64,000 nt of DNA. Origin: Macrophomina tecta. Its lineage: Eukaryota > Ascomycota > Dothideomycetes > Botryosphaeriales > Botryosphaeriaceae. The stretch is from positions 5,022,001 to 5,086,000 of the forward strand of contig JAKSGN010000007.1 in NCBI GenBank assembly GCA_024180945.1, given 5' to 3'. The notes under the pieces are model-generated. The model was not told the DNA's origin and did not search any database. It saw nothing but the letters and a program-made list of their open reading frames with translations. Both the position numbers and the translations under genes were made by a program. This document shows positions 1-64,000 of this stretch, piece by piece (within the stretch, counting starts at the first letter, position 1; the number at the start of each line of letters is the position of its first letter).

Positions 1-564
1 GATACGTCTATTTTGGAGAGCTCTGGTACGGATGTTCGCGGCAAAGGTAAAGGTTTGTAGTCTGGGTGTAAAAGTGAGGTTGCGGGGTCCGAATAAGGTC
101 ATATCATCAACTCTTGGGAGCTGTTCCGTAGGCTGACATGCAAACCATGACCTTTAGGGCTTGACGGTACAGCTGGCGCCATGGCCATCGTGCGCTTAGA
201 TTAAAATAATAGCCCGGCATACCAAGCACATGATCGCTCGAACTTGTCTGAACCTATGACGCGTCCGCTTACGAAACTTACCTCTCGCAACTTCTCATTC
301 TTAGCGCCCCAGCGCGTAAGAATAATCAGTCGCAGTTCGATGGCGCCATGCAAGGCTTCTAGAAGCCGCTTCTCATACGAACGCGAGTGAAGATACTGCT
401 GCAACATAGCGGCCCTTTGATTCAGGTGGCCTGCATGTTGGATTGGCTAAACACGCGAGTTTGTCGAAATGCGAGTATGCTAATGATGCTGTTGCTGGTC
501 GAGTTGAGAGTCGTATATGAGAGGTCAGAGTGGTGAGGTGGCAAAGAATGAGTAGAAAGATTAG
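1..564. other. Low-copy flank, no gene recognised
   Basis: CpA and TpG are present at ordinary density here, unlike the block that follows, so this looks like unmutated host DNA left of the first retrotransposon. A 68-codon minus-strand frame (201-407) has no recognisable domain and is treated as chance. The other half of this original locus resumes at 9236, because the element between them is bounded by a perfect target duplication. Confidence 0.5.
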
Positions 565-569
565 CTAGC

Positions 570-1013
570 TGTTACGGCGCAGCCTACACAGGACCTGGGT
601 AAGAAGGATAAGAAGGACAAGCGGGGCGCCGACGCGCCCGCGAGAAAGATCTACTAGTAAGGAGTCACGTGACTCCCGGTTTAACTGTTCAGAGCCTTGG
701 TACTCTGAACTCCTAAACTCGCGAAGTTCAGACGTTCAACCGCTTGGCAGAATAAACCCACGAACTATTAGATTATATATACTCTCCTACTACTATATAA
801 ACTATACTTCTTAGATAGCTTTGACCTTCGTGGTTAACTTTAATAATAGAATTTAGACTCTATTAGTAATACGGCCTTTATATGTAGTACTTAGTCTTAT
901 TACGTATTCGACTTGCTCTTACCCTCTTCTTATACCTACTTAAGGAAACCTCTTAATAGGTTTTCTCCCTCTTTAGTATTTAGATTCTTAGAGATAGAGG
1001 CCCGCTTATTATA
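570..1013 (+). repeat. 5' LTR of chromovirus copy A
   Basis: The LTR starts TGTTACGGCG and its mutated end TTATA corresponds to TTACA in the other copy. A TATATAAAC box near 792 precedes the conserved block around CCTTCGTGG at 827-835. Compared with the 3' LTR of the same element, nearly all differences are C/T or G/A transitions. The first ~190 bases here are the better preserved, and the last ~200 the more mutated. Confidence 0.93.
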
Positions 1014-1089
1014 CTTTAACTACTATTCTTGCAAGGAGAGGAAGGTTCCGAGATTAAGTCTTATCGGGTAAGATATTACCCTCTAACGA

Positions 1090-2470
1090 GTTTAGAAAAC
1101 AGTAATAAACTCAGTTAATATAAAGGATATTAGCGCGGGATAAGATCGTCTAGTAGTTTCTTATATACCGACTCCCGGACTTCCTTAGCCCGCTCGATAG
1201 GAGCAAACGGAGCCTACTATAAGAGAACTTATATAGATAATTTAGAAACTACGAGCCGAGAATCTCGTCCTAAGGAATTAGTAGAATTAAGCTACTAGGC
1301 TAAGCCCTATAAGGGACCTAATTACTAAGGTCAAGGTACTAAAGCCGGACCTTTACTATAGAGAGCGTACTAAGACGTAGAGCTTTCTTATATAGCTAGA
1401 AGACTATCTATACTTTACTAAAGAATAATTCGGTAATAACGTAGATAAGGTTCGCTACGCTAGTATCTTTCTCTAAGGAGTAGTAGAAAAGTAGTTTAGA
1501 CCTTATAAATAAAAAACCTAAGAGAAGCCGTAATAGTAATAGTTACCTTAGACCTAGGCTATCTTCTCCGACTATAGGATATTTACTAAACAACTACAGG
1601 ACACTTTTAGTACTATTAACGAGGCTAAGCATGCTAATTAGATTCTTTTTAGGATTTAGTAGAAAAAGTCTATACTCGACTATACGGCCAAATTCTAAGA
1701 AGTAGCCTACGTCGCTAGAGAATACTTAGACTATACGCTCCGATAGCTATACTACCGCGGCCTAAAGAACGAGATTAAAGAGGTTATATTCTACTATAAT
1801 AAGCTAGAAATACTCCCGGAACTAATCCGCCTAGCTACTAATATAGACAGAAGACGGACCAATAAATAGTTCAAGAAAAAAAGTAGCTACTAAATAAACA
1901 CGACTAAGCCATACCGAGAACGTACTACGTTAGAAGAAGGAAATGCTATAGCTTTAGACGCCGCTAATTATTAAGATAATAAGAAAGGGAATAAGGGTTA
2001 AAATAATAATAAGAAGCCTAAAGAACCTAATCCAAACTAGACGGATAAGTAGAAATAGTGCTATAAGAATTAACTCTATATTATCTACGGTAGTAATAAG
2101 TACTTCTTTTCTAAGTGCCCGTAGAACCCTCGTAATAAAAAGAAGGAGAAGTAGATCTTAAGCGCTTAGTATGAAGTATCGGTTGCATCCTACTAAGATA
2201 ACTATAATACGCTATACTAAATAGCCTGCTATAACGATAACTATTAAATGCACTAAAGCAGTAAGGATATATTAGAATAGTACTCTTACGAACCTCGATA
2301 GTTTAGTATAATAACTAGGAATAAAGAAGTACTAGAAATCGATGACTTAATTAATAACTTCTTCTACGACGACGAGCTAGTTAATAGTAATATAGGCGAG
2401 CTCTACGATAGTACCCCCGAGTTTAGCGAAGCCGGGAATATAGAATAATAGTAGAACTAAGCTATACTCG
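1090..2470 (+). pseudogene. gag of chromovirus copy A
   Basis: This is a degraded coding region between the 5' LTR and the protease. A zinc-knuckle relic lies near 2055-2120, where a codon series resembling C-Y-K-x with later K-C-P is aligned with copies B (about 39775) and C (about 52030). Upstream sequence is charged and matches copies B and C only patchily. Many TAG/TAA triplets stand where CAG/CAA would be expected, so no product can be made. The limits are approximate because neither start nor stop survives. Identification rests on position and the knuckle. Confidence 0.6.
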
Positions 2471-3119
2471 ACCGAATTATAAAATACTTAAGTAGGTATG
2501 GGAATACGAGGCATATCGAGCCTAGTCTTACCCCGATAATTAACTAGACCCCCAGATTAAGGATAGACCTACTACTATAGTAATATTAGATATAGAAGGG
2601 GAAGCTTAGCTCTCGATTCTATAAAGGTAGTATATAGTATCTCTAGAAGAAATTACCCCTCGCCTCGGCCGACGAAGTAGCGTCCTGGCTCGAAGATAAA
2701 GCCCGGGGAGTATAGTAGTAACGGGACCTCGCGTATTTATATAGTATAGCATTAACCCTCGGCCTATACGAAACGGTAATAAGGGTATAGAATACTCTAT
2801 AATAGATTTTAAAGAAGAAATATACTATACCTACCTTTAAATACTAGGTCTATAATAACCGAATCTACTAAAGGTGCCGTATTAGGCGCGGATACTAGAC
2901 GTAATAGAAGAAATTATTAATCTTAGCTAAGGACTAGGACCTCTACTTCTACGAAGAAATAGCCGCTAAATACTTAGTAAAAAACTAGATAGCCCTATGG
3001 TATTAGAATCGACCTAGGGGCTATAGTCTAGGTTCCTTTATATAGTATTACGTATATTAAATATAGAAATTCTTACCGGACTAAATCTTTAGAGATAATA
3101 TAAAATGAGAGGAATGCTT

Positions 3120-6100
3120 AACGCACGTTCTATCTCGATACTAATTAATATAGAATTAAGCGGAAACTTTATATATAACGAGTTTATAGAATAATATAAG
3201 ATTCTATACTAAAAGAAGAAAGAGCTATATTCGCTTAGCGAATTTAATAGAAAAAGCTTAGTCTATAAAGAAGACTAGATAAAGATAGAAATAAAAAAAA
3301 CGATTCTCTAAATTAAGAACTATTAGAAATAGATCTCTCTTAACGTCTAACGTATTTCTAGATATAATATTATCCTAGGTATATCCTAGATTTAAATATA
3401 GAAACCTATCTTCGACTTTAGCGAAGGAGATAAAATCGTCTTTTAAGAAAAAATTAATAACCTCCTACGGAAATTTAGTTTATATATAAAAAACGGGTTA
3501 ATAAATATTCTATAGCGACTCTTATCTACTACGAATTAAGAAGTAGCTAGTGTAAGGCCTAAGAGTAGTAGCTATATAGATAACTCTAATAGTAGTATAA
3601 GTTAGAACTAGGACTATAACGTAGAAGGCGAAGCCTTCTTAGTAAAATATAATCCTATTGCAGGAATAAGCCCTACTAAGCGAAATAATACCCTTAAATT
3701 ATTAAGAGAAGAGTAAGACTTAAATAATAGCGTAAGGCCTAGTAATAGTAGTATTAATAGTAACCTTAAGAATAGCCTAAGATAGAACTAGAACTATAGC
3801 GTACGAAATACCGTCTCTTCGGTAAAATATAGTATCTTAAGTAGAGTAAGTCCTACTAAGTTAAGTATTTCTAAAGATTAGGTATAATACTTATTACGAA
3901 GAACTACGCGGAGAAAGTATAAGGCTAAGAGTAAGACTTCGCGGAAGTAATTAGTAAACCTAGAACCTTCTGTAGATATCTAGATAATCTTAAGAGAGGT
4001 ATTTAGGCGTATATAATACTAAAAATAATAGGTCTATCTTATATATATTAAACCCTTACTAGCAGTATAATAAAGAGTATTAGCTAAGGCCTAACGAGAA
4101 AGGCTAAGAAATAAAAGCTATCTAACTTCTATTAAAGAAGATAATCCTATAAGAATTAAAAGAGAATAATATAGTAGTTTAGAGATATAGTAGTAACTAT
4201 AAGAAATACCTCTAATACTAGAAATAGAAATAGTACTCGACGAGTATTAGAACTTAGTTACTATTTATTAAGAAAGAGAAAAGAAAGACTTACTAAAGTA
4301 CTAATCGTAGAACTATAAAATTCCGCTTAAGCTAGAAATAAAACTAGCTTATAAGTCTATCTACTTCTTATTAAAGAAGAAAATAGAGGCTTTAAAGAAA
4401 TATATTAAGAAGAACCTCGAATAAGAATATATTTAGCTATTAATATTATTAGCCGAATATCTAATCCTCTTTATTTCTAAGAAGAATAGTAAGTTACGCC
4501 TCTATATTAACTATTAATAACTTAATAATATTACGATTAAGAATCGATACCCGTTTCTATATATTAACGAGCTCTAGAATAAGTTAGAGAATGTAAAGTA
4601 CTTTATAAAACTAAATCTTCGGGACGGTTATTATCTAGTTAGAATTAAAGAAGGAGAAGAATAAAAGATAGCCTTTAAAATAAGGCTAGAACTCTATAAG
4701 TATATAGTAATACTATTCGGGCTTACTAATGCGCTAGTAATATTTTAGTCATTTATTAATAATATACTACGTAAATACTTAGATATCTTCTATTTAGCTT
4801 ACCTTAATAATATCCTTATCTTCTTAGAAACACTTAAGAAATATAAGAAGTATATTAGAAAAGTTCTAGAAATTCTCTAAACTAAGAACCTAACTATCGT
4901 ACCTAATAAGTACGAGTAATACGTATAAAGAATAGAATTCTTAGGCTTTATTATTACTCCTGGATATATCGGTATAAACGACTCGAAACTAGATTCTATT
5001 AAAGAATAGCTAATACTAAAGATGATTAAGAAAGTATAGTTCTTTTTTAGATTTATAAATTTCTATAGAAAGTTTATCTAGAATTATTTAAAGGTTATAA
5101 AACCTTTAACGCGACTTACTTAAAAAGAGCATGGCTTCTAATAGAAAGATAATTAGTAGTAAACCTTTAATTTACTAAAACGAATATTTTGCGAAGCACC
5201 CATCTTAGGGATATATAATTCTAATAAACCGATCGAAGTAGAAACTAATACGTCCGGATTTACTCTAGAAGTATATCTTAGCTAGCCGAACGAAGAAGAT
5301 AAATAGTATTTAATCGTATTCTACTTAAAAAAGTTTACTTCAGTAGAGCTTAACTATAATACTTACGATAAGAAGCTCTTAGCTATCGTCTTAGTATTTA
5401 AGTACTAGAGATACTACCTAGAAGAAGCCAAATAGTAAATAATAGTATATTATAACTATTAGAATCTTACGCGCTTTACTATAACTAAGGAGCTAAACTG
5501 ATAATAGATTTACTAGTTATAAGAATTAGTATCCTATAACTTTAAGATTATATATAGAAAAGAAGTAGATAACGCCGCCGCTAATATACTTAGTAGAAGG
5601 ATAGACTATATAAAAGAAAGAATTAAGCTGTAGCCTATAGTCTTATAGTAGATAAGTAATAGATTACTTATTCTTACTAGATAGTCTTTTCTAATACTTC
5701 GCATCGAGTTAAACCCGTGGTATTAGAAGATCTAAGAAGTATACGCTTAGAACTTCTTCGTATAGAAACTTCTAGCGCTTAAGAATAACCTATATATTAC
5801 TTAAGATAGAGAAGAAACGCTTCTCTTTAAAAAATTAATCTATATCCCAATAAGACTATAAGAAGTACTTATTAAAGATATATATATAGCACCTATGTAT
5901 AGATATTAGGGCATCGATAAAACGACTAAAAGAATTATATAAAACTTCTATTTTCTAGAATTACGAAAGATGATCTAGCGTATAGTCTCGTAATACGATC
6001 TTTATATCTAAAGTAAAGCCACGATACACGCTCCGTATGGATATTTATAACCCCTAGAAGTACTAGAATGACTATAGTAATAAGTTATACTAGACTTTAT

Positions 6101-7880
6101 TATAAAGCTACTAAGGTCTAGGGATCCGCTTATAGAAGTTAAGTTTAACTTAATTCTAGTCTTCGTTAATAGACTTATAAAGTATACCTACTTTCTACCC
6201 TACTTTAAGATATTAAATATAGAATAGCTAGCCTATACGTTTCTCTGTTACGAACCCCAGAGGACAAGGGCTTTATGACCCCACGGGCGGAAGGCCCGCA
6301 CGGGAAAAGGCACCGCAGGAACCCACAGGGACGGCAGAGCCGCACCACCAGCACGCCCGCACGGGAAAACCAGCCGCAAGGGAAGACGGCGCGTACGGGC
6401 CTGGGCAAGGCAGCAATGGAAGCCCGCACGGGAGCGACGCCCACGCGGCACAGCAAGACCACGAGAACACAGACCAGGTGAACTCCCGCAGGGGAAGAAC
6501 GCCCACAAGGGAGAAGTCACGAATCCCGGAAACCCGGCTTCGAGCCAAGAGGAACGGGCGAGAGAAAGTCGGACAACTTGTACGGTCCAAGGGACGATGG
6601 TCTGGCGGTAGAATACTCCCGTAACCGATGCAGAAGTCGGATTCCAGGAAACAGGCTTTAGCGCCCGAGTCACGTGGGACCCACAGGGCCCACCTGGATC
6701 AACCTGATCCAAGATCAATGATCCAACACCATTGATCCAGCTGCTTTGATCCAGCTGTATCGATCCAGATTGCTACAATTTTCCTACAGTATATAGACGC
6801 ACTCATTAGATAGTACTTTGACCTTCGTGGTCAACTCAAAGTTCCAATACAACCCTATTGGAGGTAACAAGCCTGACGCGCACCGCGCACCGACATCTCA
6901 CGTGATCACTACCATCGTTCCAATCCTTTACCCTTCTCTTGTCCTTCAAGGTAAACCCTTCAGCTACCTGACCCTGCTAGGCGATTCCAAAGCCTAGTGG
7001 AAGAGGCCGCCGTTACATTCTCTAATATATCTTCGCGGATTACGGAATACCGGAAGTATTAGTTTCGAATAGAAATAAACTAATAAGATCTAAATTTTAG
7101 TAAATGCTTATACGCTAGCTTAGAGTAAAGAATAAACTCTCTACGATAGTATACGTGTAAACTAATAGCTAGATAGAATAAATAAACTAGATTCTTAAAT
7201 AATATCTCCGCTATTATATTAACTATCTATAGGATAACTAGGCTATATAGCTACTTATAGCACAATTCTTCTATAATAGCGCTAAGTAAGAGTTAACTAA
7301 TATATCCCTATTTTTTACTAACTATAGATTTAAACTAAATGCGTATAGAGAAGCTATTTTAAGTAGAAAATTAGCCTAGAAAGGCGTTCTTAAAGCTAAG
7401 TAGCTAAGAGAATTATATAAAGCTATTAGTCTTAACCTTAAATATATATGAATTATAATATCTAAATACTATAATAAACGGTACTAGGTGGCACTAAATT
7501 TTAAAAGAAGAAATAAAGTATACCTCTTTATAAAAAATATTAAATTAAAGCGACTAAGCGATAAATTAGATTTTAAAAAAATCGGTCTATTTAAAATTAT
7601 AGAAAAACTTGGAGAAGTTATATATCGACTTAAATTACTTAACTTACGAATAAATTCTATCTTTTACGTAGTAATGCTCGAGCTAGTACTAAAAAACGCC
7701 ACTATTCTAGAAACTTAAGAAGAGATTATACTAGAAAACCCTAATACTAAAGAAGACTAGTACTTAGTTAAAAAGATTCTAGACTATAAGTGGTTTAGTT
7801 ATTAGCTTAAATATCTTATTAAATAGAAAAGATACGGAAATAAAGATAACTAATAGATATCTAAAGATATTATATATTTA
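3120..7880 (+). pseudogene. pol of copy A: protease, RT, RNase H, integrase, chromodomain
   Basis: The retropepsin start is seen at 3141-3180, where LI-N-x-x-LSGNFI implies an original Asp changed to Asn. The RT catalytic box at 4797-4820 reads AYLNNILIF, so both aspartates of YLDD are lost. RNase H and the RT connection follow to about 5650. The zinc-binding part of integrase is near 5890, and its core is split by the solo LTR at 6246-7017. The GPY/F-like tail survives as a 76-codon open stretch (7488-7718). A chromodomain relic lies at 7761-7850 (VKKILDYKWF, then YLIK). In-frame stops are at expected Gln and Trp codons. Confidence 0.9.
6246..7017 (+). mobile_element. Solo LTR of a related gypsy family, inserted in copy A
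   Basis: This 772-bp GC-rich segment starts TGTTACGAACC and ends CCGCCGTTACA, flanked by perfect duplications TTCTC (6241-6245 and 7018-7022). Removing it and one duplication restores the integrase line seen in copy B at about 43935. It contains CTACAGTATATAG (about 6782) and the CCTTCGTGGTCAAC block that also occurs in the LTRs of copies A-C, so it is a diverged member of the same lineage. CpA and TpG are plentiful, so it entered after copy A was mutated. The GC-rich frames across it on both strands are not genes. Confidence 0.93.
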
Positions 7881-7984
7881 GATCTTATTATAGAGTTCTA
7901 TTACTAGAATTCTAATCTTTTAAGAAAATAAGGCCGTCCTTAAATAAGAACGACGGAAGGGCCTCGAGAGTCATAATATTCTAT

Positions 7985-8690
7985 ACTAGGAACGACGACC
8001 GGCGAATAGAATTTATAAGTCTAGAAGAACGCGGGGACCGCGTACTAGCTATAGGCTCGCTGATAGAATCGGTAAACCTAGCCTCCCGTAGTATAGTAGA
8101 ATCTACTAACTCGTAACATAGCCATTTTAACGTGGACGGACCTATAGAATTCTTAGAATTAGACGGCTTTTTAGCCGCTAGCTACTCTAATAGCTTCTAA
8201 TTCTTTATCTCTAGAGTTACGATATTCTCCGAGAAAAGTTTATAATTAAGAATAGAGAAACTATAATTCTCTAGTAACTTCTACTATTTCCGAAGATATA
8301 CTAGCTTTAAGAAAGAAGCGCGAAGACGAGATTATAACCTCTTTAACGCCTCTAAGGTCTTCTAGAAATTATGATAAGTAGCCTTCTCTTTAGAATGAAT
8401 CCGCTCTTATTAGTAACGTAAACGATTTACTATTAAAATGTTAGTAGGAAAAAGAATAAAAAAAATAAATTTCTACTAGTAGATATAGAAACCCTCTAAG
8501 CATTATATATAGTATAACTATAAGCCGTACACTCTCTATAATAAGACGAATGAGGACTAATCCTATAGACATGCCCGTTAGCGGAATAATTAAAATAAGT
8601 ACACATAACCGGAGTAAAGAAATTAATCACGGTTAATAACTTAGTATAATAAGCCGACTTATTACGAGAACGTTTTACGCTAGCTATAAC
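7985..8690 (-). pseudogene. Antisense frame of copy A: six-Cys (Zn2Cys6-like) then heptad region
   Basis: This is read on the minus strand, convergent with pol. At 8505-8597 codons TAT, TAT, TAT, TAT, TGT, TAT stand at spacing x2, x6, x8, x2, x7. If each TAT is a RIP-mutated TGT, this is the Zn(II)2Cys6 spacing, and one Cys (8529-8531) survives. About 52 codons around it are open. Downstream comes a Lys/Leu-rich stretch (about 8180-8420) with TAG at probable Gln sites, then a Ser-rich tail including YELVDSTIL (about 8090-8120) that resembles copy C. No known function; a zinc-cluster protein is inference from spacing. Confidence 0.55.
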
Positions 8691-8775
8691 GAAGAAAACT
8701 TACGGGGGAAAGAGAAATTATAGTAGTAGACGAATTATAGCCTTTACGGAGAATCTTCGGGCCGAAGATTCTTAA

Positions 8776-8786
8776 AGGGGGGATAG
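8776..8786 (+). promoter_or_regulatory. Polypurine tract of copy A
   Basis: The tract AAAGGGGGGATAG lies immediately before the 3' LTR, where plus-strand DNA synthesis is primed in LTR retrotransposons. The same tract precedes the 3' LTR of copy B. Confidence 0.8.
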
Positions 8787-9230
8787 TATTACGGCGCAGC
8801 CTATATAGAACCTAGGTAAGAAGGATAAGAAGAATAAGCGGGGCGCCGACGCGCCCGTAAGAAAGATCTACTAGTAAGGAGTTATGTAACTTCCGGTTTA
8901 ACTATTTAGAGCCTTGGTACTCTAAACTCCTAAACTCGCGAAGTTTAGACGTTTAACCGCTTAGCAAAATAAACCCACGAACTATTATATTATATATACT
9001 CTTCTACTACTATATAAACTATACTCCTTAGATAGCTTTAACCTTCGTGGTTAACTTTAATAATAGAATTTAGACTCTATTAGTAACACGGCCTTCGTAC
9101 GTAGTGCTTAGTCTTATCACGTGTTCGACTTGCTCTCACCCTCTTCTTATACCCACTCAAGGAAACCCCTCGATAGGTTTTCTCCCTCTTTGGTGTTTGG
9201 ATCCTTAGAGGCAGAGGTCCGCTCGTTACA
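8787..9230 (+). repeat. 3' LTR of chromovirus copy A
   Basis: This 444-bp LTR starts TATTACGG (mutated TGTTACGG) and ends CGTTACA. Its outer ~170 bases keep CpA/TpG (for example TCACGTGTTCGAC) that are mutated in the 5' LTR, while its inner part is the more damaged one. This is the mirror image of the 5' LTR. Confidence 0.93.
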
Positions 9231-9235
9231 CTAGC

Positions 9236-10202
9236 TGGTGCATGCGCGTCGGTTTTTTGGGCGGTCAGTGACCTTGCGTGGTAGTGTATTCAATCTAAGA
9301 GTTGTTTACTTATGCTGAATTCGTGACTGGTGAATCCATATCTAAGTATTTGCGCAGAAGATCTTCCTAGCTTGCTACCTGTCACGTACTCAAAATCTAT
9401 GCATACAATCGACGCGCAACTATACCAAGCGCTAATCTATTTTGTGTGTGCCTTTCGTTCAGGTGGAAATTTCGTACGGTGAGCGCAGCGGCGAAGACGA
9501 GAATTCCATGCGGCTGGACATTTTAGCGCGCGTATTATTGCGCTGTTATATCTACCGCTTCGCGTATGTCACAGTCACAAACTTTGGCTTGCAACGACGA
9601 CGCATGCCGAGCGCAGTTAGGAACATGTGACCGACGCAGTACCGGAAACGAACATCCAAACTGAGCTCCGCTGATGACTGAGATTCCGCAACTTTCCCTG
9701 TCTGTTAGAGTCATATGAGACCATCTATGCAGGAAACGTACAATCACGCCATCGGCCACCGGTTACTCCGATCGGGACTGCAGCGTCGTGAAGCGGCCTT
9801 ACAATCTATGCGCGCTTAATAAATATACATAGCTTACTAAATAGTCAAAATGCTAAAATAAAATTTAATAAAAGATCAGTAAATAATCTCTTTATTTTTT
9901 CTTACATCGACTAGTTGCCTTACGCTTAACTACTTTTATTTTAATAGCTTACGCAGCGACGGTCTATATTCTCTCGTGCTGTTTAATGGCTACGCGTAAT
10001 CCGTTTTCGATATTTAATGATAGAAAGAATCGCTTAAAGTCTACCTGGCTCTTGAGGACCCCTTTAATGAACGTTGTTATATGCACTTAATAGAGGAATA
10101 ACCGAGGTGTAGGTTAAGACCGAGGAAGTAATTAATTCTATGCCCAAGGACACAATGACTGAGTAGATGATGGGCGTTGTGATTAACACCTATTCTTGGT
10201 TT
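9236..10202. other. Intergenic, with an A+T-rich degraded patch
   Basis: Ordinary-composition DNA runs to about 9810. An A+T-rich patch at 9815-10130 follows, where a minus-strand frame interrupted by a few stops looks coding-like (charged, about 60 residues). I cannot name it; a transposase tail is possible. No gene is called. Confidence 0.35.
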
Positions 10203-11422
10203 TCATCTACTCTTATTCCCCGGAATCTGATTCGCTCTCCAAATCCAGGGAACCAAGACAGTGATTACAGCGAAAGTAAGCGAGAGTGTAACCACCGGGT
10301 AGAGCCAGAACTGCTTCTGCGGCATTGTGTCATCTTCGCCTGTATTAGGGTACCAAAACATGAATGGCATCGCGAAGACAGTCTTGCCGTCATTAGCGAT
10401 ATATTTAAGATTGCAGAATCTGCGAAACGAGTAAGGAAGACAGTGCTTACTGCAATAAATGTTCCGGGGAAAAATAGAAAAGTTAGAATGCCAATTGCGT
10501 TCATAACTGTACTCTCACGCTGGGCCACGAAGTTGTGCATCTACATGCTTGAGTGGTTAGTGACCTTGGCTTTTAGTGCTAATTTCGCGGTATCTTCGGG
10601 ACATACATACGATGTCTAGCTCGTTCTTGGCTCTTTCATGAATGCTATCGATATGTAAGAGCAGATTATTAGTGATGCTTTGTTGGTGTTCAACGATTTC
10701 TTTTAATGTTTTCGACTCTTCTATTATCCTGTCTCGGCGACGTTCATTATCGATGCCTCCATCAATTTCGTCGAAGCAGTTTTTGAACGAGCGATACAAC
10801 AAGGAAAGCGATACCAATTTCAGTTTGGTCCATCCAAGATCCGTCAGGAGCATGTTCGTTTCCCGAGTGGTCTTCCCGTAGTCGATCGTAAGCCGATTGA
10901 CCTTCTTAGCCGGCCCGTACAGATTCTGGCCTGTCTCGACCTCGATTACTTTCGTAATCATAGTAAGGTCGCCTTCCATCTGCGAGGAGCTAAGGCCAAT
11001 GACGTAGCTGGTGAGAAGAACTAGTAGAAGCATTGGATGTCCGGCAAGAGTAACTGCTTGTTCGAGGAGGCCTATGTGTTCCTTAAATCTCTTGCAATGC
11101 AATACGCCCTTCGTGAGACCGGATTTCGGGTCATACAATATAGCTAGACCGCACTGTTCGCTTTGTTGACCTGATGTGACGAGGACGAATCCTGCTCCAG
11201 TTAGAACTTTAGTATAGAACGCTGCTAAGTTGCGCAAGCAGCTCACCGATGCGGCCTTGTTTGGCAGAGATCTTTGTGAAATGAGCTTTGCCATCACACA
11301 GGTCTCTTGGCTTAATATACGTTTGCCCGAGTAAAAGGTCGCGTATAATCCTCTCGCTAGATCCACGATAAAGAGGGAAATCATTAAACACATGGAAGTC
11401 GTCTCCTTGGGTTTGGCACAAT
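10203..11422 (-). CDS. CorA-like fungal membrane protein, spliced; 5' end unresolved
   Basis: Exons read on the minus strand are: up to about 11422 down to 11247, 11191-10611, 10540-10451 and 10382-10203 (TGA). The introns are 55, 70 and 68 bp, all GT-AG, with TCTAAC-, ACTAAC- and GCTAAT-like branch sites. Frames join exactly (phase 1, 0, 0). The product ends in a charged coiled-coil-like helix, the segment AQRES, a hydrophobic helix containing FLFFPGTFIA, the loop TVFAMPFMFWYP and a second hydrophobic helix. This two-helix end is typical of the fungal CorA-like (PF01544-related) family. The canonical GMN loop is absent, so Mg2+ transport is doubtful. The first exon is open only to a TAA at about 11428 and lacks an ATG, so a further exon must exist or the gene is 5'-broken. 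Confidence 0.7.
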
Positions 11423-11429
11423 CTCGGTT

Positions 11430-12340
11430 AATTGATATTAGCTCCCGTTCAAGGGACAATCGCAAAATGTGACTAGGGAGTTGTGACATACATTAAACGA
11501 AGCTGCTCTCGATCGCGGGGCCTTGGGTCATATGTTCGATCAGGTCTTTCACATAGACCATTGTGGAGATCTCTACAGGTTTGCGTATGTGCACGGTTCA
11601 GCCAGCATTCTATGGAGATTGGATTAATCTCTTTGTTCTCGGCTGGACTAATTTTGCCGTCCTTGTGTCGTCAGCTTTAGGGCTTTGTGGCTGTTGAACG
11701 AAACTTAACTTGCGCAATCCAGATTCGACAGGACTCCCTAAAATCCATTACTGCTCTATTAATAGCCGCAATAGGGTTGATATAGCTAAAGAGTGGGACT
11801 AAGAAATTACTCAAGGTTGCGCAAGGATATGGGTAACGTGCGCTATATAACTGATGCTTTAGGAGATATAATTCTATGCAGCAGCAACGTCATGCAATCA
11901 CATGTAATCACGTGTAACGCCTATGAATATCACATGCAAATGACGTGTGATGCCTATGAACATCACATGTAAATGGCTATTTCTATCTCGTAACCCCACC
12001 ATCTGCAAGAGAACAAATTCTTGGAGATACGGCTTCGGACCACCCGCAAGTGCCCCGAAATATGCATTGAGCCGCTCTACCGGCAGCCAGCTTAATACCG
12101 TATTATCCGTAATGGCGGCTATTGAAATCTCGCGGCCGGGCGATACGTTCCATTCACTATATGAGTACGTTGCACAGCTGAGGACTCAGGCAAAGCAGTC
12201 TCTTGACAGTGCAGGCGACCATAGACGGAGCTTCCGCCTCCACACCGTTACTCTACTTATTGAAAGCGCCATCGAGCTCTGCGGCAAGGCCCTTAACTAG
12301 CCAACGCAGGCCGAGCTGAAGGGAGCTGTTGTCAGAGTAG
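11430..12340. other. Intergenic, no recognised gene
   Basis: This stretch contains a short tandem repeat (11911-11976) and a 117-codon plus-strand frame (11947-12300) that starts inside that repeat and shows no family signature. Codon choice and content do not decide whether it is real, so it is not called. Confidence 0.4.
11911..11976. repeat. Two-copy 33-bp tandem repeat
   Basis: Units 11911-11943 and 11944-11976 differ at five positions, all transitions. A partial third unit (ATCACATGTAATCA) precedes them. Confidence 0.85.
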
Positions 12341-12345
12341 TAGGA

Positions 12346-12985
12346 TTTTATTTTATTTGATTTTATTTGATATTATTTAACGTCCGGCGGGCGGCTTCTC
12401 CGCTACGCAGAGAGCCCCCTTAGCGCCACCCTAGGGGTATAGGACGGGCCGGCTGCTAGGCGGCATTTAGCTGTCTACGCGGCCTACCTAGGATATACGT
12501 TTCTGATGTCTTCCTTATGGCCGTGGCCTGCGCACTTAACGCACCTCTTCTCGCCTCTGCATCGAAATTGTTGGAACATAAATCAATCAATTCGCACTGA
12601 ATATAAGTGCGGCGCCGTGCTTTTTTCAGTCCAACAGAAATTATTAGTGGGCGTAGCTCTGGCATCGGAAGTAGCGCCAGGAACGAGGCCGATATCTAAA
12701 AACGTTTATGTACGCCGCTTCTCCCCTAATGTGTCCTATTCTGCGCGGAAGGAGCGCATCCGCGTCGCTCTTCTTTGTTAAGTAGATCACTGCTAATCTG
12801 TATGGTCGACTACCGGGCTTGCTTAGCCAGCGAGCATGCACGATCTCTACCTCGTTTTCTTCGCTTATTATTTTTGCAAGCGTCCGCTCGCAAAGCCTTT
12901 CGCTTCTCGTTGAAAACCGCCGTCTTGTTGACGCTGTGTCTTTACTAAGACGGGCGATGGGATGAGGCGGAGATTCCGAATACAC
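12346..12985 (-). mobile_element. Non-LTR (LINE, Tad-like) relic: ORF1 zinc-knuckle end and A-rich tail
   Basis: Read on the minus strand, 12985-12644 encodes about 113 residues. Its end, with RRIGHIRGEAAYINV and RPRSWRYFRCQSYAH, matches the pattern of fungal LINE ORF1 proteins just before CCHC knuckles; the first Cys is now Tyr. A second knuckle relic, RCVKCAGHGHKED, is at 12514-12546 in another frame. The minus-strand 3' end is an A-rich tail (12346-12380, repeated TCAAATAAAA units), as LINEs have. No reverse transcriptase is present, so this is an internally deleted or truncated copy. It abuts the TPR relic at 12985. Family naming is from motif resemblance only. Confidence 0.6.
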
Positions 12986-13330
12986 AAGTTCTTGATATAG
13001 AAAAGAAGAAGCTGGGAGCGGACTATCCTTTAACGCCGACGAGTATGGCCAATCTGGCGTCGACGCTTGCGAACTAAGGCCGGTGGGAGGCAGCAGAAGA
13101 GCTAGAAGTGTAAGTGATGGAGATGAGCAAGAAGAAGCTAGGAGCGGACCATCCTTGAACGCTGACCAGCATGGCCAATCTGGCCTTCACGTGGAAAGGG
13201 CAAGCACGAATTGTAAAAGCTACGAGCCTTATGAGCGAATGTGTGAAATGTTAGCAACACGTCTTAGGAGTTAATCATCCCTACTTTCTCTCTTCTTCCA
13301 GAGTCCTGGCTGTATGGGAAGTGGAATGAG
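12985..13330 (+). pseudogene. TPR (kinesin-light-chain-type) repeat fragment
   Basis: Two and a half tetratricopeptide units are visible. The repeating core is KKKLGADxP followed by TSMANLA (about 13010 and 13135), then VNHPYFLSSS near 13270. Such units occur in the C-terminal half of fungal NB-ARC/NACHT-TPR proteins, where they act as ligand or protein docking arrays. In-frame stops at 13075, 13110 and 13250 correspond to CAA/CAG changed to TAA/TAG, which is the RIP direction. There is no start and no upstream nucleotide-binding domain, since a LINE relic lies directly upstream. It is therefore a broken piece of a larger gene. Confidence 0.75.
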
Positions 13331-13953
13331 CAGGGATTAGCAGCTCAGCCTTAAGTGTAGCTGAGAAAGAATGTTTAGTCAGTGAACATAAATTGACCCT
13401 CTATAAATATTGGAGTCGGGAGAGTTCTTCGTTAATAAGTGACGCGCGGTCTTCGCGTTCACGTTGAGGCATGCATTTCCGATAGCACATTGGCACCTGT
13501 CAAACGTGCCACCAGTTAAGGCTGAAGCGGGGATTCAACCCAGTGTTTTGTTTCTCCTATTATGCTCTTATTGTGCACATGAAAGCTTTGCTCCCTGCCG
13601 TACTCACCCGCAGGCTTATAAACCATCGTACAAAGCTAAGCATAGGTGGTATTCGACGTATCTCGCAACTGGGTGACAATATCGAGCTTCGTGCCGTTGA
13701 AATACGGCGTAATAACACCGGGGGGGGGGACGACTTAATTTACTTGCGGCGAAGCTCTCATCTCGGCCTCGAGCATTCCTGTGAGGCTGAAAGAACAAGT
13801 ACGCTTGTATAGTCAAGGAAGAGAATGCAAACGAATCGCTGATGAGCTATTCGTGCGTTCTCTGGCTTTATTTATAGGCTATCTATTCTACTGATGACTC
13901 ATTGTGGCGGTTTGGCGCTGGTTGAGTGGCTATGTTTAAGGGCCGCCAATATA
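13331..13953. other. No gene recognised
   Basis: Unmutated low-copy DNA with short frames only and an 8-base G run at 13722-13729. No feature is supported. Confidence 0.4.
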
Positions 13954-15290
13954 CTAGTGTTGATGAGTCCCATTGGTACTAAACCGTGACAATTCCTCCT
14001 TCCGCAATGCCTGTTCTTTGGCCACCGCACGCTTGCTGATTACTGGTTGCGACTGGCGCATGGGTAAAGGAGGTAAAGGAGGTTGTTGTTCGTCGGCGGC
14101 GGGGTGTTCGTCGTAAAAATCGTCCTCATTGTTAGATTCGTTATAGTCAACTTCCTGCTTTGGAGCTTGCTTCCGTGCCGCAGCCTTACTCTCCGCAAGC
14201 CTAGCGGCAGCAGCACTAGCGTTAAGAGGCCTTCTCTTTACCCTTTAAAGCCTTAGAGGCGCCAATCTGCTTTGCAGAACTGGCCTTCTGAGAGGCCCTC
14301 TCACCAGCCTCCTTGTTGGCCTGTTTTATGGCCTCCGCTTTCTCGGCTCCGGCCTTGTAAAATTCATTCGCAGACCCGAACTCTGAGAGCTTCAGCTTCT
14401 TCCTGATAAGTCGTAATTTGCCTGTGGAGGTGCGTATGACGTGGCGGCGGCGAAAAGACCTTCTTGTTCGTCTTCTTAGTAGCCTCCTTAAGCGCAGGCT
14501 TGCGGCGACTAATAGGGGGTTGCCAGGGCACCTCAGTAGTTGGATTCTGCCTCAGGGACTGGTTCCGAGTTGCTGGAGGCTCTGGCTCTGGCTCTGGCTC
14601 TGCATCAAGAGATAGTGTATCCTGCGTGATACAGCCATCCGGCGGCCGCCCCTAGATTGCGTTTCTTTACTCCTCGCGCTGCTGGGCCTACTATAATTAC
14701 GCTCCTCATCACCTTCGGGCTAGCATTATCCGAGTCAGTTTCGCTCTCAGTCGACGCGTCAGGCTCTATTTGTGTCGCGCTAGAGGTGCCGTCGTCGCGC
14801 CTGAGTGATACAAGTCGTTTTAGCGTCATGTCCCGTCGACGTCCTCCATCCGGGTGGCATTATTATCCTCAAAACATAAGTACTCAAGGTCTCCACAGAA
14901 ATCTTCATAGACTTCTCTGAGACCATCAGAGAGCCATCCTGACCAACGAACTGCCCATTCAATGTCAATCTTCGTCTCCAGTTTTAGTTCACCGGTGTGC
15001 ATCAGTGCAAGGAGGCCGTGACTAATCTCCATCCCCTTGTATGAAGCCGAGGAAACGTCTCCCCAAAGATCGCTTTTCTGCAGGGCCAGGAATTCTTGCT
15101 GGTTAAGGCTCCCTCTCATCCGCGTGGCTTTCATCCGATACGAAACACATCCGGTGTCGTGGTATGTGTACTCCAAACCGCAATGGATCCGTGGAAAGCG
15201 ACGCTCAAATTTCGCTGAGACGGGGTCCAGACAGGTTTCGCGACCTGCGCCAACGTCAATAGGGCAAAATCGTTCGAGCTAGTTGCCTTA
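13954..15290 (-). pseudogene. Uncharacterised decayed gene: globular part, acidic linker, Lys/Ala-rich tail
   Basis: On the minus strand 15290-14826 is open for about 150 codons (segments FCPIDVGAGRETCLDPVSAK and LKLETKIDIEWAVRWSGWL) and looks like a folded domain that I do not recognise. After a stop, another frame gives an acidic/Ser region (14790-14730), then a repeated Glu-Pro stretch (about 14590). A Lys/Ala/Glu-rich helix-like tail follows, shifted once near 14230, ending at TAG 13954-13956. At least two frameshifts and several stops make a functional product unlikely. The segment 15574-15290 upstream may hold a 5' exon, but no clean splice pair was found. Confidence 0.4.
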
Positions 15291-15574
15291 CCTCCTCTGT
15301 TCCTGATATATTCATCCGGCTTGTCGTCACTGAGTGGAACAGTTTGTGGTGGGTCATTATGAGAAGCACCTGGGACATGTACCGGCTCTCCGCTGGGCGT
15401 GTTCGGCTCGGAGGATGGGTTCGACAGTGCTTTTTCAATATCTCGAGTGCCGTCGCATTTGGTGAAATCTGCTAGATCGCAGTAAGCCAAAGGCAACGTC
15501 CATATAGAAGTGTCTGATCCGTCTGGCATGTAAAGCCCATATTGGAATAGGCGAGGTGAGACGGCAACATACAT

Positions 15575-16265
15575 TCGATAACATTAACAACTTTTCCCGG
15601 GGGCTGCGGATCGCAACGTGGACTCATGGTAGGTGAAATCATGGTGAAGTTTTCAGGAGACATGACGAGATCGCTAAGGGGGTCTGAGTGGCAGGCCGGA
15701 AGAGGTGCTCTGCTGTACTACAATGCTGGGCAGGCGATTGAGTTATGTACCTTCGCCCTTTCCAGTTGCAGACGTTTTGAGCAGACTGAGCGCCTGGAGA
15801 CCTATTGATTACATTGCCACCAACATTGCGAGGGTAGAGGATGTCTTAAAGAAAGAGGCAAGGATGTCCGATGCATGAGGCATCGGCGCCATTGCCGTCG
15901 GAATTAGCTACAGAAGGGTTGACGCCCTCAGCCCCGCCAAGGTGGTGTGCTCCCAACCCGCTGCACGAAGAAAGCTGAGATAGGATGTTTGTACGTGCTT
16001 TAGCGCGCCAGCACACTGTCCGCAACCCTCACTCGCACATTATTATTGGCTGCCTCTTCCTGGGCAGAAGCGACTCGCGACCACCTGCCAGCAGGGCCAG
16101 AGGCACGGGTACGAGCACGAGCACAGCAGACTGCTGAGGGTGACAACTAGGGTTGGCCGCGATTGCGTTATCGTTGGTCATTGCCGAGTTTAATAGGTGT
16201 CCGCCAAAAGATGGAGGCCACATATTCCCAATGCAACTTTTCTTGACGAGACCCTGTAAAAGAGG
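15575..16265. other. No gene recognised
   Basis: Low-copy DNA of normal composition with no supported coding region, repeat or RNA gene. Confidence 0.4.
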
Positions 16266-16744
16266 ATGAGTCTTCAACGCGGCGAGCTGTCGCAAGCCGA
16301 AATAGCGTTAGGACCGGCCCACTCTGGTGTGTTTATCGGGACTGACGTGCAGGCGGCTTCGCGTGCTGGTCTTCCGCTACCTGAACGGGCAACTCCTACT
16401 CCTCCGCTGCGCCTAGGAACGTTCGGCACGATCCGAAGAGTTTTGATCTTCCCTTTCGCGAATGATCACTATGTGGACTCGGACTCACACTTCCCTATGG
16501 ACTTATCCATGAAGAGATATGGAATCAATCAAGAGCAGTTCAAGTTGCTATACGCTAAATACGAGCTTACTCGCACTGTTGAACAAACAGACACATCGAC
16601 ACTAGGGAGCGCGTGGTTATGCGATGCACGCATGATCCGCGATAATCCACGCCTTTTGGTAAGTAGGTGCATCGTTACCTTTCTTATGCCCTGTTGCATG
16701 ATCTCAATCGAGCCTTGCTACAGGTGACGAAATTCGCGACGTAA
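16266..16744 (+). CDS. Possible small two-exon gene, unknown function
   Basis: An open stretch from ATG 16266 is followed by a consensus intron: donor GTAAGT at 16659, acceptor CTACAG ending 16723, 65 bp. The second exon is short (16724-16744, stop TAA). The spliced product is 137 residues. The last 60 residues are hydrophilic and helix-like (segments MDLSMKRYGINQEQFKLLY and DARMIRDNP). No family is recognised, and no signal peptide or membrane segment is seen. The intron is the main argument for a gene. It may equally be the 3' end of a longer gene whose upstream exons are not visible. Confidence 0.35.
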
Positions 16745-19259
16745 GCTCAGGGCCCAAGCAGAGATAACGTGGCAGCAAAGGTGAGAGATAACATGGAGGA
16801 GTGCCGTTCGTTACGAGCATCTAATAAGCGGCAGTGGAGCTGCAGATGGGGAGGGCGGATTTGAATAGATGGCCATAGATGCCGTCGCCGTTGCTGACAG
16901 GTCATTTGTAGCATAGCGACAATCTCTGAAACCCTTACGCGCGCTAAGCACATACGTACGCAGAGCGCAAGCCAAGCTCCTCCACATGGTATTTCCTCGG
17001 CCTGATCCCTTGGCTGGTTTTGTTGAGTTTCGGTGGGTGGACTTCCCTTCCGAGGCAGCCATGCCTCCTCGTGAAATGGGCACAGGCTGCGCATCATTTT
17101 TTGGTAATGTCACATCGCACAGACGCCGTGCCGCTACGCGAACCGGATAGGCCGTGTCTGCTTCCGGTACCGTACTTCTCCTCTTGGGGTTGTTTTGGAA
17201 GCTCTCACAGATCTAAATGTCAAGTGCAAGGATCTGCGGTGACAAGCGGCGTCTTGTCTTTCGTTTACAGCGGCAAGAATCAGACCACTTCCTCTGACAG
17301 CCTCGGCCGAAACCACCCGTCCGACGCGATCCTCTCGATGCAGTCCTGCCGCTCTCCATAGCTGAGAAGCACGCAGCTGGTGCCTGTCGAGTAGAACACC
17401 ATGCCCGAACAGCTTAGACCCACTATCTTCAGTCGACAGGGGCCAGTACTTCGCTGCCAAATGGGAGGCCGAGCCAGCGTCTCGATGGCCCGAGCTCGAC
17501 GATTAGTCTTGTTGGGTTCCGCGCGGCGGCTGTGGGGCAGCGGGATCCAGAGATTAGGATCGCTATCAATGAAGAACTAAGTGCAAAGAGGAAACAGGAG
17601 AAGAAAAACAGACGAAATTCGTCTGAGAAGTCCATCTCGCGCATCCTTGCTCTTGGTATTGCTTTTTCTCACAAGTGACGCTCGCTTCGCACGCGGATGC
17701 CCTGAAACGTGCTGGAAAAGGATTAAATGCGTCTAAAAAGGGCGAGAAAATCAACGGGTGAAAGTTTGCTTCGCGGAGGTAGGGAAAGCCGCAAAGGTCT
17801 TGAAAGAGGGGTAAATTTTGTGGTCCGATGGCAGCTATGCGGCGTGCTGCCGGCTCCACTACGCCCGGGAGACCCGCTTGAGCCTAATCGAGGCGGCGCA
17901 GTCCGGCCTGCTCTCTATCTGCCCTGCATACCTCGACGTCCATGTCTCTTGGCGCTACAGTCTTCCCGCAGCACTAGCAACATCCGCAAACTAGTTAGCT
18001 ACCCAGCGACGATGTCAAAATATAAAGGGTCACTTAGCAGCGCCGGTCATCCGTGCGGCGCCGTACTGTTGCCTTTGGACGGACGATCATAGGGCCATTG
18101 AAGGGCAAAGGAAAAGCGAGTCGGCGTTCCGGGGATCCGATTTCCCATGGAGAAAATATCCGTCCACGTCGCTGAAAGGCCGCTTTGACATTCCAGTCAT
18201 CTACCCGCTCCCCCAACGTTCCGAAGGCAACCGACGCCAGGTAGGGTTAGATGAGGCAAGATAGCTGGGACCGAAGCAACGTGTGCAGCGATGTTTCGCA
18301 GGGGACTTGGGCCGGCGGCTTCATGCGGGCGGCTGCTTTAGATTGTGACCCTGCAGTCGTAGCAGGCGCCGCGAATGCTCGCGTGCGCGCAGCGCCGTGT
18401 GCGGGTGACGTGGGGACGGCGCCCGCGCGATGAATTGGCGGGCGTGTGCTGGGGACAAAGAGGTGCGGGCGAGGCTCGGGGGCCGCCCTTTTTCTTTTTT
18501 CTTCTTCTGTCAGCCAAGCGGTGCCAGCGGACAGCCACGACGCGATGGGTGATGGTGTTGGGTCGTGTCTCTCCCGATTGACCTCGAGCTTTAACCGCCT
18601 TTCCGTTGCGGTAAATGTGCCGTCTCTCCGAGCACTTCTTCCGACATGGCCTGAGTCTGACCGAAAGGGAAGCGGGATCTTAGCGACCTAACAGTTTAAG
18701 TATGGTTCAGTCAATTGAAAAAAAAAGTTGGGAGGCCATTGCCTAGGTATGCAGCTGCGCGGCGCAGCTGCAGGTTGATGACGCGACGCGATGGCAATGC
18801 GCCTGCACAACGGCGAGGTGGGCGCTGCAGGAAGCCAGGCCATCGCATAGAAACACGTCCACAGCGTTGAGCAGAGACTGCAGAAGGTAGATCCTAATTT
18901 TCTAATTAATTGCACGGATTGCTATTGAGAACTCTGGAGATACATGGCCATGCATGTGGATAAACGTGGCGTGGTGGCAATCTCGCACGCCGGTTACGTT
19001 ATGGCTGCAATGGGAGAGAAAGTTGGTGAGGTGCGTGGCTCGGTTGTGCGCGCGACTCGCTTGTGGAGTACGTCACGTGACTTGTTCTCGTATTTTAATG
19101 CGTTGTTAAAACATATGCGTGCAAAGGCGTAGAAAGCTGGTGAGGCGGACGGCTCGCTTGCCAACTGCGTTGGTCTAGTATCTAGATGTTTCTATGATAG
19201 AAGGAATAAAGAGCGAGAGAAAAGTGAGGAGACGAACAATATATAGGAATAAGTCAATC
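16745..19259. other. Intergenic between the small gene and the ABC transporter
   Basis: Only overlapping short frames on both strands are seen, none with a domain. A pyrimidine-rich run lies at 18487-18511. The ABC gene reads towards this region, so its 3' untranslated sequence lies in 19000-19292. Confidence 0.45.
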
Positions 19260-19292
19260 TATTTTGCCAGTCTCAATCTTCCGATTCGCCGG

Positions 19293-21800
19293 TCAGTCTT
19301 TCGCTGTGCTGTCTTGCAGTGATACTGCCTTCCTGGATGTCTGCTTCGTCCAGAGGTCGAGGTACTTTCCGCCGAGCTTGAGCAGTTCTTGTTGGGTACC
19401 TCGTTCAATAATCTGGCCGTTCTCAAGAACGAGGATCAAATCTGCATCCATAATAGTAGAGAGACGGTGCGCAATGATGAATGTTGTCCGCCCTCTGCTG
19501 AGCCTCTTGAATGACTCCTGGATCTGGGTCTCTGTAGCCGAGTCGACTGCTGACGTGGCTTCATCAAGGAGCACAAATAGAGGATTCTTCAGTAGCACGC
19601 GCGCAATCGCCACGCGCTGTAGTTCCCCACCAGATAGCTTGATGCCATGCTCTCCAACCTTGGAATTGTAGCCGTCTGGGAAAGTCATAATCTTATCGTG
19701 CAACGCAGCGGCGCGGCATGCAGCGTAGACCTCCTCATCAGAAGCATCTAGCCGTGCATAGCGGATATTCTGCATAATCGACATGTTGAACATCGATGGG
19801 TCCTGCGGGACGACGCCCATGATTTCTCGGAGGCTGCTTAGCGTCACGTCGCGGACATCTTGGTCGTCGATCTTGATGCTTCCATCTGTGACATCGTAGA
19901 AGCGCAGAAGCAGCTTTAGAACGGTGGATTTCCCGCTTCCGGTCTCACCCACTAGGGCAACGGTTTGGCCGGGCTCGGATGTGAAGCTGACATTGCTCAG
20001 CGTTGGTTTCCGGGGGTCGTAGGCGAAGTTGACGGCTTTATATTCAATTCTTCCGCCGCAAAACTTGAGAGGACGTGCATCTGGCTTTTCCTTGGCGCTG
20101 TTCGTGGTCAGGAAGAGCTGGAGTACGCGCTCGGCATCAATAAGATCGGAAGACAACCGGTTGTATGAGTTGGCGAGATTCGAGAGTGGAGAGGACAGGG
20201 TTCCCCAGTACTGTAAAAGCGCAACGAAGCTTCCGACCTTTGCCGTTCCCTGCGAAATCCGGTATGTCGCAATCAAGCTGGCAGCCACCAGACCCATTAG
20301 TGTGATCAGAGCTTGGGTGGCGAAGATTAAGTTATACGTGAAGCTGTATCTGATGTACGAGTCATTCAGGTTTGTTACAGCCGCATCCAGGCGTTCCTTC
20401 TCGTATGAGCCTCGGTTGAAGTAGGCCACTGTTTGCCAGTTACTGATCGACTCATATATGATTTGGCTCTCTTTCATGTATCTATCAATGAATGTCCTGC
20501 GTCGGTCTGCGCTGCAGGAGGTAAGCTTGACCGTCGAGTACAGGTACGTAACCGCAAGAGCAATGACGGTCAGAGCCAGATATGCATCGAAGAGATGGTT
20601 TAGGTAAATGAAAGCGCCGACAAGGTCCATGATAAGGGGTGTCGTGTCCAAGAAAACGTACTGCAGAATTGAGGCAATAGAATGGCCCTGGTCAACGGCT
20701 TTAATTAGCTCGCCTGTGTTCTTCTCCGTATGGAAGTCCATTGAAAGCCCCATGACGTGTTTGAAGGCCGCTTTCGTGAGGTTGGCTGTGGAGAACTGTT
20801 GCAGTATAGTGGAAACCATGGACGATACGCCGTCAATTCCCATCCTCGAATTTAAGAACTGGAGGCTAATCCAAACGAGAATTTCCCTCAAGGGGAGCCG
20901 TGAGGTGCCATAGTCAACCATCAACTTGTCGGTTATGATTCCCACTTGACGCGGAATCAAAATGTTGAATGCGCGCTTCGATACCATGCAGAGGACCATA
21001 GCGAAGCAGTAAAGTTGTATCTTCCGGGTTTTGGCGGGCCACATAATTGGAAAAAGGACAAGGAAGCTCCTGAGGTAGGCCCACCATCCTCCGGCCTGCA
21101 GAAGGCGCTGGCGCTGGCGCTCCTTAATTTCTTTGCTCTCGTCTTCTTCTGGTTCGCCATCATCTCCCTTGAGGTCATCTGCTATAATAGAGCCGTACCT
21201 CATGCCGCTGCGCTCATTTTCTCTGGTACCGTTTCCCAGAAGCGATTGGTGCTCCTCATCCGTACGGCGCTCTTGTTCCCGTTCGAGTGCTAGGATTGCG
21301 ATACCAACGAAGGCCAAGAGGGAAAGTGTGGTTAATCGTAGCATCATAACCGCCCTTTGAATTGCAGTGAAGTTTTTATTGTCGAGATAAACGGAAAAAT
21401 AGAGGATGCTCATGATGGCTTCCAGCACCAAGCCGAGGATCCAGGAAGCGACGTACGGTGCCCATCGCGGCGCCTCAAAATCCAGTAGAATCAAGGACAT
21501 GACACCCCAGACCAAAACAGAAGATATGGTGAAGATAACCCTATCTTGACGCGCCCACCAACCGCGGCCTATGAGGTTGTGAACCACGCAGAGGACCGCC
21601 TCGTTTGCGTAACTGAAGGTTGCAAGCCATACTAGAGATATAGCTGCCTGTCGCCATCGCTTCTGGCTTGCTCGTCTCCTGGAATGCAACCGGATTGCGA
21701 CATCGAGAATGATACCCAGGACAAAGCAAGCGGCGATCAAAGCCGGACTAACTTGATGGAGGGCTTCAAGGGCGCGTGATTTGTGAGTGAGGGAGTTCAT
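19293..21800 (-). CDS. HMT1/ABCB6-type ABC half-transporter, vacuolar membrane (inferred)
   Basis: This is a single uninterrupted frame of 835 residues. An N-terminal hydrophobic block (about residues 15-170, four or five helices) is the extra TMD0 typical of Hmt1-like transporters. An acidic cytosolic linker (175-235) follows, then a six-helix ABC membrane domain (about 240-545). The nucleotide-binding domain has Walker A GETGSGKST (618-626), Q-loop Q666, signature LSGGE (722-726), Walker B LFVLLDEAT (741-749) and H-loop His778; all catalytic residues are present. Fission-yeast Hmt1 exports phytochelatin or glutathione-metal conjugates into the vacuole, but substrate here is inference. It is the only clearly intact large gene in the window, with normal CpA/TpG content, and no neighbour suggests an operon-like cluster. 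Confidence 0.93.
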   Translation of the reverse strand: MNSLTHKSRALEALHQVSPALIAACFVLGIILDVAIRLHSRRRASQKRWRQAAISLVWLATFSYANEAVLCVVHNLIGRGWWARQDRVIFTISSVLVWGVMSLILLDFEAPRWAPYVASWILGLVLEAIMSILYFSVYLDNKNFTAIQRAVMMLRLTTLSLLAFVGIAILALEREQERRTDEEHQSLLGNGTRENERSGMRYGSIIADDLKGDDGEPEEDESKEIKERQRQRLLQAGGWWAYLRSFLVLFPIMWPAKTRKIQLYCFAMVLCMVSKRAFNILIPRQVGIITDKLMVDYGTSRLPLREILVWISLQFLNSRMGIDGVSSMVSTILQQFSTANLTKAAFKHVMGLSMDFHTEKNTGELIKAVDQGHSIASILQYVFLDTTPLIMDLVGAFIYLNHLFDAYLALTVIALAVTYLYSTVKLTSCSADRRRTFIDRYMKESQIIYESISNWQTVAYFNRGSYEKERLDAAVTNLNDSYIRYSFTYNLIFATQALITLMGLVAASLIATYRISQGTAKVGSFVALLQYWGTLSSPLSNLANSYNRLSSDLIDAERVLQLFLTTNSAKEKPDARPLKFCGGRIEYKAVNFAYDPRKPTLSNVSFTSEPGQTVALVGETGSGKSTVLKLLLRFYDVTDGSIKIDDQDVRDVTLSSLREIMGVVPQDPSMFNMSIMQNIRYARLDASDEEVYAACRAAALHDKIMTFPDGYNSKVGEHGIKLSGGELQRVAIARVLLKNPLFVLLDEATSAVDSATETQIQESFKRLSRGRTTFIIAHRLSTIMDADLILVLENGQIIERGTQQELLKLGGKYLDLWTKQTSRKAVSLQDSTAKD

Positions 21801-22335
21801 AGTTTTCTCAGCGCTGGCACGCGTAAGCTTCCGGTCGAGCTGCGTGTCCGTCGAAGGGTAAGTCCGTAAAGGGCCTTTGTCCTGCGGGTTGGACGATGAT
21901 GTTAGGCGGGCGAGTGGAATGCTAGGCTCTAGAGAATGGGGCGAAAAGTTCGGATGCTGGGTGCACGGCTAAAGCGGACTCATCCGAAGGAGGACGCCAA
22001 AGTGGCTTATCACCCGTTGCTCGTGGGCTTTCCCTAGGCCTAGCTAGGGGATACGTGCAGGCGGCGGAAGATTGAGCAGCGGATAAAAGGTGTACGCGAG
22101 GCAGCAGAATGTGCGCGGGCTTGCAGCAACCCCTGCCCGGGAGCAGCGATCTAAAATATCTCCAGTCCGATGTGTGGTCCAGCCCTTGGCTTGCCGGTTA
22201 CGGCTTATCAACGTTCGAAATTTTGACATGCGCATACATCGAGATACTGGGCATCCTGTCCAGTTTGCAGTTGCCTTCTTTGGCTTGGCGTATATTCAAT
22301 GCAACAGCAGCAGATACTGAATATCGCGTCGGTAT
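21801..22335. other. Upstream region of the ABC transporter
   Basis: The promoter must lie here, since the gene starts at 21800 and reads leftwards. No TATA box or repeated site stands out. The Tc1/mariner element begins 538 bp upstream of the start codon. Confidence 0.4.
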
Positions 22336-22337
22336 TA

Positions 22338-22367
22338 CCGCACCCGTGCAAAAGTCAGGGCGCACGG
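22338..22367 (+). repeat. Left terminal inverted repeat of the Tc1/mariner element
   Basis: Thirty bases, identical to the reverse complement of 23618-23647, preceded by TA. Confidence 0.95.
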
Positions 22368-22471
22368 CCAAGGCGCTAATTATCCTGCCACCAACACCAA
22401 TACTTTGGAGTCGTATTATTCAACAAGGAGTTGCTCAAATGCAGTAAGAGTTGATTCTTTATAAAGCTAGG

Positions 22472-23559
22472 CTACCAGCGAGTTTGATAGCCACCAGCTT
22501 GAATAACATCTACAAGCCGTTGTGGCATACTTTTACAAAGCGCTTTAAGGCTTGGTTTTTCCACCAATGCGTATGCCCTAGGTAACCACTCAGCTAGTAA
22601 TGCCTCCACGCGCTCAGGATTCTTCTCAAGCTCAATAAATGGCGCAATCTCTTGAAGCTTCATCTTTAGTGGCCACCAAAGGTATTCCTGGAGGTTCAGA
22701 TCAGGCGAATATGGGGGGTGAGTAATGCACCTAATTTGGTGATCACGCAGCCATTTCTTCACCCGGTTCGCCCGATGAATACCAGCACCATCTTGTAACC
22801 AGTACATACCATAGTCGTAGTTTCTTGGCACCTGTTCCTCCAGTACTTTGATATAGGATTTGGCAGTATAGCCTTGCCTAGGAGAGTCCAAATCACGCTC
22901 CATAACGTGTAAATCAGACACCCCTAGCTGGCCTGAAAAGCCACCCCATACCATACATCTTGCCTTCTTGCCAAGTGGCCGTGTATTAAGCCGGCTTTGG
23001 TCCCACTTTTGCTGGCCAGGCGTACGGAAAACCCAGCTTGGTGCGTGGCCAGAGCCCTGCTCAACTGAGCACTCATCACCGAACGTAACCCTCATCCACC
23101 ATCTCCAGCTCTTATACCGGTATTTCTTTGCATATTGGTACCGAATGCGGGCATTCGCTTGAGAGATCCAAGGCCGATTCTTTGCACGCCATTTGGTAAT
23201 ATGGTTCTTGCGTAGAATACGCCTGAGCGTATCTTTATGGATAGATAACTGGAGTTGCTTAATCACCTGGCTGTGCTTAAGTTTTGGGAACCGGTTAACA
23301 AAACGAATAATCTGGCGCTCCGTGCGAAGGCTGACTTTGGGGGACGGCCAGTACGAGGTGTTAGATCAATCTGGCCAGTCGTATTGTAGTGGTTGATGCA
23401 GCTCCTAATTGCGTGTTCTGAGAAGCGAGTCTCACGGGCAATTTGACGCCCAGATTTACCATCTTGCGATTGTGTAATAACCGAAACTCGTTGATCATGT
23501 GAAAGCTGATGCCTTTGCCTAGCATTGCCTGAAATTTCGCGTCCAAAGATGCGCTGCAT
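22472..23559 (-). pseudogene. Tc1/mariner transposase (DD34E), one frameshift
   Basis: The first part, from ATG 23559, holds a helix-turn-helix region (QRVSVITQSQDGKSGRQIAR) and the linker motif TPRTGRPPK. After the PPK codons (about 23338) the frame shifts by one base. The continuation encodes the catalytic domain to TGA 22472, with TFGDECS (first Asp), LQDGAGIHRA (second Asp) and SPDLNLQEYLW (Glu). Thirty-four residues separate the second Asp and the Glu, so this is the DD34E type. A single missing base explains the break, so inactivation is recent. An upstream in-frame ATG at 23658 lies outside the element and is not used. Confidence 0.92.
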
Positions 23560-23617
23560 GGTGGTGTAATGAGGCAAGGGATGAAGAGGGTACGTTGTTG
23601 TTTTGACTCGTGCACGT

Positions 23618-23647
23618 CCGTGCGCCCTGACTTTTGCACGGGTGCGG
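23618..23647 (-). repeat. Right terminal inverted repeat of the Tc1/mariner element
   Basis: The partner of 22338-22367, followed by TA at 23648-23649. Confidence 0.95.
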
Positions 23648-23649
23648 TA

Positions 23650-26600
23650 CTGAGACAAAAGGCAGCGGTAACGTTAGAGTAGGCAAGGCAGGGGTAGAAA
23701 CGAGTGATTGCATGAGCAAGTAGGTGCGCAATAGGAGGGCGGCATTCCCTATATACGCCTTGACCCTAACCCTTGCTCCGATGGTACGAGACCGTTCTGG
23801 AACGTATAGTGGTGTAGTGCTATACACGGCTGCGAAACGAGTGGCGCAGGGGGGGAATATAAGGATCGGCTGCTAGTTGTGCAGCAGCGATTTGAAGGGC
23901 TACGAAGCTTTAAAGACACGAAACAAACGCACGGGAGACGGGCGCAGTGGTTAACACTTTGCAAAATGCTAATAATAATGCCTTATCGGCCGCGTAGTCC
24001 CCGCAAGCAAGGGCGAATAGACGCCGTGTATTATCACACGACGCCAAACATCGTGAAGCGGGCTGCTCGCGGTGGGCGTCCTCCCGCCCAAGCGGCCGCC
24101 GGCCGCCCCTCTGCCCCTCCGCCCATCTCGCAGGCGAGCGGGTGGTCGGACACGTTGTTGAGAAAGTGGGCCTCTTTAGCCATTCCTCTATGTAGCGCGG
24201 AGGCCCACGATAACAGGGCATAAACGAAGGGAAAAAAGAGAGTTACTTGCCCGAGATGCTGGTGCACTCCGCGGACGAAGACGGATGGCGTCGTCGCCCG
24301 ATCGTGGTGCGGTGCGTCTTTAGACCGAGCACGCCGACAACCTCGCCTTCCATCGCGGTAAACCGACCATGCAACGCCGGTCGCGCGCGACTAGCACATC
24401 TGAGTTATCTAGTGAACAGACTTGGACGATGTCATTGCCCTGCTTGGTGCCAATATTAAGCAGAACAGAGCGCTTACCGAACAAAATCATGATGGCGTCC
24501 GTCCCGTCTCGTCATTCAAAAACCGTTTGCCATCGGCCGTCAACGGGACGGACGTCACCCTGGCAGGATGAAGATCAGTATATTTCAATGACTGAACAGG
24601 ATATGGACGTAAGCCGGCGCAGAATGTGAGGCAGTGACGTTCGCACCGAGTCCACTGGCTCTGTTAATTTGGTGTATGCGGATTGCTGGTTGACAAGTAG
24701 CTCTGAAGAACCCTCAACTTGCCAGCGGAAGCGGCTTATCACCAGTATCAGCATCTGCTTACCATCATCCGAGTTCATCCGGGGACCCACCAGCTCCAGC
24801 GGCAATTGTGGCATCTCCGTTCCTCCCACGCTGCATCGTACTCCGTATCTGCAGGTGCTGCAAGCCTTCGTTGGCATAGTCATAGGCACGAATGCATGCC
24901 GCTCGGGACAGGTAGGCCACATTGACGGTATCTGCAGCCAGCGGCAGCCAAGGAACCTGTGCATACGATCCAGCTACTGGTTGGCTGTATTTCTATTATG
25001 TAGTCGATTGAAATTGTGCGCGATCTTGCCGATAGGGCTCATCATTAACGTCGGGAAGTGTTGCCTCCCAATCGTTGTCTTTGTAGACGTGGCTGCTGTC
25101 ATCACGGGAGGCAGCGCTATGCCCGGGCTGTTGACAGCTGCCGGAGACGCTAGTTATTGTCGGTGGTGCGGTTCTGCGGATGGCCCCGCACTTGTACTAG
25201 TGCGATCGCTGTCCATACGTAATGATGATCCATCGCTGACTTGCAGCATCGCCAACCCGCGACGCCATGCGGGATCCACGGAAGAGTGCGGATGGCGCTC
25301 AAGCCCGAGCCGCAGCGTCTGCGCCGGATCCATGCGCCACTTCCAATCTGGCCGTTGAATTCGTAGCCGGGAAGGATCGTCGGCGGCAGGAGCAGTGGTG
25401 ATGTTGTGTGTGCATCGTGGAATCCGGTCGGCAGGGCAACCGGTGTGTTACGTAATACGATTTACCCGGCTCACCACTCTTGGCTATCTCCGCCTAACGG
25501 AGACTTACCTAGGAGATAACACGACTCTCTCCTTACATACCGTTTCCGTCACTTACCCCCTTATGTTCCGAGATAGGCGGCTAAATAGCGCCCCCTCCCC
25601 TAGGGTCCCTTCTTGGAGCTTGGCCTATTATATGGACGGTTAGAGAAGCACTAATATATTCGTATAGTATTCTAACGGGCCGCCTTTGCACTAGTGGCAG
25701 CGGGGAGCATCGGATGTAGGAAGTATATACTAGAATAAGCACGCCGTCGCAGGAAAAGGCCTAACGGAGAGGGTAAGGTCGCGGAAGTACTAACGGCGTG
25801 AGGCCTCTTCGCTAGCGTGTTCAATGTCGCAGCGGACGCAACCAAAGAGACATATAGAGGTAGGAAAGAGGTGCTTTTACGGGCCGAAATCACCCCAACA
25901 CTGCACGCACATGTTAAAGGGCGAGGATGCTGGTGGTAGGGCGGTAATTCTCATGTTGATTCGCGCTACAACCCCGCCCGCTTCCTCGGCCAAGGAAAAA
26001 CATAAGCCCAGCCCTACACAGGATCGCTCATCAACAAATGTGCTTTATTTTTCCGAGGCGGCCCGAGCATTGGTGGAAGACTGTAGCACTGGCAGCCCGA
26101 AAACCGCTTCCTCTTGTGGTTAGCTTCTCCTATCGCCTGAATCGGTGTAATATGTACACCACAACGAAGACTCTTCAAATCAGCCTGCGTGAGTCGGAAC
26201 TACCCCTCGGCCCGTCAGCGTCATTAACCGGCCGAAGGATGATATGCTGGTGGACCAGACGAAAGAGACGAAAGGTTGGTGTTGGTAGTAAGCACCAACA
26301 CCGCTACATGCTAAAATACCCCCTGAAGCAAACGACCCTAAGCCCGAGGAGGCACAGCTGCTGCCACGTACCGGAGCCTTCCACCTCCTGCTGGAGCCTC
26401 TAACAAATTCTTTTTCTCCTTGCTCGTACAGAGTACCTAGATATCATTAGGCCCGGCTCCCTCACACGCATGTAAAGCATTCCAGATAGACTCGGCGCAG
26501 CTTCGCTCGTCAGTTCGCGCGCGTCGGGCACATCGGGCACCAATCGTGTTAGGCCTTCATCGACTGCCGTCTCCTGCATGTGTCCAGAGCCGGAAAGCCA

Positions 26601-27409
26601 TCACTGACGGCGTAGCTACGTCTATCTAAAATGCCGGTGACCATTCTGCTTAGTTTCCTTAGCAGTAGCTATCAACAGTACAAGAAGACACTAATGCCAT
26701 TGCCGCATGGCTGGCATCCACCGCAAGGCGCTGCGGCTTTGGAGTGCGAGTAGGAGATTGTTGGTGTCTAGATCACCTGGTGTGTGAAATAGAATAAGCG
26801 GCGTACTACGGGCCACACGGTCGGCGACGTCAGGGTTCGGCGGCGCGTGAGGAGGACGTGTTGTCACGGCGGCATCCATGCTTGCATTACACGGCGGCGG
26901 AGACGAGGATGCGGCGATGGCGATGGCGATGGCGATAGGCAGGGGAGGAACGGGCAATGGGCGGCGGATGGCGTGGCACACGCTTGGTTGGCGTTGGCGT
27001 TGACGGAGCAACGCGCGGCGGGATACTTATCTTCGCCATTTTCTCTGGCCTCACCGCCCACGCGACCACTTCCGCGTCCTCGCTCCATAGCCGCCCCATG
27101 GCCACTGCCTCCTACTAGTCCCGTACTCTTCTTTCCACACAAAGCTCCAATCGTGCGGCTCTGTCGCCTGTAAAGCTTTGCTTCCCTTGTGGCGCTGCGT
27201 CTGTGCGGGCTTTCAGCCCATGGGGTTACCAAGCCCTTCTACTCTAGGGTTCGTAACACGCCTTAACTCATCGAATGTACTCAGCCATCTCCCGCAAAGG
27301 TCCTTCCAACTCATTTCACTAATAGAGTTTAGTCCCCCATCCCTATCTACCTCTAGTAAGGTGATTCGCAAAAGACGCCGAACCTTTAAACCTACCCAAT
27401 ATCGTTGGC
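23650..27409. other. Low-copy DNA without a supported gene
   Basis: Many short overlapping frames occur; the longest is 229 codons (plus strand, 24669-25358). None shows a domain, intron pair or family motif. A CpA-poor patch at 25490-25700 resembles mutated repeat DNA. A GGCGAT hexanucleotide run is at 26910-26937. Confidence 0.35.
26910..26937. repeat. GGCGAT microsatellite
   Basis: Four to five tandem hexanucleotide units, the last one imperfect (GGCGATAGG). Confidence 0.8.
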
Positions 27410-29126
27410 ATGGCTCTAGCGCTACTCGTAGAAATCTGGGATATGATCGTTGGGCGTCTTCATCCCTTATGTTTGAAACAATTTCGCTTTGCGAACACTG
27501 AGCTAAATCGCCTGGTAACTCCATACCTCTTCGAAGCAGTGTCTTTTAATCTTGATGCGGGAGGGCTCGACTGCCTTTCGGCCATAGCTGCCAGCGAGAG
27601 GCTACGTGCACACGTCAACGTCATCATGCTAAGGCGGATGTACGGGTTGCGGAACTTTCTCGAGGGGTTCGAGTCTTGGGAAAGCGCCGTGTTTTGGGAA
27701 CCTTCTGTGTTTTCGCAGCCGTTTGAGGATGGCGACGACGGTAGTATGGAGCTGAGTGAGGATGGAGCGATGTCCGCGGACGAATGGGCCAGCCTCTCGA
27801 CAAATCAGCGAAACTGTCTCTTCGAGGAGTACGAGCGTGACCTTGCCACTCTGATGGATTATCGGCGGCGGCTTATCCGGAGCATCAACTACAGGCCATT
27901 AGGCATCTTAGAGCAGCCGGAGCCGCTGGACGCCCAGGTTGCGAATGAGGACTGGTGACCGTCAGACAGCCTTGACGTTGCAGTGTCCAGATTAATGCAG
28001 CTCCGGTCCTTCCAGCACGAGTCGGCCTACCTCATGGATCGGACTTGGGAACACGCTGGCGTCGCGTTCGTTTCCATCGTAGGAGGCTCTCTTACTACAC
28101 AGGTAACATGGAATCAGAGGAGATGGAGAACTTGCAGCTCTCGCTCGCCATTCGGGCTCTGGGGCTGAGCAGCGCCGGCAGTGAAACAGGCCTCCGCCAT
28201 CTGGACCTTTTGGTGACGGAATCAGCCTTTTGGGGTGCGGTAAATCTCCGTCGCCTCTGGGACCCAGAGTACAGTGCTCTCGATCGGGAAGACATATTTT
28301 GGATGGAAGAGGACGCAACAGAACGCTAGGTCGGTCGAGTTGGAGGGATAGACTCAGCGCTGTTGCGCCAGGACCGCCTAACGAGAGAGTTAGTCACCGT
28401 GGAACAGGCCTTCGCAGGCGTAGAGAAGCTGGAGCTGGACATCCAGTGCGGTAGTCACGGAGATGATGCTCTAGCGCCGCCCGTCAGCTCTTCCGCTTTC
28501 TCAGGCGCGCTAGGCAACTCGAGGTCTTTTCACTGGTGTTTCACCGCGATCCAACATTTGCCGACGAACCACATCGCACCTTTCCCCACTGTGGAGGGAA
28601 AACAGGCGAGGCTGCCAGCAATCTGCTCCGATGGCCTGGAACGCACCAATGCTTACCGGCCATTAAACGGCTTAGCTTATCGTTAGCCTCTCGCGGCGAC
28701 GACCTTTTGCTTTTCCTTTCCACGCTCGCCCCATCGTTACGCTATCTTTCCCTCCTGTCGATCGCCTTACTACCCTACAGTGGACGTTGGGAGTCCATTA
28801 TCGAATATTCAACAAACGAGCTGCAATTGCATGAAGTCGAGCTCCGCTGCTTAGAAGACGACGGTGTACCAAAGGGCAGACTTATCCTCGAGCCAACAGA
28901 TCTTAACGGGTGGGGAGAAGGCGAGGATCCCATCTGCTACAACCACTACAGAGATAGTGTGTACCACTACGTCCTTGGGAAATCATTGTCACAGCCTATA
29001 CTAGACTCGGGCGAATTCGTGCGGCAGCATGTGCACGATTGCAAGAGTGCAGAGTGCCAAAACGTAATAATGTCAAAACTTCTCCCGGAAAATTCGGCAC
29101 TAGAAGAGAGCTCTTTGAGCCTATAG
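27410..29126 (+). pseudogene. F-box-like protein, broken by two stops and two frameshifts
   Basis: The N-terminus has the F-box pattern: a start LxxEIWDMIVGRL, then LKQFRFANTELNRLVTPYLFE (residues about 7-42). F-boxes bind Skp1 in SCF ubiquitin ligases. The same frame continues after TGA at 27956-27958 to about 28100. A shift then leads to a second open part ending in TAG at 28327-28329, which resumes in the same frame. A second shift near 28480 leads to the C-terminal part, with leucine-rich stretches (LSTLAPSLRYLSLLSIALL) and stop at 29124-29126. The ordered, complementary pieces argue for one former ~550-residue protein. Confidence 0.65.
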
Positions 29127-29639
29127 CAGCCGAACGGGTTTACGTGCGTTAGACGAATGGCGTATGTCAGAAATTAAGCGTAGCAGGACTATACTCCGCC
29201 TCTCAGCAGCCGCCACTCTGTTGACAAGCTCCTCAAGGTGGCAGGCCAAGTAGACACGGAGGAGCGACGCTGCAGCCAAACTCATTGTTAGATTAGAAAT
29301 CTGCAGGCCAAAGCGTAGTCTAGAATAGATCGGCTGTCGGCTTCCCCGACCGACCTGTGAAGATGACGATTGTTCCACGCAGTTCGGGAGCATCCAAGTA
29401 TTCCGAGAAGACATTAGTGCGCTAGCGCCGCCGTTATTCCTAGTAGTCCGCATGATGATTCCGCGGTATTGTAGCCTGGACGGGACCGATACGCTAATAA
29501 TTATCGATAAGAAGGGTCTCACGGTAAGGACAGAGACGCACGAGTTCCCAGGCAAAACTTAGCTTTCCCGTCCCGGGGAAAGCGTAAATCTAGACGACAG
29601 GCGCTACTTCAGAGATCAAGGCCATTACAATAGCAGCAA
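29127..29639. other. Transition zone, no gene recognised
   Basis: Composition drifts from normal towards CpA/TpG-poor. The 144-codon minus-strand frame at 29121-29555 has no features and overlaps the end of the F-box relic. Confidence 0.35.
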
Positions 29640-32424
29640 ACCCGGGGGAATAAGCACTGAGATAATATAAAATACCGCGGACGCTTATAGGCTTGTGCTA
29701 GTATCGTTACGCTATCCAGTTGCGTCAACAATACGTTAGTAAGTAAAGTAAAGCAGGATTTCGGTACGAGCAATATCGTAAGAGTTCGGCGAGGTATATT
29801 AAGCGTCGGCTACTTCGCTGTATACAGAGACTAATACTAACTAGTACGTATATAGTGCGGAGCACGACGGAAGCTACCGCCTTCTAGGGACCTCAGATAT
29901 AATAAGTCGGCCGCTGTTATATTATACCCACCAATATACATTTAAACCCAAGGCAGTAGCACCGGTGATCTATATAAAAACGAACTTTCTAGTAAGGGCT
30001 CGGCTGCCGCCTCGTCCACTTTTGTTACGACCTGCACTAAATCAAGTTCAAAGTGGGTTTGGATTAATGAAGTTTCTAAGCTAGAGAGGAGAAGAAGAAG
30101 AAAAGAAAAGAGAATAAGAGTAAGAAAGCTATATAGAGGTAGCGTTAACTTCTTTATATAGTAATTCTTAATCTGTATTTAGTGAATGCTATGCACGTGC
30201 CTGCTAACTCAGCCACTCTTTTGCTACCCGGCGTAACCACTCGTCGTAGTCCGGTTCGTGATAAAGTTACTACTAGCCTTTAAAGTAGCCTTTAATAAGT
30301 TAATTATAAAGACTAATATCTATGTAAGCTTTTAAAGAGCTAGTCTAGTACTATATAACCTAGAGGCTATACTATTAAGACTTAATATTAAGCTTTATAT
30401 ACTAATACTACTAGCTATTCTAGATTATTATAGTCTAGAAGCCTAGTAGTCTCTCTAGCTAAGACGTAATCCTACCTGCTATCTAGGTGCACCGAAGGTT
30501 AGAGCCTAGTAAAGAGGTAAGGTCCTCTAAGCTAGTAGTAGCTACTACGTATTATAGCGCGGCGACCGTGTTGGGTTTCAGTTATTGCTATAAAGCCATT
30601 CGGCTAACCTTCCGCCGACCGCGAGTAGCTAGTTAGTCGATAAAAGGTATAGTAATAACTAGCCTAGTGGCTGGTTTGCCCCAATAACTCTATATATAGA
30701 GGCGTGTTCGTAACACTACGCACTACGTCCCGCGGAAAGCCTAGATATTATATAGGGGCGTAATATTCTATATTTACTAGGTTCTCATTTCTGCGTTACC
30801 TATAAGAGTCTTTCTATAATAGGCCGACCGTGTCTTGTAGAAGGGGTAACGGACTAGATTCTATACTAGGTAATCTACGCTACCCTCTTCTACTAACTAA
30901 GCTTATGTCCCCTCTTATTCTAAGCTAGCTAGTGTTTCTAATAACTTAAGTCTCTGCGCGACTAAGCTATAATTCCTTAAGAGCCTTTTCTTACTGCTGA
31001 CTTATGTTATCATCGTAGGTTACGCACTTTACTCCTATTAAGGCCCCCTATTAAGTCGCCTAGATGCCGCTTAATAGATTCGTTAAGGACTATTAAAGCT
31101 AGCCTATATTTCTCGTTTCTAGAGTTTGCTATTACTTCTATTTTTAGGCGAGCCGGCTGAGCGTATCCTCTAGATAGTATTTGCGATAATAAAAATTTAT
31201 AAAGGTAGGGGGGTTTCTTTTACGGAGCTAAAGTTAATAGAGTTTAAGTATATATAAGATTAATTACTCTAATTAGTTATACCGGTGCCTAAGCCTTAGT
31301 CTAACTTATAGTTTACCTATCGGCTTCCTAGCCCTAAAGTTCCCCGTTATGGCTTGCGGGATTTACTCCTAATTAGGCCGCGCCCCTACTTCCCTAGTAG
31401 CGTCCGAATATCTTAGACTAAAAAACCTTCGCGGCAATAAAAGAATAGGCTATAGCATATATAATAATAAGTAAAGGAATACGGCCTTAACTATAGGAAG
31501 TTAAGCCCCTAAATATCTTTTAAGCTCTTAAATGGCTATCGCCTCTATCTATCCCTACACGTGTAGCTTAGAATAGCTTGCCGGTTCTATATCTAAGCGT
31601 CTAAACCCGCCTTTTCTTATAAGTGCGGCTGAACGCGATTCTTCTTTCCGCATAAAATATCGCTTAATTATGTAGTTTTAGATTATTCGCCTAGATTACC
31701 TAACTCCGATATACTTTATAGCGAGTTATTCCTACGTTTTATTAAGATATTATATCCTAGAGAGCTACTACCGGAGCTTCCCTTCCACCTCTAGCCGGAT
31801 AAATAATTAAGAGGCTAGTAATCGTTTACTTTTAGCTTAGAACTATTAAGCTACTATAAGTTTAAAGCGCTGCTAATACTAAACCTAGAATAGGTTAGTA
31901 GTACTATAACACTAGTCACCAGCTAGTACAAAATAACGCGTCACACTACCGGCATTAATAAGGAAATTTATTACCCCTATTAGCTAAGTTCTACGAAAAG
32001 ACACCCGGATTATATAATTTATAGAGAGTAAAGGGCATTTATACTTAGACTTATAAGTATAAAACGCTTTTTATAAAGGCATAGCGTGTGCTAGTATAGT
32101 CTCTAATATATCTAATTATACCTAGTTAGTATTCTTACGACCGTTAAACCGCTACCACTCCTACTCTATAAGCGTAGTAGACCCGGCGGGGAACTATAGC
32201 TTAGCCTTTACTATAGCGTCTGCCGTGCCATACTAATAACTAAAACTACACCTCTCGGTAAAGCGCCTAATAAGCCGCCGCGTTATACCGTGGCTATAGA
32301 GAAGGCTAAATTTTCGCTAGGCGAAATAATCTATTAGCTATTATACTAACGATCTTTAAAAGGGCTTTTTATATATAGAAGTAGTAGCTGAAACAGAGAA
32401 TAGAAGGGATAAAAATATAGTTAG
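29640..32424. other. RIP-mutated repeat DNA, family not identified
   Basis: TpA-rich, nearly CpA- and TpG-free sequence with no frame longer than a few dozen codons on either strand. A purine tract lies at 30086-30130. It does not match the LTRs or pol of the other elements here. It is interpreted as an older, unclassified transposon on grounds of composition only. Confidence 0.5.
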
Positions 32425-32644
32425 TATTAGAATATTTAATTTAGTAGTGTTTTAGATTTAGTTATATCTTATACTCGTTATATACCTGTCTTAGTAGGTA
32501 AGCAAGTTACATACCCGTTTTACCCTAGTAGATAGAATAGGTATAAGGAAAGCCCGTACGGCCTCCCTCTACTAGATATGCTAAATCTATAGAAACTTAT
32601 CTTTATTAGTTAAATTAAGGCTGCTAATTAGTTATTTTCTAATA
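32425..32644 (+). repeat. 5' LTR of the copia element
   Basis: A 220-bp LTR with both termini RIP-mutated (TG to TA, CA to TA). It matches the split 3' LTR and more distantly the solo LTR at 48017-48225. Confidence 0.9.
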
Positions 32645-32949
32645 GTTATAAGCCCGGGTGCGTCTTAGGTATCTTCCGTAATCTAAGCTATTCTCTAGAA
32701 GCACCTCTTTATACTATATTTAAGCGTTCTATAGTATCCGGACATCTCGCTTAGTATTCTTTTACTATATAGTTATAAGCGGAGCCAAGTGCCTCCCTTA
32801 TTCGTTATTTTTATAATAGTTATCTAAACTATTACTAAGTGCCTATTTTAGTAGCCCTTTTTAGGTATAGCATTTCTAGTAGGTATACTAGCTATCTAAG
32901 CGAGTTTTACTACGTTCTAGCGCTTCTCCTAAGTTATCTACGGCTACGA

Positions 32950-35900
32950 GACTCGGCTCGATTATTCGATAAGTAACTACTAGCTACTACTAGTAACTAT
33001 AGCCTTATTAAAGCCTATTATCGTCCTTAAGTCGTCCGATAACTAGAATAAGTAGTATTTTACTATCCAAGCCCGAGCGAAGTAGGGAAAAATCTTCGAC
33101 TATATTAATCTAAACCTTATAGAAAAGCTAATCTAGCTAATTAAGCTACGTAGCCCTACAGAACTAGAAAATGACTCTATATAAGTATAGAAGCGTTATA
33201 AGCTATAACGTAAGGACTATAAATAAGAGCTCTAAAAATACGAAAAGCTAGAAAAAGAAATTAACGACCTATCTACGATTATTCTAGACTCTATTAGCTT
33301 CTCTCTCTAACTAATTCTTCGAAAGCTAAGGAATAACCTATACCCTTATTCTTAACTATCTATACTTAAGGCTCGGCTTTAGCCTATATAGGAGACTTAA
33401 GAAGACCTCGTAATTAATTAGCTAAAGTAGCTTAAGAAATCACCTAGTAGCTAGAATATCGCTAAGTAGCTTAATTAATAGAAGGAAACGCTATTTAAGG
33501 TAGAATTACTCGACCTACCTAACGTCTCTAGAAACCGAGGTAAGAAGAGCTTTTTAAAAGTACTTTTATCTTTTAATGCTTAATAGACTACTAACTATAA
33601 GATTAGGCTTTAGAACGATAAGCTTACTAAGCTACTAGCTAATCTTATTATTAAGTACCGTAACTACTAACGTTAAAATACAGCCGAAAATCTAAAGATT
33701 ATAAAAGTAACCTTTACGGCTACGCTATATAATTAAAAGCAGGAACGAGGCCCTCCTAAATATATATATAGGGAGAATTACTAGTATTACTAATACGCAT
33801 ATTATAACGTAGTAATTAGACCGGCCAATTAGATACCTAATAAAGAGCTTTAGGCTAAGATTAAGAAGAGTCTAGAGGACCCCTAAACTAAGTATCGAGT
33901 AGAGCGTTCACTTAATTATTTTAAGTGTAAATATAAGAATCTAACTTCTTAGAAGCTATAAGAGAATCCGTAAGATTAGTAATTAACGAATAAATTAGAT
34001 AATAGTAATTCTTTATCGTTTCTAGCCGTAGTAGCCTCGGCTTTTAGTACGTAATATATTGCTAAACCTACTACGCTTAAGCTCTCATAGATTACTAATA
34101 CGGGCTCTACGTACTATATCTATAATCGATTCATACAGAAACGGTTTAAGAAAACCAGGAATATAAGTCTAGATAATTATATTATAGCTAGAAATTTAAC
34201 TATACTAATCGAAGCGTTTAGAGAAGTAACGATTAACGTAACTAACTAATAAGGAAACCGCGTTATTACCCTACTAGACGTAGCCTACGTACTATTATTT
34301 AAGGCTAACCTCGTCTCTATTACTAAGGTAAGGGATAAGGGCGTTTAGTTAGATATAGGCCGTTTATACCTCTATAAGAAGAATATTATTATAGTAAACC
34401 TAACTCTTAAGTATAACTACTTCTTTATAGAGTATAATAAGGGGTTAAATAATTTAAAAATTAACTCGAACCTTATTATCCGATCGTTACTAGCTACTTA
34501 GTGGCACGATATATTTATCTATATAGGCCAAAATGCTGTTAACGCGTTGCCTAAGGTAGTTTAAGGAGCGGCTATTACGAATTAAAAGCTACCTAAGTAC
34601 TATAATATATACGCTCGTATAAAGGCCTATTAATAGATTTCTCGAGCTATAGAGCTAGAAGAATTATCTACGAAGGCCTTCTTTCGAATTTTATTTAATT
34701 TAACGCAAATAACACGAGCCAATAACGGCAATTAGTAGATAACGTACGTAGAATATATATCTACTAAGTTTACTATTACGGTTACGCACGTTACTAAAAA
34801 TAAGTGTATCTAGCACCTCCTTAATACCATCTAAATAATTAAGTCTCGATTTAGAAAGACGGTGGCGTTCCTAAGATTAAATAGAGAAGTATTACTTATA
34901 TACGCGTTTAAGTAACAGCTTAAGTAGTAGGGAATTACCTATAAGATATTAGCTCCCTATACGCCTTAGTAAAACAAAGCTTTAGAACGTTTAGAATACT
35001 CTATTATAGTTAAAGTACGCGCTCTACGCGTTAGTACTAACCTATCTAAAGGCCTTTAGCCTAAAATAATTAAGGCAGCCTCCTATATCTATAATAAGAC
35101 CCTAATAAAGTGGCACTAGTAGAAGACTCTATTTAAGTTAGTCTATAAAAAGTAGTCTAAGATGGCTTACCTACGAGTATATAGCTATAAAGCCTACTTA
35201 CTACTTAAGATAATTCTATGCTTATATAAGCTAAATAAGCGAGTCTTAGTTAGATATTTAGTTAGATATAATTTAACTAATATCTACTATATTTAGTATC
35301 TACTAAAGGATCGTATTATACGATTAAAAGACGTTACATTTAATAAATCTAGTAAGTTCTTACTAGAGGACTTAGACGAGCTACTAGCGGCTTAGTAATA
35401 AAATAACGAGCTAGAATTAATTATACCGCGTATTATACTTAACGAGGAGGACATTATCTACTTAGATAAAAAACTAAAAACGTCCACTAATAATATAAGC
35501 CGGGAATCTATACCGAATTAAGTAAAAAGTCCCTAAAAGAAATCAACGCCTACATAGGCTAATTATCTACTAAGCCCATTATTATTAGTAAGTAGTATTC
35601 GAGTCTAAGTACTAGATTCGCCTTAGTTATCCTCTTAAGAATTAGGGGGTAAAGAATAGTAGTAAACTCAGAGACTTAGACCCCTTTTACTAGTTTAGTA
35701 CGAAACTAAGCCGGATCTAGGCGCTATAACTAGTAACCGTGCGCCTAGGGGCCGTAATATATTAGCTAATATTAACCCGAGCCTAATTATCTAAGGATTA
35801 AGGACACGCCGCTAGCGCTATAATACGTATATTACGCTAATATAGAATAATATATTTAGTTATTAGGGGCTATACTCGTCCTTTATAACTATCCTAAACG

Positions 35901-37540
35901 AGCTACGAACGCGTGCTATAAAATATTACTAAACCGAGCTTCTACGAATCTATAAAGATTAGCTACCCCCTAAACTATAGTTTTACTACGAAATCTTTAA
36001 CTACCTAATAAAACCCTACCTGCTAAAAGCTATTTAAATAGAGCTTTAGAAAGTCTAGAATAAGGGGGTATAGAAGATAGTATAAGCGAAAGAAGTATAA
36101 AGTCTTTAGAAAGAGGCTATTCTACTTACTTAGATATTTAAATATAAATTCGATAAATACAGTTGGCTTATAAAAGTTAAGGCTTATATCTATATAAGGG
36201 AAGACTTATAAAGCACCTAATAGAATATATACGTAGCTATTCTAGCCTTCCAAATCTTTCGAGCACTAATAGTAATTATCTATGCGTTCGATTTAGAGAT
36301 ACGTTAGTACGATATTATTAACGCCTTTTTCTATATATCTCTTTAAGAAAAGATATTCTACTAACCGTTTAAAAGAATAAACCTCTCTACTAGCTAAATA
36401 CTACTACTACTCCGAGCATTATACGGCTTAAAAGAATTACTAGTATTATAGTAAAACTACTTTTACTAGGTACTAAAAGAGCTTAGATTAGAATTAGTTC
36501 TAGATATACCGTGTCTATACGTAAACGACTACTTATTCGTCTTCTTCTTCATAGATGACGTAATTATGGCCTACTATAAGCGTAATAAGTAGTACGCTAA
36601 CGTATTTTAAAAGAACTTATTCTAGCGCTATAAAATATAGATAATAGGTAAGGCTTAATAGTTCTTAGCCTTACGTATAGTACGGGATCGTAAGTAACGG
36701 CTCTTATAGCTCTTATAGAAGTTATATATTAACGGCCTTATTACGCGTTATAGCGTTAAGGAGACTTACGTACTAGCTATACCTCTTCTATTAGATAAAG
36801 TACTAGAATCGAATTAAGGTACGTATATAAGCGTATAAGATATCTATACGTACTAAAGTAAGATAGGCTTAGCTTAATTTATAGCTATAAGTACGTATAT
36901 AGATATAGTATATACTTATTTAGTACTTTTAGCCTATCTTACTAACCCCTTAGCTCGCTATTTAGAGCTAGTATAATATCTTCTTAGATATCTAGCTAGG
37001 ACTAAGAACCTCGCCTTATACTATTAAGGATTCTAGGAGAATTAGGCTAATATCTTTACTATTAGTAGTAATATAGCTTATGTAAACGATCCGGATATAC
37101 GCCGTAGTTACTAAGGATTAATTATTATAATATACGGTGCGCTAGTTAACTAAAAAGCAGTTAAATAACTAACTATTACTACCTTAACTACGGAAGTAGA
37201 GCTACTCACCTTATCTAAGGTAGCTAAGTAGTACTTCTAGTAGAAACGCCTATTTAGGGGTATTTAGTTTAATCTAGGGCACGAAATTAAGGTTTAGTGC
37301 GATAATATATAAACGCTTCGCCTTATAAAGGAGAAAATAGGCAAGCTAAATACTAAGCTATGCTACGTAGATATTTATTACTACTAGCTACGCTAAGAGG
37401 CTTAGGTAGATAACGTTCACCTTCGCTAGACGCCTACGGCCGTTATACTTACAGACGGCTTAACTAAAGCCTTACTACGTTAGAAATACTATAAGTTCGT
37501 TAACTAAATTAGCCTTACACCTCTCTTTAAGTAATGGCCT
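32950..37540 (+). pseudogene. gag-pol of the copia element
   Basis: The protease active-site relic at 34092-34140 reads TNTGSTYY (Asp changed to Asn). The GAG-pre-integrase segment at 34502-34560 includes WHDIFIYIGQNAVNALPKVV. RT begins near 36130 with FKYKFD and KVKAY, then YVAILAFQIFRAL. The catalytic box at about 36548-36559 reads FIDD for the usual YVDD, preceded by PCLYVNDYLFVFF. RNase H ends with TDGLTKALL near 37450. TAG/TAA triplets occur at expected Gln and Trp codons throughout, so nothing is translatable. Gag is too damaged to delimit. Confidence 0.88.
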
Positions 37541-37974
37541 AAGTCGATTTTAGTAAATAGTATTATTGCTTTTATAGAGGCGTAACCCTCTCCCCTAGTT
37601 ATCTTTATAAGAAAGAAAGAACTAGAAAAAAAAGTAGATTAACTAACCCCTAAGAAGGCCGGCCCTAGCTAGGCTACACTATAGAATAATACTAAGACTA
37701 ATAAGCCACGTTAGTAGCTAGGCTTAGCACGCCCCGTAGATTTACCTAGCTAGAGCATTACGCTTACTAGCTTAGAAATTTAGCTAATATCGGATAACCC
37801 TCTTCCTAACTACTAGTTACCTAGTAGAAGGGCCCTTAATTTACTACCTAAGTATACCCGATCCCGTGATCGCTAGTGTCTAATAGGTGATTAGCCTAAA
37901 TGTGGCTATACGTAGCGTATATAATAGTAGTTAGCTTAGTTACTTTAGATGGGAAGATTTTCGCTTTTTAATCT

Positions 37975-38125
37975 TATATACTCACTTACGTAACCGAGTA
38001 GTGTATTGGGTAAAGCGCTAATTACGTTAGAACCGAGGTTCCGAGTTTAATTCTTAATATAGGTAGGCTAAAAGATTCCGAGTTCGATTCTAAGTACTAC
38101 TACATATTTTTTCTTTTTATATACT
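37975..38125 (+). other. tRNA-like segment (possible SINE or tRNA relic) inside copia
   Basis: TAACCGAGTAGTG resembles a mutated pol III A box. CCGAGTTTAATTCTTAA (about 38038) and CCGAGTTCGATTCTAAG (about 38078) both fit a T-arm/B box (GTTCGATTC), with pairing CCGAG/CTTGG after undoing RIP. The cloverleaf is incomplete, so this is not a functional tRNA. It lies between the end of pol and the polypurine tract. A tRNA-derived SINE inserted into the element is the simplest explanation, but only the box motifs support it. Confidence 0.35.
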
Positions 38126-38190
38126 ACGAGTTTAATACTTATTCTACCTCTATCTTTGTTTTTATTACGTACTTCCCTTTCAGGCAACAC

Positions 38191-38202
38191 GTGAAGGGGG
38201 TG
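38191..38202 (+). promoter_or_regulatory. Polypurine tract of the copia element
   Basis: GTGAAGGGGGTG directly precedes the 3' LTR start at 38203. Confidence 0.75.
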
Positions 38203-38309
38203 TATTAGAATATTTAATTTAGTAGTGTTTTAGATTTAGTTATGTCTTATACTCGTTGTATACCTATCTTAGTAGATAAGCAAGTTATATACCCGTTTTA
38301 CCCTAGTAG
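38203..38309 (+). repeat. 3' LTR of copia, left part
   Basis: The first 107 bases of the LTR, ending in the AGTAG target duplication (38305-38309) created by insertion of copy B. Confidence 0.9.
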
Positions 38310-38777
38310 TATTACGGCGCAGCCTTTATAGGGTAAGAAATAGGCGGAATAAGGGAATAAAGCGGGGCGTAGAGACGCGCCATAGAAAGATCTATAGAAA
38401 GAGTTACGTAAATTACGTAATACTAAGTATTAATCTATATACTCTCGCCTAGGTAAATATAGATTAAATAGATTAAACCTCTTTAATTTCTATAATCTAT
38501 CCTCTATAGAAATAGATTAATAGAATTAATACTAGATTATAGACCTTTTCTACGAGTATATAAACTATACTTCTTAGATAGCTTCGACCTTCGTAGTTAA
38601 CTTTAATAATAGAATTTAGACTCTATTAGTAATACGGTCTTTATACGTAGTACTTAGTCTTATTATATATTCGACTTGCTCTTATCCTCTTCTTATATCT
38701 ACTTAAGGAAATTCCCTTAATAGGTTTTCTCTCTCTTTAGTATTTAGATTTTTAGAGGCAGAGGCCCGCTCGTTATA
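38310..38777 (+). repeat. 5' LTR of chromovirus copy B
   Basis: Starts TATTACGGCGCAGCC and ends CGTTATA. It shares the distal ~220 bases (from TATATAAACTATACTTCTTA on) with copies A and C but has its own upstream part. Confidence 0.92.
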
Positions 38778-38879
38778 CTTTAACTACTATTCTTATAAGG
38801 AGAGGAAGGCTCTAAGATTAAGTCTTATTAGGTAAAATATTACCCCCTAACGAGTTTAGGAAATAGTAATAGTACTAGG

Positions 38880-40240
38880 ATTTTAGATAAAGGTCGACCT
38901 AGTAGAGGGTTAGGTTTAGGGTACCTAGGGGTAAGCTTAGCCCGCGTAGCAAACGGAGCCTACTAGAGCTAAGCTCTTATAGCTTATCGAGGAGTTAAAG
39001 GCTTAGAATGCTTAACTAATTAAGTATATAATAAAACGAAGCGCTACTAAGGTTAAAGTAGTGGTACCTAAGAAGTTTAATAAGAATAGAAAGAAGCTCT
39101 AATTCTTTCTACTTTAAATATAACGCTACCTCTAGTTTAATTAAGCGTAATTCGATAGCGACGCTAAGAAAGTACTCTTCGTATTAATCTATCTTAGAGA
39201 AACGGTAGAGATATAGATAGAACTATACCTTCGCGACTATCTAGCTAATAAATACTCTCTCGAGAAGAGACGAGAAAAGACTAAAAAAATCTTCGGTACC
39301 TATACAAGATTCGTAGATAACCTTAGAACTATTTTTAACGATTAAGATAAAGTCCGTAAAGCCTCTAATAATATTATAACCGTTAAATAACTAGAATCTA
39401 TAGCTATCTACGTAATTGAGTTTTAATAGCTTATAGTCTACCTTAAATAATTAAATGAGACTTTCCGCGACCTCTTCTATAAAGGCCTAAAGGAAGAAGT
39501 TAAGAAGAATATAATTATCTATAAATACCTAGCTACCTTTTAGAAGATAGTAGACCTTACGTCCTAGATCGACGATCGTATATACGAGTAGAAGATAGGT
39601 TCTCGATAAGCTAATACCTCGAAGCCTCGCCATAAAAAAATAATTCTTAAAGGCGGAGATGCTATAGCCCTCGACGCGACTAACTAATAGAATTCTAAGA
39701 AGGGTAATAATAACGGTTAAAATAATAATAAGAAGCCTAAAGAACCTAATTTAAACTAGACGAACGAGTAGAAATAGCGCTATAAGAATTAACTCTATAT
39801 TATCTATAGTAGTAATAAGCACTTTTCTCCTAAGTACCCGTAGAACCCTCGTAATAAGAAAGATAGAAAGTAGACCTTAAGCGCTTAACGTAAAGTATCG
39901 GTTATATCCCGCTAAAATAACTATAATACGCTATACTAGATAGCCTGCTATAACGATAACTACTAGATATACTAAAGCAGCAAAGATATATTAGGATAGT
40001 ACCCCTACGAACTACGATAATTCGGTATAATAACTAGGAATGAAGGAGTTATTAAGACCGACGATTTTATTAATAGCTTTTTCTTAGACGAGGAGCTCGT
40101 AAATAGCGAGACTAAAGAACTATATGACTTAATAGATAGCGAAGTAGAAGCTATAATAAATTCTATAGCTCTTCTAGAACTCGAGCGCCTTATAGCTAAG
40201 TATAAGATTAGCGTAGAAATAATAAACGAAAGCGACTAAC
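38880..40240 (+). pseudogene. gag of chromovirus copy B
   Basis: A charged, helix-rich coding relic aligned with copy C (51120-52500). A zinc-knuckle remnant lies at about 39775-39845, where copy A keeps a Cys codon and this copy has CGC. Stops replace Gln codons. Limits are approximate. Confidence 0.6.
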
Positions 40241-40829
40241 TCGCCTAGGTAATCTAGATTTCCTACGAAAGAGGGTTGGCCCTTATAGTACTATAGATAT
40301 AGCGCTAAGGGACCCTCTAGGAAACCCGAATCGAGTAAGATAGAAAGAAGTACGAGCTTATTATTATAAAGAAAACCGCACTCGTAATACTTTATTATTA
40401 AGGAATAACTACTTAATAGTAAGTAGACTACGACTCTCTTTAAGAATTAGTAAGAATTCTTTACTAGTATAGTATAGCGACTATCTAGAACTATATACTT
40501 TAGTAGATACTAAACGAGAAACTTAATATACTAGCTTTTTAATACTAGGTACGAAAAAACATAGTCTACTAGTAAAAATAGTTACGTACTAATAAATAGA
40601 CTAACTAGAAGCAAGCATACCTTTAAGTTAATAAATAAGAGGACTATATATATAGTAAAGTCTACGACTATCTAAAGCTAAAAAACTAGACGGCCCTACG
40701 GTATTAGAATCGACTTAGAGGCCACGGTCTAGGTCCCTTTATATAGTATTACGCATATCGAATATAGAAATTCTTACCGGACTAAATCTTTAGAGATAAT
40801 TTAAAATAAAAAAAACGCTTAACGGACGT

Positions 40830-43800
40830 CCTATCTCGATACTAATTAATATAAAGTCGAGCGGAAACTTTATATATAACGAGCTTATAAAATAATGTAA
40901 GATTCTATACTAAAAAAAGAAAGATCTATATCCGCTTAGCGGGTTTAATAGAAAAAGCTTAGTCTACGGAGAAGACTAGGTAAAAATAGAAATAAAGAAA
41001 GTAACCCTCTAAATTAAAAACTATTAGAAATAGATCTCTCTCAACGTCTAACGTATCCCCGGGTATGATATTATCCTAGGTATACCCTAGATTCGAATAT
41101 AGAAACCTATCTTTAACTTTAGTAAAGAAGACGAGATAGTCTTCTAAAAAGAGATTAACGACCTCCTATAAAAATTTAGTTTATATATAGAAAATAGGTT
41201 AATAAATACCCTATAGCGACTCTTATCTACTATAAATTAAGAAGTAGCCAGCGTAAGGCCTAAGAGTAGTAGCTATATAGGCGACTCCGATAGTAGTATA
41301 AGTTAGAACTAGGACTACGACGTAAAAGACAAAGCCTCTTTAGTAAAATATAATTCTATCGCAGGAATAAGCCCTATTAAGCGAAATAATACCCTCGAAT
41401 TATTAAGAAAAGAGTAGGACTTAAATAATAGCATAAGGCCTAGCGACGGTAGTATTAATAGTAACCTTAAGAAAGGCCTAAAATAGAACTAGGACTATAG
41501 TATACGAAACGCCGCCTTCTCGGTAAAATATAGCGCCTTAAGCGGAGTAAGCCCTACCGAGTTAAGTATTTCTAAAGATTAGGTATAATACTTATTACGA
41601 AAGACTACGTGAAGAAAGTATAAGGCTAAGAGTAAGACTTCATAAAAGTAATTAGTAGCCCCGAAACCTCTCGTAGACGTCTAAATAATCTTAAGAGAGG
41701 TATTTAGGCATATATAACGCTAAGAATAATAGGTCTATCTTATATATATTAAACTCTTACCGGCAGTATAATAAAGAGTATTAGCTAGGGCCTAATAAGA
41801 AAGGCTAAAGAATAAGAACTATTTAACTTCTATCGGAGGAGATAATCCTGCGAGAATTAAAAGAGAATAATATAGTAGTTTAGAAATATAGTAGTAACTA
41901 TAAGAAATACCGCTAATATCTAAAATAGAAATAGTACCCGAAGAGTATTAAAACTTAGTTACCGTTTACTAAGAAAGAGGAAAGGGAGACTTACTAAAGT
42001 ATTAACTATAGAACTATAAAATTCCGCTTAAGTTAGGAATGAAGCCGGCTTATAAGCCTATCTACTTCTTATTAAAGAAGGAAATAGAGGCTTTAAAGAA
42101 ATATATTAAAAAGAACCTCGAACGAGGATATATTTAGCTATTAACGTTATTCGCCGGATATCTAATTCTTTTCGTTTCTAAGAAGAATAGTAAGTTACGC
42201 CTCTACATCGACTATTAATAACTTAATGATATTACGATTAAGAACTAATACCCGCTCTTACGTATTAACGAGCTCTAGAATAAGTTAGAGAATACGAAGT
42301 ACTTTACGAAGCTAGACCTCTAAAACGGATATTACTTAGTTAGAATTAAAGAAGGGGAAGAGTAGAAAATAGCTTTCTAAATAAGGCTAAGACTCTACGA
42401 GTATACGGTTATATTATTTAGGCTTACTAATGCGCTAGTAACCTTCTAGAATCTCGTTAATAATATACTACGCGACTACTTAGATATCTTCTATATAGCT
42501 TACCTTGACAATATTTTTATCTTCTTAAAAATACTCGAGGAATATAAGAAGTATATTAGAAAGATTCTAGAAATCCTCTAAGTAAAGAATCTATCTATCG
42601 TATTAAAGAAATACGAATAGCACGTATAGAGAATAGAATTCTTAGGCTTTATTATTATTTCCGGATACGTCGGTATAGACGACTTAAAACTAGACTCTAT
42701 TAAGAAATAGCTAGTACCGAAGACGATTAAGAAAGTATAGTTCTTCTTTAGATTCGCTAACTTCTATAGAAAATTTATCTAGAACTATTTAAAGATTACG
42801 AAACCTTTAACGCGACTTACTTAGAAGAAGTATAGCTTCTACTAGAAAGACGATTAGTAGTAAGCCTTTAATTTACTAAAGAGAATATTTTACGAAGTAT
42901 CCATCTTAGGAATATATAATCCTAATAAACTAATTAAAGTAGAAACTAATACGTTAGAATTCGCCCTAGGAGTATATCTTAGCTAGCCTAATAAAGAAGG
43001 TAGATAGTATTTAATCGCGTTCTACTTTAGAAAGTTTACCCTAGTAGAGCTTAACTATAATACTTATAATAAGGAGCTCTTGGCTATTATCTTAGTATTT
43101 AAGCACTAGAGATACTACCTAGAAGAAGCCGACTAATAGATAATAGTATATTATAACTATTAGAATCTTATACGCTTTACTACGACTAAGAAGCTAAACC
43201 GACGATAGATTCGCTAGTTATAAGAATTAGTATCCTATAATTTTAAGATTACGTATAGAAAAGATATAGATAACGCCACCGCTAACGCACTTAGTAGAAG
43301 GGTAGACTATATAGAAGAAAGAATTAAGCCGTAATCTATAGTATTATAGTAGATAAGTAATAGATTACTTACTCTTACTAGATAGTCGTTTCTAATACTT
43401 CGTATCGAGTTAAACCTATAGTATTAGAAGATTTAAGAAGTATACGCTTAGAACTTCTTCGTATAGAAACTTTTAGCGCTTAAGGACGACCCGCGTGTTA
43501 CTCGAGATAGAAAAGAAACGCTTCTCTTTAAAGAATTAATCTATATTCCGATAAGACTATAAGAAGCACTCGTTAAAGATATATACGTAGCACCCGCGTA
43601 TAGATATTAGGGCATCAATAGAACGACCGAAAGAATTACGTAAAACTTCTACTTTCTAGGATTATAAAAGACGGTTTAACGTATAGTTTCGTAATACGAC
43701 CTTTATATCCGAAGTAAAGCTATAATATACGCTCTATACGGATAACTATAACCCCTAGAAGTACTAGAACGACTATAGTAATAGATTACGCTAGACTTTA

Positions 43801-44850
43801 TTACGAAATTACTAGAGTCTAGAGATCTACTTATAGAAGTTAAGTTCGACTCGATCCTAGTCTTTATTAATAAACTTATGAAGTACGCCTACTTTTTACC
43901 CTACCTCGAGGTATCGAATATAGAATAGCTAGCCTATACGTTTCTCTAATATATCTTCGCGGATTACGGAATGCCGGAAGTATTAGTCTTAGATAGAGAT
44001 AAGCTAATAAGATCTAAATTTTAGTAAACGCTTACGCGCTAACTTAGAGTAAAGAATAAACTCTCTATAATAGTATACGCGCAAACCAACGGCTAGATAG
44101 AACGGATAAACCGGACTCTCGAATAATATCTCCGCTATTATATTAACTACCTATAGGATAATTAGGCTATATAGCTACCTATAGTATAATTCGCCTATAA
44201 TAGCGCTAAATAAGAGTTAACTAACGTATCCCCGTTTTTTATTAACTATAGATTTAAACTAGACGCGTATAGAGAAGCTATTCTAAGTAGAAAATTAGCC
44301 TAGAAAGACGTTCTTAAAGCCGAGTAGCTAAGAGAATTATATAAAGCTATTAGTCTTAACCTCGAATATATACGAATTATAATGTCTAAATACTATAATA
44401 GATGGTACTAGGCGGTACTAAACCTTAAAAGGGGGGATAAAGTATACCTCCTTATAAAAAATATTAAATTAAAGTGACTAAGCGATAAATTAGATTTTAA
44501 GAAAATCGATCTATTTAAAATTATAGAAAAACTCGGAGAAGTTACGTATTAACTTAAATTACCTAATATACGGATAAATTCTACCTTCTACGTAGTATTA
44601 CTCGAGCTAGTACTAGAAAATGCTACTATCCTAAAAACTTAAGAAGAGATTATACTAGAAAACCCTAACGCCGAAGAAACCTAGTACCTAGTCGAAAAAA
44701 TTCTAGACTATAAGCGGTTCGGACGTTAGCTTAAATATCTCGTTAAATAGAAAGAATACGGGAATAAGAATAACTAGTAGATATCTAAGGATAATATATA
44801 CCTAGATCTTATTATAGAGTTCTATCGCTAGAACCCTAACCTCCCGCGGA
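40830..44850 (+). pseudogene. pol of copy B: protease to chromodomain
   Basis: The retropepsin relic is at about 40843-40885 (LIN then SGNFIYNE). The RT box at 42498-42524 reads AYLDNIFIF (one catalytic Asp changed to Asn), and the RT motif LGFIII lies near 42635. RNase H, including ANALSRRVDY, is near 43285. In integrase, a zinc region is near 43600 and the DFITKL core near 43795; LDRDKLIRSKFW is near 43993, with Ser of the usual SDR changed to Leu. The GPY/F-like part is at about 44400-44560. The chromodomain relic at 44684-44770 reads YLVEKILDYKRF, then LKYLVK. Stops stand at Gln and Trp sites. Confidence 0.9.
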
Positions 44851-44879
44851 AACGGGGTCGCCCTAAAAGAATAGATCTA

Positions 44880-45480
44880 TCTATAACTTAGCCCTAGACG
44901 AAAACGCAATCCTAGCTACTAAATTAAGCGGAGGACCTCTAGACCTCGAGAAACCCTTAATAATAGAAGGGCTTAAAAAACGCTCCGGAGTTGGTATGTC
45001 TTCGCTAGCTATATATTATCTATCGCGATTCTTCTTCTTAAGTCTTTTTAACTTCTCGATAGACGCTAGCTCGCGATTAAATATCTTCTTATACTTCTCG
45101 TTTATTAAACTTAGCTGCTTGCGTAACCGCCGCGTATAAGCGCGCGCCGCTATCTTAGTATCTTTCGCCTTCTCTAGCTATCTTTTTAGCCGCTCTATCT
45201 CCGCGTATACCTTATCCCCTATATAAGTTAGCTAGAGAAGCTACTAGAAGAAAAGAAATCTATACTTTCTACGCGTTACTACTAAGTCATACTTGCGATT
45301 CTTCTATAAATAACGACTATACTTCCTGGAGTCTACGCTTATAAAACACTTAGAACCCGACGACCGATACGCGCTATAAGGAGAAGGCATCTCTCGACGT
45401 TTATACGAAATAGATTCCGCTAGGGTTCGTCGACGCTCGATAGAATTAGTAGTAGTCCTAGCTATCGTTAGTACGCAACG
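44880..45480 (-). pseudogene. Antisense frame of copy B: Zn2Cys6-like cluster and coiled coil
   Basis: The minus-strand frame is open from about 45480 to 44880 except for TAG triplets at likely Gln codons and one TAA near 44880. An ATG at 45388-45390 is followed by six codons at 45289-45378 with spacing x2, x6, x8, x2, x6. Five are TAT (Cys to Tyr by TpG to TpA) and one TGT is intact at 45346-45348. This is the C-x2-C-x6-C-x5-12-C-x2-C-x6-8-C rule of fungal zinc clusters, with a basic x6 loop (LxKNRK). A long Lys/Glu/Leu heptad-like helix follows (about 45220-45000, e.g. RLRKQLSLINEKYKKIF). DNA binding is inference. Confidence 0.6.
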
Positions 45481-45556
45481 TACGCGACTAGAAAATACGG
45501 GTATACGAGGACTTTATACCTACTAAGTTACGGAATTCTTCGGGCTAAAGAACCCT

Positions 45557-45570
45557 AAAAGGGGGGATAG
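45557..45570 (+). promoter_or_regulatory. Polypurine tract of copy B
   Basis: AAAAGGGGGGATAG immediately precedes the 3' LTR. Confidence 0.8.
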
Positions 45571-46038
45571 TATTATAGCGCAGCCTTTATAGGGTAAGAA
45601 ATAGGCGGAATAAGAGAATAAAGCGGGGCGTAGAGACGCGCCGTAGAAAGATCTATAGAAAGAGTTATATAAATTATATAATGCTAAGTATTGATCTGTA
45701 TGCTCTCGCCTAGGTAAATATAAATTAAATAGATTAAACCTCTTTGATCCCTATAATCTGTCCTCCACAGAAACAGATTAATAGAATTAATACTAGATTA
45801 TAGATCTTTCCTACGAGTATATAAACTATACTCTTTAGATAGCTTCGACCTTCGTGGTTAACTTTAATAATAGAATTTGGACTCTATTAGTAACACGGCC
45901 TTCGTACGTAGTGCTTAGTCTTATTACGTGTTTGACTTGCTCTCACCCTCTTCTTGTACCTACTTAAGAAAACCCCCTCGATAGGTTTTCTCCCTCTTTA
46001 GTGTTTGGATTCTTAGAGGCAGAGGCCCGCTCGTTATA
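45571..46038 (+). repeat. 3' LTR of chromovirus copy B
   Basis: A 468-bp partner of 38310-38777. Its distal part (for example GTCCTCCACAGAAACAG near 45759) is less mutated than the 5' copy. Confidence 0.92.
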
Positions 46039-46156
46039 AGTAGGTAGAATAGGTATAAGGGAAGCCCGTACGGCCTCCCTCTACTAGATATGCTAAATCT
46101 ATGGAAACTTATCTTTATTAGTTGAATTAAGGCTGCCAATTAGTTATTTTCCAATA
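46039..46156 (+). repeat. 3' LTR of copia, right part
   Basis: Begins with the AGTAG duplication and continues the LTR to TTCCAATA. It is followed by the copia target duplication GTTGG at 46157-46161. Confidence 0.9.
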
Positions 46157-46357
46157 GTTGGTCTAGCCTAGCCAACGACTTCTATATTAATTACGGTCCT
46201 TCTATGTATTAGTAAATAACCTATACTACTACGCTCCTTCTCTATCTACGTAGTAAATAGGGCTCGGAACCTTCTTGTTTGTCCTCACGCCGTCTCTCTT
46301 CTCCCCGTATTGACTATACCACCGGCGCCTTATCCTCACAGCGCAACCTAAAGTACA

Positions 46358-46684
46358 ATGACAACTCTGGAGGACTACCTCGGGCCTCTAGCGGCCAAGT
46401 TGCCCAAGCCCAACTATGTCGACCTAGAAACGCGCGTCCCTATCCTTCTGGGTATGGAAGTATCGATAACTGTGCTAATGATCCTCTTTCTTTCCGCGCG
46501 TTTCTACACCCGTATTGTTGTTACGCGCACCCCGGGATGGGACGATGTAACTATGGGGCTAGCAGCAGCGATTGCCGTCGCGCAGGCGATCGCCCTTTGT
46601 TTAGGGATAAAGTATGGCTTGGCGTATTATTTATGGGATATTAAGCCGCAGAACATACCGATGGCGTTTAAGGTACGTGACTAA
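46358..46684 (+). pseudogene. First exon of a rhodopsin/Pth11-like membrane protein, truncated
   Basis: The ATG at 46358 opens 105 codons ending at a clean donor (GTACGT at 46673). The product has two hydrophobic helices (about residues 30-50 and 68-88) around the motif SARFYTRIVVTRTPGWDDVTM, typical of fungal rhodopsin-domain (Pth11-like, DUF-type seven-helix) proteins. The next exon, normally carrying helix three, is not found downstream; instead NmrA-like relic DNA follows. The gene is therefore cut off after exon 1. It lies 200 bp downstream of the copia LTR end. Confidence 0.7.
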
Positions 46685-46895
46685 AAACCCCCATCCCACT
46701 AAAACTACAAAAAATCAAGTCTATGGCCGGAAGTGGAAGTATTTCATCTTAATGCCTTTACTGCTACATTAAGGGCTTGGCTGGCTGAACTCTTTTATAA
46801 TTTGATCGTGAATTATAGATGCTGGCTACGGGCGTTGTGCTTATCTATTCAGCTGCCCCTAGAAAGCCTGCCCTAGAAAGAGTATTAATGTAATA

Positions 46896-47490
46896 AATTT
46901 CTTCTATTTCTTCTAAGCTTCGGCGACGTTCTGTATAGTAAGAGGCTTTAAAGCCGGAAACTCCTCGTTAAGGGTAATTAAAAGGTCGAGGTCTATTTCT
47001 TCTTTATTATAGTTAATGCTTGATAGTGATAGTACTGCCTTTAAAGCTCTCCTAGCCGTTTTTTCTAAGCTAACTATCTGCGCTATTTACGGTATAAGGG
47101 TATCTTCGCCTTTGTATAGCTTCTCGCTTGTATTATAGCGGATGCCGAACTTAACGCCCTTTATCTTCTCTATGGTCCGTATAGCGTCGTTGAGCGTTAG
47201 TCGGTTACCGACGATAGCATATCTCCGGTTTTAACGGAGTAGGTTGATTAATTCGGTAACGAATAGGCCCACGTCTCGGGAATGTATTAAGACAAGGGGC
47301 TTGTTACCGTCGCCCGGAATAGTAGTGAAGTTGTTGGTAATATCTATCTATATAGCTGGGGTTCGAAAGAGGTGGGATAGGATGCGGGGCGATGCCTAGT
47401 AGTTAAGAAAGAAGCTATTAGAGATAAGCGAGAATTCGAGATTGGTCTTTTCGAGGGCCTCGATTGTCTTAATCTTATAGCGCCCTGGTA
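46896..47490 (-). pseudogene. NmrA-like (NAD(P)-binding regulator family) relic
   Basis: On the minus strand the C-terminal two thirds of an NmrA/isoflavone-reductase-like protein can be followed in one frame. It reads ALEKTNLEFSLISNSFFLNY, then DITNNFTTIPGDGNK, HSRDVGLFVTELI, YAIVGNRLTLNDAI and EFPALKPLTIQNVAEA. Stops at four or five sites match Trp (TGG) or Gln codons mutated in the RIP direction. The N-terminal Rossmann glycine motif is missing. Fungal members sense redox cofactors or bind GATA regulators; this copy cannot function. Confidence 0.75.
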
Positions 47491-47599
47491 GTAGTCCCTA
47501 AATACTTTTCTTTTAGCGAGTACTACTACTTAATAATAGATAATATAATTCTACTTGCGTTTACTTTGTTTTTTCTTTGTTTCGGCACGGCGCTCTACT

Positions 47600-47900
47600 A
47601 CCCGCTACTACTTGTGTTGTGGCTCGGGCTGGTTTCTGCGCGAATTATACTGGTATTGTCGGTGCCGGCAACGCCCTTTCTATAGATTAATCGTAGACGG
47701 AGGATTTTTATATTCTTACTGGTATCTATGACGAGTAGGTTACCTTCTGCCGTGTGTATCCCGCCGTAAGCAACCCTGGTTCTGTCTAGATTATCGGTGC
47801 ATAGGATGGTAATCCCGGCCAGAACTATAATACTAATATGGTTATTTTAACTTAGTCTTAAGGATTATAGGCCTCCCCGCTGCCTTACTGGGTACTCTAA
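47600..47900 (-). other. Unassigned coding-like relic
   Basis: The minus strand gives a readable stretch (AYGGIHTAEGNLLVIDTSKN, continuing about 35 residues) and, in another frame upstream, a Ser/Lys-rich stretch. I do not recognise the family. It may be a broken host gene caught between transposon fragments. Confidence 0.3.
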
Positions 47901-48016
47901 TGTCGATAATGCTATCTTCTCTACTACTAGTAATAAAATTGCCCTTACTAACATCGATATTATTAGCTCTGTTAATCTCTACGGTTTACTTTCTTCTTGT
48001 GTGATGCGGGCCGTTT

Positions 48017-48225
48017 TGTTCGAAACCTAAGTTAGTTCTATTAGAGGATTTCTTGCCGTTCTTAGTTTGTTATCTAGCTATTTTGCTAAGCTAGTAAGTT
48101 ACACCGCTAATTTTACCCTAGTGGGTGGAATAGGTATAAGAGGAGCCCGTACGGCCTTCCTCTACTGGATATGCTAACTTGTCTTTATTAATTATACTGG
48201 GCTGTTAATTAGACTCTTTCTAATA
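48017..48225 (+). mobile_element. Solo LTR of the copia family
   Basis: This 209-bp LTR begins TGTTCGAA and ends TTCTAATA, with perfect target duplications CGTTT (48012-48016, 48226-48230). Its middle (TTTTACCCTAGTG to CCGTACGGCC) aligns with the copia LTRs at 32425 and 38203/46039. It is less RIP-mutated than they are, keeping GTGGGTGGAATAGG and CTACTGGATATGC. Confidence 0.85.
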
Positions 48226-48317
48226 CGTTTTGATTTACGGCTCGCGTATTGTCTTCTGCGGATAAAGCTTCATTGGCTGATAGGATAAGCTATTAACTGG
48301 AAGCACTAGTGGCTACT

Positions 48318-48690
48318 AGTACTACGAATCCTGCTACATTGATGGCGGCATCGACTTTTGCCTGTGTCTACTCCAAGTCGTACTTGAAGGGCTGCACCAT
48401 CTACACCAAGAGGCAGAAGTCGACCATTACGGCTCACAGCAGTACGTCCTCCAGCGCAGTCGAAGGCTACAGTTTCGACCAGTGCCTGTTTACCTCTGCC
48501 TCAGCGGCCACACTTGATCTTACGTAGTCTGTCTACCTCAGCCGCCCTTACAAATCCAGCCTGGGGGTTGGAAGGTCTAGTCTACCACCGACACGCGTAC
48601 TAACTACATTACCTTTCCAGAGTTCAACAGTCCCGGACCCGGTAACTCGGAGAGCAACGCCGCGGCACGTACCGCTTTTTGGCTACTGCA
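48318..48690 (+). pseudogene. Pectin methylesterase (CE8) fragment 1
   Basis: YYESCYIDGGIDF (48318-48356) is the conserved strand around the catalytic Asp. After a frameshift the sequence continues SYLKGCTIYTKRQKSTITAH and GYSFDQCLFTSASAATLDLT. A TAG stands where Gln is expected, then SVYLSRP for the usual VYLGRP. A further shift gives TNYITFPEFNSPGPGN. The N-terminal half is absent. PMEs de-esterify plant cell-wall pectin, pointing to a plant-associated or saprobic ancestor. Confidence 0.75.
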
Positions 48691-48779
48691 CCTTGTTGGC
48701 TTCCGGTACGTACTCCCTGTCTGCTGTCATGGGTGCACCCTCTGGTTGGATTGAGATAAGGAATCCGCAACACAAGCGG

Positions 48780-49240
48780 ATGGTTCCGCCTCAGACAGCA
48801 CCACCGTGTATTCCACGGGCAACTTCCTACAGGAATACAGAACCAACTCCAGGAACGCTTTCGGCAAGTCCAACAATTACGCCGAAGCCGAGCGAGGCGT
48901 TAAGTCTAGCAAGTACGCGTCGCTGTATGGCTGCCACGACTGGGGTAACCAGGACTTATTGCCCATTAGCGACTACTTCGCTGCCTTTAGTTCACTGATT
49001 ATCGGTATTATTGACATGATCTGGGGCTCTGACGCGGGTTACTTCCTCAACTCAACCATCTCGCCCAAGACCGACGACATCAGCCTGACCGCCATCAAGC
49101 GTGCGACCAAAACCGCCAGCTGTTTTCGTATTCGACCAGTCCCACCGGCATCGGTCCCTCCACCAAGATTAGCCTCGGACGCCCGTGGAATAAGCTTGCC
49201 CGCGTCGCTAACCGCCTGAAACAAAATTTTAAAGTATATT
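48780..49240 (+). pseudogene. Pectin methylesterase (CE8) fragment 2
   Basis: This is a second piece of the same family in tandem. It reads STGNFLQEYRTNSRNAFGKS, then SLYGCHDWGNQDLLP (Gln of the active-site GxQDTL), and IIDMIWGSDAGYFLNS (catalytic Asp strand). After a frameshift it continues KISLGRPWNKLARVA (active-site Arg). It covers a different portion from fragment 1 but overlaps it at the Asp and Arg strands, so they derive from two gene copies. Composition is close to normal. Confidence 0.75.
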
Positions 49241-49573
49241 TCCAGCATTTTACTAAACTCTAACTAGTTACTCACGGTAGGCAGGAGGTCAGCTGAATAG
49301 CTTTATAGCAATGACTAAAACCCAATATAGTCGCTATGCTATAATAAATAAAACCTTTATTTCAGTTACAAACTAGACTAAATATACAAAAGACTACTTC
49401 TTCTTCCTAGTAATATAGGAACAGTAGCTCAGCCGCGAGATCAGAACAGGTACATGTAAGAAACAACCGCCATCTCCGACTACAATAGAACGAACCGCGA
49501 TATCCGAGTAAAGTAAACACTTATATACCACAGCACTAAGAGTTCCCCCGGTTGGTGTAAACGCTCTGTTAGG
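49241..49573. other. Intergenic, 3' side of the secreted-protein gene
   Basis: No coding feature. AATAAATAAA-like sequence near 49345 lies on the plus strand, downstream of the PME relic. Confidence 0.4.
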
Positions 49574-50053
49574 CTACTGCTCAACCTGGAAATACCAGGT
49601 TCCGTCGAGACGCGGCAGACGAACGCATTCGATTGTTGTGCCCGCAATAACAGCGCCGGCTTGGCGAGTCTGAGCAGGGACCGTGACCCTAACCTGCTGG
49701 CGTGGCTGGGTTGTGGAGCGAGTGTCTTGGAAGTTGGTGAGAACGATGGCATTGGCGCTCCAGCTGCGGTTGGTAATTTCGACGGTGACGTGATTGGTGC
49801 TTTCGACGTTTTCTGGGACTTCGATATGGACGTCAATGAGATTGTTTGGCCACCACGTTCTGCGCTCCCTTGCATCAATGGCGGCCTGAAACGAGATTCG
49901 CCCGACGTTGTTGACCGGGTTGGGGCGCGGCAAGGCCGACAGGCATCCTCCTTGTCTGGGTTCAAGGCTGAGTTCACGAGGAAGAGCAGCGCAAGATGCG
50001 GCAGATAGCAGCAGGAGGAAAGAGAAGAGATATTTAAAGGTATAGCCGAACAT
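49574..50053 (-). CDS. Small secreted protein, unknown function (effector-like)
   Basis: This is an intact single-exon frame of 159 residues. A classic signal peptide (MFGYTFKYLFSFLLLLSAAS, cleavage near 22-24) precedes a short Arg-containing propeptide-like stretch (LPRELSLEPR, a possible Kex2-type site). The mature part has only two cysteines (37 and 143), enough for one disulfide. It is otherwise beta-rich, with alternating valines (HVTVEITN, VRVTVPA) suggesting a small sandwich fold. No family is recognised. It sits 540 bp from chromovirus C among decayed genes yet has no stops and normal composition, so selection or recent origin is likely. Confidence 0.75.
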   Translation of the reverse strand: MFGYTFKYLFSFLLLLSAASCAALPRELSLEPRQGGCLSALPRPNPVNNVGRISFQAAIDARERRTWWPNNLIDVHIEVPENVESTNHVTVEITNRSWSANAIVLTNFQDTRSTTQPRQQVRVTVPAQTRQAGAVIAGTTIECVRLPRLDGTWYFQVEQ

Positions 50054-50593
50054 TTTAATTGTTTTCAGCGGGGGTTTCTTCCTGTTTAAGATATGTTAGT
50101 TATCAACTAAACGGCGTAGTATAAGTAAGGCAACGTTACCACCTTTTAGATAGTAATAAATGATGAGGAAAATAAATGCTTTTGACAGGAGCTTGGTGAT
50201 GCTATTATCTCAAGACGAAAACTAGTACTATTTATATAAGTCATGCGTAGCGATTGAGACGTTGGTAAACTAAGCTCGTTTTTTTTTTATTATTTACCTC
50301 GTATTTTTAATTGAGCGATGGAGTGCTAAAATGTAGTTCGAGCTATAAGTAACGCTAAAAAAGACTACTGTATACCGTCTTAAGTCGCGGTTTAGCCGCT
50401 AAAGTGTGACAACGTCTGGGCTAAAGAGAAACAAAAAATAAAATTAACGAATACGAGCGCTAGATATGAGCCCGAGGTGTTGTATAAACTTCTACCTCGT
50501 ATATAGTATTTAAAGTTCACCTAGCCGCTATATAGCACCTAGTTCGACGTCGAAACGATTAATAGACTAATCCTAAATATTCCGATATCCGGC
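50054..50593. other. A+T-rich intergenic DNA
   Basis: Upstream region of the secreted-protein gene, with poly-T at 50279-50288 and increasing TpA richness towards the chromovirus. No gene. Confidence 0.5.
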
Positions 50594-51030
50594 TGTTACG
50601 GCACAACCTTTACGGGAGTATAGAAAGGAAGGTAGGGAAGCCTTAGAAGAGACCCTACCTAGAAAGATTATATTACGTAGCTTAGTACGTGACCTTTTCC
50701 CATAGACCTATATGTCGCCCTTAAGAGCCTAGGCTATATAGAGCAACAGTCGCCTAGTATAGCCACGGCGATATCTAGTAATACTAGATTATAGATACTT
50801 TTCTATTTATATATAAACTATACTTCTTAGATAGCTTTGACCTTCGTAGTTAACTTTAATAATAATTTAGTATATTATTAGTAATACGGCCTTCGCACGT
50901 AGTACTTAGTCTTATTACGTATTTGATTTACTCTTACCCTCTTCTTATACCTACTTAAGAAAAACCCCCTTGATAGGTTTTCTCCCTCTTTAGTATTCGG
51001 ATTTCTAGAGGTAGAGGCCCGCTCGTTATA
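50594..51030 (+). repeat. 5' LTR of chromovirus copy C
   Basis: Starts TGTTACGGCACAACC and ends CGTTATA. Its U3 is distinct from those of A and B; its R-U5 is shared (CTTAGATAGCTTTGACCTTC onward). Confidence 0.92.
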
Positions 51031-51119
51031 CTTTAACTACTATTCTTATAAGGAGAGGAAGGCTCTAAGATTAAGTCTTATCGGGTAAGATATTACCCCC
51101 TAACGAGTTTAGGAAATAG

Positions 51120-52500
51120 CAATAGCACTAGAATCTTAAATAAAGGTTAACCTGGTCGAGGGTTAGGTTTAGAATGCCTAGGGGCCAGCTTAGCCCGTAT
51201 AGTAAACGAAGCCTACTAGAGCTAAGCTCTTATAGCTTATTAAGAAGCTAAAGACTTAGAACGCTCAACTAATCGAGTATACGACAAAGCGGAGCGCTAC
51301 TAAGGTTAAAGTAGCGGCACCCGAGAAGTTCGATAGAGATAGAAAGAAGCTCTAATTATTTCTACTCTAGATATAACGCTACCTCTAGTTTAATTAAGCG
51401 CAATTCGATAGCGACGCCGAGAAAGTACTCTTCGCATTAACCTACCTTAGAGAAACGGTAGAGGTATAGATAGAACTATATCTTCGCGACTATCTGGCCA
51501 ACGAATACTCTCTCGAGAAGAGACGAGAAAAGACTAAGAAAATCTTTAATATATATACGGGATTTATAGATAACCTAAAGGCTACTTTTAATAACCGAGA
51601 TAAAGTACGCAAAGCCTCTAACAATATTATAACTATTAAATAACTAGGATCTATAGCTATCTACGTAACTAAGTTTTAATAGCTTATAGCCTACCTTAAA
51701 TAGTTAGACGAGACTTTCCGCGACCTCTTCTATAAAGGCCTAAAGGAAGAAGTTAAAAAGAATATAATTACCTATGAATACCTAGCTATCTTTTAAAAGA
51801 TAATAGACCTTACGTCTTAGATCGACGGTTGTATATATAAATAAAAGATAGGTTCTTAATAAGCTAATACCTTAAAACCCCGCCATAAAAGAATAACCCT
51901 TAAAGGCGAAGACGCTATAGCCCTTAACGCGACTAACTAGTAGAACTCTAAGAAGAGCAATAATAACAACAGTCGAAATAATAATAAGAAGCCTAAAGAA
52001 CCTAATCTAAACTAGACGAACGAGTAGAAATAGCGCTATAAGAATCGACTCTATATTACCTACGATAGTAATAAGTACTTTTCTCCTAAGTACCCATAGA
52101 ACCCTCGTAATAAGAAAGATAGAAAGTAGACCTCGAGCGCCTAGCGCGAAGCATTAGTTATATCCCGCTAAGATAACTACGATACACTATACTAGATAGC
52201 CTACTACGATAATAACTACTAGATATACTAAAGCAGTAAGGATATATTAGAATAATACCCCTACGAACCTTAATAATTCGGTATAATAACTAGGAACGAA
52301 GAAGTTATCGAGACTAATAATATTATTAATAGCTTCCCCTTAGACGAGAAACTCGTAAATAGCGAGACTAGAGAACTATATAACTTAATAAATAGCGAAG
52401 TAGAAGCTATACTAGACTCTATAACCCTTCTAAAACTCGAGCGCCTTATAGCTAAGTATAGAATTAGCGCAGAAATAACGAACGAGAACAATTAACTCGC
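51120..52500 (+). pseudogene. gag of chromovirus copy C
   Basis: Aligned with copy B gag (38880-40240), including the knuckle region near 52030-52100. Numerous Gln-to-stop changes. Short minus-strand frames within it (for example 52270-52491) are shadows. Confidence 0.6.
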
Positions 52501-53079
52501 CTAGGTAATCTAAATTCCCTATAAGAGAGAATTAGCCCTTATAGTACTATAGATATAGCGCTAAGGGACCCTCTAGAAAACTCGAATCGAGTAAAATAAG
52601 AAGAAGTACGAACTTATCGTTATAAAGAAAACCGCGCTCGTAATACTTTATTATTAAGAAATAACTACTTAATAGTAAGTAGACTATAACTTTCTTTAGA
52701 AGTTAGTAAGGATTCTTTATTAGTATAGTACGATAACTATCTAGAATTATATACTCTAGTAGATACCGGATAAGAAACTTAATATACTAACTTTTCGATA
52801 CTAGGTGCGAAAGGACATAGTCTACTAGCGGAAATAGTTATATACTAATAAATAGACTAACTAGAAGTAAGCATACCTTTAAGTTAACGAATAGAAAGAC
52901 TATATATATAGTAAAGTCTACGACTATCTAAAGCCAAAAAACTAGACGGCCCTATAATATTAAAATCGATCTAGGGGCTATAGTCTAGGTCCCTTTATAT
53001 AATATTACGTATATCGAATACGAAAATTCTCACCGGACTAAATCTTTAGAAATAATTTAAAACAAAAGAAACGCTTAAC

Positions 53080-56000
53080 GAACGTCCTATCTTAATACTA
53101 ATTAATATAGGATTAAGCGGAAACTTTATATATAACGAGTTTATAAAATAATATAAGATTCTATACTAAAAGAAGAAAGAGCTATATTCGCTTAGCGAAT
53201 TTAACGAAAAAAGCTTAGTCTACGAAGAAGACTAGGTTAAGATAGAAATAGAGAAAGCAACCCTCTAAATTAAAAACTATTAGAAATAGATCTCTCTCGA
53301 CGTTTAACGAATCTCCGGGTACGATATTATTCTAGATATACCCTAGATCCAAATATAGAAACCTATCTTCGACTTTAGTAAAGAAGACGAAATCGTCTTT
53401 CGAAAAGAGATTAATAATCTTCTATAAAAATTTAGATTATATATAGAAAACGAATTAATAAACACCCTATAGCGACTCTTATCTACTATAAATCGGGAAG
53501 TAGCTAGTATAAGGCCTAAGAGTAGTAGCTATATAGACGACTTTAATAGTAGTATAAGTTAAAACTAGGACTATAACATAGAAGGCGAAGCCTTCTTAGT
53601 AAAATATAATTCTATTATAGAAATAAGCCCTACCGAGCGAAACGATACCCTTAAATTATTAGAAAAAACGCAAGACTTAAACAATAGCGTAAAGCCTAGT
53701 AATAATAGTATTAATAGTAACCTTAAGAAAGGCCTAAGACAGGACTAGAACTATAGTATATAAAACACCGCCTTCTTAGTAAAATATAGTATCTTAAGCG
53801 GAGTAAGTCCTACTAAGTTAAGTATTCCTAAAGATTAGGTATAATACTTATTATAAAGAACTACGCGGAGAAAGCGTAAGGCTAAGAGTAAAGCTTCGCG
53901 AAAGTAATTAGTAGCTACTAAATCTCTCGTAGACGTCTAGATAATCTTAAGAGAGGTATTTAGGCGTATATAACGCTAAGAATAATAGATCTACCTTATA
54001 TATATTAAACTCTTACCGGCGGTATAATAGAGAGTATTAGCTAGAGCCTAACGAAAAAGGCTAAGAAATAAGGACTACCTAACTTCTATTAAAGAAGATA
54101 ATCCTATAAGAATTAAGAGAGAATAATACGATAGTTTAGAGATATAATAGTAACTATAAGAAACACCTCTAATACTAGAAATAGAAACGATATCTAACGA
54201 ATATTAGAACTTAGTTACCGTTTACTAAGAAAAAGAAAAGAAAGACTTACCTAAATATTAACTATAAGACTACGAGATTCCGCTTAAGCTAGAAACGAAA
54301 CTAGCTTATAAGCCTATCTACTTCTTATCGAAAAAGGAAATAGAGGCTTTAAAGAAATATATTAAAAAGAACCTTAAATAAGAATATATTTAGCTATTAA
54401 CGTTATTAGCCGAATATCTAATCCTCTTCGTTTCTAAGAAGAATAGTAAGTTATACCTCTATATTAACTACTAATAACTTAACGATATTACGATTAAGAA
54501 TCGCTACCCGCTTCTACGCATTAACGAACTCTAGGATAAGTTAGGGAATGTAAAGTACTTTATAAAGCTAGACCTCCGGGACGAATATTACTTAGTTAGA
54601 ATTAAAGAGAAGAAAGAGTAGAAGATAGTCTTTTATATAAGACTAGAACTCTATAAGTATATAGTTATACTATTCGGGCTTACTAACGTGTTAGTAACCT
54701 TCTAGAATCTCGTTAATAATACGCTACGCGACTACTTAGATATCTTCTATATAGCTTATCTCGACGATATTCTTATCTTTTTAGAAATACTTAAGAAATA
54801 TAAGAAGTATATTAGAAAGATCCTAGAAATCCTCTAAGTAAAAAATCTATCTATCGCACTAGAGAAGTGCGAATAGCACGTATAAAGAATAGAATTCTTA
54901 GGCTTTATTATTACTCCCGGATATATCGGTATAGACGACTCGAAACTAGACTCTATTAAGAAATAGCTAGTACTAGAGACGATTAAGAAAGTATAATTCT
55001 TTCTTAGATTCGCGAACTTCTATAGGAAGTTTATCTAGAACTATTTAAAGATTACGAAACCTTTAATGCGACTTACTTGGAAGGAGTATAGCTTCTAATA
55101 AAAAAATAATTAGTAGTAAGCCTTTAATTCGCTAAAGCGAATATTTTACGAAGCACCCGTCTTAGAAATATACGATCCCGATAAACCTATTAAAGTAGAA
55201 ACTAATACGTTAGGATTCGCCCTAGAAGTATATCTTAGCTAGCCTAACGAGTAAGGTAGATAGTATCTAATCGCGTTCTATTTAAGAAAGTTTACCCTAG
55301 TAGAGCTTAACTACGATACTTATAATAAGAAACTCTTAGCTATAGTCTTAGTATTTAAGTACTAGAGACACTACCTAGAAGAAGCCGAATAATAGATAAT
55401 AGTATATTATAACTATTAGAATCTTACGCGCTTTACTATAACTAAGGAGCTAAACCGATAATAGATTCGCTAGTTATAAGAATTAGTATTCTATAACTTT
55501 AAGATTATATATAGAAAAGGTATAGATAACGCCGCCGCTAACGCGCTTAGTAGAAGAATAGACTATATAAAAGAAAAAATCAAGCTATAATCTATAGTAT
55601 TATAGTAGATAAGCGATAGATTACTTACCCTTACTAGATAGTCTTTCTTAATACTTCGTATCGAGTTAAACCCGTGGTATTAGAAGATTTAAGAAGTATA
55701 CGCTTAGAACTTCTTCGCGTAGAAACTTTTAGCGCTTAAGAACGACCCGCGTATTATTTAAGATAGAGAAGAAATACTTCTCTTTAAAGAATTAATTTAT
55801 ATCCTAATAAGACTACGAGAAGTACTCGTTAAGAATATATACGTAGTACCCGCGTATAGATATTAGGGCATCGATAGAATAACTAAGAGAATTACGTAAA
55901 ACTTTTACTTTTTAGAATTACGAAAGATAGTCTAGCGTATAGTTTCGTAATACGATCTTTATATCCGAAGTAAAGCTATAATACACGCTCTATATAAATA

Positions 56001-57880
56001 ACTATAACCCCTAGAAGTACCGAAATAACTATAGTAATAGATTATACTAGACTTTATTATGAAGCTACTAGAGTCTAGAGATCTACTTATAGAAGTTAAG
56101 TACGACTTAATTCTAGTCTTTATCGATAGACTTTTAAAGTACATATACTTTTTACCCTATCTAGAGGTATTAAATATAGAATAGCTAGCCTATACGTTTC
56201 TCTAATATATCTTCGCGGACTACGGAATACCGGAAGTATTAGTCTCGAATAGAAATAAGCTAATAAGATCTAAATTTTAGTAAACGCTTATACGCTAGCT
56301 TAGAGTAAAAAATAAACTCTCTATAACGATATACGTGTAAACTAACGGCTAGATAGAATAAATAAACCGAACTCTTAAATAATATCTTTGTTACGAACCC
56401 CCGGGGACAAGGGCTTTATGACCCCGCGGGCTGGGAGCCCGCACGGGAAAAGGCACCGCAGGGGCCAGAAACCCTCACGGGCAGCAGAGCCGCACGACCA
56501 AGGCGCCCGCACGGGAAAACCAGCCTCAAGGGAGGACGGCGCGTACGGACCCAGGCTAGGCAACAACAGAAGCCCACACGGGAACGACGCCCACGCGGCG
56601 CAGCGACACACCAAGGGCAGAATCCCGCAGGGGAAGAATCAGTCACGGAAGTACGCTTGGCCAAACCGGGTAGTAAGTACAGGAGTATACACCCTTGCCA
56701 AGGCAGGAGATGGAACCCGGGAAACCGACTTTCGAGCACGAAGAACGAACAAGAGAAAGGCGGACATATCGTCCGCTCATCAAGGAAGAAGTCGGATTCC
56801 GGAAAACGGGCATTAGCGCCCAAGTCACGTGGGGCCCACCAGGCCCACTCGAGGATCAGAAGCCTTGGCACTGATCCAACTCTCAGATTGATCCAACACC
56901 ACGACTGATCCAACAGTCGTCCTGATCCCCAGATTGTCATAGCTTTCCTACAGTATATAGAACACACTCATTAGGTAGTACTTTGGCCTTCGTGGTCAAC
57001 TCAAGATTCCAATACAGACTTATTGGAGGTAACAAGCCTGACGCGCACCGCGCACCGACCTGTCACGTGATCGCTACCCATCGTTCCAATCCTTTACCCT
57101 TCTCTTGTCCTTCAAGGTAAACCTTACCGCTACCTGACCCTGCTAGGCGACTCCGAAGCCTAGTGGAAGAGGCCGCCGTTACAATCTTCGCTACTACATT
57201 AACTACTTATAGAATAACTAGGCTATATAGCTACCTATAGTATAATTCACCTATAATAGCGCTAAATAAGAATTAACTAACGTATCCCCGTTCTTCGCTA
57301 ACTATAGGTTTAAACTAGACGCGTATAGAGAAACTATTCTAAGTAAAAAATTAGCCTAGAAAGGCGTTCTTAAAGCCGAGTAGCTAAGAGAATTATATAA
57401 AGCTATTAGTCTTAACCTCGAATACGTACGAATTATAATATCTAAATACTATAATAGACGGCACCAGGCGGTACTAAACCTTAAAAAAGAAAATAAAGTA
57501 TACCTCCTTATAAAAAATATTAAATTAAAATGACCGAGCGATAAATTAGATTTTAAGAAAATCGGTCTATTCGAAATTATAGAAAAACTCGAAGAAGTTA
57601 TATATCGACTTAAATTATTTAATACACGGATAAATTCTATCTTTTACGTAGTAATACTCGAGCTAGTACTAGAAAACGCCACTATTCTAGAAACTTAGAA
57701 AGAGATTATACTAGAAAACCCTAATACTAAAGAAGACTAGTACCTAGTTAAAAAGATTTTAGACTATAAGCGGTTCGGTCGTTAGCTTAAATATCTTATT
57801 AAATAGAAAGGATACGGGAACGAGAACAACTAATAGATATTTAAGAATAATATATACCTAGAGCTTATTATAGAATTTTA
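53080..57880 (+). pseudogene. pol of copy C: protease to chromodomain
   Basis: The retropepsin relic is near 53094-53140. The RT catalytic box at 54754-54780 reads AYLDDILIF, the only one of the three copies with YLDD intact. RNase H ends near 55560 (ANALSR). The integrase zinc region is near 55860, and the core is at 56050-56290. The solo LTR splits the core at 56389-57183, and GPY/F-like sequence follows at 57480-57640. The chromodomain relic is at 57741-57830 (YLVKKILDYKRF, then LKYLIK). Stops at Gln/Trp sites still prevent expression. Confidence 0.9.
56389..57183 (+). mobile_element. Solo LTR of the related gypsy family, inserted in copy C
   Basis: This 795-bp LTR runs from TGTTACGAACC to CCGCCGTTACA, with perfect duplications ATCTT (56384-56388, 57184-57188). 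It is clearly homologous to 6246-7017, including CTACAGTATATAG and CCTTCGTGGTCAAC, but diverged by substitutions and small indels. It is unmutated and GC-rich inside a TpA-rich host. GC-rich frames on both strands are not genes. Confidence 0.93.
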
Positions 57881-57899
57881 CCATTAAAATCCCGACCTT

Positions 57900-58620
57900 C
57901 TACGGAGACGAGGTCGTCCCCAAACGAGAACAATAAAAAATCCTTAAAAACCGTTAAATCTATCGTAAACGAGGATAAACGGGTAGAATTTATAGGCTTA
58001 GAAGAATAAGACGATCGTACCTTAGCCCTACGTTCGCTAGCCGACTTAGCTATCTATAGCGTAGTAGAATCTACTGACTCGTAACGTAGCTATTTTAATA
58101 AAGAGCCCTTAGAATTTTTAGAATTAGAAGAGCCCCCGGAAGAACCCTCCGCCTTAAAGCGTTTTAGCTCCTTAAGAGAGTTAAACCCTATATAAATTAT
58201 TTAAAAACAACGCTCTTTTAGAAAGCGCTACTATCTATATAACTACTCTAACTTAGTAGCCGCCGTTTATAAGGTAGTAAAGATCGTACTCTTCTCGGCC
58301 TCTAAACGTACTTATTTTCAGTTAAGCTTATCTACTAGAGAAGGTTAGTAAAAAATAGAGAATAACTAGCGAAAAATCTATAACCCGAGTTACTTATCTC
58401 GGCGATATTATACTTCTTCCGGCGAGCCTTAAGATAAGCCGCGTAGACCTTAGAATTATTCGATAACGCTACGTATTTAGACTCGTACTCTAAATAGTTA
58501 GTATAGGAAACTATCTCTACCCCGTTTAAAAGAATATCACGAAGTTATTATTTACGAGAAAGGGTAGAACGATATTACTTAGTCGAACAAGAAATAACCT
58601 TAAAATTATTAGAATAGAAA
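57900..58620 (-). pseudogene. Antisense frame of copy C: Zn2Cys6-like cluster and Ser-rich tail
   Basis: Minus-strand codons TAT, TAT, TAC, TAC, TAT, TAT at 58410-58505 have spacing x2, x6, x9, x2, x7, again the zinc-cluster rule if each Tyr was Cys. The last loop is basic (LKARRKK). Downstream, a heptad-like stretch (TKLE, LYR, RFLKERCF) with stops at Gln sites leads to a Ser/Gly-rich tail. That tail contains LRYESVDSTTL (about 58050-58085), matching YELVDSTIL of copy A. Frame continuity is lost in places. Confidence 0.5.
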
Positions 58621-58721
58621 CGTTTTAAAGTTATAATAAAAACTTATAGATAGAGAAAGAAAGGTAAGAGACCCGTAAAAAAATATACGTAGACGAAAGA
58701 ATCTTCGGGCCGAAGATTTCT

Positions 58722-58735
58722 AAAGAGGGAAATAG
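58722..58735 (+). promoter_or_regulatory. Polypurine tract of copy C
   Basis: AAAGAGGGAAATAG precedes the 3' LTR. It carries G-to-A changes relative to the G6 tract of copies A and B. Confidence 0.7.
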
Positions 58736-59020
58736 TATTACGGCATAATCTTTACGGGAGTATAGAAAGGAAGGTAGAAAAGCCTTAAAAGAGATCCTAC
58801 CTAAAAAGATCATATTACATAGCTTAGCACGTGACCTTTCCCTATAGACCTATATATCGCCCTTAAGAGCCTAGGCTATATAGAGTAATAGTCGCCTAGT
58901 ATAGCCACGGCGACATCTAGTAATACTAGATTATAGATACTTTTCTATCTATATATAAACTATACTTCTTAGATAGCTTTAACCTTCGTAGTTAACTTTA
59001 ATAATAATTTAGTATATTAT
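58736..59020 (+). repeat. 3' LTR of copy C, 5' part
   Basis: Matches 50594-50878 with RIP-type transitions. It ends where element D begins; ATTAT (59016-59020) is the presumed target duplication of D. Confidence 0.9.
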
Positions 59021-59138
59021 TGTCAGGACAATAGGCCCTGGCATACCCTTAGGGTACTTATACCGTGCATTCCACGTACTTATCACGTGCTACGCACGGG
59101 CCCCCAGTATATAACGCCACCAAGGGGTAAATCCTACA
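59021..59138 (+). repeat. Probable 5' LTR of copy D
   Basis: Begins TGTCAGGACA and contains GTATATAACG (about 59107). The end is uncertain: ATCCTACA at 59131-59138 is a candidate, but the 3' LTR is outside the window, so the length cannot be confirmed. Confidence 0.55.
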
Positions 59139-59389
59139 CTACTAAAAATTCGCACCTAAGAATATACAACTCTTCTAAAGGCTCCCTGCTTATAACCAGC
59201 CCATTTACTCACAATCAAATCCTTCTCAATTCCTTTCGAAAAAGCAGCCGGCCTTAAAGAACTATACATAACGATTCCAACGATCCCAACAAAAAGAACG
59301 ATTTCACGATAATAAGAACAAGGGGCCAACAAAGCCGTTCGAACACTCGAGGCGAACGAACAAAAACAGGCTCATTAACCCCCAAAGGC

Positions 59390-60330
59390 CATCAAACGCT
59401 AATCGTCGATAGAAGCGCCCAGGGCGCTAAACGCCCAATAGGCGACGCGGCCGAACCAGGGGCGCCTACAGCTATCGACGAACTACAACGCTTACGTAGC
59501 GCACCTACAAAAGGCATACCGGAAGCCGAGCTCCTAGAACGCCTTAACCGCGTTAAGGTTCTACAACAGCTACAAGCGGCCCTTAACGGCGAACTACCTA
59601 CCGTCCCCACGCCAAACGCAGCGAAACGCATACGGAAAGCAAGGTAAACGATAGCGAAAAGCGACTCGACCTCCTCGTAAGAAACCCACCTCCAAAACTC
59701 GAAGGCCTTACTCAGGGCTCATACAACTTATAGACGAATACGGTAGAGACACGTTTCGGCGTACACCGGGCGAATAAGGACTGCCTCAGAAGGACCCTCT
59801 AGGCCACCAAAGAGCTATCTAAATATAAGACCCTCTCCCAGCACGTCCAAAGACGTCTAACAAACCAAAAAAAACCAGCACTACTCTAGCAAAAGTTCAA
59901 GACGTTAGTACAAAATCATATTCGTAACCCTATCGTCCACCGCCTTAACAACGCTATTAGTTATTATACTACGGTAATAAAGAAGGGCCAGAAGTTCATA
60001 AAATTCTACGCCCAAATAAAGACGTACGAGGACAAATTCACGTATCGAATTTAAAACGTAGATTACCATATCAACTAAATTTACTCTCGGCTCCTACCAT
60101 CTATACGTACGGAGCTCGTGCGCCAGTCCTTCCTCACTAGGGTGCAGGCAGAAGAGGATTTAGTAGCTAAAATCCAACGCGTTAAGCAAACGCTAGAGGC
60201 AACAAGGCCCTATAAAAAGAGCGAGAACGAGCAGTAGTCGTAGGGGACCAAGCGCCCTTTTACCACCCCTAGCCTAGAACGCAACAGTCCCCATAAGGAT
60301 TTTAGAAATAGTAAGAAGGCTAAAGAAAAC
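59390..60330 (+). pseudogene. gag of copy D
   Basis: A hydrophilic helical sequence, for example APTAIDELQRLRS and ELLERLNRVKVLQQLQAALN (about 59465-59590), typical of gypsy capsid N-termini. The remainder is followed with stops at likely Trp codons. No zinc knuckle is clearly seen. Confidence 0.6.
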
Positions 60331-60559
60331 TAAAAGTCCAAAGCTTTAGCTCCCCCAAAGAACGCAGGCGATTCGCATAAGTTTAGCACCCCGAACGTAG
60401 GCGAAAAGCAGGCCAAAGACCACGCCAACTAGGCGAACCACAAAGATAAGTAAGGCTCGAAAAAAGAAAAGCCCTAATCGCTTCCCTCTCCTCCTTACGG
60501 TTAGGGCCTCAAACGGGAGGCAGTTCAAAACGCATAGAAATCATCGCTTCGATAGAAAC

Positions 60560-63500
60560 CCCATCCGGTCCTACCAAAATTCGAGCATTAATAGATTATA
60601 GTTATGACCTAAACCTCGTATCCCTTAAATACGTAGAGCGACTTACCTTATAAAATATACAAGCTAGTACCAGGCCGTCTACCCGCCTTCTTAATAACAC
60701 CACCGTTACGTTACACGACTCTTATTATATAGGAATCACCACGTACGACTCGGGGGACGCCACGCGCACCACCGAACCCCAACCTTACTAGAGTAGCTCG
60801 TTCACGGGCTACGATACCATACTCGGCATGCCCTAGCTCGGGGCTACCGGGCCGGTTATCGATTTTAGAAGAGAAACGTTTCACTAGAGCACAAACTCGC
60901 TAGAGCGTATATATCTAGTAAGCGCCACTAAATTATTCCAGGACTTAGAACCAAGGGAGCCTATTTACTCCCTCTAGCCGTCCAACTACCAGCTCTCGCC
61001 TACGGGTAACCTAAAAAGTCAAAGAAATAACTTCGACTCTTTCGCAGCCCTCTCGCGGGCGGAAAGCATGCTAAACGCACGCGAGAAGCAGGGCGGGGGT
61101 AACCAAAATCCAAAAGGGCTCCCACCTAACCAAACTCTCTCCTACCTACGGGGGCTACACTCCCGCATCCAAAGAGCATGCGAACCGCATAAGAAACTCG
61201 CCGGTTTAGCAAACGCACTACTAGCCAAGATAGCTAAGAAGATCCGCGACGAGATTCCGGATACTTATAGAGAGTACTTAGACGTATTTTCAGACGAACA
61301 AGCTACCAAGCTACCGCAACACACTAAGTTCGATCATACTATTAATCTCGTTATAGGTTCTAAGCCACCGTCAATACCCCTATATAGACTCTCCCAATCC
61401 GAACTACGGATCCTCAGGGAATACATTAACAAGGCCTTGGAACGGGAGTAAATCAGGCATAGTAAGTCGCCTACGGGCGCGCCTATTCTCTTTACCCCCA
61501 AGGCAGACGGCACCATGCGGTTATACGTAGATTATAGAGGCCTAAATAAGGTCACGGTCAAAAATAGCTATCCTATACCACTAGTAGGCGAGCTACTAGA
61601 CCGCCTAAGCACCGCAAAGATCTTCACCAAACTAGACCTACGCGATACTTATCACCGAATCCGCATAAAGGAAGGTAATAAGTGAAAAACAGCATTTAAG
61701 ACGCGTTACGGGCATTACGAGTACCTAGTCATACCATTTAGCTTAACCAACGCACCCGCAACCTTCCAGTCGTATATCCACCGAGCCCTAAGAGGCCTAG
61801 TAGACACGATTTACGTAGTATACTTAGATAACATACTCATATACTCAGCAGATAAGTCTCAGCACGTCGAGCACGTCAAACGTATTCTCCAAAGATTACG
61901 TAATTAGAACCTCTACGCAAAACCGTCTAAATATAGCTTTTACACAAAGCACGTCGAGTTCCTAGGCTTCATCGTCACCCCCCAGGGGGTTATCATAGAC
62001 CCCGTAAGAGTCGAAGCCATCAAGGACTAGCCGGAGCCACAAAGCTACCGTAATATTCAGGTTTTCCTAGGCTTTGCCAACTTCTACAGGCGCTTTATAT
62101 AAAATTACTCCACGGTAGTTCAACCACTAACTAGCTTACTAAAAGAAGCAGCCCAAGATCCTAATCCGGGGGCCAAACGAGCGCCGAAAAAGAGGCCAAC
62201 CAAATAGTATAAGCCCTAGAAATAGCCCGCAGGGGCAAAGCAGGCGTTTAGCAAACTAAAAGCATACTTTACGCAGGCTCCTATACTACGGCACTATAAC
62301 CCAAATCTTCCAGTCATGCTAATCACCGACGCATCGGACTATACCTACGGCGGCATCCTTCTCCAACCGCTAGATAGAGAGGATAACCAGCGCCATTAGC
62401 ACCCCGTTACGTATTTCAGCCATAAGTTCGCTAGTACTAAAATACGGTACGACACCTACGACAAGAAACTCCACGCGATCGTACAGTACTTCAAGCATTA
62501 GAGGCCTTACCTAGCACACGTACAAACGCCGGTGCGGGTATTATCTAATCATAACAACCTACGTTATTTCATAACAACCAAGAGCCTCACGGCTCGACAG
62601 GCTCGGTACGCTAAAGTCTTAGCTAAATTCGATTTTAATATCGAATATAAGCCGGGTAAGTCTAATCCAGCAGACGCCCTTTCGAGGCGTCCAGACTACG
62701 CCCTTAGCTTTAAGAAGGGTAACAAGCGCACCTACCTTAATACTATATTACCCACACTACAACGCAAACTCCAGATTCAGGGGTTAAAAGAACCCCTACG
62801 CACCACCAAAAACCCCGGCCAAGAGCACGAGGAAAACCTACGTACAAACGGCGATAGTAATTACCAAACCGCCTTAGTCTATTCCGTCACTTATAAGGAG
62901 CACGACGAGTTCGCTTATAAGGGCCTAGCACCTCCGGTATACACTTACTACGAGGAAGCCAGCACGAGCTTAGTATAAAGCTTCGTACCTCAGTCTACAG
63001 TAATAGTAGCCGCTATAACCAAAACAGCGTTCGAAGCTACTCCTAAATCGTTAGTTAATTTTATTCGCACTAAGCAACGAAGAAACGCCTTCTACGCAGA
63101 CATACGAGAACAGCTTACGAAAAGGGTACTTTTAGCGTACAATCAGTATACAATCGACGAGCAAAGACTCCTACGCTATAAAGAGCGAGTATACGTGCTA
63201 AAGTATACTCCGCTACGCGAGGAAATCCTACTTAGAAATTATAACGATTCGAGTAGTAGCCATTACGGCATCCGCCGCACCCAGAAGGTACTTTCTAGAA
63301 AGTACCACTAGAAAGGCATCACCGCGGACGTTAGAAAATATATACAAAGCTACGATACCTATCAACGTAATAAGGCTCGCCGGCATAAGCCATATAGATT
63401 ATTACAGCCACTACTAGTAGCCGCTCAACCCCATAGACACTACTCCCTTAATTTTATCACGGACTTACCAGAATCCGTAGAACAAGACAGTCGAGCATAT

Positions 63501-64000
63501 AACGCAGTTCTCGTACTCGTTAACCGTTTCACCAAATATATACGTTACCTACCAGTTAAAAAGACGATTAATAGGGCAACGCTCGCAGACCTTATCATAA
63601 ACGACGTCTTCGTACAATTTAGGCCGCCCAACAGCCTAGTCTCGGACAGGGGCTCAACGTTCACGAGCCAGTTCTAGAGCGAATTATACTATAATCTTAG
63701 AATTAAGCATAGACTAAGTACCTCCTTTCACCCGCAGACAGACGGCCAAACGGAGAGGCAAAATCAGAAGTTAGAGGCGTACCTACGCCATTACACCTCC
63801 TAGAACTAGTTAGACTAGGTAAAGCTTCTCTAGTAGGCTTTACACGCCTACAACTAGAAAACCCACTCTTCTACAGGCTTCGCACCAGTTTAACTAGATA
63901 CGGGGGTAGAACCTAACTCCTAGAACGGGGTTTAGGACAACCTTAATAGGAATTCCCTAACCGAATCGGCCGAAGCAGCCAAAAAGCACGCGGAAAGCAT
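60560..64000 (+). pseudogene. pol of copy D: protease, RT, RNase H, integrase (runs off the edge)
   Basis: The protease relic lies near 60575 (IRALID, then LNLVSLKYVERL). An open stretch at 61068-61451 ends in the RT N-terminus (EYLDVFSDEQATKLPQHTKF and PLYRLSQSELRILREYINKA). The RT catalytic box YLDN is at 61821-61832 (Asp to Asn by G to A), then VEFLGFIVTPQGV near 61950. RNase H has LITDASDYTYGGILLQP near 62325 and ADALSRRPDY near 62670, with an open stretch at 62532-62978. Integrase has GHYGIRRT near 63265, LNFITDLPES near 63455, LVSDRGSTFTSQF near 63645 and [13 protein letters not shown] near 63735. Stops replace Trp (for example 61691, 61906, 62030). Confidence 0.9.

What the first reader, a model, noticed from the sequence alone, without database searches (positions are those of the whole stretch)
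45289..45390. Antisense Zn2Cys6-like reading frame inside a chromovirus (copy B)
On the strand opposite to gag-pol, just upstream of the 3' LTR, an ATG is followed by six codons spaced x2, x6, x8, x2, x6. One is Cys (TGT); the other five are TAT, the exact RIP product of TGT. The spacing equals the fungal Zn(II)2Cys6 binuclear cluster, with a basic loop and a following heptad-like helix, which is the layout of zinc-cluster transcription factors. Seen directly: codons, spacing, frame. Established: zinc-cluster spacing and RIP direction. Inferred: the element once encoded its own DNA-binding protein, perhaps controlling its LTR promoter or targeting. I know of no named family of this kind, but cannot search.
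Basis: partly seen in the sequence, partly recalled or inferred. Interest (0 to 1): 0.9.

Follow-up and report, generated by a model that had tools for sequence, protein, structure and literature searches.

The report
Retrotransposon's hidden antisense zinc-cluster gene
On the strand opposite its main genes, this fungal retrotransposon carries the mutated remains of a gene, predicted to be split by an intron, whose undamaged relatives in the same genome keep all six cysteines of a predicted zinc-cluster protein that likely bound the element's own DNA; it belongs to a known but functionally unexplained family (BRTN).

Summary
Copy B's antisense frame has one TGT and five TAT at 2-6-8-2-6 spacing. 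Read by alignment in 72 of 84 held loci of the same genome, these six positions are Cys codons in 161, Tyr in 268 and other in 3 of 432 cells; 15 loci have six Cys, so the Tyr codons are decayed Cys codons. Window copies A and C hold diverged counterparts at the same place.

Two things were missed. The gene is split: a predicted 45-47 nt phase-1 intron follows the cluster in three subfamilies, and in two of them the exons lie in different frames. Non-RIP changes favour antisense codon position 3 in exon 1 (43 of 62) and the first part of exon 2 (47 of 76), not in the intron (5 of 26) or the last part of exon 2 (7 of 27). And the family has a name: profiles link it to BRTN, the antisense gene of Boty chromoviruses.

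A BRTN model superposes on LAC9 and GAL4 clusters (1.8 A), but Pfam scores stay below cut-off. A compensated dyad, CTTCGG-C-CCGAAG, lies 67-72 nt before the start codon in the three subfamilies. I infer a self-binding dimeric regulator; splicing, zinc and DNA binding are untested.

The parts
38307..46038 (+). Chromovirus copy B, 5' LTR 38307-38777 to 3' LTR 45568-46038
   Evidence: LTR pair 89.8% identical over 471 nt; RIP-type composition, TpA/ApT 1.75; broken chromodomain readable on the sense strand, Pfam Chromo in the C-type relative L068
45264..45465 (-). Exon 1 of the antisense gene, from the position where 7 of 11 B-type loci have Met; the ATG of the finding is at 45390
   Evidence: end placed by the donor seen in L005
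45289..45378 (-). Decayed six-cysteine cluster, C-x2-C-x6-C-x8-C-x2-C-x6-C, with 1 Cys and 5 Tyr codons left
   Evidence: unmutated relatives
45219..45263 (-). Predicted 45-nt phase-1 intron (its donor is itself decayed in copy B)
   Evidence: Aligned to L005 intron GTAGGT...GCTGAC...TAG; same place and phase in L022 and L068
44812..45218 (-). Exon 2: coiled coil (about 45013-45216) and tail, ending beside the chromodomain end of pol
   Evidence: Read against L005; coil matches relatives
45536..45552 (.). Decayed copy of the dyad CTTCGG-C-CCGAAG between polypurine tract and antisense gene
   Evidence: L001 row mapped to the window; intact core in 41 of 84 loci, compensated arms
8477..8687 (-). 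Exon 1 counterpart in copy A (cluster at 8505-8597, 1 Cys and 5 Tyr codons)
   Evidence: mapped from L022
58382..58634 (-). Exon 1 counterpart in copy C (cluster at 58410-58505, 6 Tyr codons)
   Evidence: mapped from L068
8755..8767 (.). Intact dyad core beside the antisense gene of copy A
58703..58715 (.). Intact dyad core beside the antisense gene of copy C

Best explanation
The feature is the RIP-mutated relic of a BRTN-family accessory gene, lying antisense between pol and the 3' LTR of a chromovirus, whose unmutated relatives keep six cysteines and whose product is predicted to be a dimeric zinc-cluster protein that likely binds a palindrome beside the 3' LTR. Exon 1 encodes the cluster; a predicted phase-1 intron of 45-47 nt joins it to exon 2, which encodes a coiled coil and a tail. 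Because the intron is antisense to the genomic RNA, splicing of that RNA would not remove it, so it can survive reverse transcription (inferred). The protein would be made from an antisense transcript starting near the 3' LTR, dimerise through the coil and bind CTTCGG-C-CCGAAG, whose inverted CGG triplets are of the kind that zinc-cluster dimers read (recalled). That would let the element tune its own antisense promoter, its 3' LTR, or both (inferred). Shown by comparison: Cys ancestry, codon-level selection that changes frame across the predicted intron, homology to BRTN, the compensated dyad. Not shown: splicing, zinc, dimer, DNA binding, function.
For: Cys/Tyr at the six positions in 429 of 432 cells of 72 aligned loci, 15 loci with six Cys of which 13 are near-identical A copies. 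Third-position excess in exon 1 (43 of 62) and exon 2a (47 of 76), absent in the intron (5 of 26), with the frame shift predicted by the splice. Same intron place and phase in three subfamilies; two annotated proteins run from an exon-1 tail straight into the coil. Profile match to the BRTN set: probability 99.7, E 3.6e-26; P0046 is named Putative BRTN. Chromodomain next to the gene's end. Zn_clus is the Pfam family most of 58 relatives match (34 of 58, best E 0.001). BRTN model: cluster blocks pLDDT 89-97; all seven rows of the second look are zinc-cluster proteins, LAC9 and GAL4 at 1.8 A. Dyad: two pairs changed on both sides, none in slid controls; 67, 68 and 72 nt before the start codon.
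Confidence: 0.65

Rival explanations
1. The antisense gene is real, but its zinc-cluster protein does not act on the dyad: it works on RNA or protein, for example as a nucleocapsid-like chaperone, a nuclear-entry helper or a silencing antagonist.
For: Basic residues between the first cysteines are few compared with classic zinc clusters (sequence; classic pattern recalled); the A exon's best PDB sequence matches are HIV nucleocapsid entries at E 0.059 and weaker, not significant; functions of antisense ORFs are stated to be unknown, and one plant product is nuclear (PMC7264820, passages).
Against: All seven rows of the second structural look are DNA-binding zinc-cluster proteins; a compensated dyad with inverted CGG triplets lies at a constant distance upstream.
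Confidence: 0.3
2. The dyad is not a protein site but a hairpin or plus-strand priming signal of the retrotransposon RNA or cDNA, and the antisense protein is unrelated to it.
For: It sits about 10 nt from the purine tract AAAAGGGGGG at the 3' LTR edge (sequence); compensation fits an RNA stem as well as a dyad.
Against: A one-base centre leaves a stem that must open to a loop of about 3 nt; the distance to the antisense start codon is conserved (67-72 nt), which a priming signal alone does not predict.
Confidence: 0.3
3. The antisense frame is a by-product of sense coding: pol's extension past the chromodomain is the real gene, and the antisense cysteines are a shadow.
For: In L022 and L068 the sense frame stays open through the whole antisense gene; the last part of exon 2 shows no antisense codon bias.
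Against: In the A and C pairs the substitution peak falls on sense position 1 in exon 1 and sense position 2 in exon 2a, which fits antisense coding and not sense coding; homologs with cluster and coil exist as separate annotated proteins.
Confidence: 0.03
4. Chance: six Tyr/Cys codons happen to fall at zinc-cluster spacing in an AT-rich relic.
For: Loose spacing occurs in 31-37 of 1000 shuffles per element, and one such place lies inside pol.
Against: Unmutated six-Cys copies, three syntenic subfamilies, homologous proteins and codon selection.
Confidence: 0.01

Closest known systems
brtn / BRTN of Boty-like chromoviruses of Botrytis cinerea (Zhao et al. 2011 Virology, PMID 21802103; not held, known here from its title in reference lists and from citing papers)
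   Same: Antisense gene between pol and 3' LTR of a chromodomain element; homologous cluster and coiled coil
   Different: Predicted intron directly after the cluster in all three subfamilies here; P0017 and P0018 are continuous, and whether the brtn gene has an intron was not seen; last gap of 7 instead of 6 in the A and C types; different C-terminal part
Fungal Zn(II)2Cys6 transcription factors (GAL4, LAC9, HAP1, Pho7)
   Same: Six-Cys pattern, predicted fold, coiled coil after the cluster
   Different: Below the Pfam cut-off, fewer basic residues in the first loop, carried by a retrotransposon, no known activation region
Antisense ORFs between pol and 3' LTR of plant elements (Grande gene23, RIRE2, Retand, PvRetro13)
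   Same: Same place and orientation; unknown function; nuclear location reported for the Grande product (PMC7264820, passages)
   Different: No homology tested here; no zinc cluster mentioned in the passages read

Membership tests
BRTN (antisense gene of Boty-like chromoviruses) | Antisense gene between pol and the 3' LTR | tested here: met
BRTN (antisense gene of Boty-like chromoviruses) | Host element is a chromovirus | tested here: met
   Pfam Chromo 44.6 bits, cut-off 25.1, in L068; broken chromodomain readable in copy B
BRTN (antisense gene of Boty-like chromoviruses) | Protein homology to BRTN | tested here: met
   hhalign probability 99.7, E 3.6e-26 over 121 columns, three window-genome rows against 23 BRTN-set rows
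BRTN (antisense gene of Boty-like chromoviruses) | Same exon structure | not testable with these tools
   DNA of the Boty gene could not be fetched; the original paper is not held
Zn(II)2Cys6 binuclear cluster (PF00172) | Six Cys in two C-x2-C-x6 halves | tested here: met
   Unmutated B, A and C copies, with last gap 7 in A and C; in 23 relatives two Cys invariant and four at 90% or more, P0029, P0031 and P0048 being exceptions
Zn(II)2Cys6 binuclear cluster (PF00172) | Pfam gathering score of 21 bits | tested here: not met
   B 10.3, C 10.4, A not listed, P0046 13.7, P0075 19.3
Zn(II)2Cys6 binuclear cluster (PF00172) | Zinc-cluster fold | tested here: inconclusive
Zn(II)2Cys6 binuclear cluster (PF00172) | Binds two zinc ions and DNA | not testable with these tools
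   Needs purified protein

The most novel reading that the evidence does not exclude
Fungal chromoviruses of the BRTN lineage encode their own zinc-cluster transcription factor on the antisense strand, carry its binding site (an inverted CGG repeat) at the junction of polypurine tract and antisense promoter, and keep an intron in it that reverse transcription cannot strip: a selfish element with a built-in autoregulatory circuit.
Probability: 0.35. Interest if true: 0.78.

Novelty: new variant of a known kind. Interest (0 to 1): 0.6.

Why it matters
The function of antisense genes in LTR retrotransposons is stated to be unknown (PMC7264820, passages). Here one of them gets a likely biochemical identity, evidence of selection on its protein in three subfamilies, a predicted gene structure and a candidate binding site next to it, so the question becomes a single binding experiment. 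It also shows that a protein motif can still be read in RIP-destroyed copies, because every Cys codon has CpA on the other strand, the preferred RIP target (recalled).

Tried and rejected
Chance origin: rejected by unmutated copies and codon selection. Ancestral Tyr: rejected, since 15 loci have six Cys and in 23 BRTN-set relatives each Cys column is at 90% or more. Sense coding as the cause: rejected for exon 1 and the first part of exon 2 in the A and C pairs, undecided for the last part of exon 2. The first codon count picked, in each locus, the offset that best fits Cys or Tyr and dropped loci under 5 of 6, which favours the result (425 of 426 cells in 71 of 73 loci); it was repeated by alignment without that choice. 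PDB sequence searches gave nothing significant: LAC9 and GAL4 E 0.49 for the B exon, TRIM5 0.29 for the C exon, HIV nucleocapsid 0.059 for the A exon, and for the family profile GAL4 0.14 behind an unrelated hit at 0.028. A wrong splice phase for the C type was corrected. Searches translated wrong coordinates and were not used. Literature: ten searches (some searches listed only 20 of 48, 20 of 43 and 10 of 218 papers) listed no paper that, by title or start of abstract, describes a zinc cluster or intron in BRTN; I saw passages of four papers only (PMC8365987, PMC7264820, PMC4227169, PMC5987419), and Zhao et al. 2011 is not held, so it may say so. The host species was not identified; the closest named hits are Macrophomina phaseolina and Botryosphaeria dothidea.

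Full report
What was claimed and what is there. On the minus strand of copy B the six codons at 45378-45289 are TAT, TAT, TGT, TAT, TAT, TAT with the stated spacing. The exact pattern, with TGY or TAY allowed, is found once in the window and in 2 of 1000 dinucleotide shuffles of copy B; a looser set of spacings is found in 37, 37 and 31 of 1000 shuffles of copies A, B and C. The pattern alone is suggestive, and the proof has to come from relatives.

Copies in the same genome. DNA searches with the antisense regions of copies B, A and C gave 52, 42 and 44 matches (lower bounds), of which 20, 30 and 30 were held as loci; 4 loci of a further subfamily, B2, were fetched. A first count picked the best-fitting offset per locus and is biased (71 of 73 loci scored, 151 Cys, 274 Tyr and 1 other codon in 426 cells). 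Repeated by alignment to L005, L022 or L068, without asking for Cys or Tyr, 72 of 84 loci pass coverage 0.9 and identity 0.55, and their 432 cells are 161 Cys, 268 Tyr and 3 other. The 12 loci left out align poorly; of the 10 printed, 7 read Cys or Tyr only and 3 (L020, L070, L078) mostly something else. L014 and L017 overlap and are one interrupted copy counted twice. Fifteen loci have six Cys: one B, one C, and 13 A loci that are near-identical and count as one lineage. The change is G to A on this strand, C to T in CpA on the other; the element has a RIP-type composition (TpA/ApT 1.75 and (CpA+TpG)/(ApC+GpT) 0.13, against 0.81 and 1.23 in 14000-28000).

Three subfamilies, one gene. Copies A and C have no blastn match to copy B between 44871 and 45527, yet carry counterparts at the same place with spacing 2-6-8-2-7 and 2-6-9-2-7. 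In L022 (A), L068 (C) and L005 (B) a short predicted intron follows the cluster: donor GTAAGG or GTAGGT, GCTGAC before a CAG or TAG acceptor, 47, 47 and 45 nt, phase 1 in all three. In the A and C types cluster and coil are in different reading frames and only this splice joins them. All 13 near-identical A loci keep a 250-residue spliced frame with six Cys; L005 holds stops. Two annotated proteins, P0012 (B. dothidea) and P0014 (M. phaseolina), run from an MCD-x-KK exon-1 tail straight into the coil, which agrees with a splice there; their DNA could not be fetched. P0009, a M. phaseolina model 65% identical over the full length, has Tyr at several cluster positions and looks like an annotated RIPed copy.

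Selection. I counted differences that RIP in the second copy cannot explain, by antisense codon position, in one pair per subfamily (L022/L037, L068/L071, L005/L083; for the last, where both copies are RIPed, transversions only). Exon 1: 17, 2, 43; first part of exon 2: 18, 11, 47; intron: 9, 12, 5; last part of exon 2: 9, 11, 7. Binomial tails for position 3 are 7e-9, 3e-7, 0.96 and 0.85. The pairs were picked after others had been seen (nine A pairs; four C and five B pairs, with a wrong splice phase for C). The nine A pairs agree with each other; L068/L052 has no such differences, and L005/L014 has five transversions in exon 1, none at position 3, near a rearrangement. Copies share history, so the tails are a guide only. 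In L022 and L068 the pol frame is open on the sense strand across the whole gene, which could mislead; but in these two pairs the peak lies on sense position 1 in exon 1 and sense position 2 in exon 2, so the selected frame is the antisense one and it shifts where the intron sits. The last part of exon 2 gives no such evidence.

Which family. A first protein search found seven relatives, among them a B. dothidea protein of 74% identity over 63% of the query. A search with three aligned sequences found 16, among them P0017 and P0018 (only the 7998 best candidates were scored). A search with P0018 found 67, itself included, among them P0046, called Putative BRTN in UniRef (Botryotinia), and P0048, whose UniRef name begins Zn(2)-C6 fungal-ty. 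Profile against profile the window family matches this set with probability 99.7 and E 3.6e-26 over cluster and coil. BRTN is the product of brtn, the antisense gene of Boty-like elements. I know the original paper (Zhao et al. 2011) only from its title in reference lists; passages of PMC8365987, PMC7264820, PMC4227169 and PMC5987419 give its place, the chromodomain of its element, and relatives in Sclerotinia and Monilinia. The window element is a chromovirus too.

A candidate target. Between the polypurine tract and the gene, unmutated copies hold CTTCGG-C-CCGAAG. The exact core is upstream of the gene in 41 of 84 loci, and a RIP-tolerant scan finds a best site in 70 of 84, some of them poor. 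In L022, L068 and L005 the core occurs once each in the 3.4-3.8 kb held, and in the window only beside copies A and C. In 13 rows that I chose to cover the subfamilies, the 8-bp arms pair in 97.1% of 104 cells; two pairs change on both sides between subfamilies (8 cells), and slid controls show none; against shuffled partners the cells and the covariation score are never reached in 500, the number of such pairs is reached in 216 of 500. The core ends 67, 68 and 72 nt before the start codon in A, C and B, taking the upstream Met for B. Dyads with arms of 8 or more turn up in 38 to 86 of 500 shuffles of a locus, so the case rests on conservation and compensation, not on the dyad as such. Inverted CGG triplets are a classic target of dimeric zinc clusters (recalled); a hairpin or a role in plus-strand priming is the main alternative.

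How it most likely works. The protein is made from a spliced antisense mRNA, dimerises by its coil and binds the dyad, so that the element tunes its antisense promoter or 3' LTR. I hold the gene, its selection and its family at about 0.9, the zinc-cluster fold at about 0.85, and self-binding at about 0.35-0.45.

Novelty. Antisense genes in chromoviruses, and this family, are known. New here, as far as the listed searches go, are the predicted intron antisense to the genomic RNA, three subfamilies with different cluster spacing, protein-level selection shown through RIP, and the adjacent compensated dyad.

Noticed in passing
L022-L034 (own genome): Thirteen near-identical A-type loci with an undamaged antisense gene in a genome whose other copies are RIP-mutated: a subfamily that amplified recently, or escaped RIP.
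   Followed up: partly
window 6246-7018 and 56387-57184: GC-rich inserts of about 0.8 kb in copies A and C at different sites, with ends TGTTACGAACCCC...GTTACA; they look like solo LTRs of another element.
   Followed up: partly
L022 and L068, sense strand: The pol reading frame stays open past the chromodomain through the whole antisense gene, 849 and 831 codons of open frame in the held stretch; whether this extension is translated is unknown.
   Followed up: partly
L022, oriented position 1325, upstream of the antisense gene: A second perfect dyad, GGAGTCACGTGACTCC, with a CACGTG core; not seen at arm length 8 in L068 or L005.
   Followed up: no
window 59001-64000: Sustained strand asymmetry: GC skew -0.15 to -0.22 and AT skew +0.21 to +0.30 over 5 kb.
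   Followed up: no
P0009 (Macrophomina phaseolina B0J12DRAFT_691639): A public gene model that looks like a RIP-damaged copy of this antisense gene, with Tyr at several cluster positions.
   Followed up: partly
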